A stretch of 64,000 nucleotides of DNA from Microbacterium sp. (GTDB lineage: Bacteria; Actinomycetota; Actinomycetes; Actinomycetales; Microbacteriaceae): the NCBI RefSeq assembly GCF_031178445.1, contig NZ_JAPSIY010000004.1, positions 1-64,000 on the forward strand, in the 5' to 3' direction. Below the pieces are notes generated by a model. The model did no database searches. It saw only the letters and a list, made by a program, of their open reading frames with translations, and was not told where the DNA came from. Made by a program: the position numbers and the translations under genes. This document shows, piece after piece, positions 1 through 64,000 of this stretch (position 1 is its first letter; each line of letters begins with the position of its first letter).

Positions 1-73
1 GGGGTTCCGCGGGCCCGGCGCCACCCACCACGCTGATTTCAGTTGCGGGTAGGCGTGAGGGGCGTGGCTCCGC

Positions 74-1471
74 TCACGATCCGCACTCGCCGGAGCGCAT
101 CGACGCGACGATGGTGTCCAGCGAGCCGCCGGTGCGCTTCTGACCGGATCGCGGGACCTCCGCATATCGCAGCGTGCCTCCGCCCGCAGTGGCGGGGGCG
201 CTGAGGTAGAGCACATCGTCTCCGTCCCCGCCGACCGCCGCGCGCATGCGCTGCTGCCCTGTCATCGGCTCGCCGATGGCCTCGACCGCCCAGCCGGTGC
301 GGCCCCGTGCGGACTCGAACATCACGACCTGGCTGGTCGCGACGCCGCAGACGGGCACCGTGAGCACCCCATAGGCGCGTGTCTTCGAACCGTGCGCGGT
401 GGCGTCCATCGCGGCGATGGTGTCGACGCCCGCACCGAGTGAAGTCGGCCCGGCGAGTGTCTCGCGGACCCACTCTGCGCCCGTCCATCGAGCCCACTTC
501 AGGTCGAACTGCGTCGACCCCGCCGTCGAATAGCGATAGACGATCCCCGCGAGCTCGCCGTCCTGCACCGCCATCTTCGCGGTCTGGAACGCGGGTGTCG
601 TGCTGGTCATCGACTCGTCGCCGGTGAACGGCTGGAACACGACGGCGCCCTCGGTGTCCGGCCTTACGGGCGTCGGCAGGGCCGAGCCCGCGACATCGGA
701 GAAGGCCTGCGTGGCCGGATTCCACACGGCGTACGAGCCGAGGTGGCGATACGGTCCGGCGGCCCAGCGGTGCCATTCCCACAGCACGTGCACGAGACCG
801 TCGTCGTCGACGATGAGGTCGTCGGGGTACACGGAGAAGTTGGTCGCGGATGCGATGACCGTCTCCCGCGCCCACGTGCCGGCGTCGAGGTCGTAGTGGT
901 ACAGCACGCCGTCACGGCGGGCCAGGTGGTCCGGCCCGGTGCGCACCATCAGCCAGACATCGCCGTCGGGGCCGACCGAGGTGATGGGGTAGGAGATGGT
1001 TCCCCCGCCGTCGGGCATCTCGGCGCTCACCTCGACGAGCGAGGTGACGTCGCCGGGCACGGTGGAGCGGAAGTAGTTCCAGTCCTCGTGGTGCATGGAG
1101 ACGAACGCGTGGATATTGCCGTCTCCGTCGACGGCGATCGACGGCTGATTGTGCCCGTTGTCGTTGAAGTAGTCGACGCATCCGCCGAGGTCGTCACGCA
1201 GGCAGCCAGAGGTCCATTCGCCGTCGGACGAGCGCACGGCGAGGTGCACCTGGTGGCGGTTCGGGATGCCGGCGGGCACGTTGTAGGCGAAGTACGTCTC
1301 ATCGCCGACCACGGCCAGCGGGTTCCACCACCCGGATTGGTTGGAGCCGTCCACCGTGACAGGCACGGTCTCGACTGTGGTGGCGTGCACACCCGCAGAG
1401 GCGGGCGAGGCGGCGATGGCCGTCGCGGTGGCCGCGACCGCCACGGTGAGCAGCAGGGTTCGACGGGTCAT
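74..1471 (-). CDS. Secreted BNR-type beta-propeller protein
   Basis: The 465-residue product has a clear Sec signal peptide: twin Arg at residues 3-4, a hydrophobic Leu/Ala/Val core, and a likely cut after Ala26 in ASPASA-G. The mature part has repeated Ser/Asp-rich blades (for example YPITSVGPDGDVWLMVRTG) like the BNR-4 propeller family. That family includes sialidase-like folds and some polysaccharide lyases, so an extracellular glycan-binding or glycan-cleaving role is likely but the substrate is unknown. It starts 10 bases after the stop of the ABC binding protein gene and is the last gene of the importer operon, so it probably acts on the polymer whose fragments the importer takes up. 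I see no catalytic residue pattern I can assign. The first 73 bases of the window, downstream of its stop, hold nothing I can identify. Confidence 0.75.
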   Translation of the reverse strand: MTRRTLLLTVAVAATATAIAASPASAGVHATTVETVPVTVDGSNQSGWWNPLAVVGDETYFAYNVPAGIPNRHQVHLAVRSSDGEWTSGCLRDDLGGCVDYFNDNGHNQPSIAVDGDGNIHAFVSMHHEDWNYFRSTVPGDVTSLVEVSAEMPDGGGTISYPITSVGPDGDVWLMVRTGPDHLARRDGVLYHYDLDAGTWARETVIASATNFSVYPDDLIVDDDGLVHVLWEWHRWAAGPYRHLGSYAVWNPATQAFSDVAGSALPTPVRPDTEGAVVFQPFTGDESMTSTTPAFQTAKMAVQDGELAGIVYRYSTAGSTQFDLKWARWTGAEWVRETLAGPTSLGAGVDTIAAMDATAHGSKTRAYGVLTVPVCGVATSQVVMFESARGRTGWAVEAIGEPMTGQQRMRAAVGGDGDDVLYLSAPATAGGGTLRYAEVPRSGQKRTGGSLDTIVASMRSGECGS

Positions 1472-1481
1472 GGTCGGAGCC

Positions 1482-2807
1482 TCAGCCGATCAGCTTCTGC
1501 GCGGCTTCGCCGGCCTGGGCCATGGCCTCTTCGGCGCTCTGCTGACCCACCAGCACGGCCTGGACGCGGTCCGCGATCTCGGTCTCGATCTGGGCGTACT
1601 GCGGGTAGGCCCAGAACGGGTTCGAGCTCGCCGTCGCCGTGATCTTCTCCGCGAAGCGAGCGCCGAAGGCGTCGGCGGCGACAACATCGGAGGCCTGAGC
1701 CTTCGAGGTGACGGGCGGAAGCCCGCGCACCTCGTAGTCGGCGAGCACGGCGTCGAGGTCGCTGGTCGCCCACTGCCCGAAGTCGGCGGCGGTGCGCGTG
1801 GCATCCGCGTCGTCGCCGTTGACGACGACGATCGCGCCACCCCACACGAGCGCCCTGGGCGTGTCGCCCTTCTTCAGCACGGGACGCGACTCGGCGACCA
1901 GCTTCTCGCCGAGCTTCGGGTCGGGGGATTCGCCCATGACCGCGTTGCGGCCGACGGGGGCGTCGTCATAGATCGCCGCGCGGCCCTGTGCGAACAGCGA
2001 GCGGGCGTCGAACCGGTCCACGTCGGCCGCGATCAGCCCCTGGTCGTACAACGACTTGTACCAGGTGACCGCCTGAACGCTGGCGTCGTCGCCGATCGTG
2101 ACCTCGCCGTCCTTGACCAGCTCGCTGCCGAAGGTCTGCATCCAGATGAGGATGTCCTTGAGCTGGGCGGCCTTCGTCGATGCGGCGTAGGGGATGAGTC
2201 CGCCGCCCAGACCCTTCAGCTGCTTCAGCGCGGTCTCGTACTCGTCGATGGTGGTGGGGAACTCGTCGATGCCGGCCTTGGCGATCAGTTCGGAGTTGGT
2301 CACCAGACCGATCGCCCCGATCGTCCACGGGAAGCCGTACTGAGTGCCGTCGTACTGCGCTGCTTCGAGCGAGGCGGCGGTGTAGTCGCGGTCCTTGGTG
2401 AGCGCGGAGACGTCCTCGAGCTTGCCGAGGGCGGCCAGCGATGCCAGCCACGCGACGTCCACGTGCGCTGCGCCGGAGAACTGCCCGCCGCGCACCTGCA
2501 GCATGAGCTGCGTGAAGTACTCGTTGTACGGGAAGGACACCTCCGCGACCGCGACGTCGTTCTTGGACGTGTAGCCGTCGAGCAGCGCGCGGATCGCGGG
2601 CGCAGCGGCCTCCTCGGTGAGCGACCAGCTCGCGAACGAGAAGTCCTTCGCGGTGAAGTCGCCTGCGGTCAGGCCCGAGCCGCCGGCCGGGGCGGTGCCT
2701 GCCTGGCCGCCGCTGGGTATGCACCCGGCGAGCATCAGGCCTGCCGCGCCGAGGCCTGCGAACTGCAGCAGCTGGCGGCGCGAGACGGTGGGAGTGTTCT
2801 GTGACAT
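1482..2807 (-). CDS. ABC sugar importer, solute-binding lipoprotein
   Basis: This 441-residue family 1 extracellular solute-binding protein captures an oligosaccharide outside the membrane and delivers it to the two permeases encoded upstream. The N terminus combines a twin-arginine motif (SRRQLLQ, residues 9-15) with a lipobox (LAGC, Cys29), so it is probably exported folded by Tat and lipid-anchored. The body has the alternating hinge segments of MalE-like proteins (SWSLTEEA, FPWTIGAIGLVTN, GRAAIYDDAPVG). The gene lies 34 bases after the permease gene and ten bases before the BNR gene. No ATPase gene is present, so a shared MsiK-like ATPase elsewhere must power it, as is usual in actinobacteria (known for the family, not seen here). 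Confidence 0.93.
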   Translation of the reverse strand: MSQNTPTVSRRQLLQFAGLGAAGLMLAGCIPSGGQAGTAPAGGSGLTAGDFTAKDFSFASWSLTEEAAAPAIRALLDGYTSKNDVAVAEVSFPYNEYFTQLMLQVRGGQFSGAAHVDVAWLASLAALGKLEDVSALTKDRDYTAASLEAAQYDGTQYGFPWTIGAIGLVTNSELIAKAGIDEFPTTIDEYETALKQLKGLGGGLIPYAASTKAAQLKDILIWMQTFGSELVKDGEVTIGDDASVQAVTWYKSLYDQGLIAADVDRFDARSLFAQGRAAIYDDAPVGRNAVMGESPDPKLGEKLVAESRPVLKKGDTPRALVWGGAIVVVNGDDADATRTAADFGQWATSDLDAVLADYEVRGLPPVTSKAQASDVVAADAFGARFAEKITATASSNPFWAYPQYAQIETEIADRVQAVLVGQQSAEEAMAQAGEAAQKLIG

Positions 2808-2841
2808 GGGTTCTCTCTTCTTCGAGGGTTGTTGATGCGGG

Positions 2842-3750
2842 TCAGCCCTTGACGGCGCCGGCGGTCATGCCGCCGACGAGGTACCGCTGCAGGGCGATGA
2901 AGGCGATCGCGACGGGTAGCGACACGACCAGGGAGGCGGCCATCAGTTCCGGCCACGCGGTGGAGGCCTCGCCGATGAAGGTGTTCACCAGACCCGGGGG
3001 GAGCGTCTGCTTGTCGGGTCCGGCGAGGGTGAGCGCGAAGATGAAGTCGTTCCAGCCGCGCACGAACGCGAACAGTCCGGCCGCGATGAGACCGGGGGCG
3101 GCGAGTGGCATGACGATCGAGTGGATGATGCGCATCCGCGAGGCGCCGTCCATGAGAGCAGCCTCGACCAGTTCGTCGGGAATGGTGTCGAAGAACCCCT
3201 TCAGCATCCAGACGCACAACGGGAGGGTGAAGGTGGTGAACGACAGCACCAGCGCCGCGTACGTGTTCAGCAGCCCGTAGGCCGAGAACACGGCGTAGAG
3301 GGTGATCAGCAGCAGCGCCTGCGGGAACATCTGCGAGGCGAGCACGAAGTACATCAGGCTGCGGCGGCCGCGGTAGCGGAACTTCGAGAACGCGTAACCC
3401 ATGTACGCCGAGACGATCACCGACAGCAGGGCGGTGATGACCGAGACCACGATGCTGTTGCGCAGGTAGCCGAACAGGGCGGGGTTCGAGGCGAGGGCTG
3501 TGTACGCCTCGAAGGTGATCTCGGTGGGGAAGAGCTTCGGCGGGTACGCGAACACCTCGGTGCGGGACGTGAGCGAGGTGGCTAGCAGCCAGTACACCGG
3601 CAGCAGGGCGAAGCCGCCGAATACGACGACCGCGATCCATGCGCTCACGGTGACGGCGCGGCGATCCGACCTCGATCGGCGACGGCGTGCGGCGACGGGC
3701 GGCGGTGCCGCAGTGGGGCCGGCGGGCGTCTCGGTGAGCAGCGCGGTCAT
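2842..3750 (-). CDS. ABC sugar importer, MalG-type permease
   Basis: A 302-residue inner-membrane permease of the carbohydrate CUT1 class. It has about six hydrophobic spans, and the EAA loop that contacts the ATPase reads ELVEAALMDGASRMRIIHSIVMPL, split around residue 200. The C terminus ends in the typical QRYLVGGMTAGAVKG. The start codon overlaps the stop of the partner permease by four bases (ATGA), so the two are translationally coupled. It forms the channel with the MalF-type partner for the sugar bound by the downstream lipoprotein. The specific substrate cannot be read from the sequence. Confidence 0.93.
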   Translation of the reverse strand: MTALLTETPAGPTAAPPPVAARRRRSRSDRRAVTVSAWIAVVVFGGFALLPVYWLLATSLTSRTEVFAYPPKLFPTEITFEAYTALASNPALFGYLRNSIVVSVITALLSVIVSAYMGYAFSKFRYRGRRSLMYFVLASQMFPQALLLITLYAVFSAYGLLNTYAALVLSFTTFTLPLCVWMLKGFFDTIPDELVEAALMDGASRMRIIHSIVMPLAAPGLIAAGLFAFVRGWNDFIFALTLAGPDKQTLPPGLVNTFIGEASTAWPELMAASLVVSLPVAIAFIALQRYLVGGMTAGAVKG

Positions 3751-4667
3751 CGCTTCTCTCCCTTCTCGGAAAAGCGGACGTAGACGACGACGAGTCCCAT
3801 GAGCAACACCATCCAGAGCAGCCCGAGCGCGCCGGCCCGCCCGAGGTCGAAGCCGTCGAACGCGGTCGAGTACACCGCGGTGGCGAAGGTCTGGGTGGAC
3901 CCGGCGGGACCGCCCCCGGTGAGCACGTAGATGATGTCGAAGTGCTGGAAGTTCCAGATGAACTCGAGCAGCAGCACGAGACCGATGATCCCCTGCGTCT
4001 GCGGGACGGTGATCGAGAAGAACCGTCGCACGGTGCCCGCCCCGTCGATCTCGGCGGCCTCATGCAGCTCAGGCGGCACGGTCTGCAGCCCTGCCAGCAG
4101 CATGACCATCATCCAGGGGAAGGACTGCCACGTCTTCGCGACGATCACCGCGACCATCGCGCTGGTGGGATTCGCGAGCCATGCCTGCGGTTCGTCGATC
4201 AGGCCGACGGCCTCGAGCACCGCGTTGACGACGCCGTAGTTGGCGTTGAAGATCCACATCCACAGGAACGAGACGACGACGCCGGGGATCAGCCAGGGGA
4301 TGAGCATGAGTCCGCGCAGAACCTTCGCACCGCGGATGCGCGTGTTCAGGGCGAGCGCCAGGGCGAAGCCGATGATGAACGGCGCGATCGTCGTGCCGAG
4401 GGTGAACACCAGCGTCTGACCGAGCAGCCGGAAGAAATCGCCCGTGAGGACGTCGACGATGTTGTCGAGGCCGACGAACTCGCGCCCTGGAACGACGAGG
4501 CTCTGCTTGTAGAACGCCGTGATGAGCGCCGTGATCAGGGGGTAGACCACAACTGCGCCGAGCAGGGCGAGGCCCGGGGCGGTCAGAAGCAGCGCGAACA
4601 TGCCATCTGACAGTCGCCGGGGGCGTCTGTCTGTGCTGTTGTGTGAACTATTGAGAAGTTCTGTCAT
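3747..4667 (-). CDS. ABC sugar importer, MalF-type permease
   Basis: A permease of 306 residues from the chosen start, MTELLNSS. A purine-rich AAGGAC lies about nine bases upstream of that ATG; a longer reading from 4727 would run into the promoter. Six hydrophobic segments are visible. The EAA loop (ELHEAAEIDGAGTVRRFFSI) and the FDLGRAGALG end are typical of CUT1 MalF-like subunits. It is the first gene of the importer operon and pairs with the MalG-type protein. Its promoter faces away from the large beta-helix gene, so the two transcription units share a 280-base divergent control region. Confidence 0.92.
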   Translation of the reverse strand: MTELLNSSHNSTDRRPRRLSDGMFALLLTAPGLALLGAVVVYPLITALITAFYKQSLVVPGREFVGLDNIVDVLTGDFFRLLGQTLVFTLGTTIAPFIIGFALALALNTRIRGAKVLRGLMLIPWLIPGVVVSFLWMWIFNANYGVVNAVLEAVGLIDEPQAWLANPTSAMVAVIVAKTWQSFPWMMVMLLAGLQTVPPELHEAAEIDGAGTVRRFFSITVPQTQGIIGLVLLLEFIWNFQHFDIIYVLTGGGPAGSTQTFATAVYSTAFDGFDLGRAGALGLLWMVLLMGLVVVYVRFSEKGEKR

Positions 4668-4731
4668 GGGAGGGCGTCCTTGGCCTTCGGGTGAGACGGT
4701 CGCGCACCGCGTCACTGCGCTGCGCATCCAG

Positions 4732-4759
4732 TGTTTACGTAAGCATGCGCTTTCGTCAA
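4732..4759 (-). promoter_or_regulatory. Importer operon promoter with LacI-like site
   Basis: Read on the minus strand, TTGACG (4754-4759) and TAAACA (4732-4737) are 16 bases apart and make a good sigma-70 type promoter. The spacer holds an imperfect palindrome, AAGCATGCGCTT (4741-4752), with four-base matching arms. This resembles a LacI-family operator and would block RNA polymerase. No LacI gene is in the window, so the regulator is unknown. Confidence 0.55.
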
Positions 4760-4855
4760 CCGAAGACGGTCACGATCAAGTAACGGGAAAAACTGAGAAC
4801 GAATGGTAGTAATTGAGCGATTCGTGATCGCGATGAGAAAGTTGAAGATCGATGC

Positions 4856-4884
4856 TTGATTAGCGATTATCGATTGGTTACGCT
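4856..4884 (+). promoter_or_regulatory. Promoter of beta-helix gene with GntR-like operator
   Basis: TTGATT (4856-4861) and TACGCT (4879-4884) are exactly 17 bases apart. The spacer contains the palindrome CGATTATCG (4864-4872) inside TTAGCGATTATCGATTG (4860-4876). Nearly the same element lies in the spacer upstream of the gntR gene and of the second importer operon. Binding by that GntR protein is inferred from this repetition. Confidence 0.6.
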
Positions 4885-4947
4885 GTCGAACGGTCGCCCA
4901 AACGGCCGCCGCGGCTCGCCGCAGCCCCTCAGACCATCGGAGACGCG

Positions 4948-7900
4948 ATGAAGCGTGCACTGTCATCCCTCGCCCTCGTGGCACTGTTCGGATCGGCGAT
5001 CGCCGTCGCCCCATCGGCGCAAGCCGCTGACGGCGCCGCCCTCTACATCGCGCCGGGGGGTGATGACGAGGCATCCGGTTCCGTCGATGCACCCCTGGCC
5101 ACACTCGAGGGGGCGCGCGACCGCATCCGTCAGCTCAAGGCCGATTCAGGCCTGCCCGAGGGCGGGTACACCGTGTACCTGCGCGAGGGGGACTACGCCC
5201 GAAGCGGGTCCTTCCTGCTCGATACCCAGGACTCCGGTACCGCGGCGGCGCCCATCACCTACCGGTCGTACCCGGGTGAGACGGCCACGCTCACGGGAGG
5301 GCAGGAGCTGCCCCGCGACGAGTTCTCGAAGGTGCAGGACGCCGCCGTGCGCGACCGCATCATCGACGTCCCCGCGCGCGACGAGGTGCTCGAGATCGAC
5401 CTCGCGGCGCTCGGCCTGACCGATTACGGCGAGCTGAGCAGGCACGGCTACTGGATGGCCAACGACGTCAGCAAGACCCCTCCGATGGAGCTCTACATCG
5501 ACGGTCAGGGCATGACACTGGCCCGCTGGCCCAACGCTGATGCGGCACAGCCCACGGTTCAGATGGGCGACATCCTCGATCCCGGCCCGACCCGAAAGGA
5601 CGCGGACCTGCAGGAGCGCGGTGGCACCTTCAGCTATGGCTACGACCGGCCGAAGCACTGGACGCAGGCCGAGGACATCTGGCTCGACGGGATCTTCGGC
5701 TACAGCTGGGAGTGGTCCTACAACAAGGTCGAATCGATCGACACCGAAGCCAAGACGATCACGCTCCGGTACGGCGAGATGTCAGGAATCATGAAGAGCT
5801 GGTTCCCCGACTTCCACTTCGCCCAGAACCTGCTCGAAGAGCTCGACGCACCGGGGGAGTACTACATCGATCGCGGTGTCGGAAAGCTCTACCTGATCCC
5901 GAACGCCGCCTTCACCTCCGGGCGCGGCGACGTCACCGTGACGACGCTCGACGAACCCATGCTCCGCACCGACGGCACCTCGCATGTGAACTTCGACGAC
6001 CTCGTCATGGAGTACGGCAGGGCGACCGCGGCCGTGATCCTGGGCGGGTCGCAGGTGAACATCTCGCACAGCACCATCCGCAACTTCACCGACGGAGGCG
6101 TGCTGATCAACTCTCCGGGGCGCTACACCTACGACGGCATCCCGGTGAACCGCGGCGGCCGCGACCACGCCGTCACCGACAGCCGGCTCACCCACGTCGG
6201 CGGCGTCGGAGTGGTGCTGCAGGGCGGCGACAAGACCACGCTCGAGCCGGGCCGGAACAGGGTCGAGAACTCCGAGATCGCCGATTTCGCGTATTACCAC
6301 AAGGCCTACAACCCCGGAGTGATGTTCGACGGCGTCGGCAACGTCGCCCGCGACAACGAGATCCACGACGCCCCGCACCCGGGCATCATCGTGCACGGCA
6401 ACGACCATCTGTTCGAGCGCAACGAGGTCTACGACGTCTGCAAGCAGTTCCACGACCTCGGCGCGATCTACATGAACTCGGGCAAGACCCCGCAGCAGCG
6501 CGGTCACGTGTTCCGTGAGAACTACTTCCACGACATCGGCGTCGGCATGGCCGGAGTCGAGGGGATCTACGCGGACAACTTCACGTGGGATCTACACATC
6601 GAGAAGAACGTGTTCGTGAACATGGGCAACAGTGCCATCAAGAGCGGGTCGGCCGACTACATCGAGGCTCGCAACAACGTCTTCGTCGACTCCCACGTGC
6701 CATACGACAACTACGAGCAGTGGATGGGGAACCACGAGGGCAACGTCGTCGACAGCGACTACATGCCGGCGTGGCGGCAGGTGTTCGAGGAGAACGACGA
6801 CTTCGTCGGCACGCCGTACCTCGAGAAGTACCCCGAGCTGGCTCACTTCTTCGAGGACGACCACCACTTCCCGAACCACAGCACCTTCGCCCAGAACGTC
6901 GTGTGGAACCCGAACCGCGCGCCGATCGCGGGCCTCAACGACCAAGGGGCCAAGGACGGCAAGAACCTGCTCAACTACGAGAGCAACTGGGTGGCATCCG
7001 CCGATCCCGGGTTCGTGGACGCCGCGAACGGCGACTTCCGCTTCAAGCCCGATGCCGAGGTGTTCCAGAAGATTCCAGGCTTCGAGGCCATCGCGTTCGA
7101 CCTCATCGGCACCGAAGGGCGTATCGGGCAGACGCAGCAGCCCGAGAATGTGCCGCTCGAGGCCATCGCGTTCGATCGTGCGCAGGTCCGGATCGACGCC
7201 GGCGACGAGGTGAGGGTGCGAGCCGTGCCGCTGCCGTGGAACGCCGATGACGCCGCCGTGACCTACTCGACGGCAGACTCGGCCGTCGCGACGGTGAACG
7301 ACAAGGGCGTGGTGCTCGGCGCGGGCCCCGGCACCACCACCGTCACCGCCACGGCGAAGGCGGATGCCACGAAGACCGCGACCGTCGAGGTGATCGTGGA
7401 GGAGGGCGACGGTGTGCTGCACTTCACCGACTTCGAGTCGGGCGCGAACGGCTGGCCGACCGACCCCAACCGCAGCATCCAGATCGATGCGACCGGCGAC
7501 CGGGTGTACCGGATCGTGAAGGGCGCCAACGCCCAGCTGCCGCGCGATTTCACATCGTTCGTCCTCGACTTCGATGTCACCACGCCGCAGACCGCGCCCG
7601 TGAACTCCGGATTCATCGTCTACAACCGCAGTGGCAAGGGTGGCGGCTACATCCGCTATCGCAACGCGGAAGCCGGCCCGACATGGACGATCTTCGATGA
7701 CGCCTGGAAGATCGTCGCCGAGAAGGTGGTGCCGGCCGAACACGGTCTGCCCGCCGGTGAGACATCTCATGTGCGTGCCGCCGTCCAGGACGGCCGCATC
7801 CGGATCTCGGTGAACGGGCAGGTCGCGCTGGAAGCCGCCGACCCGGGCCCTGGCTCCGCCGGCCGCGTCGGCTTCTACGTCGAGGGCTATGCGTCGCTGG

Positions 7901-9015
7901 ACTTCGACGACATCGGGTTCTCGCTCTCGGCAGTGCCGGTGACCGGCGTCGAGATCGATGCCGAGAGCGTGGATCTGAAGGTCGGTGAGCGACGCACAGT
8001 GCAGGCCACGGTCGCCCCGGAGGATGCGAGTGACACACGCGTGACGTGGTCGAGTGCTGATCCCGCGATCGCGACGGTGACCGAAGGGCGCATCGTCGGT
8101 GTGGGCGCCGGCACGACCACGATCACCGCCGCGTCGACGGCCGACCCGTCCCTGACGTCATCGGTTACAGTGACCGTCGCCGATGCCGAATACCCGTCCG
8201 TCCGCCTCGACGCCCAGCTGAAGGATGCGGCGAACTGGACCGACTCCGACGCCATCTCGGTCGACGGCGACGGGGTGCGCATTTCGGGCCAGGGCGTGCA
8301 CGGCTATGAGAGCGAGCGATTCGGCGACACCCTGGTGAGGTTCGAGGCCGACTTCGGCGAGTTCGAGGGCGGCTGGTACGGGTTCCAGGTGCGCTCCGAT
8401 CAGACGGGACTGCCCGCATGGCAGAACTCGAACACCGGCTACCTGTTCGTGGTCAAGGAGGATGTGATCGAGTTCCAGAGCTGGACGCCCGGCCAGACCA
8501 TGCTGGACGTCATCCCCAATGACGTGATCGCACCCGGGAGCACCCACGTGATCGAAGTGGGCGCGATCGCGGAGGACGGCGGAACGCGGGTGGTGCTGCG
8601 TGTGGACGACGAGACGGTTTGGAGCGTCGTGGACTCGAGGGAGAACCTGCGCATCGGCGCCGAGGGATTCCTCAACCTCTACCACTACGCCAAGACGAAC
8701 GTGATGACCGTTCGTCCCGCGCCCTCGGATGCCACCGTGGTCGGCATCTGCTGGTCGAAGGACGCGGACCCGAAGACCGGCTATGTGCGCGGTGAGGAGC
8801 TCGATCTCGCCGGCATGCTGCTGGACGTGAGCTGGAGTGACGGCACCGTGACGCAGCAGCAGGTGTCGGCGGATATGGTGAGCGGGTTCGACAGCAGCAA
8901 GGTGCGCCCGCATCAGACCCTGACCGTGACGTTCGAGGGCGCGACGGTGACGCTCGAGACCTCCGTGCGTCCGAAGCCGAAGAAGCAACAGCCGGAGGTG
9001 GAGCGATGCGAATAG
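4948..9015 (+). CDS. Secreted multidomain beta-helix glycan enzyme (GH141-like)
   Basis: The product has 1355 residues. A Sec signal peptide (cut after Ala26, AQA-A) precedes a parallel beta-helix of about residues 30-735. Its start (YIAPGGDDEASGS, then VYLREGDYA, ITYRSYPGET and LARWPN) matches the style of GH141-type enzymes, a family that includes an alpha-L-fucosidase and a xylanase. I assign this by pattern memory only. A bacterial Ig-like domain (about 731-822), a jelly-roll-like module (826-990), a second Ig-like domain (995-1082), another jelly-roll-like module (1082-1256) and a final Ig-like domain (1260-1345) follow. These are probably carbohydrate-binding or spacer modules. There is no LPXTG or membrane anchor, so the protein is probably released. 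The next gene overlaps it by ten bases, so the esterase is coupled to it. Other readings are a pectate-lyase-like lyase or an epimerase. Confidence 0.75.
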   Translation: MKRALSSLALVALFGSAIAVAPSAQAADGAALYIAPGGDDEASGSVDAPLATLEGARDRIRQLKADSGLPEGGYTVYLREGDYARSGSFLLDTQDSGTAAAPITYRSYPGETATLTGGQELPRDEFSKVQDAAVRDRIIDVPARDEVLEIDLAALGLTDYGELSRHGYWMANDVSKTPPMELYIDGQGMTLARWPNADAAQPTVQMGDILDPGPTRKDADLQERGGTFSYGYDRPKHWTQAEDIWLDGIFGYSWEWSYNKVESIDTEAKTITLRYGEMSGIMKSWFPDFHFAQNLLEELDAPGEYYIDRGVGKLYLIPNAAFTSGRGDVTVTTLDEPMLRTDGTSHVNFDDLVMEYGRATAAVILGGSQVNISHSTIRNFTDGGVLINSPGRYTYDGIPVNRGGRDHAVTDSRLTHVGGVGVVLQGGDKTTLEPGRNRVENSEIADFAYYHKAYNPGVMFDGVGNVARDNEIHDAPHPGIIVHGNDHLFERNEVYDVCKQFHDLGAIYMNSGKTPQQRGHVFRENYFHDIGVGMAGVEGIYADNFTWDLHIEKNVFVNMGNSAIKSGSADYIEARNNVFVDSHVPYDNYEQWMGNHEGNVVDSDYMPAWRQVFEENDDFVGTPYLEKYPELAHFFEDDHHFPNHSTFAQNVVWNPNRAPIAGLNDQGAKDGKNLLNYESNWVASADPGFVDAANGDFRFKPDAEVFQKIPGFEAIAFDLIGTEGRIGQTQQPENVPLEAIAFDRAQVRIDAGDEVRVRAVPLPWNADDAAVTYSTADSAVATVNDKGVVLGAGPGTTTVTATAKADATKTATVEVIVEEGDGVLHFTDFESGANGWPTDPNRSIQIDATGDRVYRIVKGANAQLPRDFTSFVLDFDVTTPQTAPVNSGFIVYNRSGKGGGYIRYRNAEAGPTWTIFDDAWKIVAEKVVPAEHGLPAGETSHVRAAVQDGRIRISVNGQVALEAADPGPGSAGRVGFYVEGYASLDFDDIGFSLSAVPVTGVEIDAESVDLKVGERRTVQATVAPEDASDTRVTWSSADPAIATVTEGRIVGVGAGTTTITAASTADPSLTSSVTVTVADAEYPSVRLDAQLKDAANWTDSDAISVDGDGVRISGQGVHGYESERFGDTLVRFEADFGEFEGGWYGFQVRSDQTGLPAWQNSNTGYLFVVKEDVIEFQSWTPGQTMLDVIPNDVIAPGSTHVIEVGAIAEDGGTRVVLRVDDETVWSVVDSRENLRIGAEGFLNLYHYAKTNVMTVRPAPSDATVVGICWSKDADPKTGYVRGEELDLAGMLLDVSWSDGTVTQQQVSADMVSGFDSSKVRPHQTLTVTFEGATVTLETSVRPKPKKQQPEVERCE

Positions 9016-9608
9016 CCTTCATCGGCGATTCGATCACGGATGCGGGGCGGGATCGCTCCGACCCCGCATCGTTCGGCGACGGCTATGTGGCGCTGCTGGC
9101 CCCTGAGCTCATCGCGGGCGGTGCCGAGGTGTGCAACCTCGGCATCGCCGGCGACAGGGCGGCCGACCTCGCCGCGCGATGGCAGACGGATCTGCTGCCA
9201 GTGCGGGCCGATCTCCTCACCGTGTACGTGGGCGTCAACGAGGTCTGGCGCCTCTTCGACAGCGACGACCCGACTCCCACCGCACGATTCCAGGCGACGC
9301 TGCGCGAGCTGCTCGCCTCGGCGGGCTCGACTCATCTGGTGCTGATGGAGCCCTACCTGCTCCCTGTGCGCGAGGAGCAGGACTCCTGGATCGCCGAGCT
9401 CGATGAGAAGAGAGCGGCGGTGCGCGATCTCGCGGGTGAGTTCGATGCGGCGCTGGTGCCGCTGCACGATGTGCTCAGCAGTGCCGCGTCGCACGTCGGT
9501 GCGAGCGCGCTCGCGCCGGATGGAGTGCATCCCACCCCTGCGGCGTCCGCATTGATCGCCGACGCCTGGCGAACGGCTGCCCGGTCATTCATTAGCGATA
9601 GTCGATAA
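9006..9608 (+). CDS. SGNH/GDSL hydrolase, probable carbohydrate esterase
   Basis: This 200-residue protein has all SGNH blocks: GDSITD with nucleophile Ser9, GIAGDRAAD as block II, VGVNEVW as block III (Asn to a GxNE variant), and DGVHP with Asp172 and His175. There is no signal peptide, so it is probably cytoplasmic, deacylating imported oligosaccharides. The start overlaps the preceding gene by ten bases, which implies translational coupling. Its last codons and stop lie inside the operator of the gntR gene. The family contains acetyl-xylan and rhamnogalacturonan acetylesterases; the actual substrate is not readable. Confidence 0.88.
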   Translation: MRIAFIGDSITDAGRDRSDPASFGDGYVALLAPELIAGGAEVCNLGIAGDRAADLAARWQTDLLPVRADLLTVYVGVNEVWRLFDSDDPTPTARFQATLRELLASAGSTHLVLMEPYLLPVREEQDSWIAELDEKRAAVRDLAGEFDAALVPLHDVLSSAASHVGASALAPDGVHPTPAASALIADAWRTAARSFISDSR

Positions 9609-9619
9609 CGACGTACAAT
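9592..9619 (+). promoter_or_regulatory. gntR promoter with autoregulatory palindrome
   Basis: TTAGCGATAGTCGATAA (9592-9608) repeats the operator upstream of the beta-helix gene and is palindromic at its ends (TTA/TAA, CGA/TCG). A -10 box TACAAT follows at 9614-9619. The predicted start of transcription falls on the ATG at 9627, so the mRNA would be leaderless. The element overlaps the 3' end of the esterase gene. Autoregulation by the GntR protein is inferred. Confidence 0.6.
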
Positions 9620-9626
9620 GGGAATC

Positions 9627-10280
9627 ATGACGGACGTACTGGGCACGGCCGGCCTGCAGCGCGGGCTGCTGTCGGATCAGATCTACTCCATGATCAAGGC
9701 CATGATCAAGGATTCGACATTGGCGCCGGGGGAGCAGCTCGTCGAGTCCCAGCTGGCCCGTCAGCTGCAGGTCAGTCAGGCTCCGGTGCGCGACGCGCTC
9801 AAGCGGTTGGCGCACGAAGGGCTGGTCTCGCACGTGCGCCATCAGGGCAACTTCGTCGCGAGCTACTCCGCAGAGGAGGCCGATCAGGCGAAGGTGGCCC
9901 GTGTCGAGCTGGAGGCGCTGGCCGGCCGTCTCGCATGCGGGGGGTTGCAGGCCGACCGTCGGCGGGATCTCGTCGACCTGATCGATCGCATGCACGACGC
10001 CGCTGAGAATGGCGACCTGGCGCGGTTCCGCGAGCTCGACTTCGCCTTCCACCGCGCCGTGATCGAGGCCAGCGGGAACGCGTATCTGCCGAAGATGTGG
10101 GATCTGCTCGAGCCCAGCCTGCGCTCGATGCACGTGCTGGGAGACCCGGCCTTCACCGGCGACTGGCACGAGGTGGCCGACTGGCATCGTGGCCTGCTCG
10201 ACGTGCTCGAAGGCGGCGACCCCGAGGCGGCATCCGAGCTGTTCCGCAGCCACGCCGCAGGCACGCTCCTCGACGACTGA
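9627..10280 (+). CDS. GntR-family (FCD) transcriptional regulator
   Basis: The 217-residue product has a winged helix at about residues 10-75, with the typical GntR signature LVESQLARQLQVSQAPVRDALKR (split here as LVESQLARQL and VSQAPVRDALKR). An all-helical FCD ligand domain follows (RVELEALAGRLA, ELDFAFHRAVIEASGN). I chose the ATG at 9627 because it coincides with the expected start of transcription from TACAAT at 9614; an in-frame ATG at 9618 overlaps that box. FCD regulators commonly sense organic or sugar acids. Its position between the two halves of the glycan locus, and the repeated palindrome at three promoters, make it the likely local repressor. Confidence 0.92.
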   Translation: MTDVLGTAGLQRGLLSDQIYSMIKAMIKDSTLAPGEQLVESQLARQLQVSQAPVRDALKRLAHEGLVSHVRHQGNFVASYSAEEADQAKVARVELEALAGRLACGGLQADRRRDLVDLIDRMHDAAENGDLARFRELDFAFHRAVIEASGNAYLPKMWDLLEPSLRSMHVLGDPAFTGDWHEVADWHRGLLDVLEGGDPEAASELFRSHAAGTLLDD

Positions 10281-10287
10281 CGACCTG

Positions 10288-11085
10288 TCAGATCCCGTAG
10301 AGCCGGATGGCGGTGCCCGACCAGAAGGCGCTCTGCTCGGCGGTTGTGAGCGAGGGCAGCGCACGACGCGTGGTCTCGATCACCGACGAGTGCGCATGGG
10401 TGCGAGCCGACATCGGCCAGTCGCTGCCGAACATCAGCCGTTCGGCCCCGAGGGTGCCGAAGGCGGTTCCGACGATCTCGGCGAGCTCGCCGTCGCCGCG
10501 GCCGGGCGCCAGCAGGCCGGAGACCTTGGCATGAGCATTGGGCTGCGCCGCGAGCGCCTCGACGCCGGTCTTCCAGTCGCCATCGGCGAGGGCATGCCCG
10601 AGCCCGAGGTGACACACCACGATCGCGAGCCGCGGATGCCGGCCGGCCAACGCGGCGACGCCGGTGAGCTGCTCCGCGCGGACGAGCAGCTCGAGCACCT
10701 TCCCGTCATCGCTCAGCGCGCTCGCGAGGGCGTCGAGCCCCGGTACGTCGGAGAGGTCAGGGGCGAACTGCGGCACGGCGGCGCGCATCGCGGCGAAGCG
10801 CTCCGTGCTCCCGTCGACCGTCGCGCCGAGCGGATGCGGGGCGCCGGGCTCGTACTGCAGCACGGTCGCGGCGATGAGCGGCTCCTGCCGCGCCACGTCG
10901 AGCAGCCAGCGCGCCTCCCGTGCCGTGTCGGCGACCTGAACGGCGACCACCGCGTCTGCGTCTGCGGCAGCGGCGCGCAGCATTCGCGCGCTGGCGACCC
11001 GGGGCAGCTGCAGCTCGTCACGGAACCAGGGCACGGAGAACGCCTCGACGTCCCACAGGTGCACGTGGGCATCGACGATGCGCAC
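10288..11085 (-). CDS. Amidohydrolase, L-fuconolactonase-like
   Basis: A 265-residue amidohydrolase-2 family enzyme. The metal-binding start motif VDAHVHLWDV lies at residues 4-13, VVCHLGLGH in the middle, and MFGSDWPMS, carrying the conserved Asp, near the C terminus. This is the COG3618 pattern of lactonases that open sugar-acid lactones such as L-fuconolactone. The start is a GTG two bases after the stop of the aldo/keto reductase gene, with GAGGGG upstream. Together with the reductase it would form the first two steps of an oxidative deoxysugar pathway. The dehydratase step is not in the window. Confidence 0.85.
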   Translation of the reverse strand: MRIVDAHVHLWDVEAFSVPWFRDELQLPRVASARMLRAAAADADAVVAVQVADTAREARWLLDVARQEPLIAATVLQYEPGAPHPLGATVDGSTERFAAMRAAVPQFAPDLSDVPGLDALASALSDDGKVLELLVRAEQLTGVAALAGRHPRLAIVVCHLGLGHALADGDWKTGVEALAAQPNAHAKVSGLLAPGRGDGELAEIVGTAFGTLGAERLMFGSDWPMSARTHAHSSVIETTRRALPSLTTAEQSAFWSGTAIRLYGI

Positions 11086-11087
11086 GC

Positions 11088-12032
11088 TCAGATCCCCTCG
11101 TACTCCAGCGCCGCCCAGAGCGCCTCGGGGATCTCGGCATCCAAGCCGGCTGCGAACAAGTCGACCTCGGCCGGTGTCCGCGCGCCGATCACGACGGCAT
11201 CCGCGCCGCGGCGGAGCGGGAACACCACGGCGGCGTCGGCAAGCGCGACCCCATGCCGGGTGCACAGCTCCTGGAGCCGTCGTGCGCGGTCGAGCAGCTC
11301 GGCATCCGCCGGTGCGTACTCGAAGTAGGGGGCGCCGTCGGGATCGGCGAGGATGCCGGAGTTGAACACACCTGCGGCGATCACGTCGATACCGCGTGAG
11401 GCGGCGAGGGCCATCAGCCGCTCCTCCGCCGTCCGGTCGAGCAGCGTGAGGCGCCCGGCTTCCATGATCACGTCGAGGGGCGCCTCCGCGGTGAACCGCT
11501 CGAGAGGGGCGAGCCGGCCGAGGCCGACGCCCAGCGCCCTGACGACGCCCTGATCGCGCAGTTCGACCATGGCGGTCATCGCACCGGAGAGTCCGGCATC
11601 GACATCGAGCGGGTCGTGCAGGTGAAGCACGTCGATTCGGTCGGTGCCGAGTCTGGCAAGACTTCCGTCGAGGCTGCGCCATACGCCGTCCCGGCTGAGG
11701 TCGGCGACCGACGATGCTCCGCTCGCCGCTCCCGCGACCGCACGCCCGTCGCCATCGACCAGGCGGCGACCCACCTTCGTGGCGATCGCGACCTCATCGC
11801 GCGGGATGCCGCGCAGAGCGAGGCCGAGCTTGCGCTCGCTCTCGCCGGAACCGTACAGCGGGGCGGTGTCGAAGTAGCGCACGCCGTTCTCGAGCGCAGC
11901 CTCCACCGTCTCCACCGCATCGGAGTCGGCGACGGGAGAGAAAAGGTTGCCGATCGGCGCGCAGCCGAGGCCCACGCCCACGCGCAGCCCGGCGACGGGG
12001 GTCAGCGGACGGAGCTCTGGGCGGAGAGCCAT
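11088..12032 (-). CDS. Aldo/keto reductase, sugar 1-dehydrogenase type
   Basis: A protein of about 314 residues with the TIM-barrel AKR pattern: RYFDTAPLYGSGESERKLG with catalytic Asp and Tyr, ATKVG with catalytic Lys, LHLHDP with the conserved His, and VVIGARTPAEVD for NAD(P) binding. It resembles L-fucose/D-threo-aldose 1-dehydrogenases, which oxidise the free sugar to a lactone. The ATG at 12032 gives a normal AKR N terminus and overlaps the RraA-like gene by 31 bases; a slightly later GTG is possible. Its product would be the substrate of the lactonase encoded next. Confidence 0.85.
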   Translation of the reverse strand: MALRPELRPLTPVAGLRVGVGLGCAPIGNLFSPVADSDAVETVEAALENGVRYFDTAPLYGSGESERKLGLALRGIPRDEVAIATKVGRRLVDGDGRAVAGAASGASSVADLSRDGVWRSLDGSLARLGTDRIDVLHLHDPLDVDAGLSGAMTAMVELRDQGVVRALGVGLGRLAPLERFTAEAPLDVIMEAGRLTLLDRTAEERLMALAASRGIDVIAAGVFNSGILADPDGAPYFEYAPADAELLDRARRLQELCTRHGVALADAAVVFPLRRGADAVVIGARTPAEVDLFAAGLDAEIPEALWAALEYEGI

Positions 12033-12808
12033 GCCTCGTACTCCTCGCGGCTGTCGGGGGTCAGCGGGTAGTAGTCGCTCAGCCGTGCGCCCTCGTCGAG
12101 TCGCATTCGACTGAACACTTCCCACTCCTCATGATCGCGCGCCGACTCCACCACCTGCGAGGCCATCGCCTGTGGCACGATCACGGGGCCGTCGTCGTCG
12201 GCGACGACCAGGTCGCCAGGCATGCACAGCGCGCCGCCCACCGCGACCGGCACGTCGTACGCCCATGGCACCAGCTCGGACTGTGACGCGTAGTGCGGTG
12301 TGGTGCCCGTCGACCACACCGGCAGGCCCAGATCGCGGATGCGGCCTGCGTCGCGGATGCGGCCGTCCACGATGATGCCGGCACCGCCCCTGCGGGCGAA
12401 GTACCGGGCCAGGATGTCGCCGACGCAGCCCGAGAACCGGCTGCCGTACGCCTGGATCACAAGCACATCGCCGGGCTTGACGGCCTCGAGCACGTGCCAC
12501 AGCGCGGTGTGCCGCTCGGCGTACTCCTGCTCGACTCCCGCGGCGCCGTCCTCGCGCTGCGGGAGCGCCATGTCCTCGCGCATGGGCATGAACTGCAGGG
12601 TGATCGCAGGACCGACGACCCGCTGACCGGTGGTGAGCGGCTCGGGCCCGTCGACATAGCTGCGGCGGATGCCGAACTGGTGCAGCTTCGCGCAGGCGGT
12701 GGCCGAGGAGACGGCTGACAGCGAGTCGACGAGCTCTCGCGCCGGTCGCGTGTACGACGACCCTCGCACCGGTAGTGCGAAATCGGGTCTGATCAGGTCG
12801 GCGCTCAT
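12002..12808 (-). CDS. RraA-family protein
   Basis: A 268-residue protein with the RraA fold. GDVLVIQAYG and the conserved Asp-Gly and Arg-Asp of GAGIIVDGRIRDAGRI are the oxoacid- and metal-binding motif. GDLVVADDDGPVIVP follows. Enzymes of this family act as hydroxyoxoacid aldolases or decarboxylases, and related genes sit in sugar-acid pathways. Here it could cleave or process a keto-deoxy acid made from the sugar. The start overlaps the stop of the preceding gene by four bases. The exact reaction is open, and the family name (regulator of RNase E) should not be taken as its function. Confidence 0.85.
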   Translation of the reverse strand: MSADLIRPDFALPVRGSSYTRPARELVDSLSAVSSATACAKLHQFGIRRSYVDGPEPLTTGQRVVGPAITLQFMPMREDMALPQREDGAAGVEQEYAERHTALWHVLEAVKPGDVLVIQAYGSRFSGCVGDILARYFARRGGAGIIVDGRIRDAGRIRDLGLPVWSTGTTPHYASQSELVPWAYDVPVAVGGALCMPGDLVVADDDGPVIVPQAMASQVVESARDHEEWEVFSRMRLDEGARLSDYYPLTPDSREEYEAWLSAQSSVR

Positions 12809-14718
12809 GCGGCTCCTCCGGTTGCGTGGCGCGGCGAGCCTGTCGCGCGCGCGATGGAAAGGTCGAGATCGGCGCAGTGCGCCGGCGGCAGCACGATGAC
12901 CAGGTCGTCGTCGCAGGAGACGTCGATGGCCGATACCGCGCCGCGGGGGGCTGCATAGCTGCCGGATGCTCCGGGGTAGCCGCTGGAGTCCTCCACGTGA
13001 GCGGTCGCCGAGACGATGCGGTCCAGCCCGAAACGACCGCCCCGCAGGCGGACGGCTCGTGTGTGCACGACCGAGGTGTTCACGAGCGTCACGCCGATTC
13101 CGTCGTCATCGAGGCGATGCACGAGGGCGGCGACGTCCTGCGGCAGGCCGGGCCGGTTGCGGTCGACGTCCTCATAGCGCAGCGCCGTGTGACCGAGCCC
13201 ACCGTTGTAGAGCACCTGCGGCGCGCCGCCGACCAGCTGCGTCAGCACCTCGGTGACCACGGGGTTCACGCGCTGCCAGAAGTGCAGGTGAGCGGCATCC
13301 GGATCGTCGTGGTCGCCGAGCATCATCGCGGTGCGCCTGGCCACCTGGCCCAGCGCCATCTGCAGCGCCCGTTCGGGGTAGTCGGGCAGTCGGCCCGCCA
13401 GATACGAGTACCAGCCCGCCTCGTGGCCGGCCTCCTCCTTGTCGCGGAACGGTGCCACCGGGTCGGCGGATGCCGGCAGCCCGGCGATCGCCTTCTCGAG
13501 CCGTGCCCGGTCGGCCTGCGAGCGCGACCACCACCACAGCCACAGCGGCAGGTCGAGCTGCAGTGGGCCGAAATCGAACCAGCCCTCGGTGCCGTGCCGA
13601 TAGGGCACGAGCATCCCGTCCTCGCCGGCCGCGTCGCCGAGGCGCGCCATCCACCCGCCGCGCAGACTGTACGTCGAATCCGCGACCGAACCCGGCCTGG
13701 CTTCGTCGAGCACGGCGTCGAGCATGGTGCGTACCAGGTCGAGGGCGATGTCGTCGTCGGTCACGAGTGCGTGGTTGAGAGCGCCGATCAGGGCGCTCAT
13801 GCCCACCGAGTGCAGCCCGTGCGGCCAGGCCCAGCCGTAGTGCCCGCCCCACCAGCGTCCGCCCTGCAGAGAACCGGGGATGCCGTCGGGTCCTACGCTG
13901 TCGGGCATGATCCCGCCCGCCGCGCGCTGCATCCAGCCGTCGACGTAGCGGCGCACCCAGGCGGCGGCGTGCTCGTCGCCGTCGTACAGCCACGCGTTGA
14001 CGGCCAGGGACGTCGACGCGAGATTGACGGCGACGTCGCCCGCGGCGCGACGCTGCATCTCCTCAGCCATGCGCAACGCGTTGCCGGGCTCGGCCAGGTC
14101 GCTCCAGTCGCGGATGCCGTCCAGGCCCTGTATCGGGAGCCCGTACGGGCGCATCTCCTCGCGGTCGGCCGCGTATGGGGAGACGGTGTCGTCCAAGCCG
14201 ACGCGGGCGCCCAGCGCTCCGTTGTGCGGGGAGCGGATGATGTTCCGCTCGGCGTCGTAGTTGCCGTGCACGGGGTCGGTGTACAGCGCCGCGAACCGAC
14301 GGGCCCGCTCTGCGAATGCGGCATCTGTCGGGTCGGCGGCGCAGATACCGGCGAACATCAGCAGCGACTCGCCCTGGTGGAACCAGTCGTAGCCGTTCTC
14401 GTACTCGTCTGTGAGCATGCCGGCTTCGGCGAGCTGGGCGGTCACGCCCTCCCAGTGCCGCTTCGCGTCGGAGAGCGCCTGGTCGTCGCCGCCCAGCAGA
14501 TAGAACGCGGGCCAGTTGAAGAACGGCTCGTACAGGTCGTCGACGCCGTCGCGATCGATGAACTCGGCGACGCCGCGCAGTCTGCCGTCTTGAAGGGTGT
14601 ACCGGTCCCGGAACACCCTTCGGGCCTCCTCGATCTCGTCGAACAGCCGGCGCTGCAGCACAGCCCAGGCGGGGATGCTGCGCAGCGGCGAGCAGAGCGG
14701 CGCGTCTGTCATCGTCAT
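12805..14718 (-). CDS. Uncharacterised protein, probable alpha/alpha-barrel glycan enzyme
   Basis: I do not recognise a named family for this 637-residue protein. It has no signal peptide. The first 500 residues look like repeated helical hairpins rich in aromatic pairs (FFNWPAFYLLGG, YDWFHQGES, GRWWGGHYGWAWPHGL, LWLWWWSRSQ), as in (alpha/alpha)6 toroid enzymes that act on sugars. The last 120 residues look like beta sandwich (VTLVNTSVVHTRAVRL). Conserved-looking acids and His occur around residues 120-130 and 310-325. It begins four bases inside the permease gene end and ends four bases inside the RraA-like gene, so it is firmly part of the second importer operon and likely processes the imported oligosaccharide. 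Confidence 0.7.
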   Translation of the reverse strand: MTMTDAPLCSPLRSIPAWAVLQRRLFDEIEEARRVFRDRYTLQDGRLRGVAEFIDRDGVDDLYEPFFNWPAFYLLGGDDQALSDAKRHWEGVTAQLAEAGMLTDEYENGYDWFHQGESLLMFAGICAADPTDAAFAERARRFAALYTDPVHGNYDAERNIIRSPHNGALGARVGLDDTVSPYAADREEMRPYGLPIQGLDGIRDWSDLAEPGNALRMAEEMQRRAAGDVAVNLASTSLAVNAWLYDGDEHAAAWVRRYVDGWMQRAAGGIMPDSVGPDGIPGSLQGGRWWGGHYGWAWPHGLHSVGMSALIGALNHALVTDDDIALDLVRTMLDAVLDEARPGSVADSTYSLRGGWMARLGDAAGEDGMLVPYRHGTEGWFDFGPLQLDLPLWLWWWSRSQADRARLEKAIAGLPASADPVAPFRDKEEAGHEAGWYSYLAGRLPDYPERALQMALGQVARRTAMMLGDHDDPDAAHLHFWQRVNPVVTEVLTQLVGGAPQVLYNGGLGHTALRYEDVDRNRPGLPQDVAALVHRLDDDGIGVTLVNTSVVHTRAVRLRGGRFGLDRIVSATAHVEDSSGYPGASGSYAAPRGAVSAIDVSCDDDLVIVLPPAHCADLDLSIARATGSPRHATGGAA

Positions 14719-15611
14719 CCCTTCGTCGCCCCGGCCACGAGTCCGCCGATGATGTGGCGCTGCATCACGATGAAGAAGATCATCGCCGGCAGCACGGCCA
14801 GCAGCAGTGTCGGGAACACCTGCGTGTAATCGGTGGAGAACTGGCCGACCGCGGCGTAGACGCCGGTCGTGACCGTGTAGATGCCGGAGCTCGGGCCGAG
14901 GATGATCTGCGGGCTGACGAAGTCGTTCCACACGCCGATCGAGTTGAGCACCACGGCGGTGGCGACGACCGGCTTCATGATGGGGAAGATGCACGCCCAG
15001 AAGGCGCGGATGCGGCCGGCTCCGTCGAGGGCCGCGGCCTCGTCGATGTCGCGCGGCACCGACCGGAGGTAGGCGGTGAACAGGAAGATCGTCACGGGCA
15101 GCGTCGCCGCAGTCTCGAACAGGATGAAGCCGGGGATGGTGTTGATCAGCCCGAGAAGGCGAAGGACGAACACCACGGGGATCAGCGTCACCTGACCGGG
15201 GATGAACAGTCCCGAGACGAAGAGCAGCAGCAGCCCCAGGTGCCATTTCGAGCGCCCGCGGGCGATGACATAGGCGACGGGAGCGGACAGTGCTATGCAG
15301 CAGATGTTCACCAGCACGACGAACAGCAGGGTGACGCCGTAGGCGGCGATGACGTTGAAACGGCTGCTGGTGATCGCGGCCCAGAGGAACTCGAGGGTGA
15401 AGCTCTGCGGGGTGATCAGCAGGGGGTTCTCGATGATCTCGGCCTGCGGTTTGAACGCGTTGATGACCATCGTGTACATCGGGATCAGCATGGTGATCGC
15501 GACGACTGCGAGCACGATCCACCGCGCCGTGCTCGTGAGGACGGCGGGGCGGGTGCGGGTCTGCTTCGTCAGGGTGCGCGTGCGTGCCGGGAGGGTGGGT
15601 GTGTGGGTCAT
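14715..15611 (-). CDS. Second sugar importer, MalG-type permease
   Basis: A 298-residue CUT1 permease with about six hydrophobic spans. The EAA loop begins RDIDEAAALDGAGRIRAFWA, and the C-terminal segment is QRHIIGGLVAGATKG. The N terminus before the first span is basic and Thr/Arg rich. The ATG overlaps the stop of its partner by one base (TGATG), and the stop overlaps the next gene by four. It is distinct from the first importer's MalG, so the locus carries two complete sets of membrane and binding components. Confidence 0.93.
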   Translation of the reverse strand: MTHTPTLPARTRTLTKQTRTRPAVLTSTARWIVLAVVAITMLIPMYTMVINAFKPQAEIIENPLLITPQSFTLEFLWAAITSSRFNVIAAYGVTLLFVVLVNICCIALSAPVAYVIARGRSKWHLGLLLLFVSGLFIPGQVTLIPVVFVLRLLGLINTIPGFILFETAATLPVTIFLFTAYLRSVPRDIDEAAALDGAGRIRAFWACIFPIMKPVVATAVVLNSIGVWNDFVSPQIILGPSSGIYTVTTGVYAAVGQFSTDYTQVFPTLLLAVLPAMIFFIVMQRHIIGGLVAGATKG

Positions 15612-16570
15612 CAGTCAGTCGCCTTCTGCTCTGCGCGGCGACGCAGGAGCGTCACACCGAGTCCGATCACAGCGGTGACGATGAGCAGCACGATCGACTG
15701 TGCCGCGCCGAAGCCCAACGCCGAGTCCGCGAAAGAATCCTTGAGGATCTGGTAGACGATCGTCTGCGTCGACCCGGCGGGGCCGCCGTCGGTGAGGGAG
15801 AGGACCACGTCGTACACCTTGAGCAGGCCGACGAGGGTGAGCACGATGTTCACGGTGAACACCGGGGCGATCAGCGGCACGGTGATCGAGCGGAACTGCT
15901 GCCAGCGGGAGGCGCCGTCGACGGTGGCGGCCTCGTAGTACTCGGATGGCACCGACTTGATGCCGGCGAGGAAGAGGATCATGTTGAAGCCGAAGTGCGA
16001 CCACACGATCGTGAAGATGATGCTCGCCTTCGCGAAGTTCGGGTCGGTGAGGAAGGGCATGGCGGGCAGGCCGACTGAGGCGAGGATGCCGTTCACGGCG
16101 CCACTCGGCGCGAGCATCGCCGACCAGATGAAGCCGATGATGAGCGCGCTGATCACGTACGGGTAGAAGAAGATCGTGCGCAGGATCGTGTTCGCGCGTC
16201 CGGGGCCGGAGATGAGAGCGGCGAGGGCCAGGCCGACCACGTTGCAGAGCACGGTGCCGACCAGCGCGATGATGCCGGTGAAGACGGCAGCGGATGCCGA
16301 ACGCGGGTTGCGGAAGGCCTTCGCGTAGTTCTCCCAGCCGACGAAGTCGAAGTTGAGGCTGTAGCCGGTCCAGTTCGTGAAGCTCAGCACCCCGGCGAGG
16401 ATCATCGGTATCACGAACATGAGCAGGAACACGATCACGGCGGGCGCCGCCATCAGGAACCCGGGCAAGCCGATGCGGATGCGCGATGCCGCCGACCTCT
16501 CGCGGCGAGGCGGCGGTGTCGCGGCGGGTGGCGGCGCGGCGATCGGCGGGGCGGTCATCGTCTGACTCAT
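15611..16570 (-). CDS. Second sugar importer, MalF-type permease
   Basis: A 319-residue permease with a Pro/Ala-rich cytoplasmic start, then six spans and an EAA loop (EYYEAATVDGASRWQQFRSI). FADSALGFGAAQS precedes the last span. AGAGGATC lies just upstream of the ATG; an in-frame Met four codons later is an alternative. It is separated from the binding protein gene by 63 bases that contain a strong hairpin, which probably lowers its expression relative to the binding protein. Confidence 0.92.
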   Translation of the reverse strand: MSQTMTAPPIAAPPPAATPPPRRERSAASRIRIGLPGFLMAAPAVIVFLLMFVIPMILAGVLSFTNWTGYSLNFDFVGWENYAKAFRNPRSASAAVFTGIIALVGTVLCNVVGLALAALISGPGRANTILRTIFFYPYVISALIIGFIWSAMLAPSGAVNGILASVGLPAMPFLTDPNFAKASIIFTIVWSHFGFNMILFLAGIKSVPSEYYEAATVDGASRWQQFRSITVPLIAPVFTVNIVLTLVGLLKVYDVVLSLTDGGPAGSTQTIVYQILKDSFADSALGFGAAQSIVLLIVTAVIGLGVTLLRRRAEQKATD

Positions 16571-16595
16571 CTTCGAGATCCTCTGTCCTGAGGGG

Positions 16596-16626
16596 CTCCG
16601 GGCGCGGGTGAGTCCCGCGCCCGGAG
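16596..16626 (-). terminator. Intercistronic hairpin after binding protein gene
   Basis: A perfect 13-bp stem (16596-16608 with 16614-16626) and a five-base loop lie just after the binding protein stop and before the permease gene. No T-tract follows. This is typical of mRNA-stabilising or partial-termination hairpins that give more binding protein than permease. Confidence 0.65.
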
Positions 16627-16633
16627 TTCGTGA

Positions 16634-17905
16634 TCAGTTCGCGTTCGCGAGGAACCACGCGTCCATGGCGTCGAGCACTTCCTGCGCGGGGGTGCCGCCG
16701 ATCAGCGCCTGCGTCTGCGTGTTGATCTCGCCCGAGTACTCGGACGGGAGGCGGCGCTCGCCGTAGCCGTGGCCGGTCGGCGTGTACGACTCCGCGGGAG
16801 TGTCGGCGACAATCGCGAGCAGCTCCTTGCCGAGCGGCGTCATCTCGTACTCGTAGCCATCGCGGAAGTTCCCGTCGACGGCGAGCTGGGTGCTGACGGC
16901 ATCCTGATCGGTGACGAGATATTCGATCAGCTGCGCGGCGGCATCCTGATGCTCGCTCGACTTCATGATCGAGTAGGGGCTGGCGATGTTGGCGCCCATC
17001 GACGGCTGCGTGTCGGCGTCGAAGGCCGGGGCGCGGAACACGCCGATGTCGGCCGAGTCGGCGGCCTTCGCCTGCGTGCCGGCGAACCAGCTGCCCATCG
17101 AGTAGACCGCAGCCTTGCCCGAGAGGAACGCCTGCTCGGCATCCGGGTACTTGATGCCGAGGGCCTCCTTGGGGATGTACCCCTCCTCGACCCACTCGGC
17201 GTAGGTCTCGACCGCGTCGCCGTAGGTGTCGCTGAACGTGAGCTCCCCCGCGTTCAGCTCCTGGAACCAGTCGGGGTGCTCGGCGATGATCGAGGGCAGG
17301 CCGAGCGTCTGCAGCGTGTGACTGGTCATCCAGTCGCCCCCGGTCTGCACCGGCGTCCATCCGGCGTCCTTGAGCTTGCCGAGGGCTTCGGTGAGCTCGT
17401 CGACGGTCGTCGGCGTCTCAGCGATCCCGGCCTCGGCGAATGCGGTCTTGTTGTAGAAGAACAGGCTCTGCAGCTGCACGCCGATGCCTGCCATGTAGTA
17501 CTTGCCATCGATGGTGTACTGGTCGGCGAGCGGGCCGGAAGTCGCCCATTCGTACTCGGAAAGGTCCACGAGTTCCGGCGCGATCTCGGGAGTCGGAGCG
17601 AAGGACTGGACGATGTCCGGTGCGTCGCCGGCGGCGAGCAGGCGGGGGATCGCGGCGTGGACCCCCTCCGCGCCCGGGTTCTGAATGACCACATCGATGC
17701 CGTCGTTGGCCTCTTCGAAAGGCGCGACGAGCTCGTTCCAGAACTCCTCGGTGAGGTTGGGGGTGACGTTGACGAGCATGCGGAGCGAGATCCTCTCGCC
17801 GTCCGCGTCGCCCGAGCCGCTGGCCGAAGGGGAGCTGCAGCCTGCGAGAGCGAGAGCGGCGGTCGCGGCGACGCCGAGTGCGGTGATTGCACGGCCCTTG
17901 ATCAT
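16634..17905 (-). CDS. Second sugar importer, solute-binding lipoprotein
   Basis: A 423-residue family 1 solute-binding protein. The signal peptide ends in a lipobox, LAGC, with Cys23. I chose ATG 17905 because AGGAAAGGATC precedes it; a longer reading from 18040 would cross the promoter and operators. Segments such as YYMAGIGVQLQSLFFYNK, AFLSGKAAVYSMGSW and PYSIMKSSEHQDAA are typical of the family. It is the first gene of a seven-gene operon ending with the lactonase, so the imported sugar is probably the substrate of those enzymes. Confidence 0.92.
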   Translation of the reverse strand: MIKGRAITALGVAATAALALAGCSSPSASGSGDADGERISLRMLVNVTPNLTEEFWNELVAPFEEANDGIDVVIQNPGAEGVHAAIPRLLAAGDAPDIVQSFAPTPEIAPELVDLSEYEWATSGPLADQYTIDGKYYMAGIGVQLQSLFFYNKTAFAEAGIAETPTTVDELTEALGKLKDAGWTPVQTGGDWMTSHTLQTLGLPSIIAEHPDWFQELNAGELTFSDTYGDAVETYAEWVEEGYIPKEALGIKYPDAEQAFLSGKAAVYSMGSWFAGTQAKAADSADIGVFRAPAFDADTQPSMGANIASPYSIMKSSEHQDAAAQLIEYLVTDQDAVSTQLAVDGNFRDGYEYEMTPLGKELLAIVADTPAESYTPTGHGYGERRLPSEYSGEINTQTQALIGGTPAQEVLDAMDAWFLANAN

Positions 17906-17943
17906 CGTTGATCCTTTCCTGATGCGTTGGAGGGACACGAGGA

Positions 17944-17990
17944 ACATTACACTAATCGATAATCGTTTGTGAAGAATGGAAACGGTTTCC
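17944..17990 (-). promoter_or_regulatory. Second importer promoter with two operator types
   Basis: On the minus strand, TTCACA (17968-17973) and TAATGT (17944-17949) are 18 bases apart. The spacer holds CGATAATCG (17957-17965), the same palindrome as upstream of the beta-helix and gntR genes. Just upstream of the -35 box is GGAAACGGTTTCC (17978-17990), an odd-length palindrome of LacI-operator style. The pair suggests control by both a GntR and a LacI-type protein. The remaining bases to 18111 show nothing further. Confidence 0.6.
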
Positions 17991-18111
17991 TTCCGTGTGG
18001 TTCGGGCCCTGCGTCGCGGGGTCGCCGGCCGACCGATCATCCGGAGGTACGCGCGGTCGAGCCCGTGTACCGCCTGCTCCGGTGCGCGGCTTCGCAGGCC
18101 GGGCGGCGGCG

Positions 18112-18648
18112 TCAGTTCTTCGCGCGGCGCGCGCGGTAGGCGGCGACGGCGTTGCGGTTCGCGCAGGTGGTCGAGCAGTAGCGCTTGGAGCGATTGCGCG
18201 ACAGATCGAGGGCGACGGCTTCACAGTCCGCGTCGGCGCAGACCCCGATGCGGCTGCCCTCGTCCATGCGGATCACGTCGATGAGCGCCATCGCGGTCTC
18301 GACGAGGATGCGCTCGGCGAGCGGGTGGTCGTCGCTCACGGCGTGCAGATGCCAGTCGAGGCCGTCGTGCCTGGTGAGGCGCGGAGAGAGGTGCACGTCG
18401 TTCAGTGCGCGATTCACGTGCTCCGCCATCTTGTCGCGGGGTGCGAGGAGCATTGCCCGCAGTGAAGGGCGCAGGGTGCGGAGCTCGCGAAGCTCGGCGT
18501 CGTCGCGATCGATGCGACCCGAGTACGGGTTGGCGGCGAGGAAGGCGACGAGGTCGTCTCGCGTGGTGAGGGTGTCGGGCTTCTCGGCCGAGTTCACCAG
18601 CGCGACCGCGGAGCGGAGCGCATCCTCGGTGTCACTGGTGAAGATCAT
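18112..18648 (-). CDS. CGNR zinc-finger (ABATE) transcriptional regulator
   Basis: A 178-residue protein. The N-terminal ABATE ligand domain runs from about residue 5 to 130. The C-terminal CGNR finger has four Cys in CADADCEAVALDLSRNRSKR and YCSTTCANRNAVAAYRARR. These proteins are DNA-binding regulators thought to sense stress ligands. The gene is divergent from an EamA exporter with only 39 bases between, and both appear leaderless, so control of the exporter is the simplest reading. Confidence 0.9.
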   Translation of the reverse strand: MIFTSDTEDALRSAVALVNSAEKPDTLTTRDDLVAFLAANPYSGRIDRDDAELRELRTLRPSLRAMLLAPRDKMAEHVNRALNDVHLSPRLTRHDGLDWHLHAVSDDHPLAERILVETAMALIDVIRMDEGSRIGVCADADCEAVALDLSRNRSKRYCSTTCANRNAVAAYRARRAKN

Positions 18649-18687
18649 CTTGACATCTTACCGCGACGCGCAATAGCGTCATTTCCC
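18649..18687. promoter_or_regulatory. Divergent leaderless promoter pair
   Basis: A minus-strand TAAGAT (18655-18660) lies six bases before the CGNR start, and a plus-strand TAGCGT (18674-18679) lies eight bases before the EamA start. Two start codons in 39 bases leave no room for leaders, so one bound regulator could block both. Confidence 0.5.
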
Positions 18688-19650
18688 ATGAGGTCCTTGG
18701 CGAATGACACCGCGGTGAAGGCGGGCGCGGGCGTTGGTCTGCTCGTCGCTCTGGGGGCGGCCTTCTCGTTCGGGATGTCGGGCGGCTGGGCCCGTGGACT
18801 GATCGATGCCGGCTGGACGCCGGGGGCGGCGGTGACCGCCCGGATCTGGGTGGCCGCGCTGGTGCTGCTGGTGCCCACGGTGATCGCGCTTCGCGGTCGT
18901 TGGGGCGCCGTGCGCCGCAATGCGGGCATGGTGATCGCATACGGGCTGCTCGCCGTCACCGCGACGCAGCTGTTCTACTTCCAGGCGGTCGCCGTGATGG
19001 ATGTGGGCATCGCCCTTCTCATCGAGTACACCGCGCCGGTCGCGGTGGTGCTGTGGCTGTGGGCTCGGCGGGGTGAGAGACCGACGGGGCGCAGCATCCT
19101 GGGGGCGGCGATCGCCTTCATCGGGCTTGTGCTCATGCTCGACATCCTGACGGGGGCGCGGGTGGATGCGGCCGGAATCGTGTGGGCGCTCGCGGCGATG
19201 GTCGGCGCGGCGACGTACTTCGTGCTGTCGGCTCGCGCAGACACAGGGCTGCCGCCGATCGCGCTCGCCGGGCTCGGGCTGATGCTCGGAGCGGTGGGGC
19301 TCACGGTCGCCGGGCTGGTCGGCATCCTGCCCGTCGCGTGGAACACCGACGACGTGGTGTTCCGCTTCGGCACGCTGCCGTGGTTCGTGCCGGTGCTGGC
19401 CATGGGTGTGCTGGCGACCGCCCTGGCGTACAGCCTCGGCATCGCGTCGACGCGCATGCTGGGCTCTCGGCTCGCGTCGTTCGTGGCGCTCGCCGAGGTC
19501 ATCGCGGCGATGCTGTTCGGCTGGCTGCTGTTGGGCCAGCTGCCCGGTCTGCTGCAGGCCGTCGGCGGCGTGCTGGTGCTCGCGGGTGTGGTGCTGGTGA
19601 AGCTGGGGGAACCGGTAGCGGAGCCGAATCCGCTGCCCGTGACCGTCTGA
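18688..19650 (+). CDS. EamA/DMT-family transporter
   Basis: A 320-residue integral membrane protein with ten predicted hydrophobic spans in two homologous halves. Each half has the EamA pattern (AAFSFGMSGGWARGLID in the first, ASFVALAEVIAAMLFGWLLLG in the second). Members export small metabolites such as amino acids or act in drug efflux. The cargo is not readable. The context with the divergent CGNR regulator suggests inducible export. Confidence 0.88.
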   Translation: MRSLANDTAVKAGAGVGLLVALGAAFSFGMSGGWARGLIDAGWTPGAAVTARIWVAALVLLVPTVIALRGRWGAVRRNAGMVIAYGLLAVTATQLFYFQAVAVMDVGIALLIEYTAPVAVVLWLWARRGERPTGRSILGAAIAFIGLVLMLDILTGARVDAAGIVWALAAMVGAATYFVLSARADTGLPPIALAGLGLMLGAVGLTVAGLVGILPVAWNTDDVVFRFGTLPWFVPVLAMGVLATALAYSLGIASTRMLGSRLASFVALAEVIAAMLFGWLLLGQLPGLLQAVGGVLVLAGVVLVKLGEPVAEPNPLPVTV

Positions 19651-19713
19651 GCGACTCGCCGCGGTCGGTGGCCGCGGGCGAACGCTGATGGTTGACCGCG
19701 GTCCGCGGTCCGC

Positions 19714-19923
19714 GGTCGGGGTTGTCGTCGCCGTCGGGGTTGTCGTCACCGTTATCGTCGCCGTCCGGGTTGTCGTTACGCGTCCGAGCGCGCCCGACCG
19801 CCGGAGAGGCCAGTCACCGTCGCCGTCGGGGTTGCCATTGCCGTCGCCGTCGGGGGTTTCCGTCGCGAGCGCGGTCGCCGTCGTGCGTGCGGGCGCGCCC
19901 GACTCGAGGTGAGGCAGGTCACC
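19714..19923. repeat. Two 105-bp tandem modules, GAC/GGC rich
   Basis: The 326 bases between the EamA and HNH genes hold two copies of a 105-bp unit (about 19714-19818 and 19819-19923). Each has a GC-rich core with GCGCGCCCGA and AGTCACC or GGTCACC at the end, plus runs of GTCGCCGTCGGGGTTG. Read on the minus strand each unit encodes Asp/Gly/Asn-rich text (PDGDGNGNPDGDG; NPDGDDNGDDNPDGDD), but a frame shift separates the two. I do not call a gene. The remainder (19651-19713, 19924-19976) holds only a short CCGCGGT tandem. Confidence 0.55.
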
Positions 19924-19976
19924 CATGGCGATCGCGCCGTTCAGACGTCGCCTGGGGTGCAGGGCGTGTCGGCCGG

Positions 19977-21371
19977 TCAGAACGGGGTGGGAAGCTCGAG
20001 TGGTGCGGTCGCCCACGGGTCATCCGGGCGACCCGCGCGACGAGGTGGGTCGGCGTCGGTGAAGGTGACGGTGTTCTGGGGTGGTGGTCGGTCGATGTAG
20101 GCGCGACCGGTCGGGCTGATCCATTCGAGAAGCCCGCCGCCGAGCTGGGTCACATGCCACGGGGAATGGTGCTTCATCATGTGATGCCTGCGGCACAGGC
20201 CGGCGAGGTTGGCCTCATCGGTCTTCCCGCCGAGGGCTGCGTCGATCGTGTGGTCGAGGTCGCTGTCACGGGCGGGCATCCCGCAGCAGACGAACCGGCA
20301 TCGCTGATCCCGCGCCTGCAGCCGACGTCGCATCTGCGAAGAGGGCCGGTACCGATCGACCGTGAGCACCGCCCCGCTGATCGGGTGAGTGAGCAGGCGA
20401 TCCCATCCGGACGCCGCTCCGGCCAGCTGCCGCGCAGTTTCGATGTCGACCGGGGTACGACCGGCCAGCTCCGCCGGCGGGTTGTGCACGCCCTCGGCGC
20501 CTATCAGGGTCGTGACGGGGATAGTGATGCTGACGTGGGGGACGATCGCGGCGAGCGGCGCGTCGGGGGTGTCGTGACCGGCCGGGGTGCCCGTGAGCAG
20601 GAGGTCGAGGGCGAGGTCGGCGCGCTTCTGCGACAGCGTGCGAGGATCCGCGGGAATATCGCGCTCGTGCGAAGCCGCCGCGGGATCGGCATCCGCAGCC
20701 GCATCGGCATCAGCATCAGCATCAGCATCAGCATCGAGTGTTTTGGCCATGGAGGTGAGCCGGTCGAACACGCCGTGCACGAGGGCGGCCGGGCCGAGGA
20801 GGCCGAGTTCGGCCATCCCGTCTGGCGCATCCTTCACCCACACCGCACGCTTCTCGCGGGCATCCTCGTGCCGCTGCTGCAGCGAACGCGCGGTGTACTG
20901 CTCGGCGAGGCGGGCAGCGATCGGCCGCAACCTGTTCGGCGACTCATCGCCTGCGAACTCCAACACTCGCGCGGTGTACGCCTCCCGCGCATCCGGGTCG
21001 TCGAGGTGCTCACCGGCGTCGATGATGACCCGCGCGTGTCCGGCAGTGATCCGTCCGGCACCCTGCGCCTGCCACACCGCGGGGAACCCGTTCACCTTCG
21101 TTTCCGCATCCGCCATCCGCCGCTGCACCGTCCGGTCACTGACCCGCAACGCCGCCCCCAGCTCCGCCGCCACCGCCCGCACCGTCAGATCCGACGCCTC
21201 GACACCATCGCCCTGTTCGGCCACCGACAGCGCCCACCGCGCCGCGAGCGCCAAAGCCCCATCCCGTGCCGCCTGGAGACTGCCGATCGTGCGCTCGATG
21301 CTCTGCACCAGGTCGACCAGCTCATCGAGCGTGGTCACCTGCTCCGCAGAGACATCCATCAGCGCCGTCAT
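19977..21371 (-). CDS. DUF222 / HNH endonuclease domain protein
   Basis: A 464-residue protein. The N-terminal DUF222 helical domain spans about residues 10-300, and a C-terminal HNH nuclease has LDHTIDAALGG and NLAGLCRRHHMMKHH. Such proteins are abundant and variable in actinobacteria. Their role is unclear; some are linked to mobile introns or selfish elements. ATG 21371 begins MTALMDVSAEQ and gives the usual N terminus. Between the domains runs an Asp-Ala repeat encoded by hexanucleotides. The gene stands alone with its own flanking non-coding DNA. Confidence 0.88.
   Translation of the reverse strand: MTALMDVSAEQVTTLDELVDLVQSIERTIGSLQAARDGALALAARWALSVAEQGDGVEASDLTVRAVAAELGAALRVSDRTVQRRMADAETKVNGFPAVWQAQGAGRITAGHARVIIDAGEHLDDPDAREAYTARVLEFAGDESPNRLRPIAARLAEQYTARSLQQRHEDAREKRAVWVKDAPDGMAELGLLGPAALVHGVFDRLTSMAKTLDADADADADADAAADADPAAASHERDIPADPRTLSQKRADLALDLLLTGTPAGHDTPDAPLAAIVPHVSITIPVTTLIGAEGVHNPPAELAGRTPVDIETARQLAGAASGWDRLLTHPISGAVLTVDRYRPSSQMRRRLQARDQRCRFVCCGMPARDSDLDHTIDAALGGKTDEANLAGLCRRHHMMKHHSPWHVTQLGGGLLEWISPTGRAYIDRPPPQNTVTFTDADPPRRAGRPDDPWATAPLELPTPF
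20701..20736. repeat. Hexanucleotide microsatellite inside HNH gene
   Basis: Six consecutive units of GCATCG or GCATCA encode the DADADADADADA tract on the minus strand. As the unit is six bases, slippage changes length without shifting the frame, so strains should differ in copy number. Confidence 0.7.
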
Positions 21372-21747
21372 ACGACCAGTACACCAGCAGCCACCGACAT
21401 TCAAACCCCAGATCCGGGGGCGAAAAATAGGTGCGACATCACGAACTGGTAACGACCACGAACCTGCCCAGTGCGCGGTCCATTCGGCGCCGAATGTCGT
21501 CCGATCTCGCGACAAGGGTCGGCGTCCCACGAGAGGCTGTCGGAGCGTCTCGCGAAGGTGTCGGAAACCTGTGACGAGTGCTCGACCAGGCGCGGAGTCG
21601 GAGCCATCTCCGCGCCGTAAACGCTCATTCTGATGAACACGCTGGGACGCGACCGGGGTTACACCGAACTCGGCGCCGCCGCGAACGCGTTGCGAGTACG
21701 TGCTGAGCCACAGGTGTGCCGTTGATCGTCGTCAGCGGGGAGCGCAG
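21372..21747. other. Non-coding stretch between HNH and nucleotidyltransferase genes
   Basis: These 376 bases contain no convincing gene, repeat or hairpin. A short plus-strand reading from 21634 (NTLGRDRGYTELG) might be a remnant of a lost gene, but it is too short to call. An HNH gene promoter should lie near 21380-21410. Confidence 0.4.
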
Positions 21748-22548
21748 CTAGCTGGGGCGCGGTGCTGATCGCATCTTGTCAACAGAGCCGCGGAGCTCTG
21801 CTGGAGTCGAACCAGTCTTGGCGAGGATTGATGCGACCTCATCGCTGAAGCCGTGAGAATCGACCGCCAGCCTTGCTACACCCGGCACGATGCCCTTCTC
21901 GTTGATGACCCACTCACCGGCTAGAGCATGCCATCCGTGCGCTAGGAGCATTGCCGCTGTGGTCAGACACAGCGCCACGTACGCCGTGTCTCCAGCGCTG
22001 GCGCCCTTCTGGGCTCCGTCGAGAATGAAGTCAACTTGCCACAAGTTGCCGATCAATGCGGCTCGCAGCGCTTCGGGGTACGGCGACACGCGTTCCGCCA
22101 GTGCGGCGAGCATCGAGTTGTCGTCTCGCAGCGGGATACCTGTGGCGACCTCGCCTGCATAAGCGACATCGAGGAAACCCAGCGGGTGGCCCGTCTGGCT
22201 GTGGAAACTGAATTCCCCTCTGCTTGCCCTGTTGCACTGTCGTCGAACACGGTGCAAATCACGAAATATCCAATCGACGGGGACTCCGTCGATGTTGAGC
22301 CATGCGCCGCCGTTGACCCAAGGACCCCAGGCTCCAGGTGCGGCGATCGGAACCGGCGCTCCTGCCCATCGGGCAGCAAGACTTTCGAGCGCGACCAGAT
22401 CCAGGTCAGTCTCGTAGTAGATGCCGACGTCGAAGTCCGAATCCGGTCGGTGCCTCCCGCGGGCTCGACTCCCGCCCAGTGCTACCGCTTCCACGCCGCG
22501 GACGTCACACAAGTCGTCCGCGAGTGCTCGTAGGCGGTCTTCGTTCAC
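21748..22548 (-). CDS. Nucleotidyltransferase-domain protein
   Basis: A 266-residue protein. A polymerase-beta-type nucleotidyltransferase core near the N terminus has GGSRARGRHRPDSDFDVG, with the GGS and DxD metal ligands, and a third acid probably in PVDWIF. The rest is helical and resembles the C-terminal part of aminoglycoside-nucleotidyltransferase-like proteins. It may transfer a nucleotide to a small molecule or protein; no substrate can be named. GTG 22548 follows a TACTCT box by six bases, so the message would be leaderless. Base composition is visibly lower in GC than its neighbours, which suggests acquisition. Confidence 0.78.
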   Translation of the reverse strand: MNEDRLRALADDLCDVRGVEAVALGGSRARGRHRPDSDFDVGIYYETDLDLVALESLAARWAGAPVPIAAPGAWGPWVNGGAWLNIDGVPVDWIFRDLHRVRRQCNRASRGEFSFHSQTGHPLGFLDVAYAGEVATGIPLRDDNSMLAALAERVSPYPEALRAALIGNLWQVDFILDGAQKGASAGDTAYVALCLTTAAMLLAHGWHALAGEWVINEKGIVPGVARLAVDSHGFSDEVASILAKTGSTPAELRGSVDKMRSAPRPS

Positions 22549-22872
22549 AGTCGAAGAGTAGCCGTTGCAGGATTTCTGCTCCGTCGGAAACGACCGTTTT
22601 CGGCAGACGACGATCGCGGCGCGGATCACGCTCTGCACGCCGGTTGGGTCGGCCGCACCTCCTGTCGGAACCGAATTCGCCGGATCGGCCTTTCCGACGT
22701 TCCGGCACAGGAGCCGAGGCGCAGTCGAGGCGCATTTTCCCGACAGGCATCGCCATGCAGAGCAAAGTGCTCATCGCATCCTCCGACTCGCGTCGTCACG
22801 GTGTGCTCGTCTCATGGCGTGAGATCGGACGCGATCCTTCCCGTGTCCCGTTGCGGTCGGTAGCGTCGGATC
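22549..22872. other. Divergent intergenic region
   Basis: The 324 bases hold the leaderless promoter of the nucleotidyltransferase (TACTCT, minus strand, 22555-22560) and that of the small membrane protein (TAGCGT, 22861-22866). Open readings here are short and lack family resemblance. Confidence 0.4.
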
Positions 22873-23172
22873 ATGTTCGCGCTCGGTGTGCTCGCGGCCA
22901 CGGTCGGGGCGATTCTGTTCCATGTGTCGCTCGGCATGACCTTGCGCGCGAACTCGGCGGTCCGTGTCCCGTTCCGCCGAAACGCGGCCATCGTGCCGCC
23001 GGGTTCGATCGCGTTGAGGGCAGCCGGGGCCGGGCTGCTGGTGCTCGGCGCGGTGCTGCTGAGCACCGAATCCTGGTTCTGGCCACTCATCATCGTCGTC
23101 GCCGGGCCGGTCACCGCGCTCGTCGCGATCACCATCCACAACCGCGATCGCTCACGTCACGACGGCGGTTAG
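22873..23172 (+). CDS. Small membrane protein of unknown function
   Basis: A 99-residue protein with three hydrophobic spans (about residues 1-24, 45-65, 68-88) and a charged C-terminal tail, HNRDRSRHDGG. I do not recognise the family. Coding is supported by high third-position GC, an ATG at the predicted transcription start (TAGCGT twelve bases upstream) and a following gene 26 bases downstream on the same strand. Confidence 0.65.
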   Translation: MFALGVLAATVGAILFHVSLGMTLRANSAVRVPFRRNAAIVPPGSIALRAAGAGLLVLGAVLLSTESWFWPLIIVVAGPVTALVAITIHNRDRSRHDGG

Positions 23173-23198
23173 CGGAGCGGCGGGACGAAGGAGCCGGC

Positions 23199-23723
23199 AT
23201 GACCTCGATCGTCTGGAACGGCATCGAAAGCCGCACTCAGGAGACGTGTGAGATCCACGTCGACGAAGGCGGCGTGCACGTGCGGAGCGCCATCCGGGAC
23301 GGCGGCATCCTGTGCTCGTACACCCTGCGCGCCACGCATGACTGGATCTTCACCGACATCGCGGTTCGCGTGGGGGAGAGGGTGCTCGATGTGCGCCGGA
23401 CCGCGGACGGATGGAAGGTCGCGGGCCTGTCGCGCGACGATCTGCGCGAGGCGCATGAGGTCGACATCTCGGCGTCCCCGCTGAGCAACACCCTTCCGAT
23501 CAGAAGGCTGCGCCTCGCCGTCGGCGAGAGCGCCGACATCACCACCGCGTACATTCGCGTGCCGGGGCTCGACGTCATGGCCGATCCGCAGCGGTACACC
23601 CGTCTCAGCGCGAACGAGTACCTGTACGAATCACGCGACTCCGACTTCCGCCGCACCCTGACCGTCGACGACGAGGGTCTCGTCATCGATTACCCGGGGC
23701 TGTTCGCGCGGGCCGCCCAGTAG
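23199..23723 (+). CDS. Putative glycolipid-binding protein (DUF1089-like)
   Basis: A 174-residue soluble protein preceded by GAAGGAG seven bases before the ATG. Its pattern (IVWNGIE at the start, CSYTLRATHDWIFTDIAVRV, ANEYLYESRDSDFRRTLTVDDEGLVIDYPGLFAR at the end) matches the DUF1089 family, often annotated as putative glycolipid-binding. The role is not established. It probably shares a transcript with the small membrane protein before it, and a strong hairpin ends the unit. Confidence 0.78.
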   Translation: MTSIVWNGIESRTQETCEIHVDEGGVHVRSAIRDGGILCSYTLRATHDWIFTDIAVRVGERVLDVRRTADGWKVAGLSRDDLREAHEVDISASPLSNTLPIRRLRLAVGESADITTAYIRVPGLDVMADPQRYTRLSANEYLYESRDSDFRRTLTVDDEGLVIDYPGLFARAAQ

Positions 23724-23757
23724 CGGTCGGTCAGCCCGGCAGGTGCCAGGGCGACGA

Positions 23758-23798
23758 CGAAGCCCCGGATGCGACCGAGGTCGGCATCCGGGGCTTCG
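23758..23798. terminator. Bidirectional terminator hairpin
   Basis: A perfect 15-bp stem (23758-23772 with 23784-23798) and an 11-base loop lie between two convergent genes. Neither side has a T-tract, so it could serve both strands as an intrinsic hairpin of the actinobacterial type. Confidence 0.7.
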
Positions 23799-23821
23799 AG
23801 GCGCGCTTCGCGGTCGGGCGC

Positions 23822-24589
23822 TCAACCGATGCGCCGCCGGTAGGCGCGCATTGCGAAGGCGTAGGCGACGGCGAGGATGCCGACGCACCAGGCCAGCGCC
23901 ACCCAGATCTCGCCGCCGACGGGCTCGCCGGCGAACAGCGCCTGGATCGTGTTGACGATCGAGGTGACCGGCTGGTTCTCGGCGAACCAGCGCACCGGCC
24001 CGGGCATCGTGTCGGTGGGAACGAACGCCGAGCTGATGAACGGCAGGAAGATCAGCGGGTACGAGAACGCACTCGCACCGTCGACGGTCTTCGCCGACAG
24101 GCCCGCGATGATGGCCAGCCAGGTGAGCGCCAGCGTGAAAAGACCGAGGATCCCGATCACGCCGAGCCACTCGAGCGGTCCTGCGCCGGTGCGGAAGCCC
24201 ATCAGGAACCCGACCGCGAAGATGATCGCGATGGTGATGCCGTTCGCGACGAGCGAGGTGAGCACATGCGCCCACAGCACGCTGGATCGCGCGATCGGCA
24301 TGGAGTGGAAGCGCTCGAAGACACCTCCCTGCATGTCGGTGAACAGACGGAACGCGGTGTACGCGATACCGGAGGCGATCGCGATGAGCAGGATGCCGGG
24401 GAGCAGGTAGTTCACATAGCTCTCCGATCCGATGCTCTGCCGCAGGGCCCCTCCGAAGACGAACACGAACAGCAGCATCAGCGCGATCGGGGTGACCGCC
24501 GTGGTGATGATGGTGTCGGCGCTGCGGAAGATGTGCCGCATCGATCGGCCGGTCAGTGTCGCCGTGTCGGCGATGAAGTGGGTGCTCAT
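23822..24589 (-). CDS. ABC-2 exporter permease, DrrB type
   Basis: A 255-residue membrane protein with six hydrophobic spans. The ABC-2 signature region reads FERFHSMPIARSSVLWAHVL, and VRWFAENQPVTSIVNTIQAL near the C terminus is typical of DrrB daunorubicin-type exporters. The ATG overlaps the ATPase stop by four bases. It forms the transmembrane part of an exporter probably for a hydrophobic drug or lipid, under PadR control. The substrate is unknown. Confidence 0.92.
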   Translation of the reverse strand: MSTHFIADTATLTGRSMRHIFRSADTIITTAVTPIALMLLFVFVFGGALRQSIGSESYVNYLLPGILLIAIASGIAYTAFRLFTDMQGGVFERFHSMPIARSSVLWAHVLTSLVANGITIAIIFAVGFLMGFRTGAGPLEWLGVIGILGLFTLALTWLAIIAGLSAKTVDGASAFSYPLIFLPFISSAFVPTDTMPGPVRWFAENQPVTSIVNTIQALFAGEPVGGEIWVALAWCVGILAVAYAFAMRAYRRRIG

Positions 24590-25377
24590 GCTGCATCCTT
24601 CCTTTCGTCCTCTGCCGCCGGTGTGGTCGACGGGCCGACCAGCGCCAGGAAGATCTCCTCGAGGGTCGGCTGCTTCTCGACGTACTCGACCTTCGCGGCC
24701 GGCAGCAGCTGCTTGAGCTCGGCGAGAGTACCGTTCGCGATGATGCGCCCCTGGTGCAGGATCGCGATGCGGTCGGCGAGCTGCTCGGCCTCGTCGAGAT
24801 ACTGGGTCGTGAGAACCACCGTCGTGCCGTTGCCCGCGAGCTCCTTGACGACCTCCCACACCTCGATTCGCGCCTCGGGGTCGAGGCCGGTGGTCGGCTC
24901 GTCGAGGTAGATGACCTCGGGGTCGCCCACCAGGCTCATCGCGATGTCGAGCCGTCGGCGCATACCGCCGGAGTAGGTGCCCGCCTTGCGGGCGCCCGCC
25001 TCGGTGAGGCGGAAGCGCTTCAACAGGTCGTCCGCCACCCGACCGGGGTCGGGCAGGTGGCGCAGCTTGGCGACGAGCACGAGGTTCTCGCGCCCCGAGA
25101 GGATCTCGTCGACGGCAGCGAACTGGCCCGTCAGGCTGATCGACTCGCGCACCTTGAGCGGTTCCGCCGCCACGTCGAAACCGCGCACGGATGCCGTGCC
25201 CGCGTCCGCCTTGAGCAGCGTCGCGAGGATCCGCACCATGGTGGTCTTGCCTGCACCGTTCGAGCCGAGCAGGGCGAAGATGCTGCCGCGCTCGACGTCG
25301 AAGTCGACTCCGCGCAGCACCTTCAGATCCTTGTAGGACTTCTCGATGCCGCGCACCGAGATCGTCGGGGTGGTCAT
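24586..25377 (-). CDS. ABC exporter ATPase, DrrA type
   Basis: A 263-residue ATPase with Walker A GSNGAGKTTM, signature YSGGMRRRLDIAMSL, Walker B VIYLDEPTTGLD and the switch His replaced in the local text VVLTTQYLDEAEQLADRI by Gln, as is usual in DrrA proteins. It powers the permease encoded next. Four-base overlaps on both sides tie it to DUF1048 and the permease. Confidence 0.95.
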   Translation of the reverse strand: MTTPTISVRGIEKSYKDLKVLRGVDFDVERGSIFALLGSNGAGKTTMVRILATLLKADAGTASVRGFDVAAEPLKVRESISLTGQFAAVDEILSGRENLVLVAKLRHLPDPGRVADDLLKRFRLTEAGARKAGTYSGGMRRRLDIAMSLVGDPEVIYLDEPTTGLDPEARIEVWEVVKELAGNGTTVVLTTQYLDEAEQLADRIAILHQGRIIANGTLAELKQLLPAAKVEYVEKQPTLEEIFLALVGPSTTPAAEDERKDAA

Positions 25378-25745
25378 GAGCGGTTCTCCTTCTTCTTCGC
25401 ACCCTCCATCGCCTCGATGAGACGGGTGCGCTCCTTATCGATCCAGCGCGCGCCGCCATACGACTGCGCGAACGTCTCGGCGAAGTCGACCGGGTCGTCG
25501 CCGACGATGTCGCTCACGGGCGTGCCGTCGATCGCCGCGCGCTCCCAAAGGTCGGCGAGGTCGACGAACATCTGCACCAGGGTGTCGCCGTCGGTGACGC
25601 CCCCGTAATGGAGCAGATACCGGTGCATGGCGTTCGCCGCGGAGCGGTGGGGTTCGTTCAGCGCTTCGATCCGCGCCTTGGCGTTCTTGTACTGCTTCTT
25701 CTGCTCGAGCGATCCGGTCAGCGCTTCGATCCACTTTGCGGCCAT
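25374..25745 (-). CDS. DUF1048-family protein
   Basis: A 123-residue helical, Lys-rich protein without membrane spans, of the DUF1048 family (WIEALTGSLEQKKQYKNAKARIEALNEPHR, split, then YGGARWIDKERTRL). Members are regularly encoded between a PadR regulator and a DrrAB exporter, as here, and the function is not established. The start is one base after the PadR stop and the stop overlaps the ATPase start. Confidence 0.85.
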   Translation of the reverse strand: MAAKWIEALTGSLEQKKQYKNAKARIEALNEPHRSAANAMHRYLLHYGGVTDGDTLVQMFVDLADLWERAAIDGTPVSDIVGDDPVDFAETFAQSYGGARWIDKERTRLIEAMEGAKKKENRS

Positions 25746-25746
25746 G

Positions 25747-26103
25747 TCAGTTATCTCCTTCAGAGGTGTTCTCGGTGTTGTTCGGGGTGTGGAGCTGCTC
25801 GATGCGCTCCGTGAGGAAGGTCCACGTCCTCCAGAACTCCGCGAGCTCCTGCTCGCCCTGCGTGTTCAGCGTGAAGACCTTGCGAGGCGGTCCCTTTTCG
25901 CTCGGAACCTTCTCGACGTCGACGAGGCCCTTCTGCTCGATCCGCACGAGCAGCGCATACACGGTTCCCTCGGCGATCTCCTCGAAGCCCCGTTCGCGCA
26001 GCTGCGTGGTGATCTCGTATCCGTATGCGGCCCGGCCGGCGAGCAGTGCGAGCACGATGCCCTCGAGAGTGCCCTTGAGCATCTCGGTCATTTGCTTTCC
26101 CAT
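25747..26103 (-). CDS. PadR-family transcriptional regulator
   Basis: A 118-residue winged-helix repressor with the PadR pattern LKGTLEGIVLALLAGRAAYG, EGTVYALLVRIEQKGLV and PPRKVFTLNTQGEQEL. I chose ATG 26103 because GGAG lies seven bases upstream; the GTG at 26115 overlaps that ribosome binding site. It is the first gene of the exporter operon, which PadR proteins typically repress until a drug-like ligand binds. Three repeated boxes just upstream are likely its operators. Confidence 0.92.
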   Translation of the reverse strand: MGKQMTEMLKGTLEGIVLALLAGRAAYGYEITTQLRERGFEEIAEGTVYALLVRIEQKGLVDVEKVPSEKGPPRKVFTLNTQGEQELAEFWRTWTFLTERIEQLHTPNNTENTSEGDN

Positions 26104-26119
26104 CGCGATCTCCACTCGC

Positions 26120-26186
26120 TACTCAGTGATGCTGGCTACTAGTACTCAGTGATGTTGACTACCACTACATAGTACTACTGAGTAGC
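26120..26186. promoter_or_regulatory. Three PadR-like operator boxes
   Basis: TACTCAGTGATG-TGGCTAC (26120-26139) and its near copy TACTCAGTGATG-TGACTAC (26143-26162) are direct repeats 23 bases apart. A third, inverted copy, ACTACTGAGTAG (26175-26186), follows. All lie just upstream of padR. Binding by PadR is inferred from position. Confidence 0.6.
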
Positions 26187-26216
26187 TGGAGCGCAAGCCC
26201 TGAATCAGAAAAGATT

Positions 26217-26278
26217 ATGTATACGTAGATGACATCGAATTCCATAAAGGGTCGCCCAAGGATGGTTTTGTGTATACG
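26217..26278. promoter_or_regulatory. GTATAC palindromes upstream of prp operon gntR
   Basis: TTATGTATACGTA (26216-26228) and TGTGTATACGC (26269-26279) flank the promoter of the second gntR gene, 53 bases apart. The second contains the -10 box TATACG (26273-26278), 14 bases before the ATG. FCD GntR proteins often bind NTGTATACAN-type sites, so autoregulation is likely. A perfect version, TATGTATACATA, recurs at 45643. Confidence 0.55.
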
Positions 26279-26286
26279 CTGAGGTC

Positions 26287-26964
26287 ATGACCGTTGCTGT
26301 CGAGCCGATCCGCGCGAGCGACCGCGCCTATGCCGTTCTGCTCGACGAGATCCAGTCGGGTTCCCTGCCGGCCGGCGCCGTGCTGGCCGAAGTGGAGCAG
26401 GCGGCCAGGCTCGGCGTCAGCCGCACACCGCTACGCGAAGCACTCCGGCGGCTCGCCGCCGACGGCCTGGTCGTGCAGCAGTCTCCGCGCGTGACCGTCG
26501 TCGCGGGCCTCGACGCCGGCGACATCAGGGCGCTCTTCGAGATCCGCCGTGCCCTCGAGGAGACATCGGCCCGGCTGGCCGCGCTGCGCGGTGACGCGGC
26601 CGCCTTCGCCGCGCTCGCCGACGGGTTCGAGCACGTCGACCTGAGCCGTGCCGAGGGCCGTGACGCCTACTACGCCCTGATCGCCCGGCTCGACGCCCAA
26701 CTCGACGTCTCGCACGGCAACGACTACCTCACCTCCGCGCTGCGCACGGTGCGCACCCATCTCGTAAGGGTGCGCAGGATGGCGCGCGACAAGCCGGAGC
26801 GGCTGGCGGCATCCGCATCCGAGCACCTGCTCATCGCGCGCGCCCTCGCGGCGCGCGACTCCGACCTCGCCGCCCACGCCACGCACGTGCATCTGCACAA
26901 CGCGCTCGCCAGCATCCTCGCGTCTCTGGATCAGCAGAGCTCGCTCCCGGAAGGAACGAAATGA
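26287..26964 (+). CDS. GntR-family (FCD) regulator of methylcitrate operon
   Basis: A 225-residue regulator with a winged helix ([30 protein letters not shown], split here, residues 35-66) and an FCD effector domain ([39 protein letters not shown]). It is first in the prpDBC operon and its stop overlaps the prpD start (ATGA). Ligand and sign are unknown; 2-methylcitrate or propionate-derived acids are the obvious candidates. The -10 box overlaps a GTATAC palindrome, which fits repression. Confidence 0.9.
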
Positions 26965-28490
26965 CCCTCACCCATCACGTCCGCGTCTACCGCAGCGAAG
27001 AGGAGCTTCCTCGCGAGCAGCAGCTGGCTTGGAGGATCGCCGAGGTCGCCGTCGACCCCGTGGAGGTCGAGAGTGAGGTGGTCGAGATGATCATCAACCG
27101 CATCATCGACAACGCCTCGGTCGCGGCGGCATCCCTCACGCGTGCGCCGATCGTGGCCGCACGCGCGCAGGCCTTCTCGCACCCGGTGTCCACTGGCGGC
27201 GACGGGGCAACGGTGTTCGGCGCGAAGCTCGCCGAGCGCACCAGCCCCGAGTGGGCGGCGTGGGCGAACGGCGTCGCCGTGCGCGAGCTCGACTATCACG
27301 ACACCTTCCTCGCGGCCGAGTACTCGCACCCCGGAGACAACATCCCGCCGATCCTCGCCGTGGCGCAGCACGCCAGGTGCGACGGCCGCGCGCTCGTGCG
27401 CGGCATCGCCACCGGCTACGAGGTCCAGGTCGACCTGGTGCGCGCCATCTCACTGCACAAGCACAAGATCGACCACGTCGCCCACCTCGGTCCGTCGGCC
27501 GCCGCCGGCATCGGCACGCTCCTCGGCCTCGACGCCGAGACGATCTACCAGGCAGTCGGCCAGGCGCTGCACACCACCACCGCCACGCGGCAGAGCCGCA
27601 AGGGCGAGATCTCCACGTGGAAGGCTCACGCACCGGCCTTCGCCGGGAAGATGGCGGTGGAAGCGGTGGACAGGGCCATGCGCGGCCAGACCTCGCCGTC
27701 GCCCATCTACGAGGGCGAGGACGGCGTGATCGCGTGGATGCTCGACGGCAAAGACGCGTCCTACGACGTGCCACTGCCCGCGAAGGGCGAGGCCAAGCGA
27801 GCGATCCTCGACACCTACACGAAGGAGCACTCGGCGGAGTACCAGGCGCAGGCGCTGATCGACCTGGCGCGTCGCCTCGGTACCGAGCACCCCGAGCTGA
27901 GCGATCCGGCGAACGTCGAGAGCATCGTGATCCACACCAGCCATCACACGCACAACGTGATCGGCTCGGGCGCGAATGATCCGCAGAAGTACGACCCGAA
28001 GGCATCGCGCGAGACCCTCGACCACTCGATCCCGTACATCTTCGCCGTCGCCCTGCAGGACCGCACCTGGCACCACGTCGACTCCTACGCCCCCGAACGC
28101 GCCGGACGCGCCGACACCGTCGAGCTGTGGCGGAAGATCACCACGGCAGAGGACGCCCAGTGGACCCGTCGCTACCACTCGGTCGACCCTGACGAGAAGG
28201 CGTTCGGCGGACGAGTGGTGATCACGCTCGCGAACGGCGAGACCATCGTCGACGAGATCGCCGTCGCTGACGCCCATCCGCTGGGGGCGCGTCCGTTCGG
28301 TCGCGAGGAGTACATCCGCAAGTTCCGCATCCTGGCCGACCCCGTGCTGGACGCCGCCGAGATCGAGCGCTTCCTGGCGCTCGTGCAGCGTCTTCCCGAG
28401 CTGACGGCGGCTGAGGTGGCCGAGCTGTCGATCGTCGCCAGACCCGGCGTGCTGGCGTCGGCGCCCGAGGCGCCGAAGGGGCTGTTCTGA
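26961..28490 (+). CDS. prpD: 2-methylcitrate dehydratase
   Basis: A 509-residue MmgE/PrpD family enzyme that dehydrates 2-methylcitrate to 2-methylaconitate in the cytoplasmic methylcitrate cycle. Family text includes [43 protein letters not shown] and [14 protein letters not shown]. The length is near the usual 480-510. It is coupled to gntR upstream and to prpB downstream by overlapping start and stop codons. Neighbouring prpB and prpC make the assignment firm. Confidence 0.95.
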
Positions 28491-29401
28491 TGCTGTACTC
28501 GTCCACCCCTGCGCACGAGAAGCGGCGGCTGTTGCGTGAGCGTCTCGCCTCGGGCGAGCTGCTGCGATTCCCTGGTGCGTTCAATCCCCTGAGCGCGCGG
28601 CTCATCGAGCAGAAGGGGTTCGAAGGCGTCTACATCTCAGGGGCGGTGCTCTCGGCCGACCTCGGCCTGCCCGACATCGGGCTGACCACGCTCACCGAGG
28701 TCGCCGGACGCGGGCAGCAGATCGCCCGCATGACCGAGCTGCCGGCCATCATCGACGCCGACACCGGCTTCGGTGAACCGATGAACGTCGCCCGCACCAT
28801 CCAGACACTCGAGGATGCCGGGCTCGCCGGCGCGCACATCGAGGACCAGATCAATCCGAAGCGGTGCGGGCACCTCGACGGCAAGGCTGTCGTCGACGAG
28901 CAGACAGCGCTCAAGCGCATCCGGGCCGCCGTCGACGCGCGTCGCGACGAGAACTTCCTCATCATGGCGCGCACCGACATCGCCGCCGTCGAGGGTCTCG
29001 AGGCGGCGAAGGACCGTGCCAAGGCGCTGGTGGATGCCGGAGCCGACGCGATCTTCCCCGAGGCCATGCGGTCGCTCGACGAGTTCGCGGCCATCCGGGA
29101 TGCGGTCGACGTGCCGATCCTGGCGAACATGACCGAGTTCGGAAAGAGCGACCTGTTCTCGGCAGCCCAGCTACGGGACGTCGGTGTGAACATCGTCATC
29201 TGGCCGGTCTCGCTTCTGCGCATCGCCATGGGCGCAGCGGGGCGTGCGCTGGATACGCTGAACGACGAGGGGCATCTGACCTCGAGGCTGGGCGAGATGC
29301 AGCACCGCGCCGACCTCTACGACCTGATCGACTACGAGTCCTACAACCGGTTCGACTCGGGGGTCTTCAACTTCACGATCGAACGATCCTCCGCTCGTTG
29401 A
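28490..29401 (+). CDS. prpB: 2-methylisocitrate lyase
   Basis: A 303-residue isocitrate-lyase superfamily enzyme that splits 2-methylisocitrate into pyruvate and succinate. The catalytic motif KRCGH contains Cys126. DADTGFGEP binds metal and ARTDIAAVEGLEAA follows. The ATG shares one base with the prpD stop. PrpB rather than a phosphonomutase-like relative is indicated by the motif and the operon. Confidence 0.95.
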   Translation: MLYSSTPAHEKRRLLRERLASGELLRFPGAFNPLSARLIEQKGFEGVYISGAVLSADLGLPDIGLTTLTEVAGRGQQIARMTELPAIIDADTGFGEPMNVARTIQTLEDAGLAGAHIEDQINPKRCGHLDGKAVVDEQTALKRIRAAVDARRDENFLIMARTDIAAVEGLEAAKDRAKALVDAGADAIFPEAMRSLDEFAAIRDAVDVPILANMTEFGKSDLFSAAQLRDVGVNIVIWPVSLLRIAMGAAGRALDTLNDEGHLTSRLGEMQHRADLYDLIDYESYNRFDSGVFNFTIERSSAR

Positions 29402-29444
29402 GCGGGTGAAGCAAGACGGAACGTACCTGACGAAGGAGCACGGA

Positions 29445-30635
29445 ATGGCTGACAGCGACATCAAGAAGGGCCTCGCCGGGGTCGTCGCAGACGAGACCGC
29501 GATCAGCAAGGTCAACCCCGAGACGAACAGCCTGCTCTACCGCGGCTATCCCGTGCAGGAACTGGCCGCGACGCAGCCGTTCGAGGCCGTCGCGCACCTG
29601 CTCTGGCACGGTGAACTGCCGACGCCGGAGCAGCTCGCCGATCTCCGCGCGACCGAGCGTGCGAATCGCGCGCTCGCCCCGGAGGTGAAGGAGGCCATCG
29701 ACCGGCTGCCTCTGGACTCGCATCCGATGGACGAGGTGCGTACGGCCGTCAGCGTCATCGGCGCGATCGAGACGGCCGGTTCCGGCAACGTGCTCGACGC
29801 CGTCGGCACTCCCGAACAGAACCTCGACCGCAGTCTGAAGCTGTTCGCCGCGCTGCCCGCGATCGTCTCGTACGGTCAGCGCCGCCGACGCGGCCTGGAA
29901 CCGATCGAGCCGCGCGACGATCTCGACTACGCCGCGAACTTCCTCTGGCTCACCTTCGGCGAGGACCCGGAGCCGGTCGTCGTCGACGCCTTCAACCGAT
30001 CGATGATCCTGTACGCGGAGCATTCGTTCAACGCGTCCACGTTCACCGCGCGGGTCATCACGTCGACCCTCAGTGACCTCTACTCAGCCGTGGTCGGCGC
30101 GATCGGCGCGCTGAAGGGCCCGCTGCACGGCGGGGCGAACGAGGCCGTGATGCACATCTTCGATGAGATCGGCTCGGCCGACCAGGTGGTGCCCTGGCTC
30201 GACAGGGCGCTCGCCGAGAAGCGCAAGATCATGGGCTTCGGTCACCGTGTCTACAAGCGTGGCGACTCGAGGGTGCCGACGATGAAGGCCGCGCTCGACA
30301 GTCTCGTCGAGCACTATGACCGCCCCGATGTCGCCGAGCTGTACGAGACGCTCGAGAGCGAGTTCGTCTCGCGCAAGGGCATCTACCCGAACCTCGACTA
30401 CCCGTCGGGCCCGGCATACAACCTCATCGGCTATGACACGCTGACCTTCACCCCGCTGTTCATCGCGGCGCGTATCACCGGCTGGACGGCGCACATCGCC
30501 GAGCAGCAGTCGTCGAACGCGCTCATCCGGCCGCTCTCGGCGTACAACGGCCCCGACGAGCGTCACATCGAGGAATACGAGCCCGACACCGCAGCCATCG
30601 AGGTGCTGGAGCGGCCCGAGGAGGCGGCGAGCTGA
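29445..30635 (+). CDS. prpC: 2-methylcitrate synthase
   Basis: A 396-residue citrate-synthase family enzyme condensing propionyl-CoA with oxaloacetate. I chose ATG 29445 because AAGGAG lies six bases before it; 29406 would put that ribosome site inside the gene. Active-site segments are HGGANEAVMHIF, GFGHRVYKRGDSR with catalytic His, and IYPNLDYPSGPAY with catalytic Asp. Short length and operon favour methylcitrate over citrate synthase. The stop overlaps the thiolase start by one base. Confidence 0.94.
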   Translation: MADSDIKKGLAGVVADETAISKVNPETNSLLYRGYPVQELAATQPFEAVAHLLWHGELPTPEQLADLRATERANRALAPEVKEAIDRLPLDSHPMDEVRTAVSVIGAIETAGSGNVLDAVGTPEQNLDRSLKLFAALPAIVSYGQRRRRGLEPIEPRDDLDYAANFLWLTFGEDPEPVVVDAFNRSMILYAEHSFNASTFTARVITSTLSDLYSAVVGAIGALKGPLHGGANEAVMHIFDEIGSADQVVPWLDRALAEKRKIMGFGHRVYKRGDSRVPTMKAALDSLVEHYDRPDVAELYETLESEFVSRKGIYPNLDYPSGPAYNLIGYDTLTFTPLFIAARITGWTAHIAEQQSSNALIRPLSAYNGPDERHIEEYEPDTAAIEVLERPEEAAS

Positions 30636-31816
30636 TGACCGCCCGGCAGAAGGTCGCGATCGTCTCCGGTGCACGCACGCCGGTCGGGCGGTTCGGCGGG
30701 GCGTTCAGGGACACACCAGCGCATGAACTCGGTGCGGTCGCAGTCGTCGAGGCGCTGCGCCGTTCGGGGGTGGACCAGGCCCGCGTCGGCGAGGTCGTCA
30801 TCGGCACGATCGGGCAGGTCGCAGGCGACGCCTACATCGCGCGCAGGATCGCACTCGAGGCAGGACTGGACGTCAACACCCCCGCCTTCACGGTGAACCG
30901 GCTGTGCGGCTCCGGCCTGCAGGCGATCTGGTCGGGAGCGCAGGAGCTGCTGTGGGGCAGCACGGACGTCGTGGTCGCCGGCGGCGCCGAGAACATGACC
31001 CGGATGCCGTTCTACGACTTCGACGCGCGGTTCAACGACAGGCTGGGACACCGTCAGCTGCTCGACGGCACGATCGCGATGCTCACCGATCCGTTCTCGA
31101 ACCGGCACATGGGCGTCACCGCCGAGAACGTCGCGGACCGCTTCGGCATCACGCGCGAGGAGCAGGACGCCTTCGCGCTCGAATCCCAGCGGAGGGCGTC
31201 GACGGATGCCGCGCAGACGGCGTTCGCCGAGGAGATCGTGGACGTCACCACCTCGGGTCGCCGACCCGTTCGGGTTTCGAAGGACGAGCATCCGCGACCG
31301 GACACCACACTGGCGGCTCTCGCGGAACTGAAGTTCGCCTTCGTCGAGGACGGCACCGTCACCGCCGGCAACGCCTCCGGGATCAATGACGGCGGAGCGG
31401 CGACCGTGCTCATGCGCGAGGCCGACGCGCGGGCCGAAGGTGCTCCTGTGCTCGCCACGATCGAGGCCGTGACCACCGCGGCGCTGGAGCCCGAGATCAT
31501 GGGCTACGCGCCGACTCTCGCGCTGAGGAAGCTGTTCGCTCAGACAGGGCTGACGCCCGCCGACGTGTCGACGGTCGAGTTGAACGAGGCGTTCGCCTCT
31601 CAGGCGCTCGCGGTGATCCGCGATGCCGAGCTCGATCCCGAGAGGACGAACCCCTACGGCGGGGCGATCGCTCTCGGGCATCCGGTCGGGGCGACCGGTG
31701 CGATCCTCACGGTGCGCGCCGCGCTCACGCTACAGCGGACCGGTGAGGAGTACGCCATCGTGACGATGTGCATCGGCGGGGGCCAGGCGCTGGCCGCACT
31801 GCTGAAGAGGGGATGA
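30635..31816 (+). CDS. Acetyl-CoA C-acyltransferase (thiolase)
   Basis: A 393-residue thiolase. Nucleophile Cys91 lies in NRLCGSGLQ, with GGAENMTRMPF, NEAFASQAL, GHPVGATGA with catalytic His, and CIGGGQ with the second Cys. It either cleaves 3-ketoacyl-CoA or condenses acetyl-CoA. Its place at the end of the methylcitrate operon is unusual and suggests degradation of branched-chain or odd-chain acyl-CoA that gives propionyl-CoA plus acetyl-CoA. It starts on the prpC stop. Confidence 0.93.
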   Translation: MTARQKVAIVSGARTPVGRFGGAFRDTPAHELGAVAVVEALRRSGVDQARVGEVVIGTIGQVAGDAYIARRIALEAGLDVNTPAFTVNRLCGSGLQAIWSGAQELLWGSTDVVVAGGAENMTRMPFYDFDARFNDRLGHRQLLDGTIAMLTDPFSNRHMGVTAENVADRFGITREEQDAFALESQRRASTDAAQTAFAEEIVDVTTSGRRPVRVSKDEHPRPDTTLAALAELKFAFVEDGTVTAGNASGINDGGAATVLMREADARAEGAPVLATIEAVTTAALEPEIMGYAPTLALRKLFAQTGLTPADVSTVELNEAFASQALAVIRDAELDPERTNPYGGAIALGHPVGATGAILTVRAALTLQRTGEEYAIVTMCIGGGQALAALLKRG

Positions 31817-31849
31817 GGTCTCGCGGTGACGTTACGAGGGCGGTCCTGA

Positions 31850-33232
31850 CTACGGCAGCCGCCGGCGGTACTGTTCGAGGATGACCGGATTGCTCTCCCC
31901 GCCCGTGGGCGCAGTCGAGCCCGTCTCCCAGCCCGGTCGTGAACCGGAGAGCACCCAGGCGGCCTGAACGGCCGCACCCTGTGCCACGTACTCGCGGGGT
32001 TCGGGAACGACGACGGGCAGGTCGAACACCTGCGCCGCGATCGTGCGCACCGCCGCGCTCTGGGAGCCGCCGCCGATGAGAAGGATGCGGTGGGTCTCGA
32101 CGCCCTGGGCTCGGATCGCGGCGAGGCCCTCGGCGAGTCCGCACAGCACGCCTTCGATCGCCGCGCGGGCGAGGTTCGCGCGCGTGGTGCTCGCCAGCGT
32201 CATGCCGAACAGTGTCGCCGTGGCATCAGGGCGGTTCGGGGTGCGCTCGCCCTCGAACCACGGCTGCATCACCAGCCCGCCTGCGCCGGGCGAGGCGGTG
32301 AGCGCCAGGGCGCTCAGCTCGTCGTGCCCCACACCGAGCAGATCGGCCGCCGCGTCCAGGACGCGAGCGGCGTTGAGGGTCGCGATGAGCGGAAGCCAGC
32401 CCCCTGCGGCATCCGCGAATCCCGCCACCGTCCCCGTCGCGTCGCGCACCGGACGATCGGTCACAGCGAACACGGTGCCGCTGGTGCCTATCGACACCAC
32501 CGCGTCGCCGCTGTGCGCCCCGACACCGAGGGCGGCGCCGGCGTTGTCACCGGCACCGGGTGCGACTCGTCGCCCATCGGCATCCGTCACGTACTCGTCC
32601 GGGCTGAGCACGCGGGGCAGTGCCACCGCCGCGGCTTCACGACGCAGGGCCTGCGAGAGGATGTCGAGATCGTAGCCGCCCTCGCCCCAGTAGGCCGTGC
32701 CGCTGGCATCGGAGCGATCCGTGATGAGTTCCTCCAGGGCGGGGTTCTCCGGCCCGAATCCGCGCAGCCGCCACGTCAGCCAGTCGTGCGGCAGCGCCAC
32801 GGCGGCGACACGTCCCGCGTCGCCCGGTTCGTGATCGGCGAGCCAGCGCAGCTTGGCGGCGGTGAACGAGGCCACGGGTACGACCCCGGTGCGCTCGGCG
32901 AACCGCATCGCGCCGACCTCGTCGATGAGATCGGCGGCGGCATCGGCCGATCTCGTGTCGTTCCACAGCAGCGCAGGACGGATGATCCGGCCCTGCGCAT
33001 CGAGGGCGACCATGCCGTGCTGCTGACCGGCGATCGACCACGCCTCGACGTCGTCCATGCCACCCGCATCCGCGATTGCGGCCTGCAGCGCCTCCCACCA
33101 CGTGGAGGGGTCGACCTCGGTGCCGTCGGGGTGCGACGCGCGCCCTGAGCGCACCAGGTGACCCGTCGACGTATCGACGATGACGACCTTGCACGACTGC
33201 GTCGACGAGTCGACGCCCATGACGAGGCTCAC
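31850..33232 (-). CDS. xylB: Xylulokinase
   Basis: A 460-residue FGGY kinase that phosphorylates D-xylulose to xylulose 5-phosphate for the pentose phosphate pathway. [15 protein letters not shown] is the N-terminal phosphate loop, AGQQHGMV and [12 protein letters not shown] follow, and the C-terminal ATP site is [19 protein letters not shown]. The gene begins one base after the xylA stop, so the two form an operon. It is convergent with the thiolase gene with 33 bases between. Confidence 0.95.
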
Positions 33233-33233
33233 G

Positions 33234-34424
33234 TCAGCGAGCGCCCATCAGATGCTCCGTCGCCAGCTGCTGCAGCCGCACGAAGCCGAAGCCGTGCCCG
33301 CCGAGGTAGGCGGAGGCGTCGAAGTCCTCGAACGCGCTGCGGTCGCCGATCAGGTCTTCGTAACTCTCGCCCTCGCCCAGCGTGGGCTGCGACAACTCTG
33401 CGACCTTGGCGGCGGCCAGCGCCTCCTGCACCTCGGGGTCTGCGCGGAAGGCCGCGGCGCGCTCCTTCAGCAGCAGGTACATGCGCATGTTCGCCGCGGC
33501 CGATTCCCATACGCCCGCCTCGTCCTCGGTGCGGCTGGGCTTGTAGTCGAAGTGCCGTGGGCCGTCGTACGCGGGCACACCGCCGGGGCCGCCGTTCTCG
33601 AGCAGATCGACGAGCGCGAAGGCGTTGTGCAGATCGCCGTGGCCGAACACGAGATCCTGGTCGTACTTGATGCCGCGCTGGCCGTTGAGGTCGATGTGGA
33701 ACAGCTTGCCGTGGTACAGCGCCTGAGCGATGCCCGCCGCGAAGTTGAGCCCCGCCATCTGCTCGTGACCGACCTCCGGGTTCAGGCCGACCAACTCGGG
33801 CCGCTCCAGCGAATCGATGAAGGCGATGGCGTGCCCGAGGGTGGGCAGCAGGATGTCACCGCGCGGCTCGTTCGGCTTCGGCTCGATGGCGAAGCGGATG
33901 TCGTAGCCCTTGTCGGTGACGTAGTCGCCGAGGAGGTTGACCGCCTCGCGATAGCGCTCGAGGGCTGCGCGGATGTCCTTGGCGGAGTCGTACTCCGCAC
34001 CCTCGCGACCGCCCCACATGACGAAGGTCTTCGCACCCAGCTCGGCGGCGAGGTCGATGTTTCGCAGCACCTTGCGAAGCGCGAAACGGCGCACCCCGCG
34101 GTCGTTCGAGGTGAATCCGCCGTCCTTGAAGACCGGTGCGCTGAAGAGGTTCGTGGTGACCATCGGCACCACGATGCCGGTGTCGGCCATGGCCCGCTTC
34201 AGGCGGTCGATCTGGCTCTGCCGCTCGGCATCCGTCGAGCCGAAGGCGAACAGGTCGTCGTCGTGGAAGGTCAGGCCGTACGCTCCGAGTTCCGAGAGTC
34301 TCTCGACGGCGTGGACCACGTCGAGCGCGGGTCGGGTCGGGCCGCCGAACGGATCGGTGCCGTTGTAGCCGATGGTCCAAAGACCGAACGAGAACCGGTC
34401 GGCCCTGGTGGGTGTGGGTGCCAT
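33234..34424 (-). CDS. xylA: Xylose isomerase
   Basis: A 396-residue isomerase of the shorter actinobacterial type, converting D-xylose to D-xylulose. Typical segments are [29 protein letters not shown] with the catalytic His, [29 protein letters not shown] with a metal-binding Glu, [14 protein letters not shown] and [16 protein letters not shown] with metal-binding Asp. It is the first gene of xylAB and divergent from a ROK regulator. Confidence 0.96.
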
Positions 34425-34542
34425 GATGATCAGCCTTCAGCGTCGTCGATGAATTGTTGTAGAGTCAAACATATCACAGGCGTCCGTCGTGCATCGCTGG
34501 AGCGGTCGGTAGCCTGAAGACTCACAGCGGCGGGAGGGCGGG
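34425..34542. promoter_or_regulatory. Divergent xylA / ROK control region
   Basis: This 118-base region includes an AT-rich segment with imperfect inverted halves, TGTTG and CAAACA (34455-34471), next to a minus-strand TATGTT that could be the xylA -10 box. A plus-strand TAGCCT (34510-34515) and GGGAGGG precede the ROK start. ROK XylR-type operators have TTTG/CAAA halves, so the site is a reasonable operator. Confidence 0.45.
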
Positions 34543-35703
34543 ATGATCGAACGCGCCACGACGATCGAAGGCGTCCGTCGCGCGAACCTCGGCGACGTCC
34601 TGCGACTCGTGCATCACGGCGGACCCCGTTCACGCGCCGCGCTCACGGCGGAGACCGGCCTGAACCGCTCGACCGTGTCCGACCTCGTCGCCAGGCTCGT
34701 GAGTGCGGGGCTCGTCGACGAACGCGATCCCGATCCCACCCGCCGCGTCGGCAGGCCGTCGCCCATCGTGGCGCCGAGCCGGGATATTCTGGCGGTCGGC
34801 GTCAATCCCGAGATCGACGCGATAGAGATCGGTGCGGTGTCACTGGGCGGTCGCGTGCGTGAGCGCACGCGCATCGACGCGGACAAGCCGGGCATCGCCG
34901 AGGTCGTCGAGGTGGTGGCGCAGGTGGTGGCGGGGTGGCGGGATGGCGCGCTCGCGGGATGCCGCATCATCGGGGCCGGCGTCGCCGTGCCCGGTCTGGT
35001 GCGCACAGCCGACGGGCTCGTGCGTCTGGCGCCGCACCTGGAGTGGCGGGACGCCGACATCGCAGGTCCTCTGGCGACCGCCCTCGGCCTGCCCGTCACC
35101 GTCGGCAACGACGCCTCGCTCGGCGCTCGCGCTGAGAGGACGTTCGGCGCTGCGCAGGAGCACGAGAACATCGTGTACCTGAACGGCGGCGCGAGCGGGA
35201 TCGGCGGCGGGCTGATCCTGCACGGACGGCTCATCGGCGGGGCGGGCGGGTATGCGGGCGAGTGGGGGCAGACGGCTGCGGCTTTCTCAGACCCGGCTGA
35301 TCGCCGGGTCCAGGGCGGCGTGCTCGAGGACGAGGTGAATCGCGCGCGGCTGCTGGCATCCGCCGGCCTGCACAATGCGGACGACGCCCGACTCGAAGAG
35401 GCGCTCACCGCACCCGGCGCGGTCGAGACGGCCGAGGAGGTCGCGCGCCAGCGCCGCATCCTGGCCGCGACCCTCGGCAATGCCGTCACCGTGCTGAACC
35501 CGTCGATGATCGTGCTTGCCGGATTCCTGGGCGTGCTCCGCGAGACCGACGCAGACGGATTCGACCGCGAGGTCAGCCGGCGCGCACTGGCGGCGTCTGG
35601 AGAGGGCGTGCTGCTCTCGTCTGCGGCGCTCGCCGCTGATCGGCTGCTCATCGGGGCCGCCGACGCGGCCTTCGACCGCCTGCTCGCCGACCCGCTCGGC
35701 TGA
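34543..35703 (+). CDS. ROK-family repressor of xylose genes
   Basis: A 386-residue protein. An N-terminal winged helix (residues 10-75, with SRAALTAETGLNRSTVSDLV) precedes a ROK sugar-kinase-like domain (GAGVAVPGLVRTADG, VGNDASLGARAERTFG, NGGASGIGGGLILHG). Divergence from xylAB and the architecture make it a XylR-type repressor relieved by xylose. The usual ROK zinc motif (CxCGxxGC) after GEWGQTAA is missing, and no Cys is present there, which is an oddity for the family. Confidence 0.88.
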   Translation: MIERATTIEGVRRANLGDVLRLVHHGGPRSRAALTAETGLNRSTVSDLVARLVSAGLVDERDPDPTRRVGRPSPIVAPSRDILAVGVNPEIDAIEIGAVSLGGRVRERTRIDADKPGIAEVVEVVAQVVAGWRDGALAGCRIIGAGVAVPGLVRTADGLVRLAPHLEWRDADIAGPLATALGLPVTVGNDASLGARAERTFGAAQEHENIVYLNGGASGIGGGLILHGRLIGGAGGYAGEWGQTAAAFSDPADRRVQGGVLEDEVNRARLLASAGLHNADDARLEEALTAPGAVETAEEVARQRRILAATLGNAVTVLNPSMIVLAGFLGVLRETDADGFDREVSRRALAASGEGVLLSSAALAADRLLIGAADAAFDRLLADPLG

Positions 35704-35719
35704 TGAGCAAGAGCCGTAT

Positions 35720-35760
35720 TTGACCTTGCCCCGGGGGGAGACACCACCGTTGCGGTGTCG
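35720..35760 (+). promoter_or_regulatory. MerR-type promoter before MerR-PP2C gene
   Basis: TTGACC (35720-35725) is followed by the inverted pair CCTTGCCCC/GGGGGGAG, the look of a MerR operator lying in an extended spacer. GACACC (35740-35745) and GGTGTC (35754-35759) form a second inverted pair. Autoregulation by the MerR domain is inferred. Confidence 0.45.
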
Positions 35761-35792
35761 GCGAAGGTCGCCGACGCGATGAGAGGGAACGC

Positions 35793-36812
35793 ATGGAACT
35801 CATGTCGATCGGCGACTTCGCCCGAGCTGCAGGCCTGACGCCCAAGGCTCTGCGCATCTACGACGATCTGAGCCTGCTGCGTCCGGCTGAAGTCGACGAG
35901 CGCAACGGCTACCGGTACTACGCGGCCGATCAGCTGCAAGCCGCACGCCTGATCGCGGCGCTGCGTCGTGTCGGCATGCCACTCGAGCGCATCCGGGTGG
36001 CGCTCGCCCTTCCACACGCCGCGGTCGCCGCCGAGGTCACTGCGTTCTGGCGCCAGACCGAGGCCGACCTGCGCTCACGGCGCACCCAGGTTCTCGCCCT
36101 CATCGCCGACCTTCGATCGAAGGAGAGCACCATGACGACTGCACGCACCCCTGGTACCCGTGTCGCTCACGCCCTCGGGTTGGGCGCAAGAGCCGAGCAG
36201 CTCGACGCCGTTCATATCGCCGATGCGCTGTGGGCGGTCGCCGACGGCTTCGGCGGCGCGCCGGCGGTGAGCGGCCGGTTCGTCGACCTGCTGGCCGCCG
36301 AGCCGCAGCCGATCAGCGCCGAGCGGTGGGATCTGCTGGCCGCGGAGTGCGCGGCGGAGATCGGCGGTGAAGCGCGGGGGAGCACCTTCACGGCGATCTC
36401 TCTGCGCGGCGACGTCGCGACGATCGCGCATCTCGGCGATTCGCGCGCGTGGCTGCTGCGCGATGGCGTGCTGCGCCAGCTGACCACAGACCACACCGAG
36501 GTCGCTGCTCTGGTCGAGGAAGGCAGGTTGTCAGAGGAGGAGGCGCGGCTGCATCCTCGTCGTGCGATGCTCAACCGGGCGCTCACCTCGGGGACCTCGA
36601 CGGATCCCGATGTCATCGGCACGACGGTCCGGCGGGGAGACCGGCTGGTGCTGACGACGGACGGCGTGCACGCCCTCTTCTCCGAGGCCGAGCTGAGCGC
36701 GCTGCTGACGGAGCGCGATGCCGACGCCGCGGTGGCGGCGACGATGGCAGCGGTGCATGAGGCCGGAGAGCCCGACAACCATGCAATCGTGGTCGTCGAC
36801 ATCGAAGACTGA
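35793..36812 (+). CDS. MerR regulator fused to PP2C-type phosphatase
   Basis: One 339-residue reading frame joins two domains. Residues 4-110 are a MerR winged helix and coiled coil (MSIGDFARAAGLTPKALRIYDDL). Residues about 125-339 are PP2C-like: AVADGFGG, GSTFTAISL, AHLGDSRAWLLRDG, LTTDHT, RRGDRLVLTTDGVHALF and EPDNHAIVVV. The canonical RxxNED start of PP2C is absent, but the metal Asp residues in VADGFGG, TTDG and PDN remain, so activity is plausible. The ligand domain of MerR is thus replaced by a Ser/Thr phosphatase domain. GAGAGGG lies upstream of the ATG. A strong terminator follows. Confidence 0.88.
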   Translation: MELMSIGDFARAAGLTPKALRIYDDLSLLRPAEVDERNGYRYYAADQLQAARLIAALRRVGMPLERIRVALALPHAAVAAEVTAFWRQTEADLRSRRTQVLALIADLRSKESTMTTARTPGTRVAHALGLGARAEQLDAVHIADALWAVADGFGGAPAVSGRFVDLLAAEPQPISAERWDLLAAECAAEIGGEARGSTFTAISLRGDVATIAHLGDSRAWLLRDGVLRQLTTDHTEVAALVEEGRLSEEEARLHPRRAMLNRALTSGTSTDPDVIGTTVRRGDRLVLTTDGVHALFSEAELSALLTERDADAAVAATMAAVHEAGEPDNHAIVVVDIED

Positions 36813-36817
36813 CGAAG

Positions 36818-36851
36818 GAGACCCCCGCCGACCCGATTCGGCGGGGGTCTC
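36818..36851 (+). terminator. Terminator after MerR-PP2C gene
   Basis: A perfect 14-bp stem (36818-36831 with 36838-36851) has a six-base loop and starts six bases after the stop codon. It is not followed by a T-run. The rest of the 329-base gap to mmsA holds a TATCCT -10 box (37096-37101) and nothing else I can name. Confidence 0.8.
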
Positions 36852-37141
36852 GCGGTCCGTGACCGCGGCGGGAGCATCGCTCACCGCGGCGCGGAGATCT
36901 CGGCAGCACCCGATCCGGTCTGAGTCTCTTCCGCGCAGAGACAGTTGTACCTGCGCAAGGTGACGCGTCGGTGAACGCGGCTGGAACATCTGCGAGGCGG
37001 CCCCATCGGGTGGGCGGAGGCGAGCCGACGAGCGGGTCGAGCTGGGCGGGGTCGACAGATAGTTGGTGTCCCTAGTATTTCGTCTGCCCGCCGACTATCC
37101 TGATCACTGTGCCAAAGAAGGCACGGAGGAGCGTCAGCACA

Positions 37142-38644
37142 ATGACTCGTTTGATCCCACACTTCGTAGGCGGAAGGCACGTCGAGACCGCCGGCGGCCG
37201 CGTCGCGGACGTCTTCGACCCCAGCTCGGGGGCCGTGCAGGCGCGCGTGCCGCTCGCCACCGCCGACGAGGTTCGCACCGTGATCGAGAACGCGGAGGCG
37301 GCCCAGCCGGAATGGGCGGCGACGAACCCGCAGAAGCGCGCCCGCGTGATGATGCGCTTCGTCGAGCTCGTGCACCGCGACATGGACGAGCTCGCCCGGC
37401 TGCTGTCGAGCGAGCACGGCAAGACCTTCGACGACGCCAAGGGTGACATCCAGCGCGGCATCGAGGTGATCGAGTTCTGCATCGGAGCACCGCACCTGTT
37501 GAAGGGCGAGTATGCGACAGGGGCGGGTGCCGGCATCGACGTGTATTCGATGCGCCAGCCGCTCGGCGTCGTCGCCGGCATCACGCCGTTCAACTTCCCC
37601 GCGATGATTCCGCTGTGGAAGGCGGGCCCGGCACTCGCATCCGGAAACGCGTTCGTGCTCAAGCCGAGTGAGCGCGACCCGTCTGTGCCGGTGCGCCTCG
37701 CCGAGCTGTTCCTCGAGGCGGGTCTGCCCGCCGGCGTCTTCAACGTCGTGCACGGTGACAAGGAGGCGGTCGACACGCTCATCACCGACCCGCGCGTGCG
37801 GGCGGTCGGCTTCGTCGGCTCGACGGCCATCGCCGAGTACATCTACACCACGGCGACCGCGCACGGGAAGCGCGCACAGTGCTTCGGCGGTGCGAAGAAC
37901 CACATGATCGTCATGCCGGACGCCGATCTCGACCAGGTCGCAGACGCCCTGATCGGCTCCGGGTACGGATCTGCAGGCGAGCGCTGCATGGCGATCTCGG
38001 TCGCCGTGCCCGTCGGGGAGCAGACCGCTGATGCGCTCGCCGCCAAGCTCACCGAGCGTGTGGCCGAGCTGAAGGTCGGCCCTTCGCTCGACGAGGGCAT
38101 GGACTACGGCCCGCTCGTCACGCGCGCCGCGGTCGAGAGGGTCACCGCGTACATCCAGCAGGGCGTCGACGAGGGAGCGACCCTGCTCGCCGACGGTCGC
38201 GGCTTCACCGTCGAGGGGCACGAGGAGGGCTTCTACCTCGGGCCCACCCTGTTCGACCATGTCACGACCGACATGGCGATCTACCGCGAAGAGATCTTCG
38301 GGCCGGTGCTCGTGATCGCCAGAGCATCCGACTACGAAGAGGCGCTCGCCATGGCCTCGGACCACGAGTACGGCAACGGTGTCGCGATCTTCACGCGAGA
38401 CGGGGATGCCGCCCGCGACTTCGTCGCCAGGGTCAACGTCGGGATGGTCGGTGTGAACGTGCCGATCCCCGTGCCGATCGCGTACTTCACGTTCGGCGGC
38501 TGGAAGCGCAGCGGATTCGGCGACCTCAACCAGCACGGGGCCGACGCGTTCCGGTTCTACACCAAGACCAAGACCGTCACCAGCCGTTGGCCGGCCCACG
38601 GCATCCGCGAGGGGGCCAGCTTCGTGATCCCCACTCTGCACTGA
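37142..38644 (+). CDS. mmsA: Methylmalonate-semialdehyde dehydrogenase (acylating)
   Basis: A 500-residue aldehyde dehydrogenase family enzyme forming propionyl-CoA from methylmalonate semialdehyde in valine degradation. Family text: GVVAGITPFNFPAMIPLWK, LKPSERDPSVPVRLAELF, FVGSTAIAEYIYTTA, and GSAGERCMAISVAV with nucleophile Cys282. I favour ATG 37142, with GGAGGAG ten bases upstream and transcription from about 37108. A GTG at 37109, at the predicted transcription start, would add 11 residues. It heads the valine operon. Confidence 0.94.
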   Translation: MTRLIPHFVGGRHVETAGGRVADVFDPSSGAVQARVPLATADEVRTVIENAEAAQPEWAATNPQKRARVMMRFVELVHRDMDELARLLSSEHGKTFDDAKGDIQRGIEVIEFCIGAPHLLKGEYATGAGAGIDVYSMRQPLGVVAGITPFNFPAMIPLWKAGPALASGNAFVLKPSERDPSVPVRLAELFLEAGLPAGVFNVVHGDKEAVDTLITDPRVRAVGFVGSTAIAEYIYTTATAHGKRAQCFGGAKNHMIVMPDADLDQVADALIGSGYGSAGERCMAISVAVPVGEQTADALAAKLTERVAELKVGPSLDEGMDYGPLVTRAAVERVTAYIQQGVDEGATLLADGRGFTVEGHEEGFYLGPTLFDHVTTDMAIYREEIFGPVLVIARASDYEEALAMASDHEYGNGVAIFTRDGDAARDFVARVNVGMVGVNVPIPVPIAYFTFGGWKRSGFGDLNQHGADAFRFYTKTKTVTSRWPAHGIREGASFVIPTLH

Positions 38645-38682
38645 TCCCCGCTCCCAGGACCACCTCGTACAAGGAACTGAAG

Positions 38683-39894
38683 ATGACCACCACTGCCACC
38701 ACCGTCACGACCACCGCCGAGGAGCGCGAGGCGATTCTCGGCGCCGTGCGCGAGTTCACCGAAGCCGAGCTCACGCCGTTCGCCGCCGAGCGCGACGAGA
38801 AGCACATCTTCCCCCGCGAGAGCCTGCATCGCGCGGGCGAGCTGGGGCTGGGCGGCATCTACGTGCGCGAGCAGTTCGGCGGCACCGGGCTCGGCCGTGT
38901 CGACACGGTCGCGATCTTCGAGGAACTCGCCAAGGGTGACACCGCGGTCGCGGCGTACATCTCGATCCACAACATGGTCGCCTGGATGATCGACACGTAC
39001 GGCACGGAGGAGCAGCGAGTGCAGTGGGTGCCGCCGCTGGCGGCGATGGAGGCCTTCGGGGGATACTGCCTCACCGAGCCGGGCGCGGGATCGGATGCGG
39101 CGAACATCGCCACCAGTGCCATGCGCGATGGCGACGACTACGTGCTGACAGGCGTCAAGCAGTTCATCTCCGGCGCGGGCGAAGCCGGCGTGTACGTCGT
39201 GATGGCACGCACCGGCTCCGCTTCCTCCGGCGCCAAGGGTATCTCGGCGTTCCTGGTTCCCGGCGACGCCAAGGGACTGAGTTTCGGGGCCCCCGAGAAG
39301 AAGATGGGCTGGCATGCGCAGCCCACCCGACAGGTCATCTTCGACGGGGTGCGGGTTCCCGCTTCCTCGAGGCTGGGCGGCGAGGGCGAGGGGTTCGCCA
39401 TCGCCATGTCGGCGCTCAACGGCGGACGACTGAACATCGCGGCCTGCTCGATCGGCGGTGCGCAGTGGGCGCTCGACCGCGCCGTGCAGTACGTGCACGA
39501 GCGGGTCGCATTCGGCGAGCCGCTTGCAGAGAAGCAGTCCATCCTGTTCACCATCGCCGACATGCGCACCGATCTGCAGGCGGCGCGGCTGATGATGCGT
39601 GACGGTGCGCAGGCGGTGGACGACAAGGCGCCGGATGCCACGATGCGCTGCGCCATGGCCAAGCGGTTCGCCACGGATGCCGCGTTCGACGTCGCGAACA
39701 GGGCCCTTCAGCTGCATGGCGGCTACGGGTACCTTCAGGACTACGGAATCGAGAGGGTCGTGCGCGACCTGCGCGTGCACCAGATCCTGGAAGGGACGAA
39801 CGAGATCATGCGACTCATCGTCGGGCGCGAGATGCTGCGGCCCGCGGGTTCCGCCTCGCTCCAGCGCAGCGGCGCAGACCGGGAGGCATCATGA
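38683..39894 (+). CDS. Acyl-CoA dehydrogenase, probable isobutyryl-CoA type
   Basis: A 403-residue flavoprotein that oxidises acyl-CoA and passes electrons to ETF. Family signatures are GGYCLTEPGAGSDAANIAT and QLHGGYGYLQDYGIERVVRDLRVHQILEGTNEIMR, the latter including the C-terminal signature. AAGGA lies upstream of ATG 38683. Its place between mmsA and mmsB makes isobutyryl-CoA, from valine, the best substrate guess. The stop overlaps mmsB by four bases. Confidence 0.92.
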   Translation: MTTTATTVTTTAEEREAILGAVREFTEAELTPFAAERDEKHIFPRESLHRAGELGLGGIYVREQFGGTGLGRVDTVAIFEELAKGDTAVAAYISIHNMVAWMIDTYGTEEQRVQWVPPLAAMEAFGGYCLTEPGAGSDAANIATSAMRDGDDYVLTGVKQFISGAGEAGVYVVMARTGSASSGAKGISAFLVPGDAKGLSFGAPEKKMGWHAQPTRQVIFDGVRVPASSRLGGEGEGFAIAMSALNGGRLNIAACSIGGAQWALDRAVQYVHERVAFGEPLAEKQSILFTIADMRTDLQAARLMMRDGAQAVDDKAPDATMRCAMAKRFATDAAFDVANRALQLHGGYGYLQDYGIERVVRDLRVHQILEGTNEIMRLIVGREMLRPAGSASLQRSGADREAS

Positions 39895-40775
39895 CCCGTA
39901 TCGCCTTCCTCGGCCTCGGGCACATGGGACTGCCCATGGCGAAGAACCTCGTCGCCGCCGGACACGAGGTGCACGGTTACGACGTCGTGCCCGCCGCGGA
40001 CGAGGCGGCCAGGGCGGCGGGCATCCCCGTGGCAGACAGTGGCGCTGCCGCCGTCGCCGACGCGGACGTCGTCATCACCATGTTCCCCGCGGGCAAGCAC
40101 GTGATCGCGGCGTACCGCGACGAACTGCTCGGCGCGGCGAAGCCGGGCACGCTGTTCATCGAGTCCTCCACGATCGCGGTCGACGAGGCGCGCGAAGCAC
40201 ATGAGATGGCGATCGCCGCGGGGCACCGCAATGTCGACGCCCCCGTCTCCGGCGGCGTCGTCGGGGCGGAGAACGGGACGCTCGCTTTCATGGTGGGCGG
40301 CTCCGACGAGGACTTCGCTGAGGCCCTGCCGCTGCTGGAGGCGATGGGCAAGCGCATCGTGCACTGCGGCGGGCCCGGTCTGGGGCAGGCGGCGAAGGTG
40401 TGCAACAACATGATCCTCGGAATATCGCAGATCGCCGTCGCGGAGGCCTTCGTGCTGGGGGAGCGGCTCGGCCTCGAGCATCAGGCCCTTTACGACGTGG
40501 TCTCGCAGGCGTCAGGTCAGTGCTGGGCGCTCACCACCAACTGCCCGGTGCCCGGACCCGTGCCGACCAGCCCCGCGAACCGCGACTATCAGCCGGGCTT
40601 CGCAGGGGCGCTGATGGCCAAGGATCTCGGGCTCGCGCTGCAGGCGATCGAGGGCACGGGGACGGATGCCAGAATGGGGCGTCTCGCAGAGCAGATCTAC
40701 GCCGCCTTCGCCGCGGGCTCCGGCGCCGGACGTGACTTCTCCGGCATCATCACGGATATCCGCGTCGCGGGCTGA
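39891..40775 (+). CDS. mmsB: 3-hydroxyisobutyrate dehydrogenase
   Basis: A 294-residue enzyme oxidising 3-hydroxyisobutyrate to methylmalonate semialdehyde with NAD. The Rossmann start is FLGLGHMGLPMAKNL. The substrate motif is DAPVSGGVVGAENGTLAFMVGG, and catalytic Lys lies in GQAAKVCNNMILG. It forms the step before mmsA. The ATG overlaps the acyl-CoA dehydrogenase stop. Confidence 0.95.
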   Translation: MTRIAFLGLGHMGLPMAKNLVAAGHEVHGYDVVPAADEAARAAGIPVADSGAAAVADADVVITMFPAGKHVIAAYRDELLGAAKPGTLFIESSTIAVDEAREAHEMAIAAGHRNVDAPVSGGVVGAENGTLAFMVGGSDEDFAEALPLLEAMGKRIVHCGGPGLGQAAKVCNNMILGISQIAVAEAFVLGERLGLEHQALYDVVSQASGQCWALTTNCPVPGPVPTSPANRDYQPGFAGALMAKDLGLALQAIEGTGTDARMGRLAEQIYAAFAAGSGAGRDFSGIITDIRVAG

Positions 40776-40929
40776 GCGGCCGGCCGCGCGATCGGCGCGA
40801 GCTGCTGTCCGAGGTTCGCATCGGCGGAACAGGCGGTGAACGAGTGCGCGGACGGGGGCCTGCGACGCCCGGGCGTGCGCACGCCTGGAATACTGGAGGG
40901 GCCGCAACGCCGCGGCGGAGGGAGCGAAC

Positions 40930-41706
40930 ATGTCCGAGTACGAGACGATCCTCGTGGAACAGCGAGGACGGGTGGGATGGATCACCCTCAACAGGCCGGA
41001 GGCCCTCAACGCTCTCAACGGCCGGGTCTCCGAAGAGGTCTCTGCGGCGGCGTCCGCATTCGACGCGGATGAGGGAATCGGCGCGATCGTCGTCACCGGA
41101 TCGGAGAAGGCGTTCGCGGCCGGAGCCGACATCAAGGAGATGGAGTCGAAGACCGGCGCCGAGATGCTCGACACCGACCACTTCGGCGCATGGAACACCT
41201 TCGCCGCCGTGCGCACCCCGGTGATCGCCGCGGTCTCCGGCTACGCGCTCGGAGGCGGGTGCGAGCTGGCGATGATGTGCGACATCATCCTCGCCGCGGA
41301 TTCGGCCACCTTCGGCCAGCCCGAGATCAACCTCGGCGTGATGCCGGGCATGGGTGGCACGCAGCGCCTGATCCGCGCCGTGGGCTATTACAAGGCCGCC
41401 GAGCTGATCCTCTCGGGCCGGTTGATCAAGGCCGACGAGGCCGAGCGCATCGGCCTGGTGTCGCGCGTGGTGCCGGCATCCGATCTGCTCCGAGAGGCGA
41501 GCGAGCTCGCCGAGACCATCGCCTCGAAGTCGCTGCCGTCGGTGTACGCGGCGAAGGCGGCGCTGGATGCGGCGATGGAGACCTCCCTGTCCGACGGCCT
41601 CGCGCACGAGAAGCAGGCCTTCGCGGCACTGTTCGACACCGCCGACCAGAAGGAGGGGATGGCCGCATTCCGGGAGAAGCGCCCCCCTCACTTCGTGCAC
41701 CGATGA
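40930..41706 (+). CDS. Enoyl-CoA hydratase
   Basis: A 258-residue crotonase-fold enzyme with the oxyanion-hole text AAGADIKEM and [15 protein letters not shown], and catalytic Glu in [19 protein letters not shown]. In this setting it would hydrate methacrylyl-CoA in valine degradation; fatty-acid substrates are also possible. GGAGGGAG precedes the ATG. It is 154 bases after mmsB, with an AATACT-like -10 in the gap, so it may have its own promoter. No separate 3-hydroxyisobutyryl-CoA hydrolase gene is seen here. Confidence 0.92.
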
Positions 41707-42152
41707 GCGGCGCGATCGACGTGCTGCCCGACGACGCCGACCTGACTCTTCCCGAGACCGATCGTCGCGCGCTCGTCGAGTGGACGGTGGCGTGCGCCGA
41801 GCGACTGCTGCCGCTGTTCCGTGCGGAGCGACCGGACGACGACCGGCCCCGTGAGGCGCTCGACGCCGCACAGGCCTTCCTGCGGGGTGAGCTGCAGATC
41901 GGCGAGGTGCGCGAGCGCGCCTTCGCCTGCCATGCCGCCGCGCGCGAAGCTCGCGATCCGTCGGCCATCGCGGCGGCTCGGGTGTGCGGCCAGGCGGCCG
42001 CCGTGGCGCACATGGCGGGACACGCCAGGCAGGTGCCCCGCTACACGGCCAAGGCGTTCCCCGGCGACCGGTCGCGGCGCGACGAGGAACTCGCCTGGCA
42101 GCGCATGCAGGTGCCTGAACGCTTCGACCACTACGTGTACCACGGCGACTAG
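41703..42152 (+). CDS. Imm5-like putative immunity family protein
   Basis: A 149-residue, Ala/Arg-rich helical protein. The text [38 protein letters not shown] and [17 protein letters not shown] matches the family annotated as putative immunity protein (Imm5-like). No toxin gene is nearby. Its start overlaps the enoyl-CoA hydratase stop by four bases, so it is co-translated with a metabolic enzyme. That argues against a classical toxin-immunity role here. I know no function for the chromosomal stand-alone members. Confidence 0.75.
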
Positions 42153-42204
42153 CGTCGACGCGCTGCCCGGCGCGAGCGCTCTCACAGGCGGAACACGGCT
42201 CCTG

Positions 42205-42275
42205 CGCGAGAAACCACTTCTGGCACGAAACACCCGCGCGCACGTGGGTTCTCATGCCGAACGTGGTTTCTCGCG
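42205..42275. repeat. 71-base imperfect palindrome between convergent genes
   Basis: CGCGAGAAACCAC (42205-42217) and GTGGTTTCTCGCG (42263-42275) are perfect 13-base arms. The inner arms also pair imperfectly (GGCA with TGCC, CCC with GGG). It lies between convergent genes and could be a bidirectional terminator or a dispersed extragenic palindrome. The 158-base gap has nothing else. Confidence 0.7.
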
Positions 42276-42309
42276 GACGCGCGGGGCGCGCCGACACGGG
42301 GCGCGAGCG

Positions 42310-42753
42310 TCAGCTGCGCAGCTCCTCCAGCGCCTTCGCGAGACGGCGCTCGCGGGTGGCATCCTGTTTGGCTTCGGCGATCGAGCGCGCGATCTCCTTG
42401 CGGCGCGAGTACGACAGTCCGTCGAAGGCGGCCTTGGCGTCTGCATCCGATTCCAGCGCAGCGGCGAGTGCTTCGGGAACCTCGACCGTCCGTTCGGCGG
42501 TGTCTGGCGCGATCACCACATCGAACTCATCGCCGAGCTCCACACCCATCTCGGCACGCGCCGCCTTGCTGAAGCCGATCAGGTTCTGCCCGCCCATCCG
42601 CGCGAGGCGCAGCCGCGCGGCGCGTTCGCCGATCGTGACGACGACCGGGAACGTCTTCGCCGCGCTGAGCGTCGCGACCTGCTCATCATCGAGCACGATG
42701 GCACCGGCGGGACCCATGGGCTGAAGGACGGTGTGCAGGCGGAGTTCGCTCAT
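42310..42753 (-). CDS. DUF1905/YdeI-type small protein
   Basis: A 147-residue protein. An N-terminal barrel-like DUF1905 part (FPVVVTIGERAARLRLARMGGQNLIGFSKAARAEMGV, split) precedes a YdeI/OmpD-associated helical end (LSYSRRKEIARSIAEAKQDATRERRLAKALEEL). The molecular role is not established. A minus-strand TATGAT (42761-42766) lies seven bases before ATG 42753, so a leaderless message is likely; an upstream Met at 42783 would overlap the promoter. Confidence 0.8.
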   Translation of the reverse strand: MSELRLHTVLQPMGPAGAIVLDDEQVATLSAAKTFPVVVTIGERAARLRLARMGGQNLIGFSKAARAEMGVELGDEFDVVIAPDTAERTVEVPEALAAALESDADAKAAFDGLSYSRRKEIARSIAEAKQDATRERRLAKALEELRS

Positions 42754-42873
42754 GCCAGGCATCATACGCGGCGGGGTTCTCACGTCGACAGCGGTGATCG
42801 TGCAGGCCTAACCGGGCAGGCGGCTCCTCGCAAGGGGGTCCGGCGCGGGGAGGCGGCTGGTTATCGTCGACCC

Positions 42874-43860
42874 ATGAGCGACGTGACGATCTTCGCCCCC
42901 TCGCCGACACTGACGGTGACCGTCGAGAACGCGGGCGACGCCGACGAGATCCACATCCACGCGGGCGGGCAGGGGGTGTGGCAAGCCCGGATGCTGCGCC
43001 GGCTCGGCGTCTCGGTGACGATGTGCTGCTCCCTCGCCGGTGAAGCCGGAGCGGTCATCCGGCACCTGCTCGAGGACGACGGGGTGGAGGTCGTTGGCAT
43101 CGAGCGGCCGGGCCGTGCATCCGCCTATGTGCAGGACCGCCGCCGGGGCGAACGCAGAGAGGTCGGCGCCGAGATCGGCGACCCGGTCGCGCGTCACGAA
43201 CTCGACGAACTCTACGGGGCGGTCATCCGCGAGGGGATACGCACCGGCACCGTCATACTCAGCGGGCCCGTGGCTGACGACGTGCTGCCGGCCGACACGT
43301 ACCGCAGGATGGCGGCCGATCTGCGAGAGGCGGGATGCACTGTCGTCGCCGACCTCTCCGGCGAGCGGCTGGATGCAGCGCTCGAGGGCGGGCTGCACCT
43401 GCTGAAGGTCAGCGACGAGGAACTGCGCGACCACGGCTTCGACACCGGCTCGATGCAGGCGCTCACCGAGGCGATGGCTTCGCTGCGATCGCGCGGCGCC
43501 GGAACAGTCATCGTCACCCGTGCCGCTGAACCACTGCTGATGCTCGACTCGGAGGGGATGCTCGAGGTCACCCCGCCGAAGCTCGAGGTCGCAGACAGTC
43601 GGGGCGCGGGCGACTCGCTGATTGCGGGAGTGGTCGCAGGCCTCGTTCGCGGTGAGCCGGCGCGTACGGCGATCACGCTCGGAGCGGCCGCCGGAACGAC
43701 GAACGTGACCAGGCACGGCCTCGGCACGGGCGACGCCGACACGATCGCCGAGCTCAGGGGTCACGTGCGCACGCGTCCACTCGGCCACGAGGACGACGAA
43801 AGCCGGGGTGTGAGCCCCGACGGCCTGGCATCGCTGATCGAGACGGAGGAGGAAGGATGA
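42874..43860 (+). CDS. PfkB-family carbohydrate kinase
   Basis: A 328-residue kinase with early HIHAGGQGVWQARMLRRLG (the substrate-binding Gly-Gly) and the ATP/anion-hole motif DSRGAGDSLIAGVVAG with catalytic Asp. The first strand ends resemble 1-phosphofructokinases, but ribokinase- or nucleoside-like substrates cannot be excluded. A TATCGT box (42862-42867) is six bases before the ATG, which implies a leaderless message. The stop overlaps the surE start by four bases, so kinase and phosphatase are made together. Confidence 0.88.
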   Translation: MSDVTIFAPSPTLTVTVENAGDADEIHIHAGGQGVWQARMLRRLGVSVTMCCSLAGEAGAVIRHLLEDDGVEVVGIERPGRASAYVQDRRRGERREVGAEIGDPVARHELDELYGAVIREGIRTGTVILSGPVADDVLPADTYRRMAADLREAGCTVVADLSGERLDAALEGGLHLLKVSDEELRDHGFDTGSMQALTEAMASLRSRGAGTVIVTRAAEPLLMLDSEGMLEVTPPKLEVADSRGAGDSLIAGVVAGLVRGEPARTAITLGAAAGTTNVTRHGLGTGDADTIAELRGHVRTRPLGHEDDESRGVSPDGLASLIETEEEG

Positions 43861-44597
43861 CCCGCGTCCTGGTCACCAATGACGACGGCATCGCCTCGCC
43901 CGGGCTGCACGCCCTCGCCACAGCCCTCCTCGGCCGTGGGATGGACGTGGTGATCGCCGCGCCGGTGGCGCAGTCCAGCGGATCGAGCGCATCGATCATG
44001 GCGGAGGATGCCGAAGGGCGCATCCGCGTCGAGCGCCGCACCCTGGAGGGGCTGGAGGAGATTCCGGCGTACGCCGTGCACGGCGGTCCGGGACTGATCG
44101 CGCTCATCGCCGCCAGGGGAGCCTTCGGCGACCCGACCGATGTGGTCGCATCCGGGGTGAACCACGGGGCGAACGTCGGGCGCGCGATCCTGCACTCGGG
44201 AACCGTGGGCGCCGCACTCACCGGCGGGCTCAACGGGGCGTGGGGCGTCGCGGTCTCACTCGATGTGGGCCTGGCGCCGCGGGAGTTCCAGTGGGATGCC
44301 GCCGCCGAGGCGGCTGCCGACCTGGTGCCCGCTCTGCTGCGGCATCCGCGTGGCACCGTCATCAACGTGAACGTGCCCAACACGCCAGACAGGCGTGGCG
44401 TCGTCGAGGCCGACCTCGCTCCGTTCGGAATCGTGCAGACGACACTCACCCAGCACGACGAGCACAACGTGCGCCTCGCCGTCGAGGACCTTCCGCGCGA
44501 CCCTGTCCCCGGCAGCGACGCGGCGCAGCTCGCCGACGGCTGGATCACCGTGACGGGACTGGATCCCGTCTCGCACGTGCCGCTGGGCATCGTCTGA
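43857..44597 (+). CDS. surE: SurE-type 5'/3'-nucleotidase
   Basis: A 246-residue metal-dependent phosphatase of nucleoside monophosphates. It has the SurE start VLVTNDDGIASPG with two Asp metal ligands, PVAQSSGSSASI, and SGVNHGANVGRAILHSGTVGAA with the third ligand Asn. It is translationally coupled to the PfkB kinase gene, an unusual partner, since SurE is often next to pcm. Confidence 0.93.
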   Translation: MTRVLVTNDDGIASPGLHALATALLGRGMDVVIAAPVAQSSGSSASIMAEDAEGRIRVERRTLEGLEEIPAYAVHGGPGLIALIAARGAFGDPTDVVASGVNHGANVGRAILHSGTVGAALTGGLNGAWGVAVSLDVGLAPREFQWDAAAEAAADLVPALLRHPRGTVINVNVPNTPDRRGVVEADLAPFGIVQTTLTQHDEHNVRLAVEDLPRDPVPGSDAAQLADGWITVTGLDPVSHVPLGIV

Positions 44598-44609
44598 TGC
44601 GAGCCTCGC

Positions 44610-45056
44610 TCAGGAGAAGTGGGCGCTGATCCCGTCGTTGCGCTCGCTGATGACGGCCATCAGGTGACGCCGCATGGCAGTCGCGTCCACGACGCGGCCC
44701 AGCAGACCGAACGGCGAGCGGAACTCGATCGTGTCGCGCATTCGCGTGCCATCCGCATCCGGAAGGAACTCGTGCGTGTGCACGAACGACGCGAACGGGC
44801 CGCGGACCTGCCTGTCGCGGAACCGGTGCGGGCGGTCGAGGTCGTACACCGCCGAGGTCAGCCGGAACCGGATGCCGAAATGCCTGGCGCTCCACGTGAT
44901 GCAGTCGCCCTCCCGCAGCATCCCCGAAGTCGGGCCGGCGACCACGCGCTCGCGGTGCGACCTCTGTGATCGCACGTGCAGCCCGACGTCGAGAGAGAGG
45001 TCGAACACCTCGGAGGGCGAAGCGGGGACCACACGCTCCAGCACGAACGACGGCAT
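44610..45056 (-). CDS. SRPBCC-family protein
   Basis: A 148-residue START-like fold protein: VLERVVPASPSEVFDLSLDVGLH at the start, TSAVYDLDRPHRFRDRQVRGPF in the middle, and a final helix with AMRRHLMAVI. Such proteins bind hydrophobic ligands in a cavity. It lies 14 bases after the marR-family gene on the same strand, so it may be controlled by it. No ligand can be named. Confidence 0.82.
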   Translation of the reverse strand: MPSFVLERVVPASPSEVFDLSLDVGLHVRSQRSHRERVVAGPTSGMLREGDCITWSARHFGIRFRLTSAVYDLDRPHRFRDRQVRGPFASFVHTHEFLPDADGTRMRDTIEFRSPFGLLGRVVDATAMRRHLMAVISERNDGISAHFS

Positions 45057-45070
45057 CGACGATGTCCGGG

Positions 45071-45607
45071 TCAGAGCGGGTCGGGCAGGGGGCGCGGATC
45101 GGTGAAGTCGCCGGCGTTGCGGCGCAGCCGCGCCACGATCCCGACCAGGGCGCCGGCGTCGTCGGCGTCCACTCCCGGATTCGTGAACACCTCGGTGTTG
45201 AGCGCGAGGGTCGCCCGCTCGACCAGCTCACGACCCGCATCCGTGAGGGTGAGCATCGCAGCGCGACCGTCGTGCGGATGCGGTTCGCGATTGACCAGGC
45301 CGTCGCGCACGAGCCGCTCCGCCGTGCTGGTGAGGCTGGTGGCGTGCACCTGCAGACGGGCCACCACGCTCGACAGGGGCAGTCGGCCGTTGCGGCTGAA
45401 GGCGAGCAGGCGCAGCACCTCGTAGCGGGCGAAGCTCAGGCGGAAGGGCTTGAGCGCGGCATCCACCCGCGCCAGCAGCAGCTGCTGCGCGCGCATCACC
45501 GAGATCACCACGGCCATGCCGTCGGCCGAATCCGTCCACCCGTGAGCGAGCCACTGGCGCTTCGCCTCGGCGAGCGGATCGATGGGAAGGGGGCGGGGAC
45601 GAGGCAC
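45071..45607 (-). CDS. MarR-family transcriptional regulator
   Basis: A 178-residue winged-helix regulator: FARYEVLRLLAFS, LPLSSVVARLQVHATSLTSTAERLVRDGLV, PHDGRAAMLTLTDAG. I chose GTG 45607 since a minus-strand TACGCT lies six bases upstream; longer readings would cross the palindrome at 45643. It is divergent from etfBA and precedes the SRPBCC gene, so it may regulate either. Confidence 0.88.
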   Translation of the reverse strand: MPRPRPLPIDPLAEAKRQWLAHGWTDSADGMAVVISVMRAQQLLLARVDAALKPFRLSFARYEVLRLLAFSRNGRLPLSSVVARLQVHATSLTSTAERLVRDGLVNREPHPHDGRAAMLTLTDAGRELVERATLALNTEVFTNPGVDADDAGALVGIVARLRRNAGDFTDPRPLPDPL

Positions 45608-45642
45608 CGTCTCAGCGTATCGCTCGTGACGAAACGCCCGGT

Positions 45643-45726
45643 TATGTATACATACGCCCGCGTTCCGTGTGTTGTTCCGCGTGGTCAGAGCCGCTTTGGG
45701 TACATAGACCCAGATGCGGATAGACT
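45643..45726. promoter_or_regulatory. Operators and promoter between marR and etfB
   Basis: TATGTATACATA (45643-45654) is a perfect 12-base palindrome like those before the methylcitrate gntR gene. TGGGTACATAGACCCA (45697-45712) is a second palindrome with five-base arms. It overlaps a TTGGGT (45696-45701) that could be the -35 box of etfB, with TAGACT (45721-45726) as -10 after a long 19-base spacer. Confidence 0.5.
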
Positions 45727-45750
45727 CGGCCATGGCGTGAGGAGATGTCG

Positions 45751-46527
45751 ATGAAGATCTACGTCCTGGTGAAGGAAGTGCCCGACACCTACGGTGACCG
45801 CAAGCTCGATCTCGAGACCGGGCTGGCCGATCGCGCGGCCGGCGATGTGGTGCTCGACGAGATCACTGAGCGTGCGCTCGAAGTGGCACTGTCGTACGCA
45901 GACAAGAACGCCGGCACCGAGGTCGTCGCCCTGTCGATGGCGCCCGAGACATCGACGGCATCCGTCCGCCGGGCGCTCGCGATCGGTGCGGCATCCGCTG
46001 TGCACGTCGTAGACGAAGAGCTGCGCGGCGCCGACTTGGGGCTGACCGCCGAGGTGCTGGCCGCCGCCATCCGCCGTGGCGAGCCCGACCTCGTCATCAC
46101 CGGGAACCTCTCCACCGACGGCTCCGGCGGGATGATCCCCGCCATGCTCGCCGAGCACCTCGGCTTCGCACAGGCGACGGCGCTCAGCGCGGTCGAGATC
46201 GGCGACGGGCAGCTCACCGGCACTCGCGCGGCTGATGCCGGTTCCCAGCAGGTGACGGTTCCGCTGCCGGCGGTCATCTCCATCACCGAGGCACTGCCCG
46301 ACGCGCGCTTCCCGAACTTCAAGGGCATCATGGCCGCGAAGAAGAAGCCTCTCGAGGTTCTCTCGCTCACCGACCTCGGCGTCTCTGCCGATCCCGCTGC
46401 CGCCCCCCGCACGATCATGACCACGGTGGCCGAGAAGCCGCCGCGGGCCGCGGGCGTCAAGATCACGGATGAGGGCGACGCCGCAGCGCAGCTCGTCGAG
46501 TTCCTCGTACAGAACAGGCTGGTGTGA
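45751..46527 (+). CDS. etfB: Electron transfer flavoprotein, beta subunit
   Basis: A 258-residue EtfB/FixA protein, AMP-binding partner of EtfA, accepting electrons from acyl-CoA dehydrogenases. Typical segments are YVLVKEVPDTYGDRKLD, DEITERALEVAL, LVITGNLSTDGSGGMIPAMLAEHLG and LPDARFPNFKGIMAAKKKPLE. ATG 45751 has GAGGAG six bases upstream. The ATG at 45745 sits inside that site. It pairs with etfA directly downstream. Confidence 0.95.
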   Translation: MKIYVLVKEVPDTYGDRKLDLETGLADRAAGDVVLDEITERALEVALSYADKNAGTEVVALSMAPETSTASVRRALAIGAASAVHVVDEELRGADLGLTAEVLAAAIRRGEPDLVITGNLSTDGSGGMIPAMLAEHLGFAQATALSAVEIGDGQLTGTRAADAGSQQVTVPLPAVISITEALPDARFPNFKGIMAAKKKPLEVLSLTDLGVSADPAAAPRTIMTTVAEKPPRAAGVKITDEGDAAAQLVEFLVQNRLV

Positions 46528-46528
46528 C

Positions 46529-47497
46529 ATGGCATACCCGGAGAACCCGATCCTCGTCCTCGTCGACGTCGACCCCTCGGGCGCCGCGGCGAGCAGCACC
46601 GCCGCCCTGATCGGCGCGGCCTCGACGATCGGCGCCCCTGTCGCGCTCATCGTCGGCGGCAGCCAGGCGGCCACGGATGCCGCGGCTTCCGCCGGTGCCC
46701 AGGTGGTGCTGACGGCCGCCGGAGACGCCACCGCACTGACCGTGCCGATCGTCGACGCGCTGCAGGCGGCGTACCGGCAGGTGCGCCCGGACGCCGTGCT
46801 CATCTCGAACTCCATCACCGGCCGCGACGTCGCCGGGCGCTTCGCCGTGCGCGAGAAGCTCGCCGTCTCGGTCGACGCGATCGGCGTCTCGCGCGATGAC
46901 GAGGGCATCGTCGCGCATCATTCCGTGTACGGCGGCTCCTATCTCACCGACTCCGCGCCCACGTACGGCGCACCGGTCATCACCGTGCGCCAGGGCGCTG
47001 TCGATACGCGTGCCGAAGCGACCACGCCCGTCGTCGAAGAGCTCGCCGTGACGGCATCCGGGGCTGCGGCGGCGACGGCGGGCGAGATCGCCGCCGTCGA
47101 GCAGACCTCCTCCCGGCCCGAGCTGCGGGGCGCCACGAAGGTCGTCTCGGGCGGGCGGGGCCTCGGGTCGAAGGAGCAGTTCGCGCTGGTCGAGCAGCTC
47201 GCCGATGCCCTGGGGGCCGCGATCGGCGCCTCGCGCGCCGCCGTCGACGCCGGTTACATCCCTTACGCCCACCAGGTCGGTCAGACCGGTGTCTCGGTCT
47301 CGCCGCAGCTGTACGTCGCCCTCGGGATCTCGGGCGCGATCCAGCACCGCGCGGGCATGCAGACCGCGAAGACCATCGTCGCCATCAACAAGGACGGCGA
47401 TGCGCCCATCTTCGAGGTCGCCGACTTCGGCATCGTCGGCGATCTGTTCACGGTCGTGCCGCAGGTGATCGAGGCGCTCGAGGCGCGGAAGAAGTAG
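46529..47497 (+). CDS. etfA: Electron transfer flavoprotein, alpha subunit
   Basis: A 322-residue EtfA/FixB protein. The C-terminal FAD domain has the family signature [31 protein letters not shown] (split), followed by [16 protein letters not shown]. It is one base after the etfB stop. Electrons from isobutyryl-CoA and other acyl-CoA dehydrogenases would pass through it. No ETF:quinone oxidoreductase gene is in the window. The next gene, two bases away, is a membrane cytochrome and is the natural candidate partner. Confidence 0.96.
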
Positions 47498-47499
47498 TC

Positions 47500-49236
47500 A
47501 TGGCAGAGCGGATGCTGCGCCGCGGCCTCCCGCGGGTGAAGGGCGGGGAGCCCTGGCCTCCCGTCGGTGCCGTCGACGTGGCGGACGCTGCGGATGACGT
47601 TCTGGGGGCCGGCGCCCCGGGGGCCGACACGCCAGATGTCGGACCGATCCCGGCATCCGGTCCGGCGAGTGGCGTTTCGGCCCCCGATCCGTCGCTCCGA
47701 GGCGTGGCGGACCCCGCGGTGGCGGGTGCTGCGAGCGCGGATGCGGATGCGGCGGGTGCGACGGCGGCTGCACCGCATGCCGAAGGCGTACGCCTGCGTC
47801 GCGGCCTTCCGCGGGTGAAGGGCGGCGAGGCATGGCCTCCGGCCGGTGGGGTCAGCGCCGCATCCGCCTCCGCAGCCGCCGCGGCGCCCGCCGCGGCTGC
47901 CGCGCCCGCGGATGCAGGAGAGCCGCCGAGTGCGCGCGATGCCGCCGAGCGCACCGGCTCCGTGCCCGAGGAAGCCGTGCAGTCGACCGCGAGCGGTGCA
48001 CTCGACCCGCGGCCTCTGAGTGCGGGCTCGGCAACAGGGAGTGCGGCGCTGCGTCGAGGACTGCCTCGCGTCAAGGGCGGGGAACCGTGGCCTCAGGCCG
48101 GAGTTGCACCCCGGGTTGCGCCGAAGCCCGCACAGGGGGCCGACACGCCGGATGTCGGACCGATTCCCGCATCCGGCCCGACGAGTGGTGTGCCGTCCGC
48201 CGATTCGTCCGCTGTCGCGGTCGCTTCCCCAGCCGCCGTCGTCGCCACCAGGCCCGACGTCTCCTCGCCGCTGCCGTTCACGCGCACGGTGTGGCAGGGC
48301 ACGGCTCCTCGCCACGGCGTGGCCGAGCCCGAGCGATCGAAGCTGCGCCCCACCTGGACCCAGGCCATCTCGGGTCTGCTCGGCGCCGCGGCACTCGGCA
48401 TCCTCGGGCTCGCGGCGATCGCCCTGGTCCGTGCTTTCCTCAGCCTGCCGTTCATGCAGGACTTCCTCGTCGCGTTCCCCGGCGAGTACGAACCCGCCGT
48501 GCACGTCGAGCCGGGCTTCGCCCCGTGGGTCGGCTGGCAGCACTTCTTCAACATGTTCCTGATGGTGCTCATCATCCGCTCGGGCCTGCGGGTGCGCTCC
48601 GAGAAGCGTCCCACCGTGTTCTGGACCCCGCGTCGCGACAGCAAGGGCAAGATCAGCCTCACGCTGTGGTTCCACCAGTCGCTCGACCTGCTCTGGCTGA
48701 TCAATGGCGTGATGTTCGTGATCCTGCTGTTCGCGACCGGCCACTGGGCGCGTATCGTGCCGACGAGCTGGGAGGTCATCCCGAACGCCGTCTCGGCCGG
48801 GCTGCAGTACGTGTCGTTCGACTGGCCGGCGGAGAACGGCTGGAACAACTACAACAGCCTGCAGCAGCTGGCCTACTTCATCACGGTGTTCGTCGCCGCG
48901 CCGCTGGCCACCGTCACCGGGTTCCGCATGTCGGGATTGTGGCCGAAGAAGGCCGAGAAGCTCTCGAAGGCCTACCCGGTCGAGTGGGCGCGCGCGCTGC
49001 ACTTCCCGATCATGCTGTACTTCGTGGCGTTCATCATCGCGCACGTGGCGCTGGTGTTCCTCACGGGAATGCTCGGCAACCTCAACCACATGTTCGCCTC
49101 GCAGCAGTCGGACAGCTGGCTCGGGTTCTGGGTGTTCGTCGCGGCGATGGCGGTGATCGCCGTCGGCTGGTTCGCCGCGCGTCCGCTCGTGCTGGCGCCG
49201 ATCGCGAAGCTGTTCGGGCAGGTTTCGGGGCGCTGA
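47500..49236 (+). CDS. Cytochrome b561-type membrane protein with repeat arm
   Basis: The product has 578 residues. Residues 1-285 are an Ala/Pro-rich arm carrying [15 protein letters not shown] three times (residues 6, 99 and 184; the second has EAWP). The linker [15 protein letters not shown] occurs twice (about 40 and 213). [15 protein letters not shown] follows. From about 286 come four or five spans of a di-haem b561 core with His in [22 protein letters not shown], and [22 protein letters not shown]. The stop of etfA is two bases upstream, so it is cotranscribed with ETF. I infer that it relays ETF electrons to menaquinone and that the repeats dock ETF or partner dehydrogenases. No FeS cluster motif is seen. 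Confidence 0.82.
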
Positions 49237-49407
49237 GTCCACTCGACACAGGGTTTTCCCCGGAAACAAGAAGCGGAGTTCTTTCTGCGTCATCCGGCGC
49301 GATGCACCCCGATTCCTTCCAGACGCGTCAGTAGTCTGAGCGGAGCATCAGGCCGCACCCCCGACGCGGCCGTCGACCCGGCGCAGTGGCCGGATGGAAG
49401 GATCGCA

Positions 49408-50964
49408 GTGTTGCAGATCGGAATCGTGCAGGAAGGGCCGGATGAGGCGCGGGTCGCCGCGACGCCGGCCACCGTCAGGACGCTCCTGGAGCTCGGGTAC
49501 GCCGTCGCCGTCGAAGCAGGGGCGGGCAGCCGTGCGTCATATCCGGACGAGGCTTACCGCGAGGCCGGCGCGCAGATCGTCACGGCCGACGACGCGTGGG
49601 CCAGTGCGATCGTGCTGAAGATCGCCGCACCCACGGATGCTGAGATCACCCGGCTCTCGGACGGCGCGACGATCGTCGGTCTGCTCTCGCCGGCGCTGCG
49701 CCCCGATCTCGTCGAGGGGCTGGCGCAGCGGCGGATCACCGCGATCTCGCTCGACGCGGTTCCGCGCATCTCGCGCGCGCAGTCGATGGACGTGCTGAGC
49801 TCCATGGCGAACATCGCCGGCTACCGGGCCGTCGTCGAGGCCGCCCACGAGTTCGGGCGCTTCTTCACCGGGCAGGTCACCGCCGCCGGCAAGGTGCCGC
49901 CCGCCAAGGTACTCGTCGCCGGTGCCGGCGTCGCGGGTCTCGCCGCGATCGGTGCGGCCTCGAGTCTGGGCGCCATCGTGCGGGCCACCGACCCGCGCCC
50001 CGAGGTCGCCGACCAGGTGTCGTCGATCGGCGGCACCTACCTCGCGGTCGACGTGGAGGTGGAGAAGTCGACCGACGGCTACGCCAAGGCCACCAGCGCC
50101 GACTACGATCGCCGCGCAGCCGAGATCTACACCGAGCAGGCCGCGGAAGTCGACATCATCGTCACCACTGCGCTGATCCCGGGCCGTGCCGCACCGCGGC
50201 TCATCACCGCATCCGACGTCGCCCTCATGAAGCCGGGAAGCGTGATCGTCGACATGGCCGCGGCCCAGGGCGGCAACGTCGAGGGCTCGGTGGCGGGGGA
50301 GCGCGTCGTCACCGACAACGGCGTCGTCATCCTCGGCTACACCGACCTCGCCTCGCGTCTCGCGACTCAGGCGTCGCAGCTGTACGGCACCAACGTCGCC
50401 AACCTCATCGCCCTGCTCACCCCCGGCAAGGACGGCCTGCTGACGATCGACTTCGACGACGTCGTCCAGCGCGCGGTGACGGTCGTGCGCGACGGCGAGA
50501 TCACCTGGCCACCGCCTCCGGTGCAGGTCGCCGTGGCGCCCGCCGCATCCACCCCGCCCCCCGCGCCGGCGATCGCGGCCGAGAAGAAGCCGATGGGCGT
50601 CGGACGCAAGGCGGGCCTCATCGCCGCCGGCGTCGTGGCCCTCTTCCTCGTGAACCTGTTCGCACCCGCCCCGCTGCCGCAGCACTTCACCGTGCTCATG
50701 CTCTCGGTCGTGATCGGGTTCTACGTCATCGGCAAGGTGCACCACGCGCTGCACACCCCGCTGATGTCGGTCACCAACGCCATCTCGGGCGTGATCGTCG
50801 TCGGCGCCATGCTGCAGATCACCGACGCGAACCCGCTCGTGCAGGCACTGGCCGCGATCGCGGTGCTCGTCGCCAGCATCAACATCTTCGGAGGCTTCGC
50901 CGTGACCCGACGAATGCTCGCCATGTTCACCCTTGGAAACTCCGCGAAGGGCGGCCGGAAGTGA
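49408..50964 (+). CDS. pntA: NAD(P) transhydrogenase, alpha subunit
   Basis: A 518-residue proton-translocating transhydrogenase subunit. The NAD domain has [38 protein letters not shown] (RQD loop) and [18 protein letters not shown]. After a Pro/Ala linker (about residues 370-390), three or four hydrophobic spans follow. The start is GTG 49408 by family length. The 171-base gap before it has a TAGTCT-like -10 near 49333 and no hairpin I can support. The stop overlaps pntB (GTGA). Confidence 0.95.
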
Positions 50965-52361
50965 CTGTCGACGCGCTCGCCGGCGCGGCGTACATCGTCG
51001 CCGCCCTGCTGTTCATCCTGAGTCTCGCGGGGCTCAGCCGCCACGAGTCCGCCCGTGCGGGCGTGATCTACGGCATCGCAGGCATGACCATCGCACTGGT
51101 CGCGACCATCGCCCTCACCGTCGCCCAGGCGTGGGGCGGCGCGGGCTCCACGACCGGCCTCGTGCTGCTCGGCGTCGCCGTGCTCGTCGGCGCCGCCATC
51201 GGCCTGTGGCGCGCACGGGTCGTGCAGATGACCGGGATGCCCGAGCTCATCGCCCTGCTGCACAGCTTCGTCGGCCTCGCCGCCGTGCTCGTCGGCTGGA
51301 ACGGCCACCTGGCGCATCCGGTGCTGCCGGCCGAGCTGGTCGGCATCCACAACGCAGAGGTGTTCATCGGCGTCTTCATCGGCGGCGTGACCTTCACCGG
51401 CTCGATCGTGGCGTACCTGAAGCTCTCGGCGAAGATCTCCTCCCGTCCGCTCATGCTGCCGGGCAAGAATGTGCTGAACGTGCTCGCGCTCGCCGCGTTC
51501 CTGGCGCTCACGGTGTGGTTCGTCGTCGATCAGCAGCTCTGGCTGCTGATCGCGGTGACGGCGCTCTCCTTCGCCCTCGGCTGGCATCTGGTGGCGTCGA
51601 TCGGCGGCGGCGACATGCCCGTGGTCGTCTCGATGCTGAACAGCTACTCGGGCTGGGCCGCCGCCGCCGCCGGCTTCCTGCTGAACAACGATCTCCTCAT
51701 CGTCACCGGTGCACTGGTGGGCTCGTCGGGTGCGTACCTGTCGTACATCATGTGCAAGGCCATGAACCGCTCGTTCCTGTCGGTGATCGCGGGCGGATTC
51801 GGCATCGTCGCCTCCGCCTCGAGCGACGAGGAATACGGGGAGTACCGCGAGGTCACGGCGGATGCTGCCGCAGCCCTGCTCGCCGAGGCGAAGAGCGTCG
51901 TGATCACTCCCGGCTACGGCATGGCCGTCGCGCAGGCGCAGTACCCCGTCGCCGAGCTCGTCTCGCGGCTCCGCGACCGCGGGGTGGAAGTGCGATTCGG
52001 CATCCATCCCGTGGCCGGGCGTCTGCCGGGGCACATGAACGTGCTGCTCGCCGAGGCCAAGGTGCCGTACGACATCGTCCTCGGCATGGACGAGATCAAC
52101 GACGATCTGGCGTCGACCAGCGTCGTGCTGGTGATCGGCGCCAACGACACCGTCAACCCCGCGGCCGCGGAGGATCCCGGCAGCCCGATCGCCGGGATGC
52201 CGGTGCTTCGGGTGTGGGAGGCCGAGAACGTGATCGTGTTCAAGCGGTCGATGGCCGCAGGCTACGCGGGTGTGCAGAATCCGTTGTTCTTCCGTGCGAA
52301 CGCGCAGATGCTGTTCGGCGACGCCAAGGAGCGCGTGGAGGACATCATCAAGGCGCTGTGA
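50961..52361 (+). CDS. pntB: NAD(P) transhydrogenase, beta subunit
   Basis: A 466-residue subunit. It has about nine membrane spans, then a cytoplasmic NADP domain with [40 protein letters not shown] and [12 protein letters not shown]. With PntA it uses the proton gradient to reduce NADP with NADH. GTG start, coupled to pntA. A perfect hairpin ends the operon. Confidence 0.96.
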
Positions 52362-52374
52362 CGGATCCGCACAC

Positions 52375-52413
52375 GATGAAGCCCCTCCCGCTGAGCGCGG
52401 GAGGGGCTTCATC
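52375..52413. terminator. Bidirectional terminator after pntB
   Basis: A perfect 17-bp stem (52375-52391 with 52397-52413) and a five-base loop lie between convergent pntB and the GNAT gene, seven bases from the latter's stop. No T-tract on either side. Confidence 0.85.
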
Positions 52414-52419
52414 GCGAGG

Positions 52420-52929
52420 TCAGGCCCGAACGAATCGCACTTCGGTGAGGGTCTCGCCCAGGAAGGGCTCCGTGTGGCTGGCGCCGTCGAGCGAGAAGCC
52501 GTTGCGCGTGTAGAAGCGGTGGGCGCGAGGGTTGTCCTCTGCGACCCACAGGTACAGCGGCTCGTCCTTCTCGACGGCCGCGTCGAACAGCTTCTGGCCG
52601 ATGCCGGTGCCGTGCCACTGATCGAGGAGATAGATGAAGTACAGCTCGCGGAACGCCGGAGCATCCTTGTCGCGCGCGGGGCCTGAGCCGACGAAGCCGA
52701 CGATCTCGCCGTCGACGAGTGCTGCGCTCATCTTGAACTCGGGACCCTGGGCGGCCCAGTGGGTCCAGAGCTCGGCCATGCGACGCGGAGAGATCTTCTC
52801 CAGCGCGGCCTTGCTGATCAGGTGGTCGTAGGTCTCGTGCCAGCACTGCGCATGCACGCGACCCAGAGCCTCCGCATCCACATCGCGGACCGGACGGACG
52901 ATGATCTCGGGCTGGGCTTCGGCGCTCAT
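52420..52929 (-). CDS. GNAT-family N-acetyltransferase
   Basis: A 169-residue acetyltransferase with the acetyl-CoA loop in YLLDQWHGTGIGQKLFDAAVE and the following WVAEDNPRAHRFYTRNGF motif. The substrate is unknown. ATG 52929 lies seven bases after a minus-strand TAGAGT (52937-52942), so it is likely leaderless. It stands alone, convergent with pntAB and divergent from the thioesterase gene. Confidence 0.9.
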   Translation of the reverse strand: MSAEAQPEIIVRPVRDVDAEALGRVHAQCWHETYDHLISKAALEKISPRRMAELWTHWAAQGPEFKMSAALVDGEIVGFVGSGPARDKDAPAFRELYFIYLLDQWHGTGIGQKLFDAAVEKDEPLYLWVAEDNPRAHRFYTRNGFSLDGASHTEPFLGETLTEVRFVRA

Positions 52930-53038
52930 GCCCGTGACTCTACGCGCGCTCGCGCCACAGGTGAAATCGGGCGCCGCCCCTGTAGAAATACGCCAATGGA
53001 GTTTGGGTGTCCGTCCACGATGGCTACCATCGCTGACC

Positions 53039-53599
53039 GTGAACGTGATCTGGCGCACTCTCCTCATCATCTGGCAGGCCCGACGGCGCGCCCGCCGTGG
53101 CGAGACCCTCGAGCCCACGGCGGTCGGCCGCATCCGGCTCACCACCCTGCCGACCGACCTCGACATCCTGCGGCACATGAACAACGGCCGCTACCTGTCG
53201 CTGTTCGACCTCGGTCGCTGGGACCTGCTGATCCGCACGGGCCTGTTCGACGCCATGCGCAAGCGCGGCTGGTATGCGGTGGTGTCGAGCGAGACGGTCA
53301 CGTTCCGCAAGTCGCTGGAGCTGTGGCAGCGTTTCGACATCGAGTCGCGCTTCACGGGCCACGACGACCGCGCGCTGTTCATGGAGCACAGGGTGGTCGT
53401 CGACGGTGAGATGTACGCCAGGGTCATCGTCAGGGCCCGGATGCTGCGCCGCACCGGCGGCACTGTGCCGCACGACGAGCTGTTCGCCACACTCGGCCGG
53501 CCCGAGGGTGTGCCCGACATCGCCGAATGGATCCATGAGTGGGCAGCCGCATCGGCTCTGCCCTCGACCAAGCGACCGGCGCCGAGCGTCTGGCGCTGA
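53039..53599 (+). CDS. Thioesterase-family (hotdog) protein
   Basis: A 186-residue protein. A basic hydrophobic N-terminal helix (VNVIWRTLLIIWQARRRARR) precedes a hotdog domain with the thioesterase text DILRHMNNGRYLSLFDLGRW and FRKSLELWQRFDIESRFTGHDD. Members hydrolyse acyl-CoA or act on related thioesters. GTG 53039 coincides with the transcription start predicted from TTGGGT (53003-53008), 16 bases and TACCAT (53025-53030). Another GTG two codons later is possible. Confidence 0.82.
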   Translation: MNVIWRTLLIIWQARRRARRGETLEPTAVGRIRLTTLPTDLDILRHMNNGRYLSLFDLGRWDLLIRTGLFDAMRKRGWYAVVSSETVTFRKSLELWQRFDIESRFTGHDDRALFMEHRVVVDGEMYARVIVRARMLRRTGGTVPHDELFATLGRPEGVPDIAEWIHEWAAASALPSTKRPAPSVWR

Positions 53600-53738
53600 C
53601 GGCGCGCCCGCCCGACGGACCCCGGACTTCCGCCGCTGCGCCTGCGCGGATCAAAGATGCTGCTCGCCGCGGCCGGGAGCAGCATTTCCGATCCGGCCTG
53701 GTGTGGGTCGCGGGTCCGCCGCGCGGTAATCTGAGCGC

Positions 53739-55208
53739 GTGCGGGAGATCCTGGTGTCGACCGGCCGGAGCCTCTGGCGGCACTGGCCGGCCATGCTCGC
53801 GTGGTATCTCGCCGGCATCTTGGCGCACTACGTCATCGTGCAGCTCGCCGGAGCCGTTGGCGGCCGATCCGCGACGCTCGGATTCCTTATCCTGCCGCTC
53901 GCGATCCTCGCCAGGCTGATCAGCTATGTCGCGATGTTCCTCGTGCTCCGCGACGGGCTGCGCGAGCTCGGCGCGATAGCGCCGCTTCCCGAGTCGCCGG
54001 CTGAGCGCCGGCGCACCTTCCTCTCGGCGCTGCTCGCCGGCATCCTGCCGTTCTTCGCGGTGTACTGGGCGCAGGGTCTGCTCAGTGAGGACGTGCAGGC
54101 GTACTCCGCCCGCGCCCTGGAGATCCGCACCGACGTGGTCGTCGTCGCCGCCCTGACGGGCGAGGAGCCGGTGAGCAGCGTCGACACCGTCCTGAACCTG
54201 CCCCTCAACGTCTGGACCGTGTCGATCATCGTGGTGTCGTTCGCGGCGCGCTGGGCGTGGTCGAAATGGTCGGCACGGCTGGCGAAATGGCTGTCGCCGC
54301 TGGCCGTGTACTTCGAGGTCGTGTGGGTGTTCTTCTCGGTGATGGTCATCGGCGATGTCACCGACTCCGTCAAGGGCTGGATCGACAGCAGAGCCGCGAT
54401 CGCGTTCCTCGAGCGGCTGCGCGAGCAGGTGCTGGACGCCGTCGCGCCGCTGCGCTGGCTGTGGGACGCGATCGGCTGGGTCACCGCGGAGGCGGGACCG
54501 GTGCTGCTGGCGCCGCTGGCGTGGCTGACGATCGGCGGCATCGTCTACGGCCAGGCCATCGTCGCAGAGAAGCTGCGGATCGAGCACCGCGTGCTCACCC
54601 GGCTGCGCGAGCACGCCGCCTTCGTGCCGAACCCGCTGATGCGGCGGCTGAAGGACCTCGGGGAAGAACTCGGGGCTCGCTTCCGGCCGATCGGCAGGGC
54701 GCTGCTGTTGATGTGGCGCGCCGGTCCGCTGCTGGTCGCCTCGTACGCGCTGGTCTACGTGGCGGTGAAAGCGTTCGAGTCATACCTGGGCCTCGCCGTC
54801 AGCAGGCTCGTGGGACCGCAGGAGTTCCTGTTCTGGGCGGTCGCCGGATCCGTGCTCTTCCTCATCCCGGCGCTCATCGTCGAGCCGTTGCGCATCGCGG
54901 TGATCGCCGGTGCGTACGATGCCACGCTCGGGCGGCTGCGTCGCAGGCAGAGCGAGCGTCCGGAGGCCGGGCAGTTCTCGACAGCAGAAGCCGAGGTGCG
55001 CGCAGTGGCGGACGCCGCAGGACTGCTGCCCGCATCCGTCGATGCGGTCGCCGCCGCGGTGGTCACGGCCCAGAACCGCGACGCGGTGAGCGGTCAGGGG
55101 TCGATCCGGAATCTCACGAACGCACCCGCAGTGGAGGAGGGCGCGACGTCGACCCAGAACGGTCCTTCGACGTCGTCGGGCAGCACGAACGCGACGACGA
55201 GTTCGTAG
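53739..55208 (+). CDS. Multi-span membrane protein of unknown function
   Basis: A 489-residue protein with about eight hydrophobic spans (for example MLAWYLAGILAHYVIVQLAG, TFLSALLAGILPFFAVYWA, FLFWAVAGSVLFLIPALIVEPL). A Ser/Thr/Asn-rich tail follows. I do not recognise a family. GTG 53739 sits 12 bases after the first base of TAATCT (53727-53732), so it should be leaderless. Its last 115 bases overlap tail-to-tail with the gene on the other strand; both frames look coding, although the 489-residue tail there is low complexity. Confidence 0.7.
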   Translation: MREILVSTGRSLWRHWPAMLAWYLAGILAHYVIVQLAGAVGGRSATLGFLILPLAILARLISYVAMFLVLRDGLRELGAIAPLPESPAERRRTFLSALLAGILPFFAVYWAQGLLSEDVQAYSARALEIRTDVVVVAALTGEEPVSSVDTVLNLPLNVWTVSIIVVSFAARWAWSKWSARLAKWLSPLAVYFEVVWVFFSVMVIGDVTDSVKGWIDSRAAIAFLERLREQVLDAVAPLRWLWDAIGWVTAEAGPVLLAPLAWLTIGGIVYGQAIVAEKLRIEHRVLTRLREHAAFVPNPLMRRLKDLGEELGARFRPIGRALLLMWRAGPLLVASYALVYVAVKAFESYLGLAVSRLVGPQEFLFWAVAGSVLFLIPALIVEPLRIAVIAGAYDATLGRLRRRQSERPEAGQFSTAEAEVRAVADAAGLLPASVDAVAAAVVTAQNRDAVSGQGSIRNLTNAPAVEEGATSTQNGPSTSSGSTNATTSS

Positions 55209-55690
55209 GGCGTCGTCTCGGTCGAGAGGCAGGTGGACGGCTCGTCGGCGTCGTAGCCCAGACCGATCTCCGATCGCACCGGCCTCCACGTGCGCCCCGT
55301 GCTCTGCTGCACGAGCTCCGGTGTCGCGCAGGCCACCCCCTCGACCTCCGGGTCGACCGGGATGGCGGCCGCGATGACCATCGTTCCCCCTGGCACATCA
55401 AGGCCGCTGAGATCGTCGATCTCAGCGCTGCGCACCGGCCCCCACGTGGCGTCCGCCAGCTCGAGGGATTCCTTCTCCTCTGCGACGACCGGCATGTAGG
55501 GGCGGGCGCCGTAGCCGTACCAGCCGTGCCACTCGTGCCATCCGATGGCGATCGCGGTCACAGGGGCGAGGACGGCGATCGCGAGCAGCGCCCAGCGGTT
55601 CCTCCGCCACCACGATGCCGGGTGGGAGGCGAGAGCGGCTTCGGACTCGTCCGTCGCGGCGGGGGCGGCGGGTACGGGGGGAATGGTCAT
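55094..55690 (-). CDS. Membrane-anchored protein of unknown function
   Basis: A 198-residue protein. A Pro/Ala-rich cytoplasmic start and one span (residues 33-50, LLAIAVLAPVTAIAIGW) precede an extracytoplasmic domain with two Cys (GVACATPE and STCLSTE) that could form a disulphide. No family recognised. The start overlaps the stop of the next upstream gene by four bases. It belongs with the two following genes in a three-gene operon of single-span proteins. Confidence 0.7.
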   Translation of the reverse strand: MTIPPVPAAPAATDESEAALASHPASWWRRNRWALLAIAVLAPVTAIAIGWHEWHGWYGYGARPYMPVVAEEKESLELADATWGPVRSAEIDDLSGLDVPGGTMVIAAAIPVDPEVEGVACATPELVQQSTGRTWRPVRSEIGLGYDADEPSTCLSTETTPYELVVAFVLPDDVEGPFWVDVAPSSTAGAFVRFRIDP

Positions 55691-56262
55691 CGGCGAGCCC
55701 AGCCGTTCTCGCGAAGGGTGATCTCGTCGTGCCGCGTAACCCGGTCGAGGTCGAGGCGCAGTTCGATGATGCCGTCGAGTGGCGCGTCGAGCCGAGGACC
55801 GCTCGGCGCGCCGAGTCGCAGCGTCGCCTGCCCGTGCAGGGCGTCGGCCGGCAGCTCGAAGGCCAGGCTGCCCTCGCGGGGGACACCCGGGATCAGCGCC
55901 TGGCCGCGGAACGTGGTGCCGCGCTCCGTCGCCGTGAAGGTGCGCTCCCCGATCACAAGGTCGTGCAGTCCCAGGACTGAGCCCTGGGAGAGGACGGCGG
56001 AGGCCTCCAGGTCGACGACGAGCCACGTGCCCTCGGCCGACCAGCCCGTGGAATCGGTCACCCGCTTCGCGGCGCGCACCTCGTCGATGGTGACTTCGAG
56101 ATCGCGCGCGGTCGCCAGCTCGCCCAACTGCGCCGCCGTGGGGAACGGGGCGCTGGCGGCGTCTTCCGGCAGTGTGATCTTCGATACGCCCCAGGCGCAG
56201 GCCAGCAGCACCCCGGTGAGCAGCCAGATCGCGGGCTTCGAGCGCAGCCACGTCGCCGTCAC
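55687..56262 (-). CDS. Membrane-anchored DUF4352-like protein
   Basis: A 191-residue protein with one N-terminal span (residues 10-26). The outer beta-rich domain contains LATARDLEVTIDEVRAAKRV and GTWLVVDLEASAVLSQGS, resembling the immunoglobulin-like DUF4352 fold. Function unknown. Both ends overlap its neighbours by four bases, so it is the central gene of the operon. Confidence 0.7.
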   Translation of the reverse strand: MTATWLRSKPAIWLLTGVLLACAWGVSKITLPEDAASAPFPTAAQLGELATARDLEVTIDEVRAAKRVTDSTGWSAEGTWLVVDLEASAVLSQGSVLGLHDLVIGERTFTATERGTTFRGQALIPGVPREGSLAFELPADALHGQATLRLGAPSGPRLDAPLDGIIELRLDLDRVTRHDEITLRENGWARR

Positions 56263-56957
56263 GGCGCCGCCACCGCCTCGATCCGGGCGTCGACCCAGGC
56301 TCCGAGCCGGACATCCGCCCAGTAGTCGCCGCTCATCACGCTCTTTCCCACGTAGTGGGTCGAATCGGGAAGCGAGATGCGCACGGACTCACCGGGCCGC
56401 AGATCCTTCGGACCGACGACCCACGCGGCGATCACCCGGACGGGCACATCGGGCTGCAGCCGCGGAGTGACGAGCCCCTCGTCGCCCGCGCGAGTCAGCG
56501 CCGGCGCTCCCTCCACGCCGTCGACGCGGATCCCGTCGAGAGCCGGCGACGGCCGATCGGCCGTCGCGGCGCTGCGCGCGGAGGTGAACGTGTTCACCAC
56601 GTCCAGCACGACGACGAGCGCCTTCTCGCCCTTCCCCTCGTCGGGGAAGACCGCGGCGTCACCGCGCTCATCGCGGAGCTCGACGGCCCGCACGGTCACC
56701 TCCAAGTCCGATCCGGCGAAGGTGTCGCCGACCGCGAGCTCAGGCACAGGGGAGGCGGGAACCGTCTCCAGTCCGCCGAAGACGGCGGTGGCCGCGAGCA
56801 GCACCGCACCAGCGCCCGTGATCAGCCACTTCGTGGGGATGAGGTCGATGCTGCGCCGAGCCCACGCGAGCACCTTCGCGCGCGCGTCGGCGTTGGAGCG
56901 CGCCACGGCGGCGGCATCCTGCTGCGGCGCCGTCCCCTCCGGCGGTGTGCTGTTCAC
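56259..56957 (-). CDS. Membrane-anchored DUF4352-like protein
   Basis: A 232-residue protein. A cytoplasmic Ala-rich start and a span around residues 45-65 (WLITGAGAVLLAATAVFGGL) precede an outer domain (FAGSDLEVTVRAVELRDERG, KALVVVLDVVNTFTSARSA), again like DUF4352 and paralogous in layout to the next gene. GTG 56957 lies 12 bases after the first base of a minus-strand TATGCT (56964-56969). It is divergent from putA with a 170-base gap. Confidence 0.72.
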   Translation of the reverse strand: MNSTPPEGTAPQQDAAAVARSNADARAKVLAWARRSIDLIPTKWLITGAGAVLLAATAVFGGLETVPASPVPELAVGDTFAGSDLEVTVRAVELRDERGDAAVFPDEGKGEKALVVVLDVVNTFTSARSAATADRPSPALDGIRVDGVEGAPALTRAGDEGLVTPRLQPDVPVRVIAAWVVGPKDLRPGESVRISLPDSTHYVGKSVMSGDYWADVRLGAWVDARIEAVAAP

Positions 56958-57127
56958 GGCATCAGCATAGGGGTGGCTTTCGGCACGGTGGATCAAAGAG
57001 GCATCCGGCGCCGGTCTCGGCGCTGCCTTCCGATCCACGGACGGCTCGTACGAAGCCTGCGCGGCGGTTCGCACGCCACCGCCTCGATCATCCGCCTTCC
57101 GGCCGACCACGTGCCTAGGCTGGACGC

Positions 57128-60100
57128 ATGCCAGAGCAGTCGTCGCCCGCACAGTATCCGAGTGCGCCAGAGGCGCGTCTCTCCGACGCGGCCGTCGAGT
57201 TCGCGCACCGCTGGGTGCAGGAGGCCGCCGCCGCCGACGTCGACCCCGCGGCGGAGCGGCTGGCAGGTGTGCTGCAGGATCCGGACGGGCTGTCCTTCAC
57301 ACTCGGTTTCGTCGACGGCGTCATGCGGCCCGAGAGTCTGTCAGCCGCGGCATCCAACCTGCGCCGGGTGGCTCCGCTGGCACCGCAGTTCCTGCCCTGG
57401 TACCTGCGCGGGCTGGTGCGCGTCGGAGGCGGGGTCGCGCCGGTGCTGCCCATGCCCACGGTGCCGGTGGCCAGGCGGATGCTGCGCGAGATGGTGGGGC
57501 ACCTCATCGTCGACGCCCGCCCCGACAAGCTCGGGCCCGTGCTGGAGAAGATCCGCGAATCGGGCGCCAGGCTCAACCTCAACCTTCTCGGTGAGGCGGT
57601 GCTCGGCGAAGCCGAGGCGAAGCGCCGGCTCGAAGGCATCCACGATCTCGTGCGCCGCCCCGATGTCGACTACGTGTCGGTCAAGGTCTCCGCGATCATG
57701 AGCCGCATCTCGATGTGGGCGTTCGACGAGGTGGTCGACGAGGTGGTGTCGCGCCTCACGCCGCTGTACGTCACCGCCGCGGATGACGGCACCTTCATCA
57801 ACCTCGACATGGAGGAGTACAAGGACCTCGACCTGACGATCGCGGTGTTCACCCGCATCCTCGAGGATCCCCGCCTGAAGCGACTCGAGGCGGGCATCGT
57901 GCTGCAGACCTATCTGCCCGACGCGCTGCCGGCGCTGCGCGAGCTGACGGCCTGGGCGCGGGAGCGCACCGAGCACGGCGGCGCGCCGATCAAGGTGCGG
58001 CTCGTGAAGGGCGCGAACCTCGCGATGGAGCGGGTGGATGCCGTCATGCACGGCTGGCCGCAGGCGCCGTACGGCTCGAAGCTCGACACCGACGCGAACT
58101 ATTTGCGCTGTCTCGATGCGGCCCTCCAGCCCCGTGACGCCGCGGCGGTGCGTATCGGCGTCGCCGGGCACAACCTGTTCGACATCGCGTACGCCTGGCT
58201 GCTCGCAGGCGAGCGCGGCGTGCGGGACGCCGTCGAGTTCGAGATGCTGTTGGGCATGGCGCAGGCGCAGGTCGCCGCCGTGTCGCGCACTGTGGGACCG
58301 GTGCTGCTGTACGTGCCCGTGGTGCGGCCCGACGAGTTCGACGTGGCCATCAGCTATCTCGTGCGCCGACTGGAGGAGAACGCTTCGACATCGAACTTCC
58401 TCTCCGCGGCCTTCCACCTCGCGGACGACCCCTCGCTGTTCGAACGCGAGCGACTGCGCTTCGTCGACTCCGTCAGCCGGGCGAAGGATCATTCCCTGCT
58501 CGCCGGGCCGCGCCGCACGCAGGACCGTGGGGCGCCCATGCACGAATCCGTGCGCCCGCTCACGCAACCGGCGACCGCCGACGAGGATCTCACCGGCGTC
58601 GTGCTGGGCATCGCCCGCGGCTCTGCCGACGACGACGCCGGCGAGGCGTTCCTCGAGACGGCCGTGTACGCCAGGCAGGAGCTGTCCGCAGCGGGGGCGG
58701 CGGCGGGAGCTCCCGGGTTCGCGAACACCCCCGACAGCGACCCGGCGCTGCCCGCCAACCGGGATTGGGCGAGGGGGGTGTTCGACCGGCTCGCGGCCGC
58801 CGCCGCATCCCCGCTCGGCGTCGCCACCGTGCGTGCATCGCGCATCGATGACGAGGGGATGCTGGTGCAGACCGTCGCACGGGTGAAGGCGGCCGCCGCG
58901 TCATGGGGAGCGCGCCCGGCGTCCGAACGCGCCGAGATCCTGCTGCGCGCGGCAGCGGCCCTTTCGGCACGGCGAGCGGAGCTGATCGAGGTCGCCGCCG
59001 ACGAGACGGGCAAGGTCTTCGCCGAGGCCGACATCGAGGTGAGCGAGGCGGTCGACTTCGCGAAGTACTACGCGGCGACCTGCCGTGAGCTCGACGGCAT
59101 CACGGGCGCCGCCTTCGAGCCCGCGAAGGTCACCGTCGTCACCCCGCCGTGGAACTTCCCGCTCGCGATCCCTGCGGGCGGCGTGCTGGCGGCGCTCGCC
59201 GCCGGCTCTGGCGTGGTGTTCAAACCCGCGCATCAGTCGCGCCGCTGTGGCGCCGTCATCGCCGAGGCCCTCTGGCAGGCAGGCATCCCGCGTGACGTGT
59301 TGGTGCTCGTCGACCTGGAGGAGCGGGAACTCGGGCGGCGTCTGATCAGCCATCCCGACGTGGACCGGGTCATCCTGACCGGCGCGTGGGACACGGCGGC
59401 GCTGTTCCGCTCCTGGCGCCCCGATCTGCCGCTGCTGGCCGAGACCAGCGGCAAGAACGCGATGATCATCACCCCCACCGCAGACCTCGACCTCGCCGTC
59501 GCCGACCTGGTCAAGAGCGCGTTCGGCCACGCCGGCCAGAAATGCTCGGCGGCATCCCTCGCCATCCTCGTCGGCCCGGTCGGCCGTTCCAAGCGTTTCG
59601 CCCGCCAGTTGGTCGACGCGACTCGCTCTCTGCACGTCGCCTGGCCGTCGGATCCACGCTCCGAGATCGGGCCGGTCATCGAGAAGCCGCACGGCAAGCT
59701 CGCCTGGGCCCTCTCCGAGCTCGAAGGCGAGGAGAGGTGGCTGATCGAGCCGCGCCTGCTCGACGACGTCGTGCCCTGCGCGCCCGAGGATCGGGGCAGG
59801 CTGTGGAGCCCCGGCATCCGCGTCGGCGTGCAGCCCGGTGCGCGCACGCACCTGGAGGAGTTCTTCGGGCCGATGCTCGGCATCATGCACGCTCCGACGC
59901 TCAGCGCCGCGATCGAGATGCAGAATGCCGTCGCCTACGGGCTGACCGCAGGCCTGCACACGCAGGATCCCGACGACCTCGCGCTGTGGCTCGACAGCGT
60001 GCAGGCCGGCAACCTGTACGTCAACCGCGGCATCACCGGCGCGATCGTGCAGCGTCAGCCGTTCGGCGGTTGGAAGCGCTCGTCGGTCGGGCCAGGAGCC

Positions 60101-60841
60101 AAGGCGGGCGGTCCGAACTACCTCATCGGCCTCGGCTCCTGGCACTCGCGGCCCCGCGGCAAGTCGTCGAGCACGCTTCACCTTCGCGGCCTGGACAGCC
60201 GCATCTCGGGCCTGATCGAATCGGCCCAGCCGTCGCTCGGCTTCGAGGAGTTCGAGTGGCTGCGCCAGGCCGCCCTGTCGGACGCCGTCGCCTGGGATCG
60301 CGAGTTCGGCCAGGTGCGCGACGTGTCGCAGCTTGGTGTGGAACGCAACCTGTTCCGCTATCGCCCCGTGCCGGTGATGGTGCGGGCGGCATCCGATGCC
60401 GGACTGCACGAGGTGCTGCGCGTGGTGCTCGCCGGCATCCGGTCGGGGGCCGGTTTCCTCGTGTCGATCCCGGAGGGCGTTCCCGCCGCCGTGCGCGCCG
60501 AGCTGGGAGCGCTCGGCGTGATGGTCGCAGTGGAGAGCGATGCGGAATGGGTCGAGCGGATGCTCCGCCGGGAGGAACCGCCGAGCGAGGGCGCGCAGCC
60601 CGCGACGCCTGCGCCGGCGGTCGCGGGGCGCGTGCGCCTCGTCGGCGGGCGAGAGACGGTCGCCCAACTGCACTCGTCGCTGGCCGTTGCGACGGGAGGC
60701 GACCCCGACCTCGCGGTGTACGCCGACGAGGTCACCTCGGCCGGCCGTATCGAGCTGCTTCCGTTCGTGCACGAGCAGGCCATCTCGATCACCGCGCACC
60801 GCTTCGGCAATCCCGACTCATGGAGTGCCGGGGTGATCTGA
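57128..60841 (+). CDS. putA: Bifunctional proline dehydrogenase / P5C dehydrogenase
   Basis: A 1237-residue enzyme oxidising proline to glutamate. A proline dehydrogenase barrel occupies about residues 90-440 (LNLNLLGEAVLGE, VSVKVSAIMSRIS, QTYLPDALPALREL, VRLVKGANLAMERV). The aldehyde dehydrogenase domain (about 560-1010) has TPPWNFPLAIPAGG, LAETSGKN with Glu772, and GHAGQKCSAASL with nucleophile Cys806. The last 220 residues are a further domain seen in long PutA proteins. There is no DNA-binding ribbon-helix-helix. ATG 57128 is 12 bases after TAGGCT (57116-57121). Its second domain could also use P5C from the downstream ornithine pathway. Confidence 0.95.
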   Translation: MPEQSSPAQYPSAPEARLSDAAVEFAHRWVQEAAAADVDPAAERLAGVLQDPDGLSFTLGFVDGVMRPESLSAAASNLRRVAPLAPQFLPWYLRGLVRVGGGVAPVLPMPTVPVARRMLREMVGHLIVDARPDKLGPVLEKIRESGARLNLNLLGEAVLGEAEAKRRLEGIHDLVRRPDVDYVSVKVSAIMSRISMWAFDEVVDEVVSRLTPLYVTAADDGTFINLDMEEYKDLDLTIAVFTRILEDPRLKRLEAGIVLQTYLPDALPALRELTAWARERTEHGGAPIKVRLVKGANLAMERVDAVMHGWPQAPYGSKLDTDANYLRCLDAALQPRDAAAVRIGVAGHNLFDIAYAWLLAGERGVRDAVEFEMLLGMAQAQVAAVSRTVGPVLLYVPVVRPDEFDVAISYLVRRLEENASTSNFLSAAFHLADDPSLFERERLRFVDSVSRAKDHSLLAGPRRTQDRGAPMHESVRPLTQPATADEDLTGVVLGIARGSADDDAGEAFLETAVYARQELSAAGAAAGAPGFANTPDSDPALPANRDWARGVFDRLAAAAASPLGVATVRASRIDDEGMLVQTVARVKAAAASWGARPASERAEILLRAAAALSARRAELIEVAADETGKVFAEADIEVSEAVDFAKYYAATCRELDGITGAAFEPAKVTVVTPPWNFPLAIPAGGVLAALAAGSGVVFKPAHQSRRCGAVIAEALWQAGIPRDVLVLVDLEERELGRRLISHPDVDRVILTGAWDTAALFRSWRPDLPLLAETSGKNAMIITPTADLDLAVADLVKSAFGHAGQKCSAASLAILVGPVGRSKRFARQLVDATRSLHVAWPSDPRSEIGPVIEKPHGKLAWALSELEGEERWLIEPRLLDDVVPCAPEDRGRLWSPGIRVGVQPGARTHLEEFFGPMLGIMHAPTLSAAIEMQNAVAYGLTAGLHTQDPDDLALWLDSVQAGNLYVNRGITGAIVQRQPFGGWKRSSVGPGAKAGGPNYLIGLGSWHSRPRGKSSSTLHLRGLDSRISGLIESAQPSLGFEEFEWLRQAALSDAVAWDREFGQVRDVSQLGVERNLFRYRPVPVMVRAASDAGLHEVLRVVLAGIRSGAGFLVSIPEGVPAAVRAELGALGVMVAVESDAEWVERMLRREEPPSEGAQPATPAPAVAGRVRLVGGRETVAQLHSSLAVATGGDPDLAVYADEVTSAGRIELLPFVHEQAISITAHRFGNPDSWSAGVI

Positions 60842-61054
60842 GAGGCCGGCGGGCGCCTGCGGTCGAAAAAGGTGTCGCTGCCGCTTGAAGTCATCAGCTG
60901 AACCCGCCCTGGCGGTGCCCAGGCTCCGGATGCAAAAATATAGGTGGCGTGCCCGTGTCGCATCTTCCCCGCGCGCTGCCCGGTACGGGCGGCGCGGGTC
61001 GAACTTCCGCCGGGCCCCTGGACAGCGTCCGCCGCGTCTTCATGAGGAGCATCC

Positions 61055-61933
61055 ATGTCCACGCCTGAGACCGCGACCGCCACCGCGCCGGCACGCACCG
61101 CGCATCACCGGCGCTATCTGATGTGCCGCCCCGAGCACTTCACCGTCAGCTACACGATCAACCCGTGGATGGAGCCGGCCAGGCCGACCGACACGGCCAA
61201 GGCGATCGCGCAGTGGCAGCGGCTGTACGACCTGTATCTCGAGCTCGGTCACGAGGTCGAGCTGATCGAACCGCTCGCCGGCTACCCCGACATGGTCTAC
61301 ACCGCCAACGGCGGCTTCGTCATCGACGGTCGGGCCTACGTGCCCGAGTTCCGCTTCGTCGAGCGACAGGGCGAGGCGCCGGCGTTCGCCGAATGGTTCC
61401 GCGCCAACGGCTTCGACACCGTCATGCCGAAGGAGGTCAACGAAGGCGAGGGCGACTTCCTGCTCGTCGGCGACGTGATCCTCGCCGGCACCGGGTTCCG
61501 TTCGACCGGCGACAGCCACAGCGAAGTCGGGGAGGTGTTCGACCGCGAAGTCGTGACCCTCAACCTCATCGACCCCCGTTTCTACCACCTCGACACGGCG
61601 ATCGCGGTGCTCGACCCTGTGCAGGGTGCGGAGAACGGCGGGCCGGAGCGCGCCAACATCGCGTACCTGCCCGGTGCCTTCGACGACGCGAGCCGCGCGA
61701 TCCTCGAGGAGCGCTTCCCCGACGCGATCCTCGTCTCGGACGACGATGGTGCCGTGTTCGGTCTGAACTCGGCCAGTGACGGCTACAACGTCATCATCTC
61801 GCCGCGCGCCACGGGCTTCGAGAAGCAGCTGCGCGAGCGCGGCTACAACCCGATCACCGTCGACCTCTCCGAGCTGCTCCTCGGCGGCGGCGGCATCAAG
61901 TGCTGCACCCTCGAGCTGCGAGGCGCGAAGTGA
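61055..61933 (+). CDS. Dimethylargininase / arginine dihydrolase family enzyme
   Basis: A 292-residue guanidino-group-modifying enzyme. It has MCRPEHFTVSYTINPWM early, PDMVYTANGGFVIDG, EGDFLLVGDVILAG, catalytic His178 in FYHLDTAIAVL, and nucleophile Cys283 in GGGGIKCCTLELR. It is usually annotated as dimethylargininase, giving citrulline. Because the next gene is an ornithine aminotransferase, an arginine dihydrolase activity that gives ornithine directly is a serious alternative. GAGGAG lies upstream of the ATG. The 213-base gap before it has an AT-rich TGCAAAAATATAGG (60931-60944), a probable -10 or Lrp-type site, and a leader hairpin near 60969-60999. Confidence 0.85.
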   Translation: MSTPETATATAPARTAHHRRYLMCRPEHFTVSYTINPWMEPARPTDTAKAIAQWQRLYDLYLELGHEVELIEPLAGYPDMVYTANGGFVIDGRAYVPEFRFVERQGEAPAFAEWFRANGFDTVMPKEVNEGEGDFLLVGDVILAGTGFRSTGDSHSEVGEVFDREVVTLNLIDPRFYHLDTAIAVLDPVQGAENGGPERANIAYLPGAFDDASRAILEERFPDAILVSDDDGAVFGLNSASDGYNVIISPRATGFEKQLRERGYNPITVDLSELLLGGGGIKCCTLELRGAK

Positions 61934-63135
61934 CCGCGGTCGTGTCGGAGACGACGACGGCCGTGGAGCCGCACGTCGCGAACAACTACAGCCCGCTGGC
62001 GATCTCCATCGCGAGCGCCGAGGGCGCTTGGGTGACGGATGCCGACGGCAAGCGCTACCTCGACCTGCTGGCCGCGTACTCGGCGGTGAACTTCGGACAC
62101 CGGCATCCCGCCCTCGTCGCCGCGCTCACCGAGCAGCTCGGCCGGGTCGCCCTGGTCAGCCGTGCGTTCCGCAGCGATCGCCTCGAGCCGTTCGCGGCCG
62201 CGCTCGCCGACCTGTGCGGCAAGGACATGCTGCTGCCGATGAACACCGGTGCCGAAGCGGTCGAGACCGGCATCAAGGTCGCTCGTGCGTGGGGCTACCG
62301 CGTCAAGGGCATCGCCGCCGGGAAGGCGCGCATCATCGTCGCCGCCGGCAACTTCCATGGGCGCACCACGACCATCGTCAGCTTCAGCGACGATGAGCAG
62401 GCGCGCGCCGACTTCGGTCCGTACACCCCGGGATTCGACATCGTCCCGTACGGTGACGCCGAGGCGATCGCCGCCGCCGTCACCGACGACACCGCCGCTG
62501 TGCTCATCGAGCCCATCCAGGGCGAGGGTGGTGTGATCATCCCGCCGGAGGGCTACCTGCGCCGCATCCGCGAGATCTGCGATGAGCGGAACGTGCTCTT
62601 CATCGCCGACGAGATCCAGTCGGGCCTCGGTCGCGTGGGCGAGACGTTCGCCTGCGATCGCGAGGGCGTCGTGCCCGACCTGTACCTGCTGGGCAAAGCA
62701 CTGGGAGGCGGCCTGCTGCCGGTCTCGGCCGTCGTCGGCAATCGCGACGTGCTCGGCGTGATCCACCCGGGTGAGCACGGCTCCACCTTCGGCGGGAACC
62801 CGCTCGCCGCCGCCGTGGGCACGCAGGTCGTCGAGATGCTCGCCTCCGGCGAGTTCCAGGAGCGCGCCCGTGCCCTCGGCGCTCATCTCGCGGGCAGGCT
62901 CGAGCCCCTGATCGGCCAGGGTGTGACCGCCGTGCGCATCGCAGGACTGTGGGCGGGAGTCGACATCGACCCTGCCATCGGCACGGGTCGGGAGATCGCT
63001 GAGAAGCTGCTCGATCGCGGTGTGCTCGTCAAGGACACCCATGGGCAGACGATTCGCATCGCCCCGCCGCTGGTGATCCGCGCCACCGAGCTCGACTGGG
63101 CCGTCGAGCAGCTGCGCCTGGTGCTCGAGGGCTGA
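61930..63135 (+). CDS. rocD: Ornithine aminotransferase
   Basis: A 401-residue class III PLP aminotransferase converting ornithine to glutamate semialdehyde/P5C. Segments are VNFGHRHPALVAALTEQ, LPMNTGAEAVETGIKVAR, NFHGRTTTIVSFS, EPIQGEGGVIIPPEGYL, FIADEIQSGLGRVG and GKALGGGLLPVSAVVG with PLP Lys. GTG 61930 overlaps the preceding stop (GTGA), so it is coupled to the guanidino-modifying enzyme. P5C would go to the PutA dehydrogenase domain. Confidence 0.94.
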   Translation: MTAVVSETTTAVEPHVANNYSPLAISIASAEGAWVTDADGKRYLDLLAAYSAVNFGHRHPALVAALTEQLGRVALVSRAFRSDRLEPFAAALADLCGKDMLLPMNTGAEAVETGIKVARAWGYRVKGIAAGKARIIVAAGNFHGRTTTIVSFSDDEQARADFGPYTPGFDIVPYGDAEAIAAAVTDDTAAVLIEPIQGEGGVIIPPEGYLRRIREICDERNVLFIADEIQSGLGRVGETFACDREGVVPDLYLLGKALGGGLLPVSAVVGNRDVLGVIHPGEHGSTFGGNPLAAAVGTQVVEMLASGEFQERARALGAHLAGRLEPLIGQGVTAVRIAGLWAGVDIDPAIGTGREIAEKLLDRGVLVKDTHGQTIRIAPPLVIRATELDWAVEQLRLVLEG

Positions 63136-63146
63136 CCCGGAGCATC

Positions 63147-63195
63147 CCGCCCGCACGAGACACGTCGGCAACGACGGCGGGTCTCGTGCGGGCGG
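63147..63195. terminator. Bidirectional terminator after rocD
   Basis: Perfect 15-bp arms (63147-63161 with 63181-63195) enclose an inner hairpin, CGTCG-GCAA-CGACG (63163-63176). It lies between convergent genes and should stop both. Confidence 0.8.
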
Positions 63196-63221
63196 TCGAT
63201 TCCCGCCGGGCCGCTGCGGTC

Positions 63222-63587
63222 TCAGGCCGGCGAGTCGTCGGGGTCGAGTCCCTTCAGAGCATCTCGCTCGACGGCGGTGTCCGCCTCGAGCTGCTGCTCA
63301 GTCGTCTCGTCGCCGCCCAGCGGCGCGTCGCCGCTGTCGCCGGGCTGCCCATCGGGGGCGGTGTTGTGCGCGGGGATGTCCTCCGGCGCGCCCGTGTGGC
63401 CGCCGGGCTGCTCGGCGCCGCCGGCGGTGTCGCGCTGCGACTCCGGCACGACGGGGCTGCGCGGAGGTGAGTCCTCCTGGCCGGTCGGCTCGGGCTGGCG
63501 CGGTTCGCCGCTGCCGTCCGGATCCTGCCCGGGGGAGTGCGGATACTGACCGGCGTCGTCTCGCGGGCTGCTGTGCTGATCGCTCAT
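63222..63587 (-). CDS. Disordered hydrophilic protein
   Basis: A 121-residue protein of Pro, Gly, Asp, Glu, Gln and Ser with no hydrophobic core, probably intrinsically disordered. No family recognised. Coding is supported by a minus-strand TAACCT (63595-63600) seven bases before the ATG and by a clear acidic C terminus (GLDPDDSPA). Low complexity lowers confidence. Confidence 0.6.
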   Translation of the reverse strand: MSDQHSSPRDDAGQYPHSPGQDPDGSGEPRQPEPTGQEDSPPRSPVVPESQRDTAGGAEQPGGHTGAPEDIPAHNTAPDGQPGDSGDAPLGGDETTEQQLEADTAVERDALKGLDPDDSPA

Positions 63588-63647
63588 GGGAGCGAGGTTA
63601 GACGGCGCATCCTCCCCCGTACGAGGGCATTGACAGACGCGCCCGGC

Positions 63648-64000
63648 TCAGTCGGCTCGCCGGTCGTCGTCCCGCGGCAGGCGGATGGGCGTCGTCGCGG
63701 CGGTGCGATCGTCGAAGGAGGTCGGCTCCATGGCGCGCACGACCGACAGCGGGCGCGTCTCGTCGAGCGTGAGCAGGAAGCGGGTGTGTTCCTGACGGTG
63801 CAGCCGACCCGACCACAGCATCCATCCGATGCCGATCGAGAAGGCGACGATGCCGGCCAGACCGCCGACCATGATCGACGTGCGCGCCGAGAACGCATCG
63901 ACGATCCAACCCGCGATCGGGGCGCCGATGGGGGTGGAGCCCATGATCACGGCCATGTACAGCGCCAGCACCCGGCCGCGCAGCGCGGCATCCGTCGTCG
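63648..64000 (-). CDS. MFS transporter, C-terminal part (cut by window edge)
   Basis: The reading continues past the window end. The visible 117 residues start DAALRGRVLALYMAVIMGS, a loop-and-span text typical of the second half of major facilitator transporters (GRVLALYMAVIMGSTPIGAPIAGWIVDAF). Two spans remain, and the tail after residue 55 is a charged cytoplasmic extension of about 60 residues (TRFLLTLDETRPLSVVR). The substrate is unknown. The 5' end is outside the window. Confidence 0.85.
   Translation of the reverse strand, partial: TTDAALRGRVLALYMAVIMGSTPIGAPIAGWIVDAFSARTSIMVGGLAGIVAFSIGIGWMLWSGRLHRQEHTRFLLTLDETRPLSVVRAMEPTSFDDRTAATTPIRLPRDDDRRAD

Follow-up and report, generated by a model that had tools for sequence, protein, structure and literature searches.

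Within the window, i.e. the whole 64,000-nt stretch of Microbacterium sp. DNA that was analysed, the palindrome ANCGATWATCGNT stands at three promoters and is very probably the operator of the adjacent FCD-type GntR repressor, a dimer of which would block all three until a sugar acid releases it. The sites, their conservation and their close association with gntR and the operon were observed directly, whereas binding, the dimer, repression and the effector are inferred.

In the mechanism that we propose, a GntR dimer would occupy ANCGATWATCGNT, which lies between the -35 and -10 boxes or overlaps them, and there keep RNA polymerase from the promoters of the beta-helix and GDSL genes, of the importer operon and of gntR itself. 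Degradation of the glycan would let a sugar acid accumulate, perhaps L-fuconate, and the FCD domain with its metal would bind this acid, upon which GntR would leave the DNA. Autorepression would presumably be weaker than repression of the targets, as the gntR operator is kept imperfect: its core departs from the perfect palindrome at 29 of the 31 site-bearing gntR promoters.

Operators and promoter boxes in the window

The core CGATTATCG at 4864-4872, its counterpart CGATAATCG at 17957-17965 and the near match TTAGCGATAGTCGATAA at 9592-9608, which a first-pass annotation had picked out, are all present in the sequence. As the site at 17957 belongs to a minus-strand gene, both perfect sites read CGATTATCG in the direction of transcription, and the stop codon of the upstream GDSL gene (9606-9608) falls inside the 17-base gntR site. 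A consensus sigma-70 scan of positions 1-20000 called no promoter, and the box assignments therefore lean on spacing conserved in relatives (Table 1).

Table 1. Features of the cluster, with the evidence for each; rows are site rows of the 45-region set described below
Feature	Position	Strand	Evidence or remark
Extra half-site ATCGAT	4848..4853	+	21 bp upstream of same hexamer in operator 1
Predicted beta-helix -35 TTGATT	4856..4861	+	-35-like hexamer at -12 in 16/25 rows
Operator 1 AGCGATTATCGAT	4862..4874	+	Beta-helix promoter spacer; exact match to ANCGATWATCGNT
Predicted beta-helix -10 TACGCT	4879..4884	+	TAnnnT at +11 or +12 in 22/25 rows
Beta-helix protein with Ig-like domains, 1355 aa	4948..9015	+	Pfam, NCBIfam, PDB
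GDSL esterase gene, overlaps beta-helix gene end	9006..9608	+	Pfam
Operator 2 AGCGATAGTCGAT	9594..9606	+	gntR promoter, putatively autoregulatory; imperfect palindrome, one mismatch
Predicted gntR -10 TACAAT	9614..9619	+	TAnnnT at +14 or +15 in 23/33 rows
gntR, FCD/FadR-subfamily regulator, recognition helix SQAPVR	9627..10280	+	Pfam, alignment, model/fold matches
Amidohydrolase, L-fucono-1,5-lactonase-like	10288..11088	-	NCBIfam 116 bits (below cut-off of 400); PDB
Aldo/keto reductase, L-galactose dehydrogenase-like	11088..12032	-	Pfam, PDB, start codon choice
RraA/aldolase-like protein	12002..12808	-	NCBIfam, PDB
GHx	12805..14718	-	In same 17/149 genomes as gntR; structure model
ABC importer permease	14715..15611	-	Pfam
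ABC importer permease	15611..16570	-	Pfam
SBP2 solute-binding protein, heads second importer operon	16634..17905	-	Pfam, start codon
Predicted importer -10 TAATGT	17944..17949	-	TAnnnT at +12 in 23/34 rows
Operator 3 AACGATTATCGAT (minus-strand reading)	17955..17967	-	Importer promoter spacer; exact match
Predicted importer -35 TTCACA	17968..17973	-	-35-like hexamer at -12 in 22/34 rows

The placement of the palindrome had been described as identical in all three promoters. This stands for the beta-helix and importer promoters, where it lies in the spacer, with the -35 box at -12 to -7 and the -10 box starting at +11 or +12 relative to the palindrome centre, but not for gntR, where the -10 box starts at +14 in the window and mostly at +15 in relatives, i.e. 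3-4 bp further from the palindrome, and where the site overlaps the presumed -35. The gntR transcript is probably leaderless, since 7 nt separate the predicted -10 box from the start codon.

The spacer placement fits repression. That GntR binds these sites and activates its targets seems to us improbable: activating FCD proteins such as CitO are described (PMC6608401) and the beta-helix -35 is preceded by an extra half-site, but the palindrome occupies the spacer of the beta-helix and importer promoters, where a bound protein normally blocks polymerase, and overlaps the presumed -35 of gntR. Among the site rows of the 45-region set, the extra half-site is exact in 16 of the 25 beta-helix rows (17 with up to one mismatch), and it was found in none of the 19 GDSL rows, none of the 34 SBP2 rows and one of the 33 gntR rows. 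A LacI-like palindrome adjoining operator 3 was rejected as a second control element, being strain-specific (0/45 regions within one mismatch).

Distribution in the genome and in relatives

The 9-base core occurs twice in the window, compared with 0.29 copies expected from the shuffled window, and ten times in the 3.37 Mb genome searched, compared with once for the reversed-pattern control. A genome scan found exact ANCGATWATCGNT at two places, both in the window and in this cluster, and, at one mismatch, five more, i.e. the gntR site and four places elsewhere; the reversed control gave three places at the same mismatch tolerance. For at least three of the seven places to fall inside the 13.1-kb span, P = 2e-6, the span having been picked post hoc. 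The eight core copies beyond the window pair lie in long predicted ORFs (four), in a short doubtful ORF (one) or apparently between genes (three) and, being absent from the set with at most one mismatch, none has either outer base of ANCGATWATCGNT. The shorter core CGATNATCG, with 375 genome copies, was too unspecific as a search motif. One of the four one-mismatch places elsewhere is within a gene, and the other three are 39, about 11 and 40 bp upstream of minus-strand ORFs. The first of these three (L018) is more likely part of another system, as a DUF2975 gene and then a Cro/C1-type HTH gene lie behind it.

The comparison with relatives covered 45 regions, these being the surroundings of gntR relatives or of their importer operon; left out of the count were L064-L078, which come mostly from the same genomes as L116-L157, L080-L094 from gntR-less genomes, and L096. 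Four kinds of target promoter hold 102 of the 105 matches, i.e. 102 in 56 kb compared with three in about 798 kb elsewhere; the corresponding averages for 60 permuted palindromes are 0.85 and 1.75 matches. Two of the three off-target matches lie about 50 bp upstream of alpha-L-fucosidase genes (PF01120, 273 and 266 bits) and the third is upstream of a truncated importer gene. A site is present in 44 of the 45 regions, before all 25 beta-helix genes and before 31 of the 32 SBP2 genes, the exception (L079) being an SBP2 gene that sits behind gntR in the same direction. As most relatives belong to one genus, these counts are not independent.

The operator is thus common to the target promoters and to the regulator's own, and footprinting by comparison of the 45 regions and of 17 gntR-bearing genomes supports the earlier proposal that GntR would act on all three promoters, its own included. 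The importer operon retains its site where it lies >20 kb from gntR (two loci, in genomes G028 and G065), and the genomes that carry gntR are exactly those with the operon gene GHx, 17 of the 149 in the genus sample. At 41 of the 42 loci, the recognition helix SQ[AS]PVR goes together with at least one site; in the remaining locus (L157, 35% identity, helix SRTPIR), no site was found in 17.7 kb. The strict 17-mer is exact in only nine of the 17 gntR-bearing genomes and, in one of these 17 (G065), an exact copy adjoins a non-target gene, for an FAD-oxidoreductase (L096).

The 17-mer pattern was also found in 15 of the 132 gntR-less genomes of the genus sample. In 14 of these 15, the site adjoins a long gene of about 730-913 aa, often in tandem copies (one is cut by the locus end and, in L086, a doubtful ORF intervenes), and all three of the long genes scanned encode Clp-type ATPases; the exception is L091, where the 17-mer is not beside such a gene. 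This setting rules out that every genome with the 17-mer carries the present regulon. PcaR of Pseudomonas putida, an IclR-family protein and not a GntR protein, targets aromatic-acid genes. Its operator GTTCGATAATCGCAC, as given in PMC12455658, contains the CGATAATCG core, with outer bases that differ from those of ANCGATWATCGNT; the bare core is not unique to the GntR system. The first-pass annotation knew of no GntR site of this form; we likewise found none in the open-licence literature, among the matches listed, although the PcaR operator has the core.

A regulator encoded elsewhere, with gntR as just one of its targets, is in our view slightly less probable again than activation. The core CGATWATCG also serves PcaR and, where gntR is absent, a DUF2975/Cro-type or Clp-linked system, but the matches in the sampled gntR-less genomes are of this latter kind (14/15) or unassigned (L091). 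Moreover, L154 has two gntR paralogues with a site before each and no other cluster gene was found there in 20.6 kb, and at L146-L148 gntR and the GDSL gene are the only cluster genes found near the sites. Chance palindromes in AT-rich promoter islands can be dismissed: AT content is usually higher in promoters than in coding DNA and the core alone is enriched just modestly in the window, but the comparative data, i.e. the site in 44/45 regions and the permuted-palindrome controls, refute this reading.

The GntR protein and its operator form

GntR has a winged HTH domain (PF00392, 59.9 bits) and an FCD domain (PF07729, 88.3 bits), both above cut-off, and its model matches FCD structures. Asp138, His142, His187 and His209, which we take to be the Asp and the three His of the FCD metal site, are invariant in an alignment of 17/17 orthologues. 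The closest PDB folds and sequences are Brucella GntR (7u5q), McbR/YncC, PmiR and TM0439, at 24-28% identity. The protein resembles DgoR and ExuR, FCD repressors of sugar-acid genes, in its winged HTH and FCD domains, in its catabolic targets and in a palindromic operator with conserved base pairs flanking a 3-bp centre. HypR, an actinobacterial FCD GntR repressor from Streptomyces coelicolor, acts on its own gene too, and there less strongly than on the rest of its targets (PMC6608401); it differs in its site, CTNTGC(A/C)ATGTCAC, and its hydroxyproline genes.

The recognition-helix arginine (FadR Arg45, contacting G) is absent from GntR. Gln51 takes its place in 17/17 orthologues and 41/42 loci, whereas among the 17 further FCD proteins identified in this genome the residue is Gln in 0/17 and Arg in 11/17, and 7xp0 and 7u5q have Arg in the two alignments given; at the place of FadR Arg35, the motif alignment has Ser. 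The operator form of the clade, CGA-N3-TCG, does not fit TKGT-N3-ACMA. BioR, another member of the FadR subfamily, regulates biotin genes. TKGT-N3-ACMA is the subfamily consensus published in PMC4494728, compared with which G/C is kept here at ±3, T is changed to A at ±2 and C stands at ±4. The BioR palindrome (TTATMKATAA) is likewise outside the GT-N3-AC rule and, unlike the GntR operator, is even-length and without CGA/TCG boxes. As PMC4494728 leaves BioR and NanR out of its correlation analysis because of their operator form and yet keeps them in the subfamily, CGA-N3-TCG is an operator variant and membership stands. We give an even chance to a reading in which, in this clade, the recognition-helix change from Arg to Gln switched GT-N3-AC to GA-N3-TC, the regulator's own operator stays one step off perfect, by base changes that differ between lineages, and one promoter has acquired a phased half-site, two helical turns further upstream.

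Cluster genes and the probable pathway

The operon holds dehydrogenase-like, lactonase-like and aldolase-like genes, all by resemblance and the lactonase below its curated cut-off. Non-phosphorylating L-fucose catabolism runs through L-fucose dehydrogenase, L-fuconolactonase, fuconate dehydratase and downstream enzymes, and in two relatives an alpha-L-fucosidase gene lies behind the same site. In Microbacterium and its soil-dwelling relatives, the target genes probably serve to degrade plant sugars that contain fucose, and L-fuconate is perhaps the effector, a guess from resemblances below curated cut-offs. No relevant work that connects GntR to fucose, to fuconate or to Microbacterium was found in the open-licence literature, among the matches listed. 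The beta-helix protein has weak PDB matches to pectate lyase PelN and to BT_1002, the latter over about 90 residues near its start. GHx has no Pfam match and the PDB search gave it no name either; its predicted structure, a helical barrel plus a beta-sandwich, matches known folds weakly (of the matches listed, the best has a TM by query length of 0.36) and suggests a probable glycoside hydrolase.

The sites would delimit, in eight actinobacterial genera, a compact regulon that probably serves a fucosylated-glycan pathway; a ninth, Dactylosporangium, has the gntR site alone. Through this regulon GHx, an operon protein without a Pfam family, is linked to a regulator and to a likely class of substrate. 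For a very large family of regulators, the known operators of which mostly follow one consensus, the findings also point to a residue-to-base rule that can be tested.

Occurrence of the palindrome in the genome and among relatives

The three palindromes that the first-pass annotation had placed at the beta-helix gene, at gntR (an FCD/FadR-subfamily regulator gene) and at the second importer operon are present in the window sequence as it described them. Because their 9-base core, CGATWATCG, has ten copies in the 3.37-Mb genome, the core by itself is not convincing evidence; of the eight copies outside the window, four lie in long predicted ORFs, one in a short doubtful ORF and three in apparently intergenic DNA, as judged by a crude ORF predictor. 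Adding the outer A and T gives the 13-mer ANCGATWATCGNT, which is found exactly at two genome places only, operators 1 and 3; five further places have one mismatch, the gntR site among them. At this tolerance a reversed control had three places. One 13.1-kb span takes in three of the seven 13-mer places (P ~2e-6, for a span picked post hoc). Equal frequency in coding DNA and promoters, named at the outset as evidence against a regulatory role, applies to the bare core and not to the 13-mer. A one-mismatch place elsewhere in this genome (L018) precedes a DUF2975 gene and then a Cro/C1 HTH gene. Two TTGCGATWATCGCAA palindromes, 28 bp apart in AT-rich DNA (L177 and L178), are probably the operator of another regulator.

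Positions of the features discussed (G, genome; C, contig; L, locus)
Feature	Position	Strand
Operator 1, beta-helix gene	4862–4874	
Operator 2, gntR	9594–9606	
gntR	9627–10280	
GHx, operon protein	12805–14718	
Operator 3, importer operon	17955–17967	minus
GGAAACGGTTTCC palindrome	17978–17990	
Probable methylcitrate-type operon	26287–31816	
TTGCGATWATCGCAA palindrome pair	G000:C10:307695–307731	
GHx pair of G065	G065:C6:252295; G065:C8:173804	
17-mer at FAD-oxidoreductase ORF (G065)	L096:5497–5513	
Importer operon remnant	L137:13311–14051	
17-mer in G132	L091:4260–4276	

A gntR relative (E of 1e-40 or better by similarity search) was found in 17 of 149 sampled genus genomes, our own included, and in all 17 a site, meaning a 13-mer match with no more than one mismatch, stands ahead of gntR or of the GDSL esterase gene that precedes it. 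GHx is confined to exactly the same 17 genomes (Fisher P 1e-22, relatedness ignored). The stricter 17-mer WNANCGATWATCGNTNW, with zero mismatch, occurs in 9/17 gntR-bearing as against 15/132 other genomes (Fisher P 2e-4), and its reversed control matched in none of the 149.

Among named genomes, scanning yielded 42 loci from nine genera (Microbacterium, Agromyces, Leifsonia, Promicromonospora, Isoptericola, Krasilnikoviella, Cellulomonas, Pseudactinotalea and Dactylosporangium). Together with L079, L095 and L097, and leaving out L064–L078, L080–L094 and L096, these make up 854,835 bases, in which there are 105 matches with one mismatch or none. As many as 102 of these (52 exact and 50 one-mismatch, a few being overlapping matches of one site) lie in target promoters, which amount to 6.6% of the sequence and run, for each gntR, GDSL, beta-helix or SBP2 gene, from 400 bp before its similarity match to 30 bp into it (SBP2 being the solute-binding protein that opens the second importer operon). 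Sixty permuted palindromes gave means of 0.85 matches inside target promoters and 1.75 outside, the top two (20 and 19 inside) being close variants of the motif itself. A site stands at all 25 beta-helix genes and at 31 of 32 SBP2 genes, the exception being L079, where SBP2 sits behind gntR in the same direction. Thirteen of the 43 loci with gntR seen by similarity search have no site at 400 bp or less from it. Twelve of them carry one before a co-directional preceding GDSL or beta-helix gene, and L157 is the sole one of the 13 with no site.

Placement within promoters and operator quality

Operators 1 and 3 read CGATTATCGAT alike on the transcribed strand and occupy the gap between a −35 hexamer (−12 to −7 from the centre) and a −10 whose first base is at +11 or +12. 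In the relatives, a −35-like hexamer (4 of 6) lies at −12 in 16/25 beta-helix and 22/34 SBP2 site rows, and TAnnnT is found at +11/+12 in 22/25 beta-helix rows and at +12 in 23/34 SBP2 rows; the SBP2, GDSL and gntR row counts contain some overlapping or double sites. Before gntR, TAnnnT starts at +14 or +15 in 23/33 rows, and therefore the operator overlaps the presumed −35. The common placement first proposed for all three promoters holds for beta-helix and importer, but not for gntR. GDSL promoters had no TAnnnT at the offsets scanned (0/19 rows), and a plain promoter consensus scan called none of the predicted beta-helix, importer and gntR promoters. The 7 nt between the gntR −10 and ATG in the window suggest a leaderless message. 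Just past the importer −35 lies a perfect palindrome, GGAAACGGTTTCC, expected 0.01 times in the window and resembling a LacI operator; it recurs within one mismatch in 0/45 related regions.

Where a site is present, the core is intact at 25/25 beta-helix, 31/31 SBP2 and 17/17 GDSL promoters, but at only 2/31 gntR promoters, the 29 imperfect cores taking five forms (CGATAGTCG, 18; CGATTGTCG, 5; CGATTCTCG, CGATTAGCG and CGACTATCG, 2 each). The Fisher value for this contrast, 1e-23, is overstated, as the sequences are related. The imperfect gntR operator would likely give weaker autorepression, as is reported for HypR (PMC6608401). Beta-helix promoters bear an extra ATCGAT exactly 21 bp upstream of the operator's own ATCGAT hexamer (exact in 16/25 and within one mismatch in 17/25 rows, versus 1/86 other rows), which is kept in three loci with no divergent importer found (L124, L128 and L142). 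This half-site is farther out than the extra half-sites of the FadR family, put at 7–12 nt from the site centre in PMC4494728.

Matches outside the target promoters and possible function of the proposed regulon

Two of the outside matches lie 53 (L097) and ~51 bp (L095) before alpha-L-fucosidase genes (PF01120, 273 and 266 bits) and adjoin the importer operon, which in these genomes is >20 kb away from gntR. Importer operon and gntR share a contig in genome G028; in G065 a copy of the importer operon is on a different contig from gntR, whose own contig carries a second GHx at its end. The two G065 GHx copies have identical scores and both lie near contig ends, reflecting either duplication or assembly overlap. 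The third match precedes a truncated SBP2 joined in frame to an aldo/keto reductase fragment, with the operator intact, and this locus (L137) is a deletion remnant of the importer operon. In G065, which bears gntR, the 17-mer is found without mismatch a few bases ahead of the earliest possible start of an FAD-oxidoreductase ORF of 759 aa (PF12831); this ORF, not in the target set, is a possible extra regulon target.

The second operon encodes the importer, GHx, an RraA/aldolase-like protein, an aldo/keto reductase whose nearest PDB entries are L-galactose dehydrogenases, and an amidohydrolase similar to L-fuconolactonase (116 bits versus a cut-off of 400). Weak PDB matches of the beta-helix protein include BT_1002, which we take to be a GH141 fucosidase, over ~90 residues, and a BNR protein of the first importer cluster nearby weakly matches an alpha-L-rhamnosidase model (45 bits versus 700). 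Since alpha-L-fucosidase genes stand behind the same site in two relatives, our best guess from sequence is that the substrate would be a fucose-containing plant glycan; L-fuconate or its lactone is our best, if tentative, guess for the effector. Five PF01120 genes occur in our own genome, all of them outside the window and not near any of the seven 13-mer places. For GHx (637 aa, conserved), Pfam gave no match up to an E of 1. Its model is fair (mean pLDDT 82.9, pTM 0.89), with the shape of a helical barrel plus beta-sandwich, and its PDB fold matches are weak, many to helical-barrel sugar enzymes and none convincing; GHx is a candidate new glycoside hydrolase family. Elsewhere in the window, MmgE/PrpD, PEP-mutase-like, citrate-synthase and thiolase genes come after a second FCD GntR gene, making up a probable methylcitrate-type operon.

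The proposed binding protein and its operator code

The core has other users. PcaR of P. putida binds GTTCGATAATCGCAC, which contains it (PMC12455658). A similar palindrome adjoins Clp-type ATPase genes in Microbacterium genomes that lack gntR; a nearly identical palindrome appears to be used there by another regulator. In 15 loci from 15 such genomes (L080–L094) the same core has a different, often tandem, arrangement. In 14 of them it adjoins a long gene, and the three such genes scanned are of Clp type; L084 has a DUF2975 gene opposite that scores above cut-off, and L086 one that scores below it. The 17-mer of gntR-less G132, between helicase-like and GDSL lipase genes, matches neither system. 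The target genes studied here are not shared with the PcaR, Clp-type or L018 cases.

At L154, two gntR paralogues are each preceded by a site, with no other cluster genes in 20.6 kb, and in L146–L148 GDSL and gntR are the only cluster genes found. At L157 the protein is 35% identical and its helix reads VSRTPIR; the 17.7 kb of this locus hold no site. The 41 other loci have helix VSQ[AS]PVR and at least one site each. With the corrections made here, the comparative data over 45 regions uphold the proposal that the GntR protein would act on all three sites, its own included.

For the FadR subfamily the published operator consensus is TKGT-N3-ACMA, with G touched by an Arg of the recognition helix, Arg45 in FadR (PMC4494728); the present operators share this frame, but read CGA-N3-TCG instead. 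An ungapped motif alignment (E-S...S-Q-A-P-V-R, not structural) puts Gln51 at the Arg45 place and Ser41 at the Arg35 place; these two residues are invariant in 17/17 orthologues. Among the 17 other FCD proteins found in our own genome Gln takes the Arg45 place in none and Arg in 11. We infer that Gln51 may have caused the operator change; Gln is noted to tend toward a preference for A (PMC4494728). The operator is a new variant in a known regulator family and not a new kind of system.
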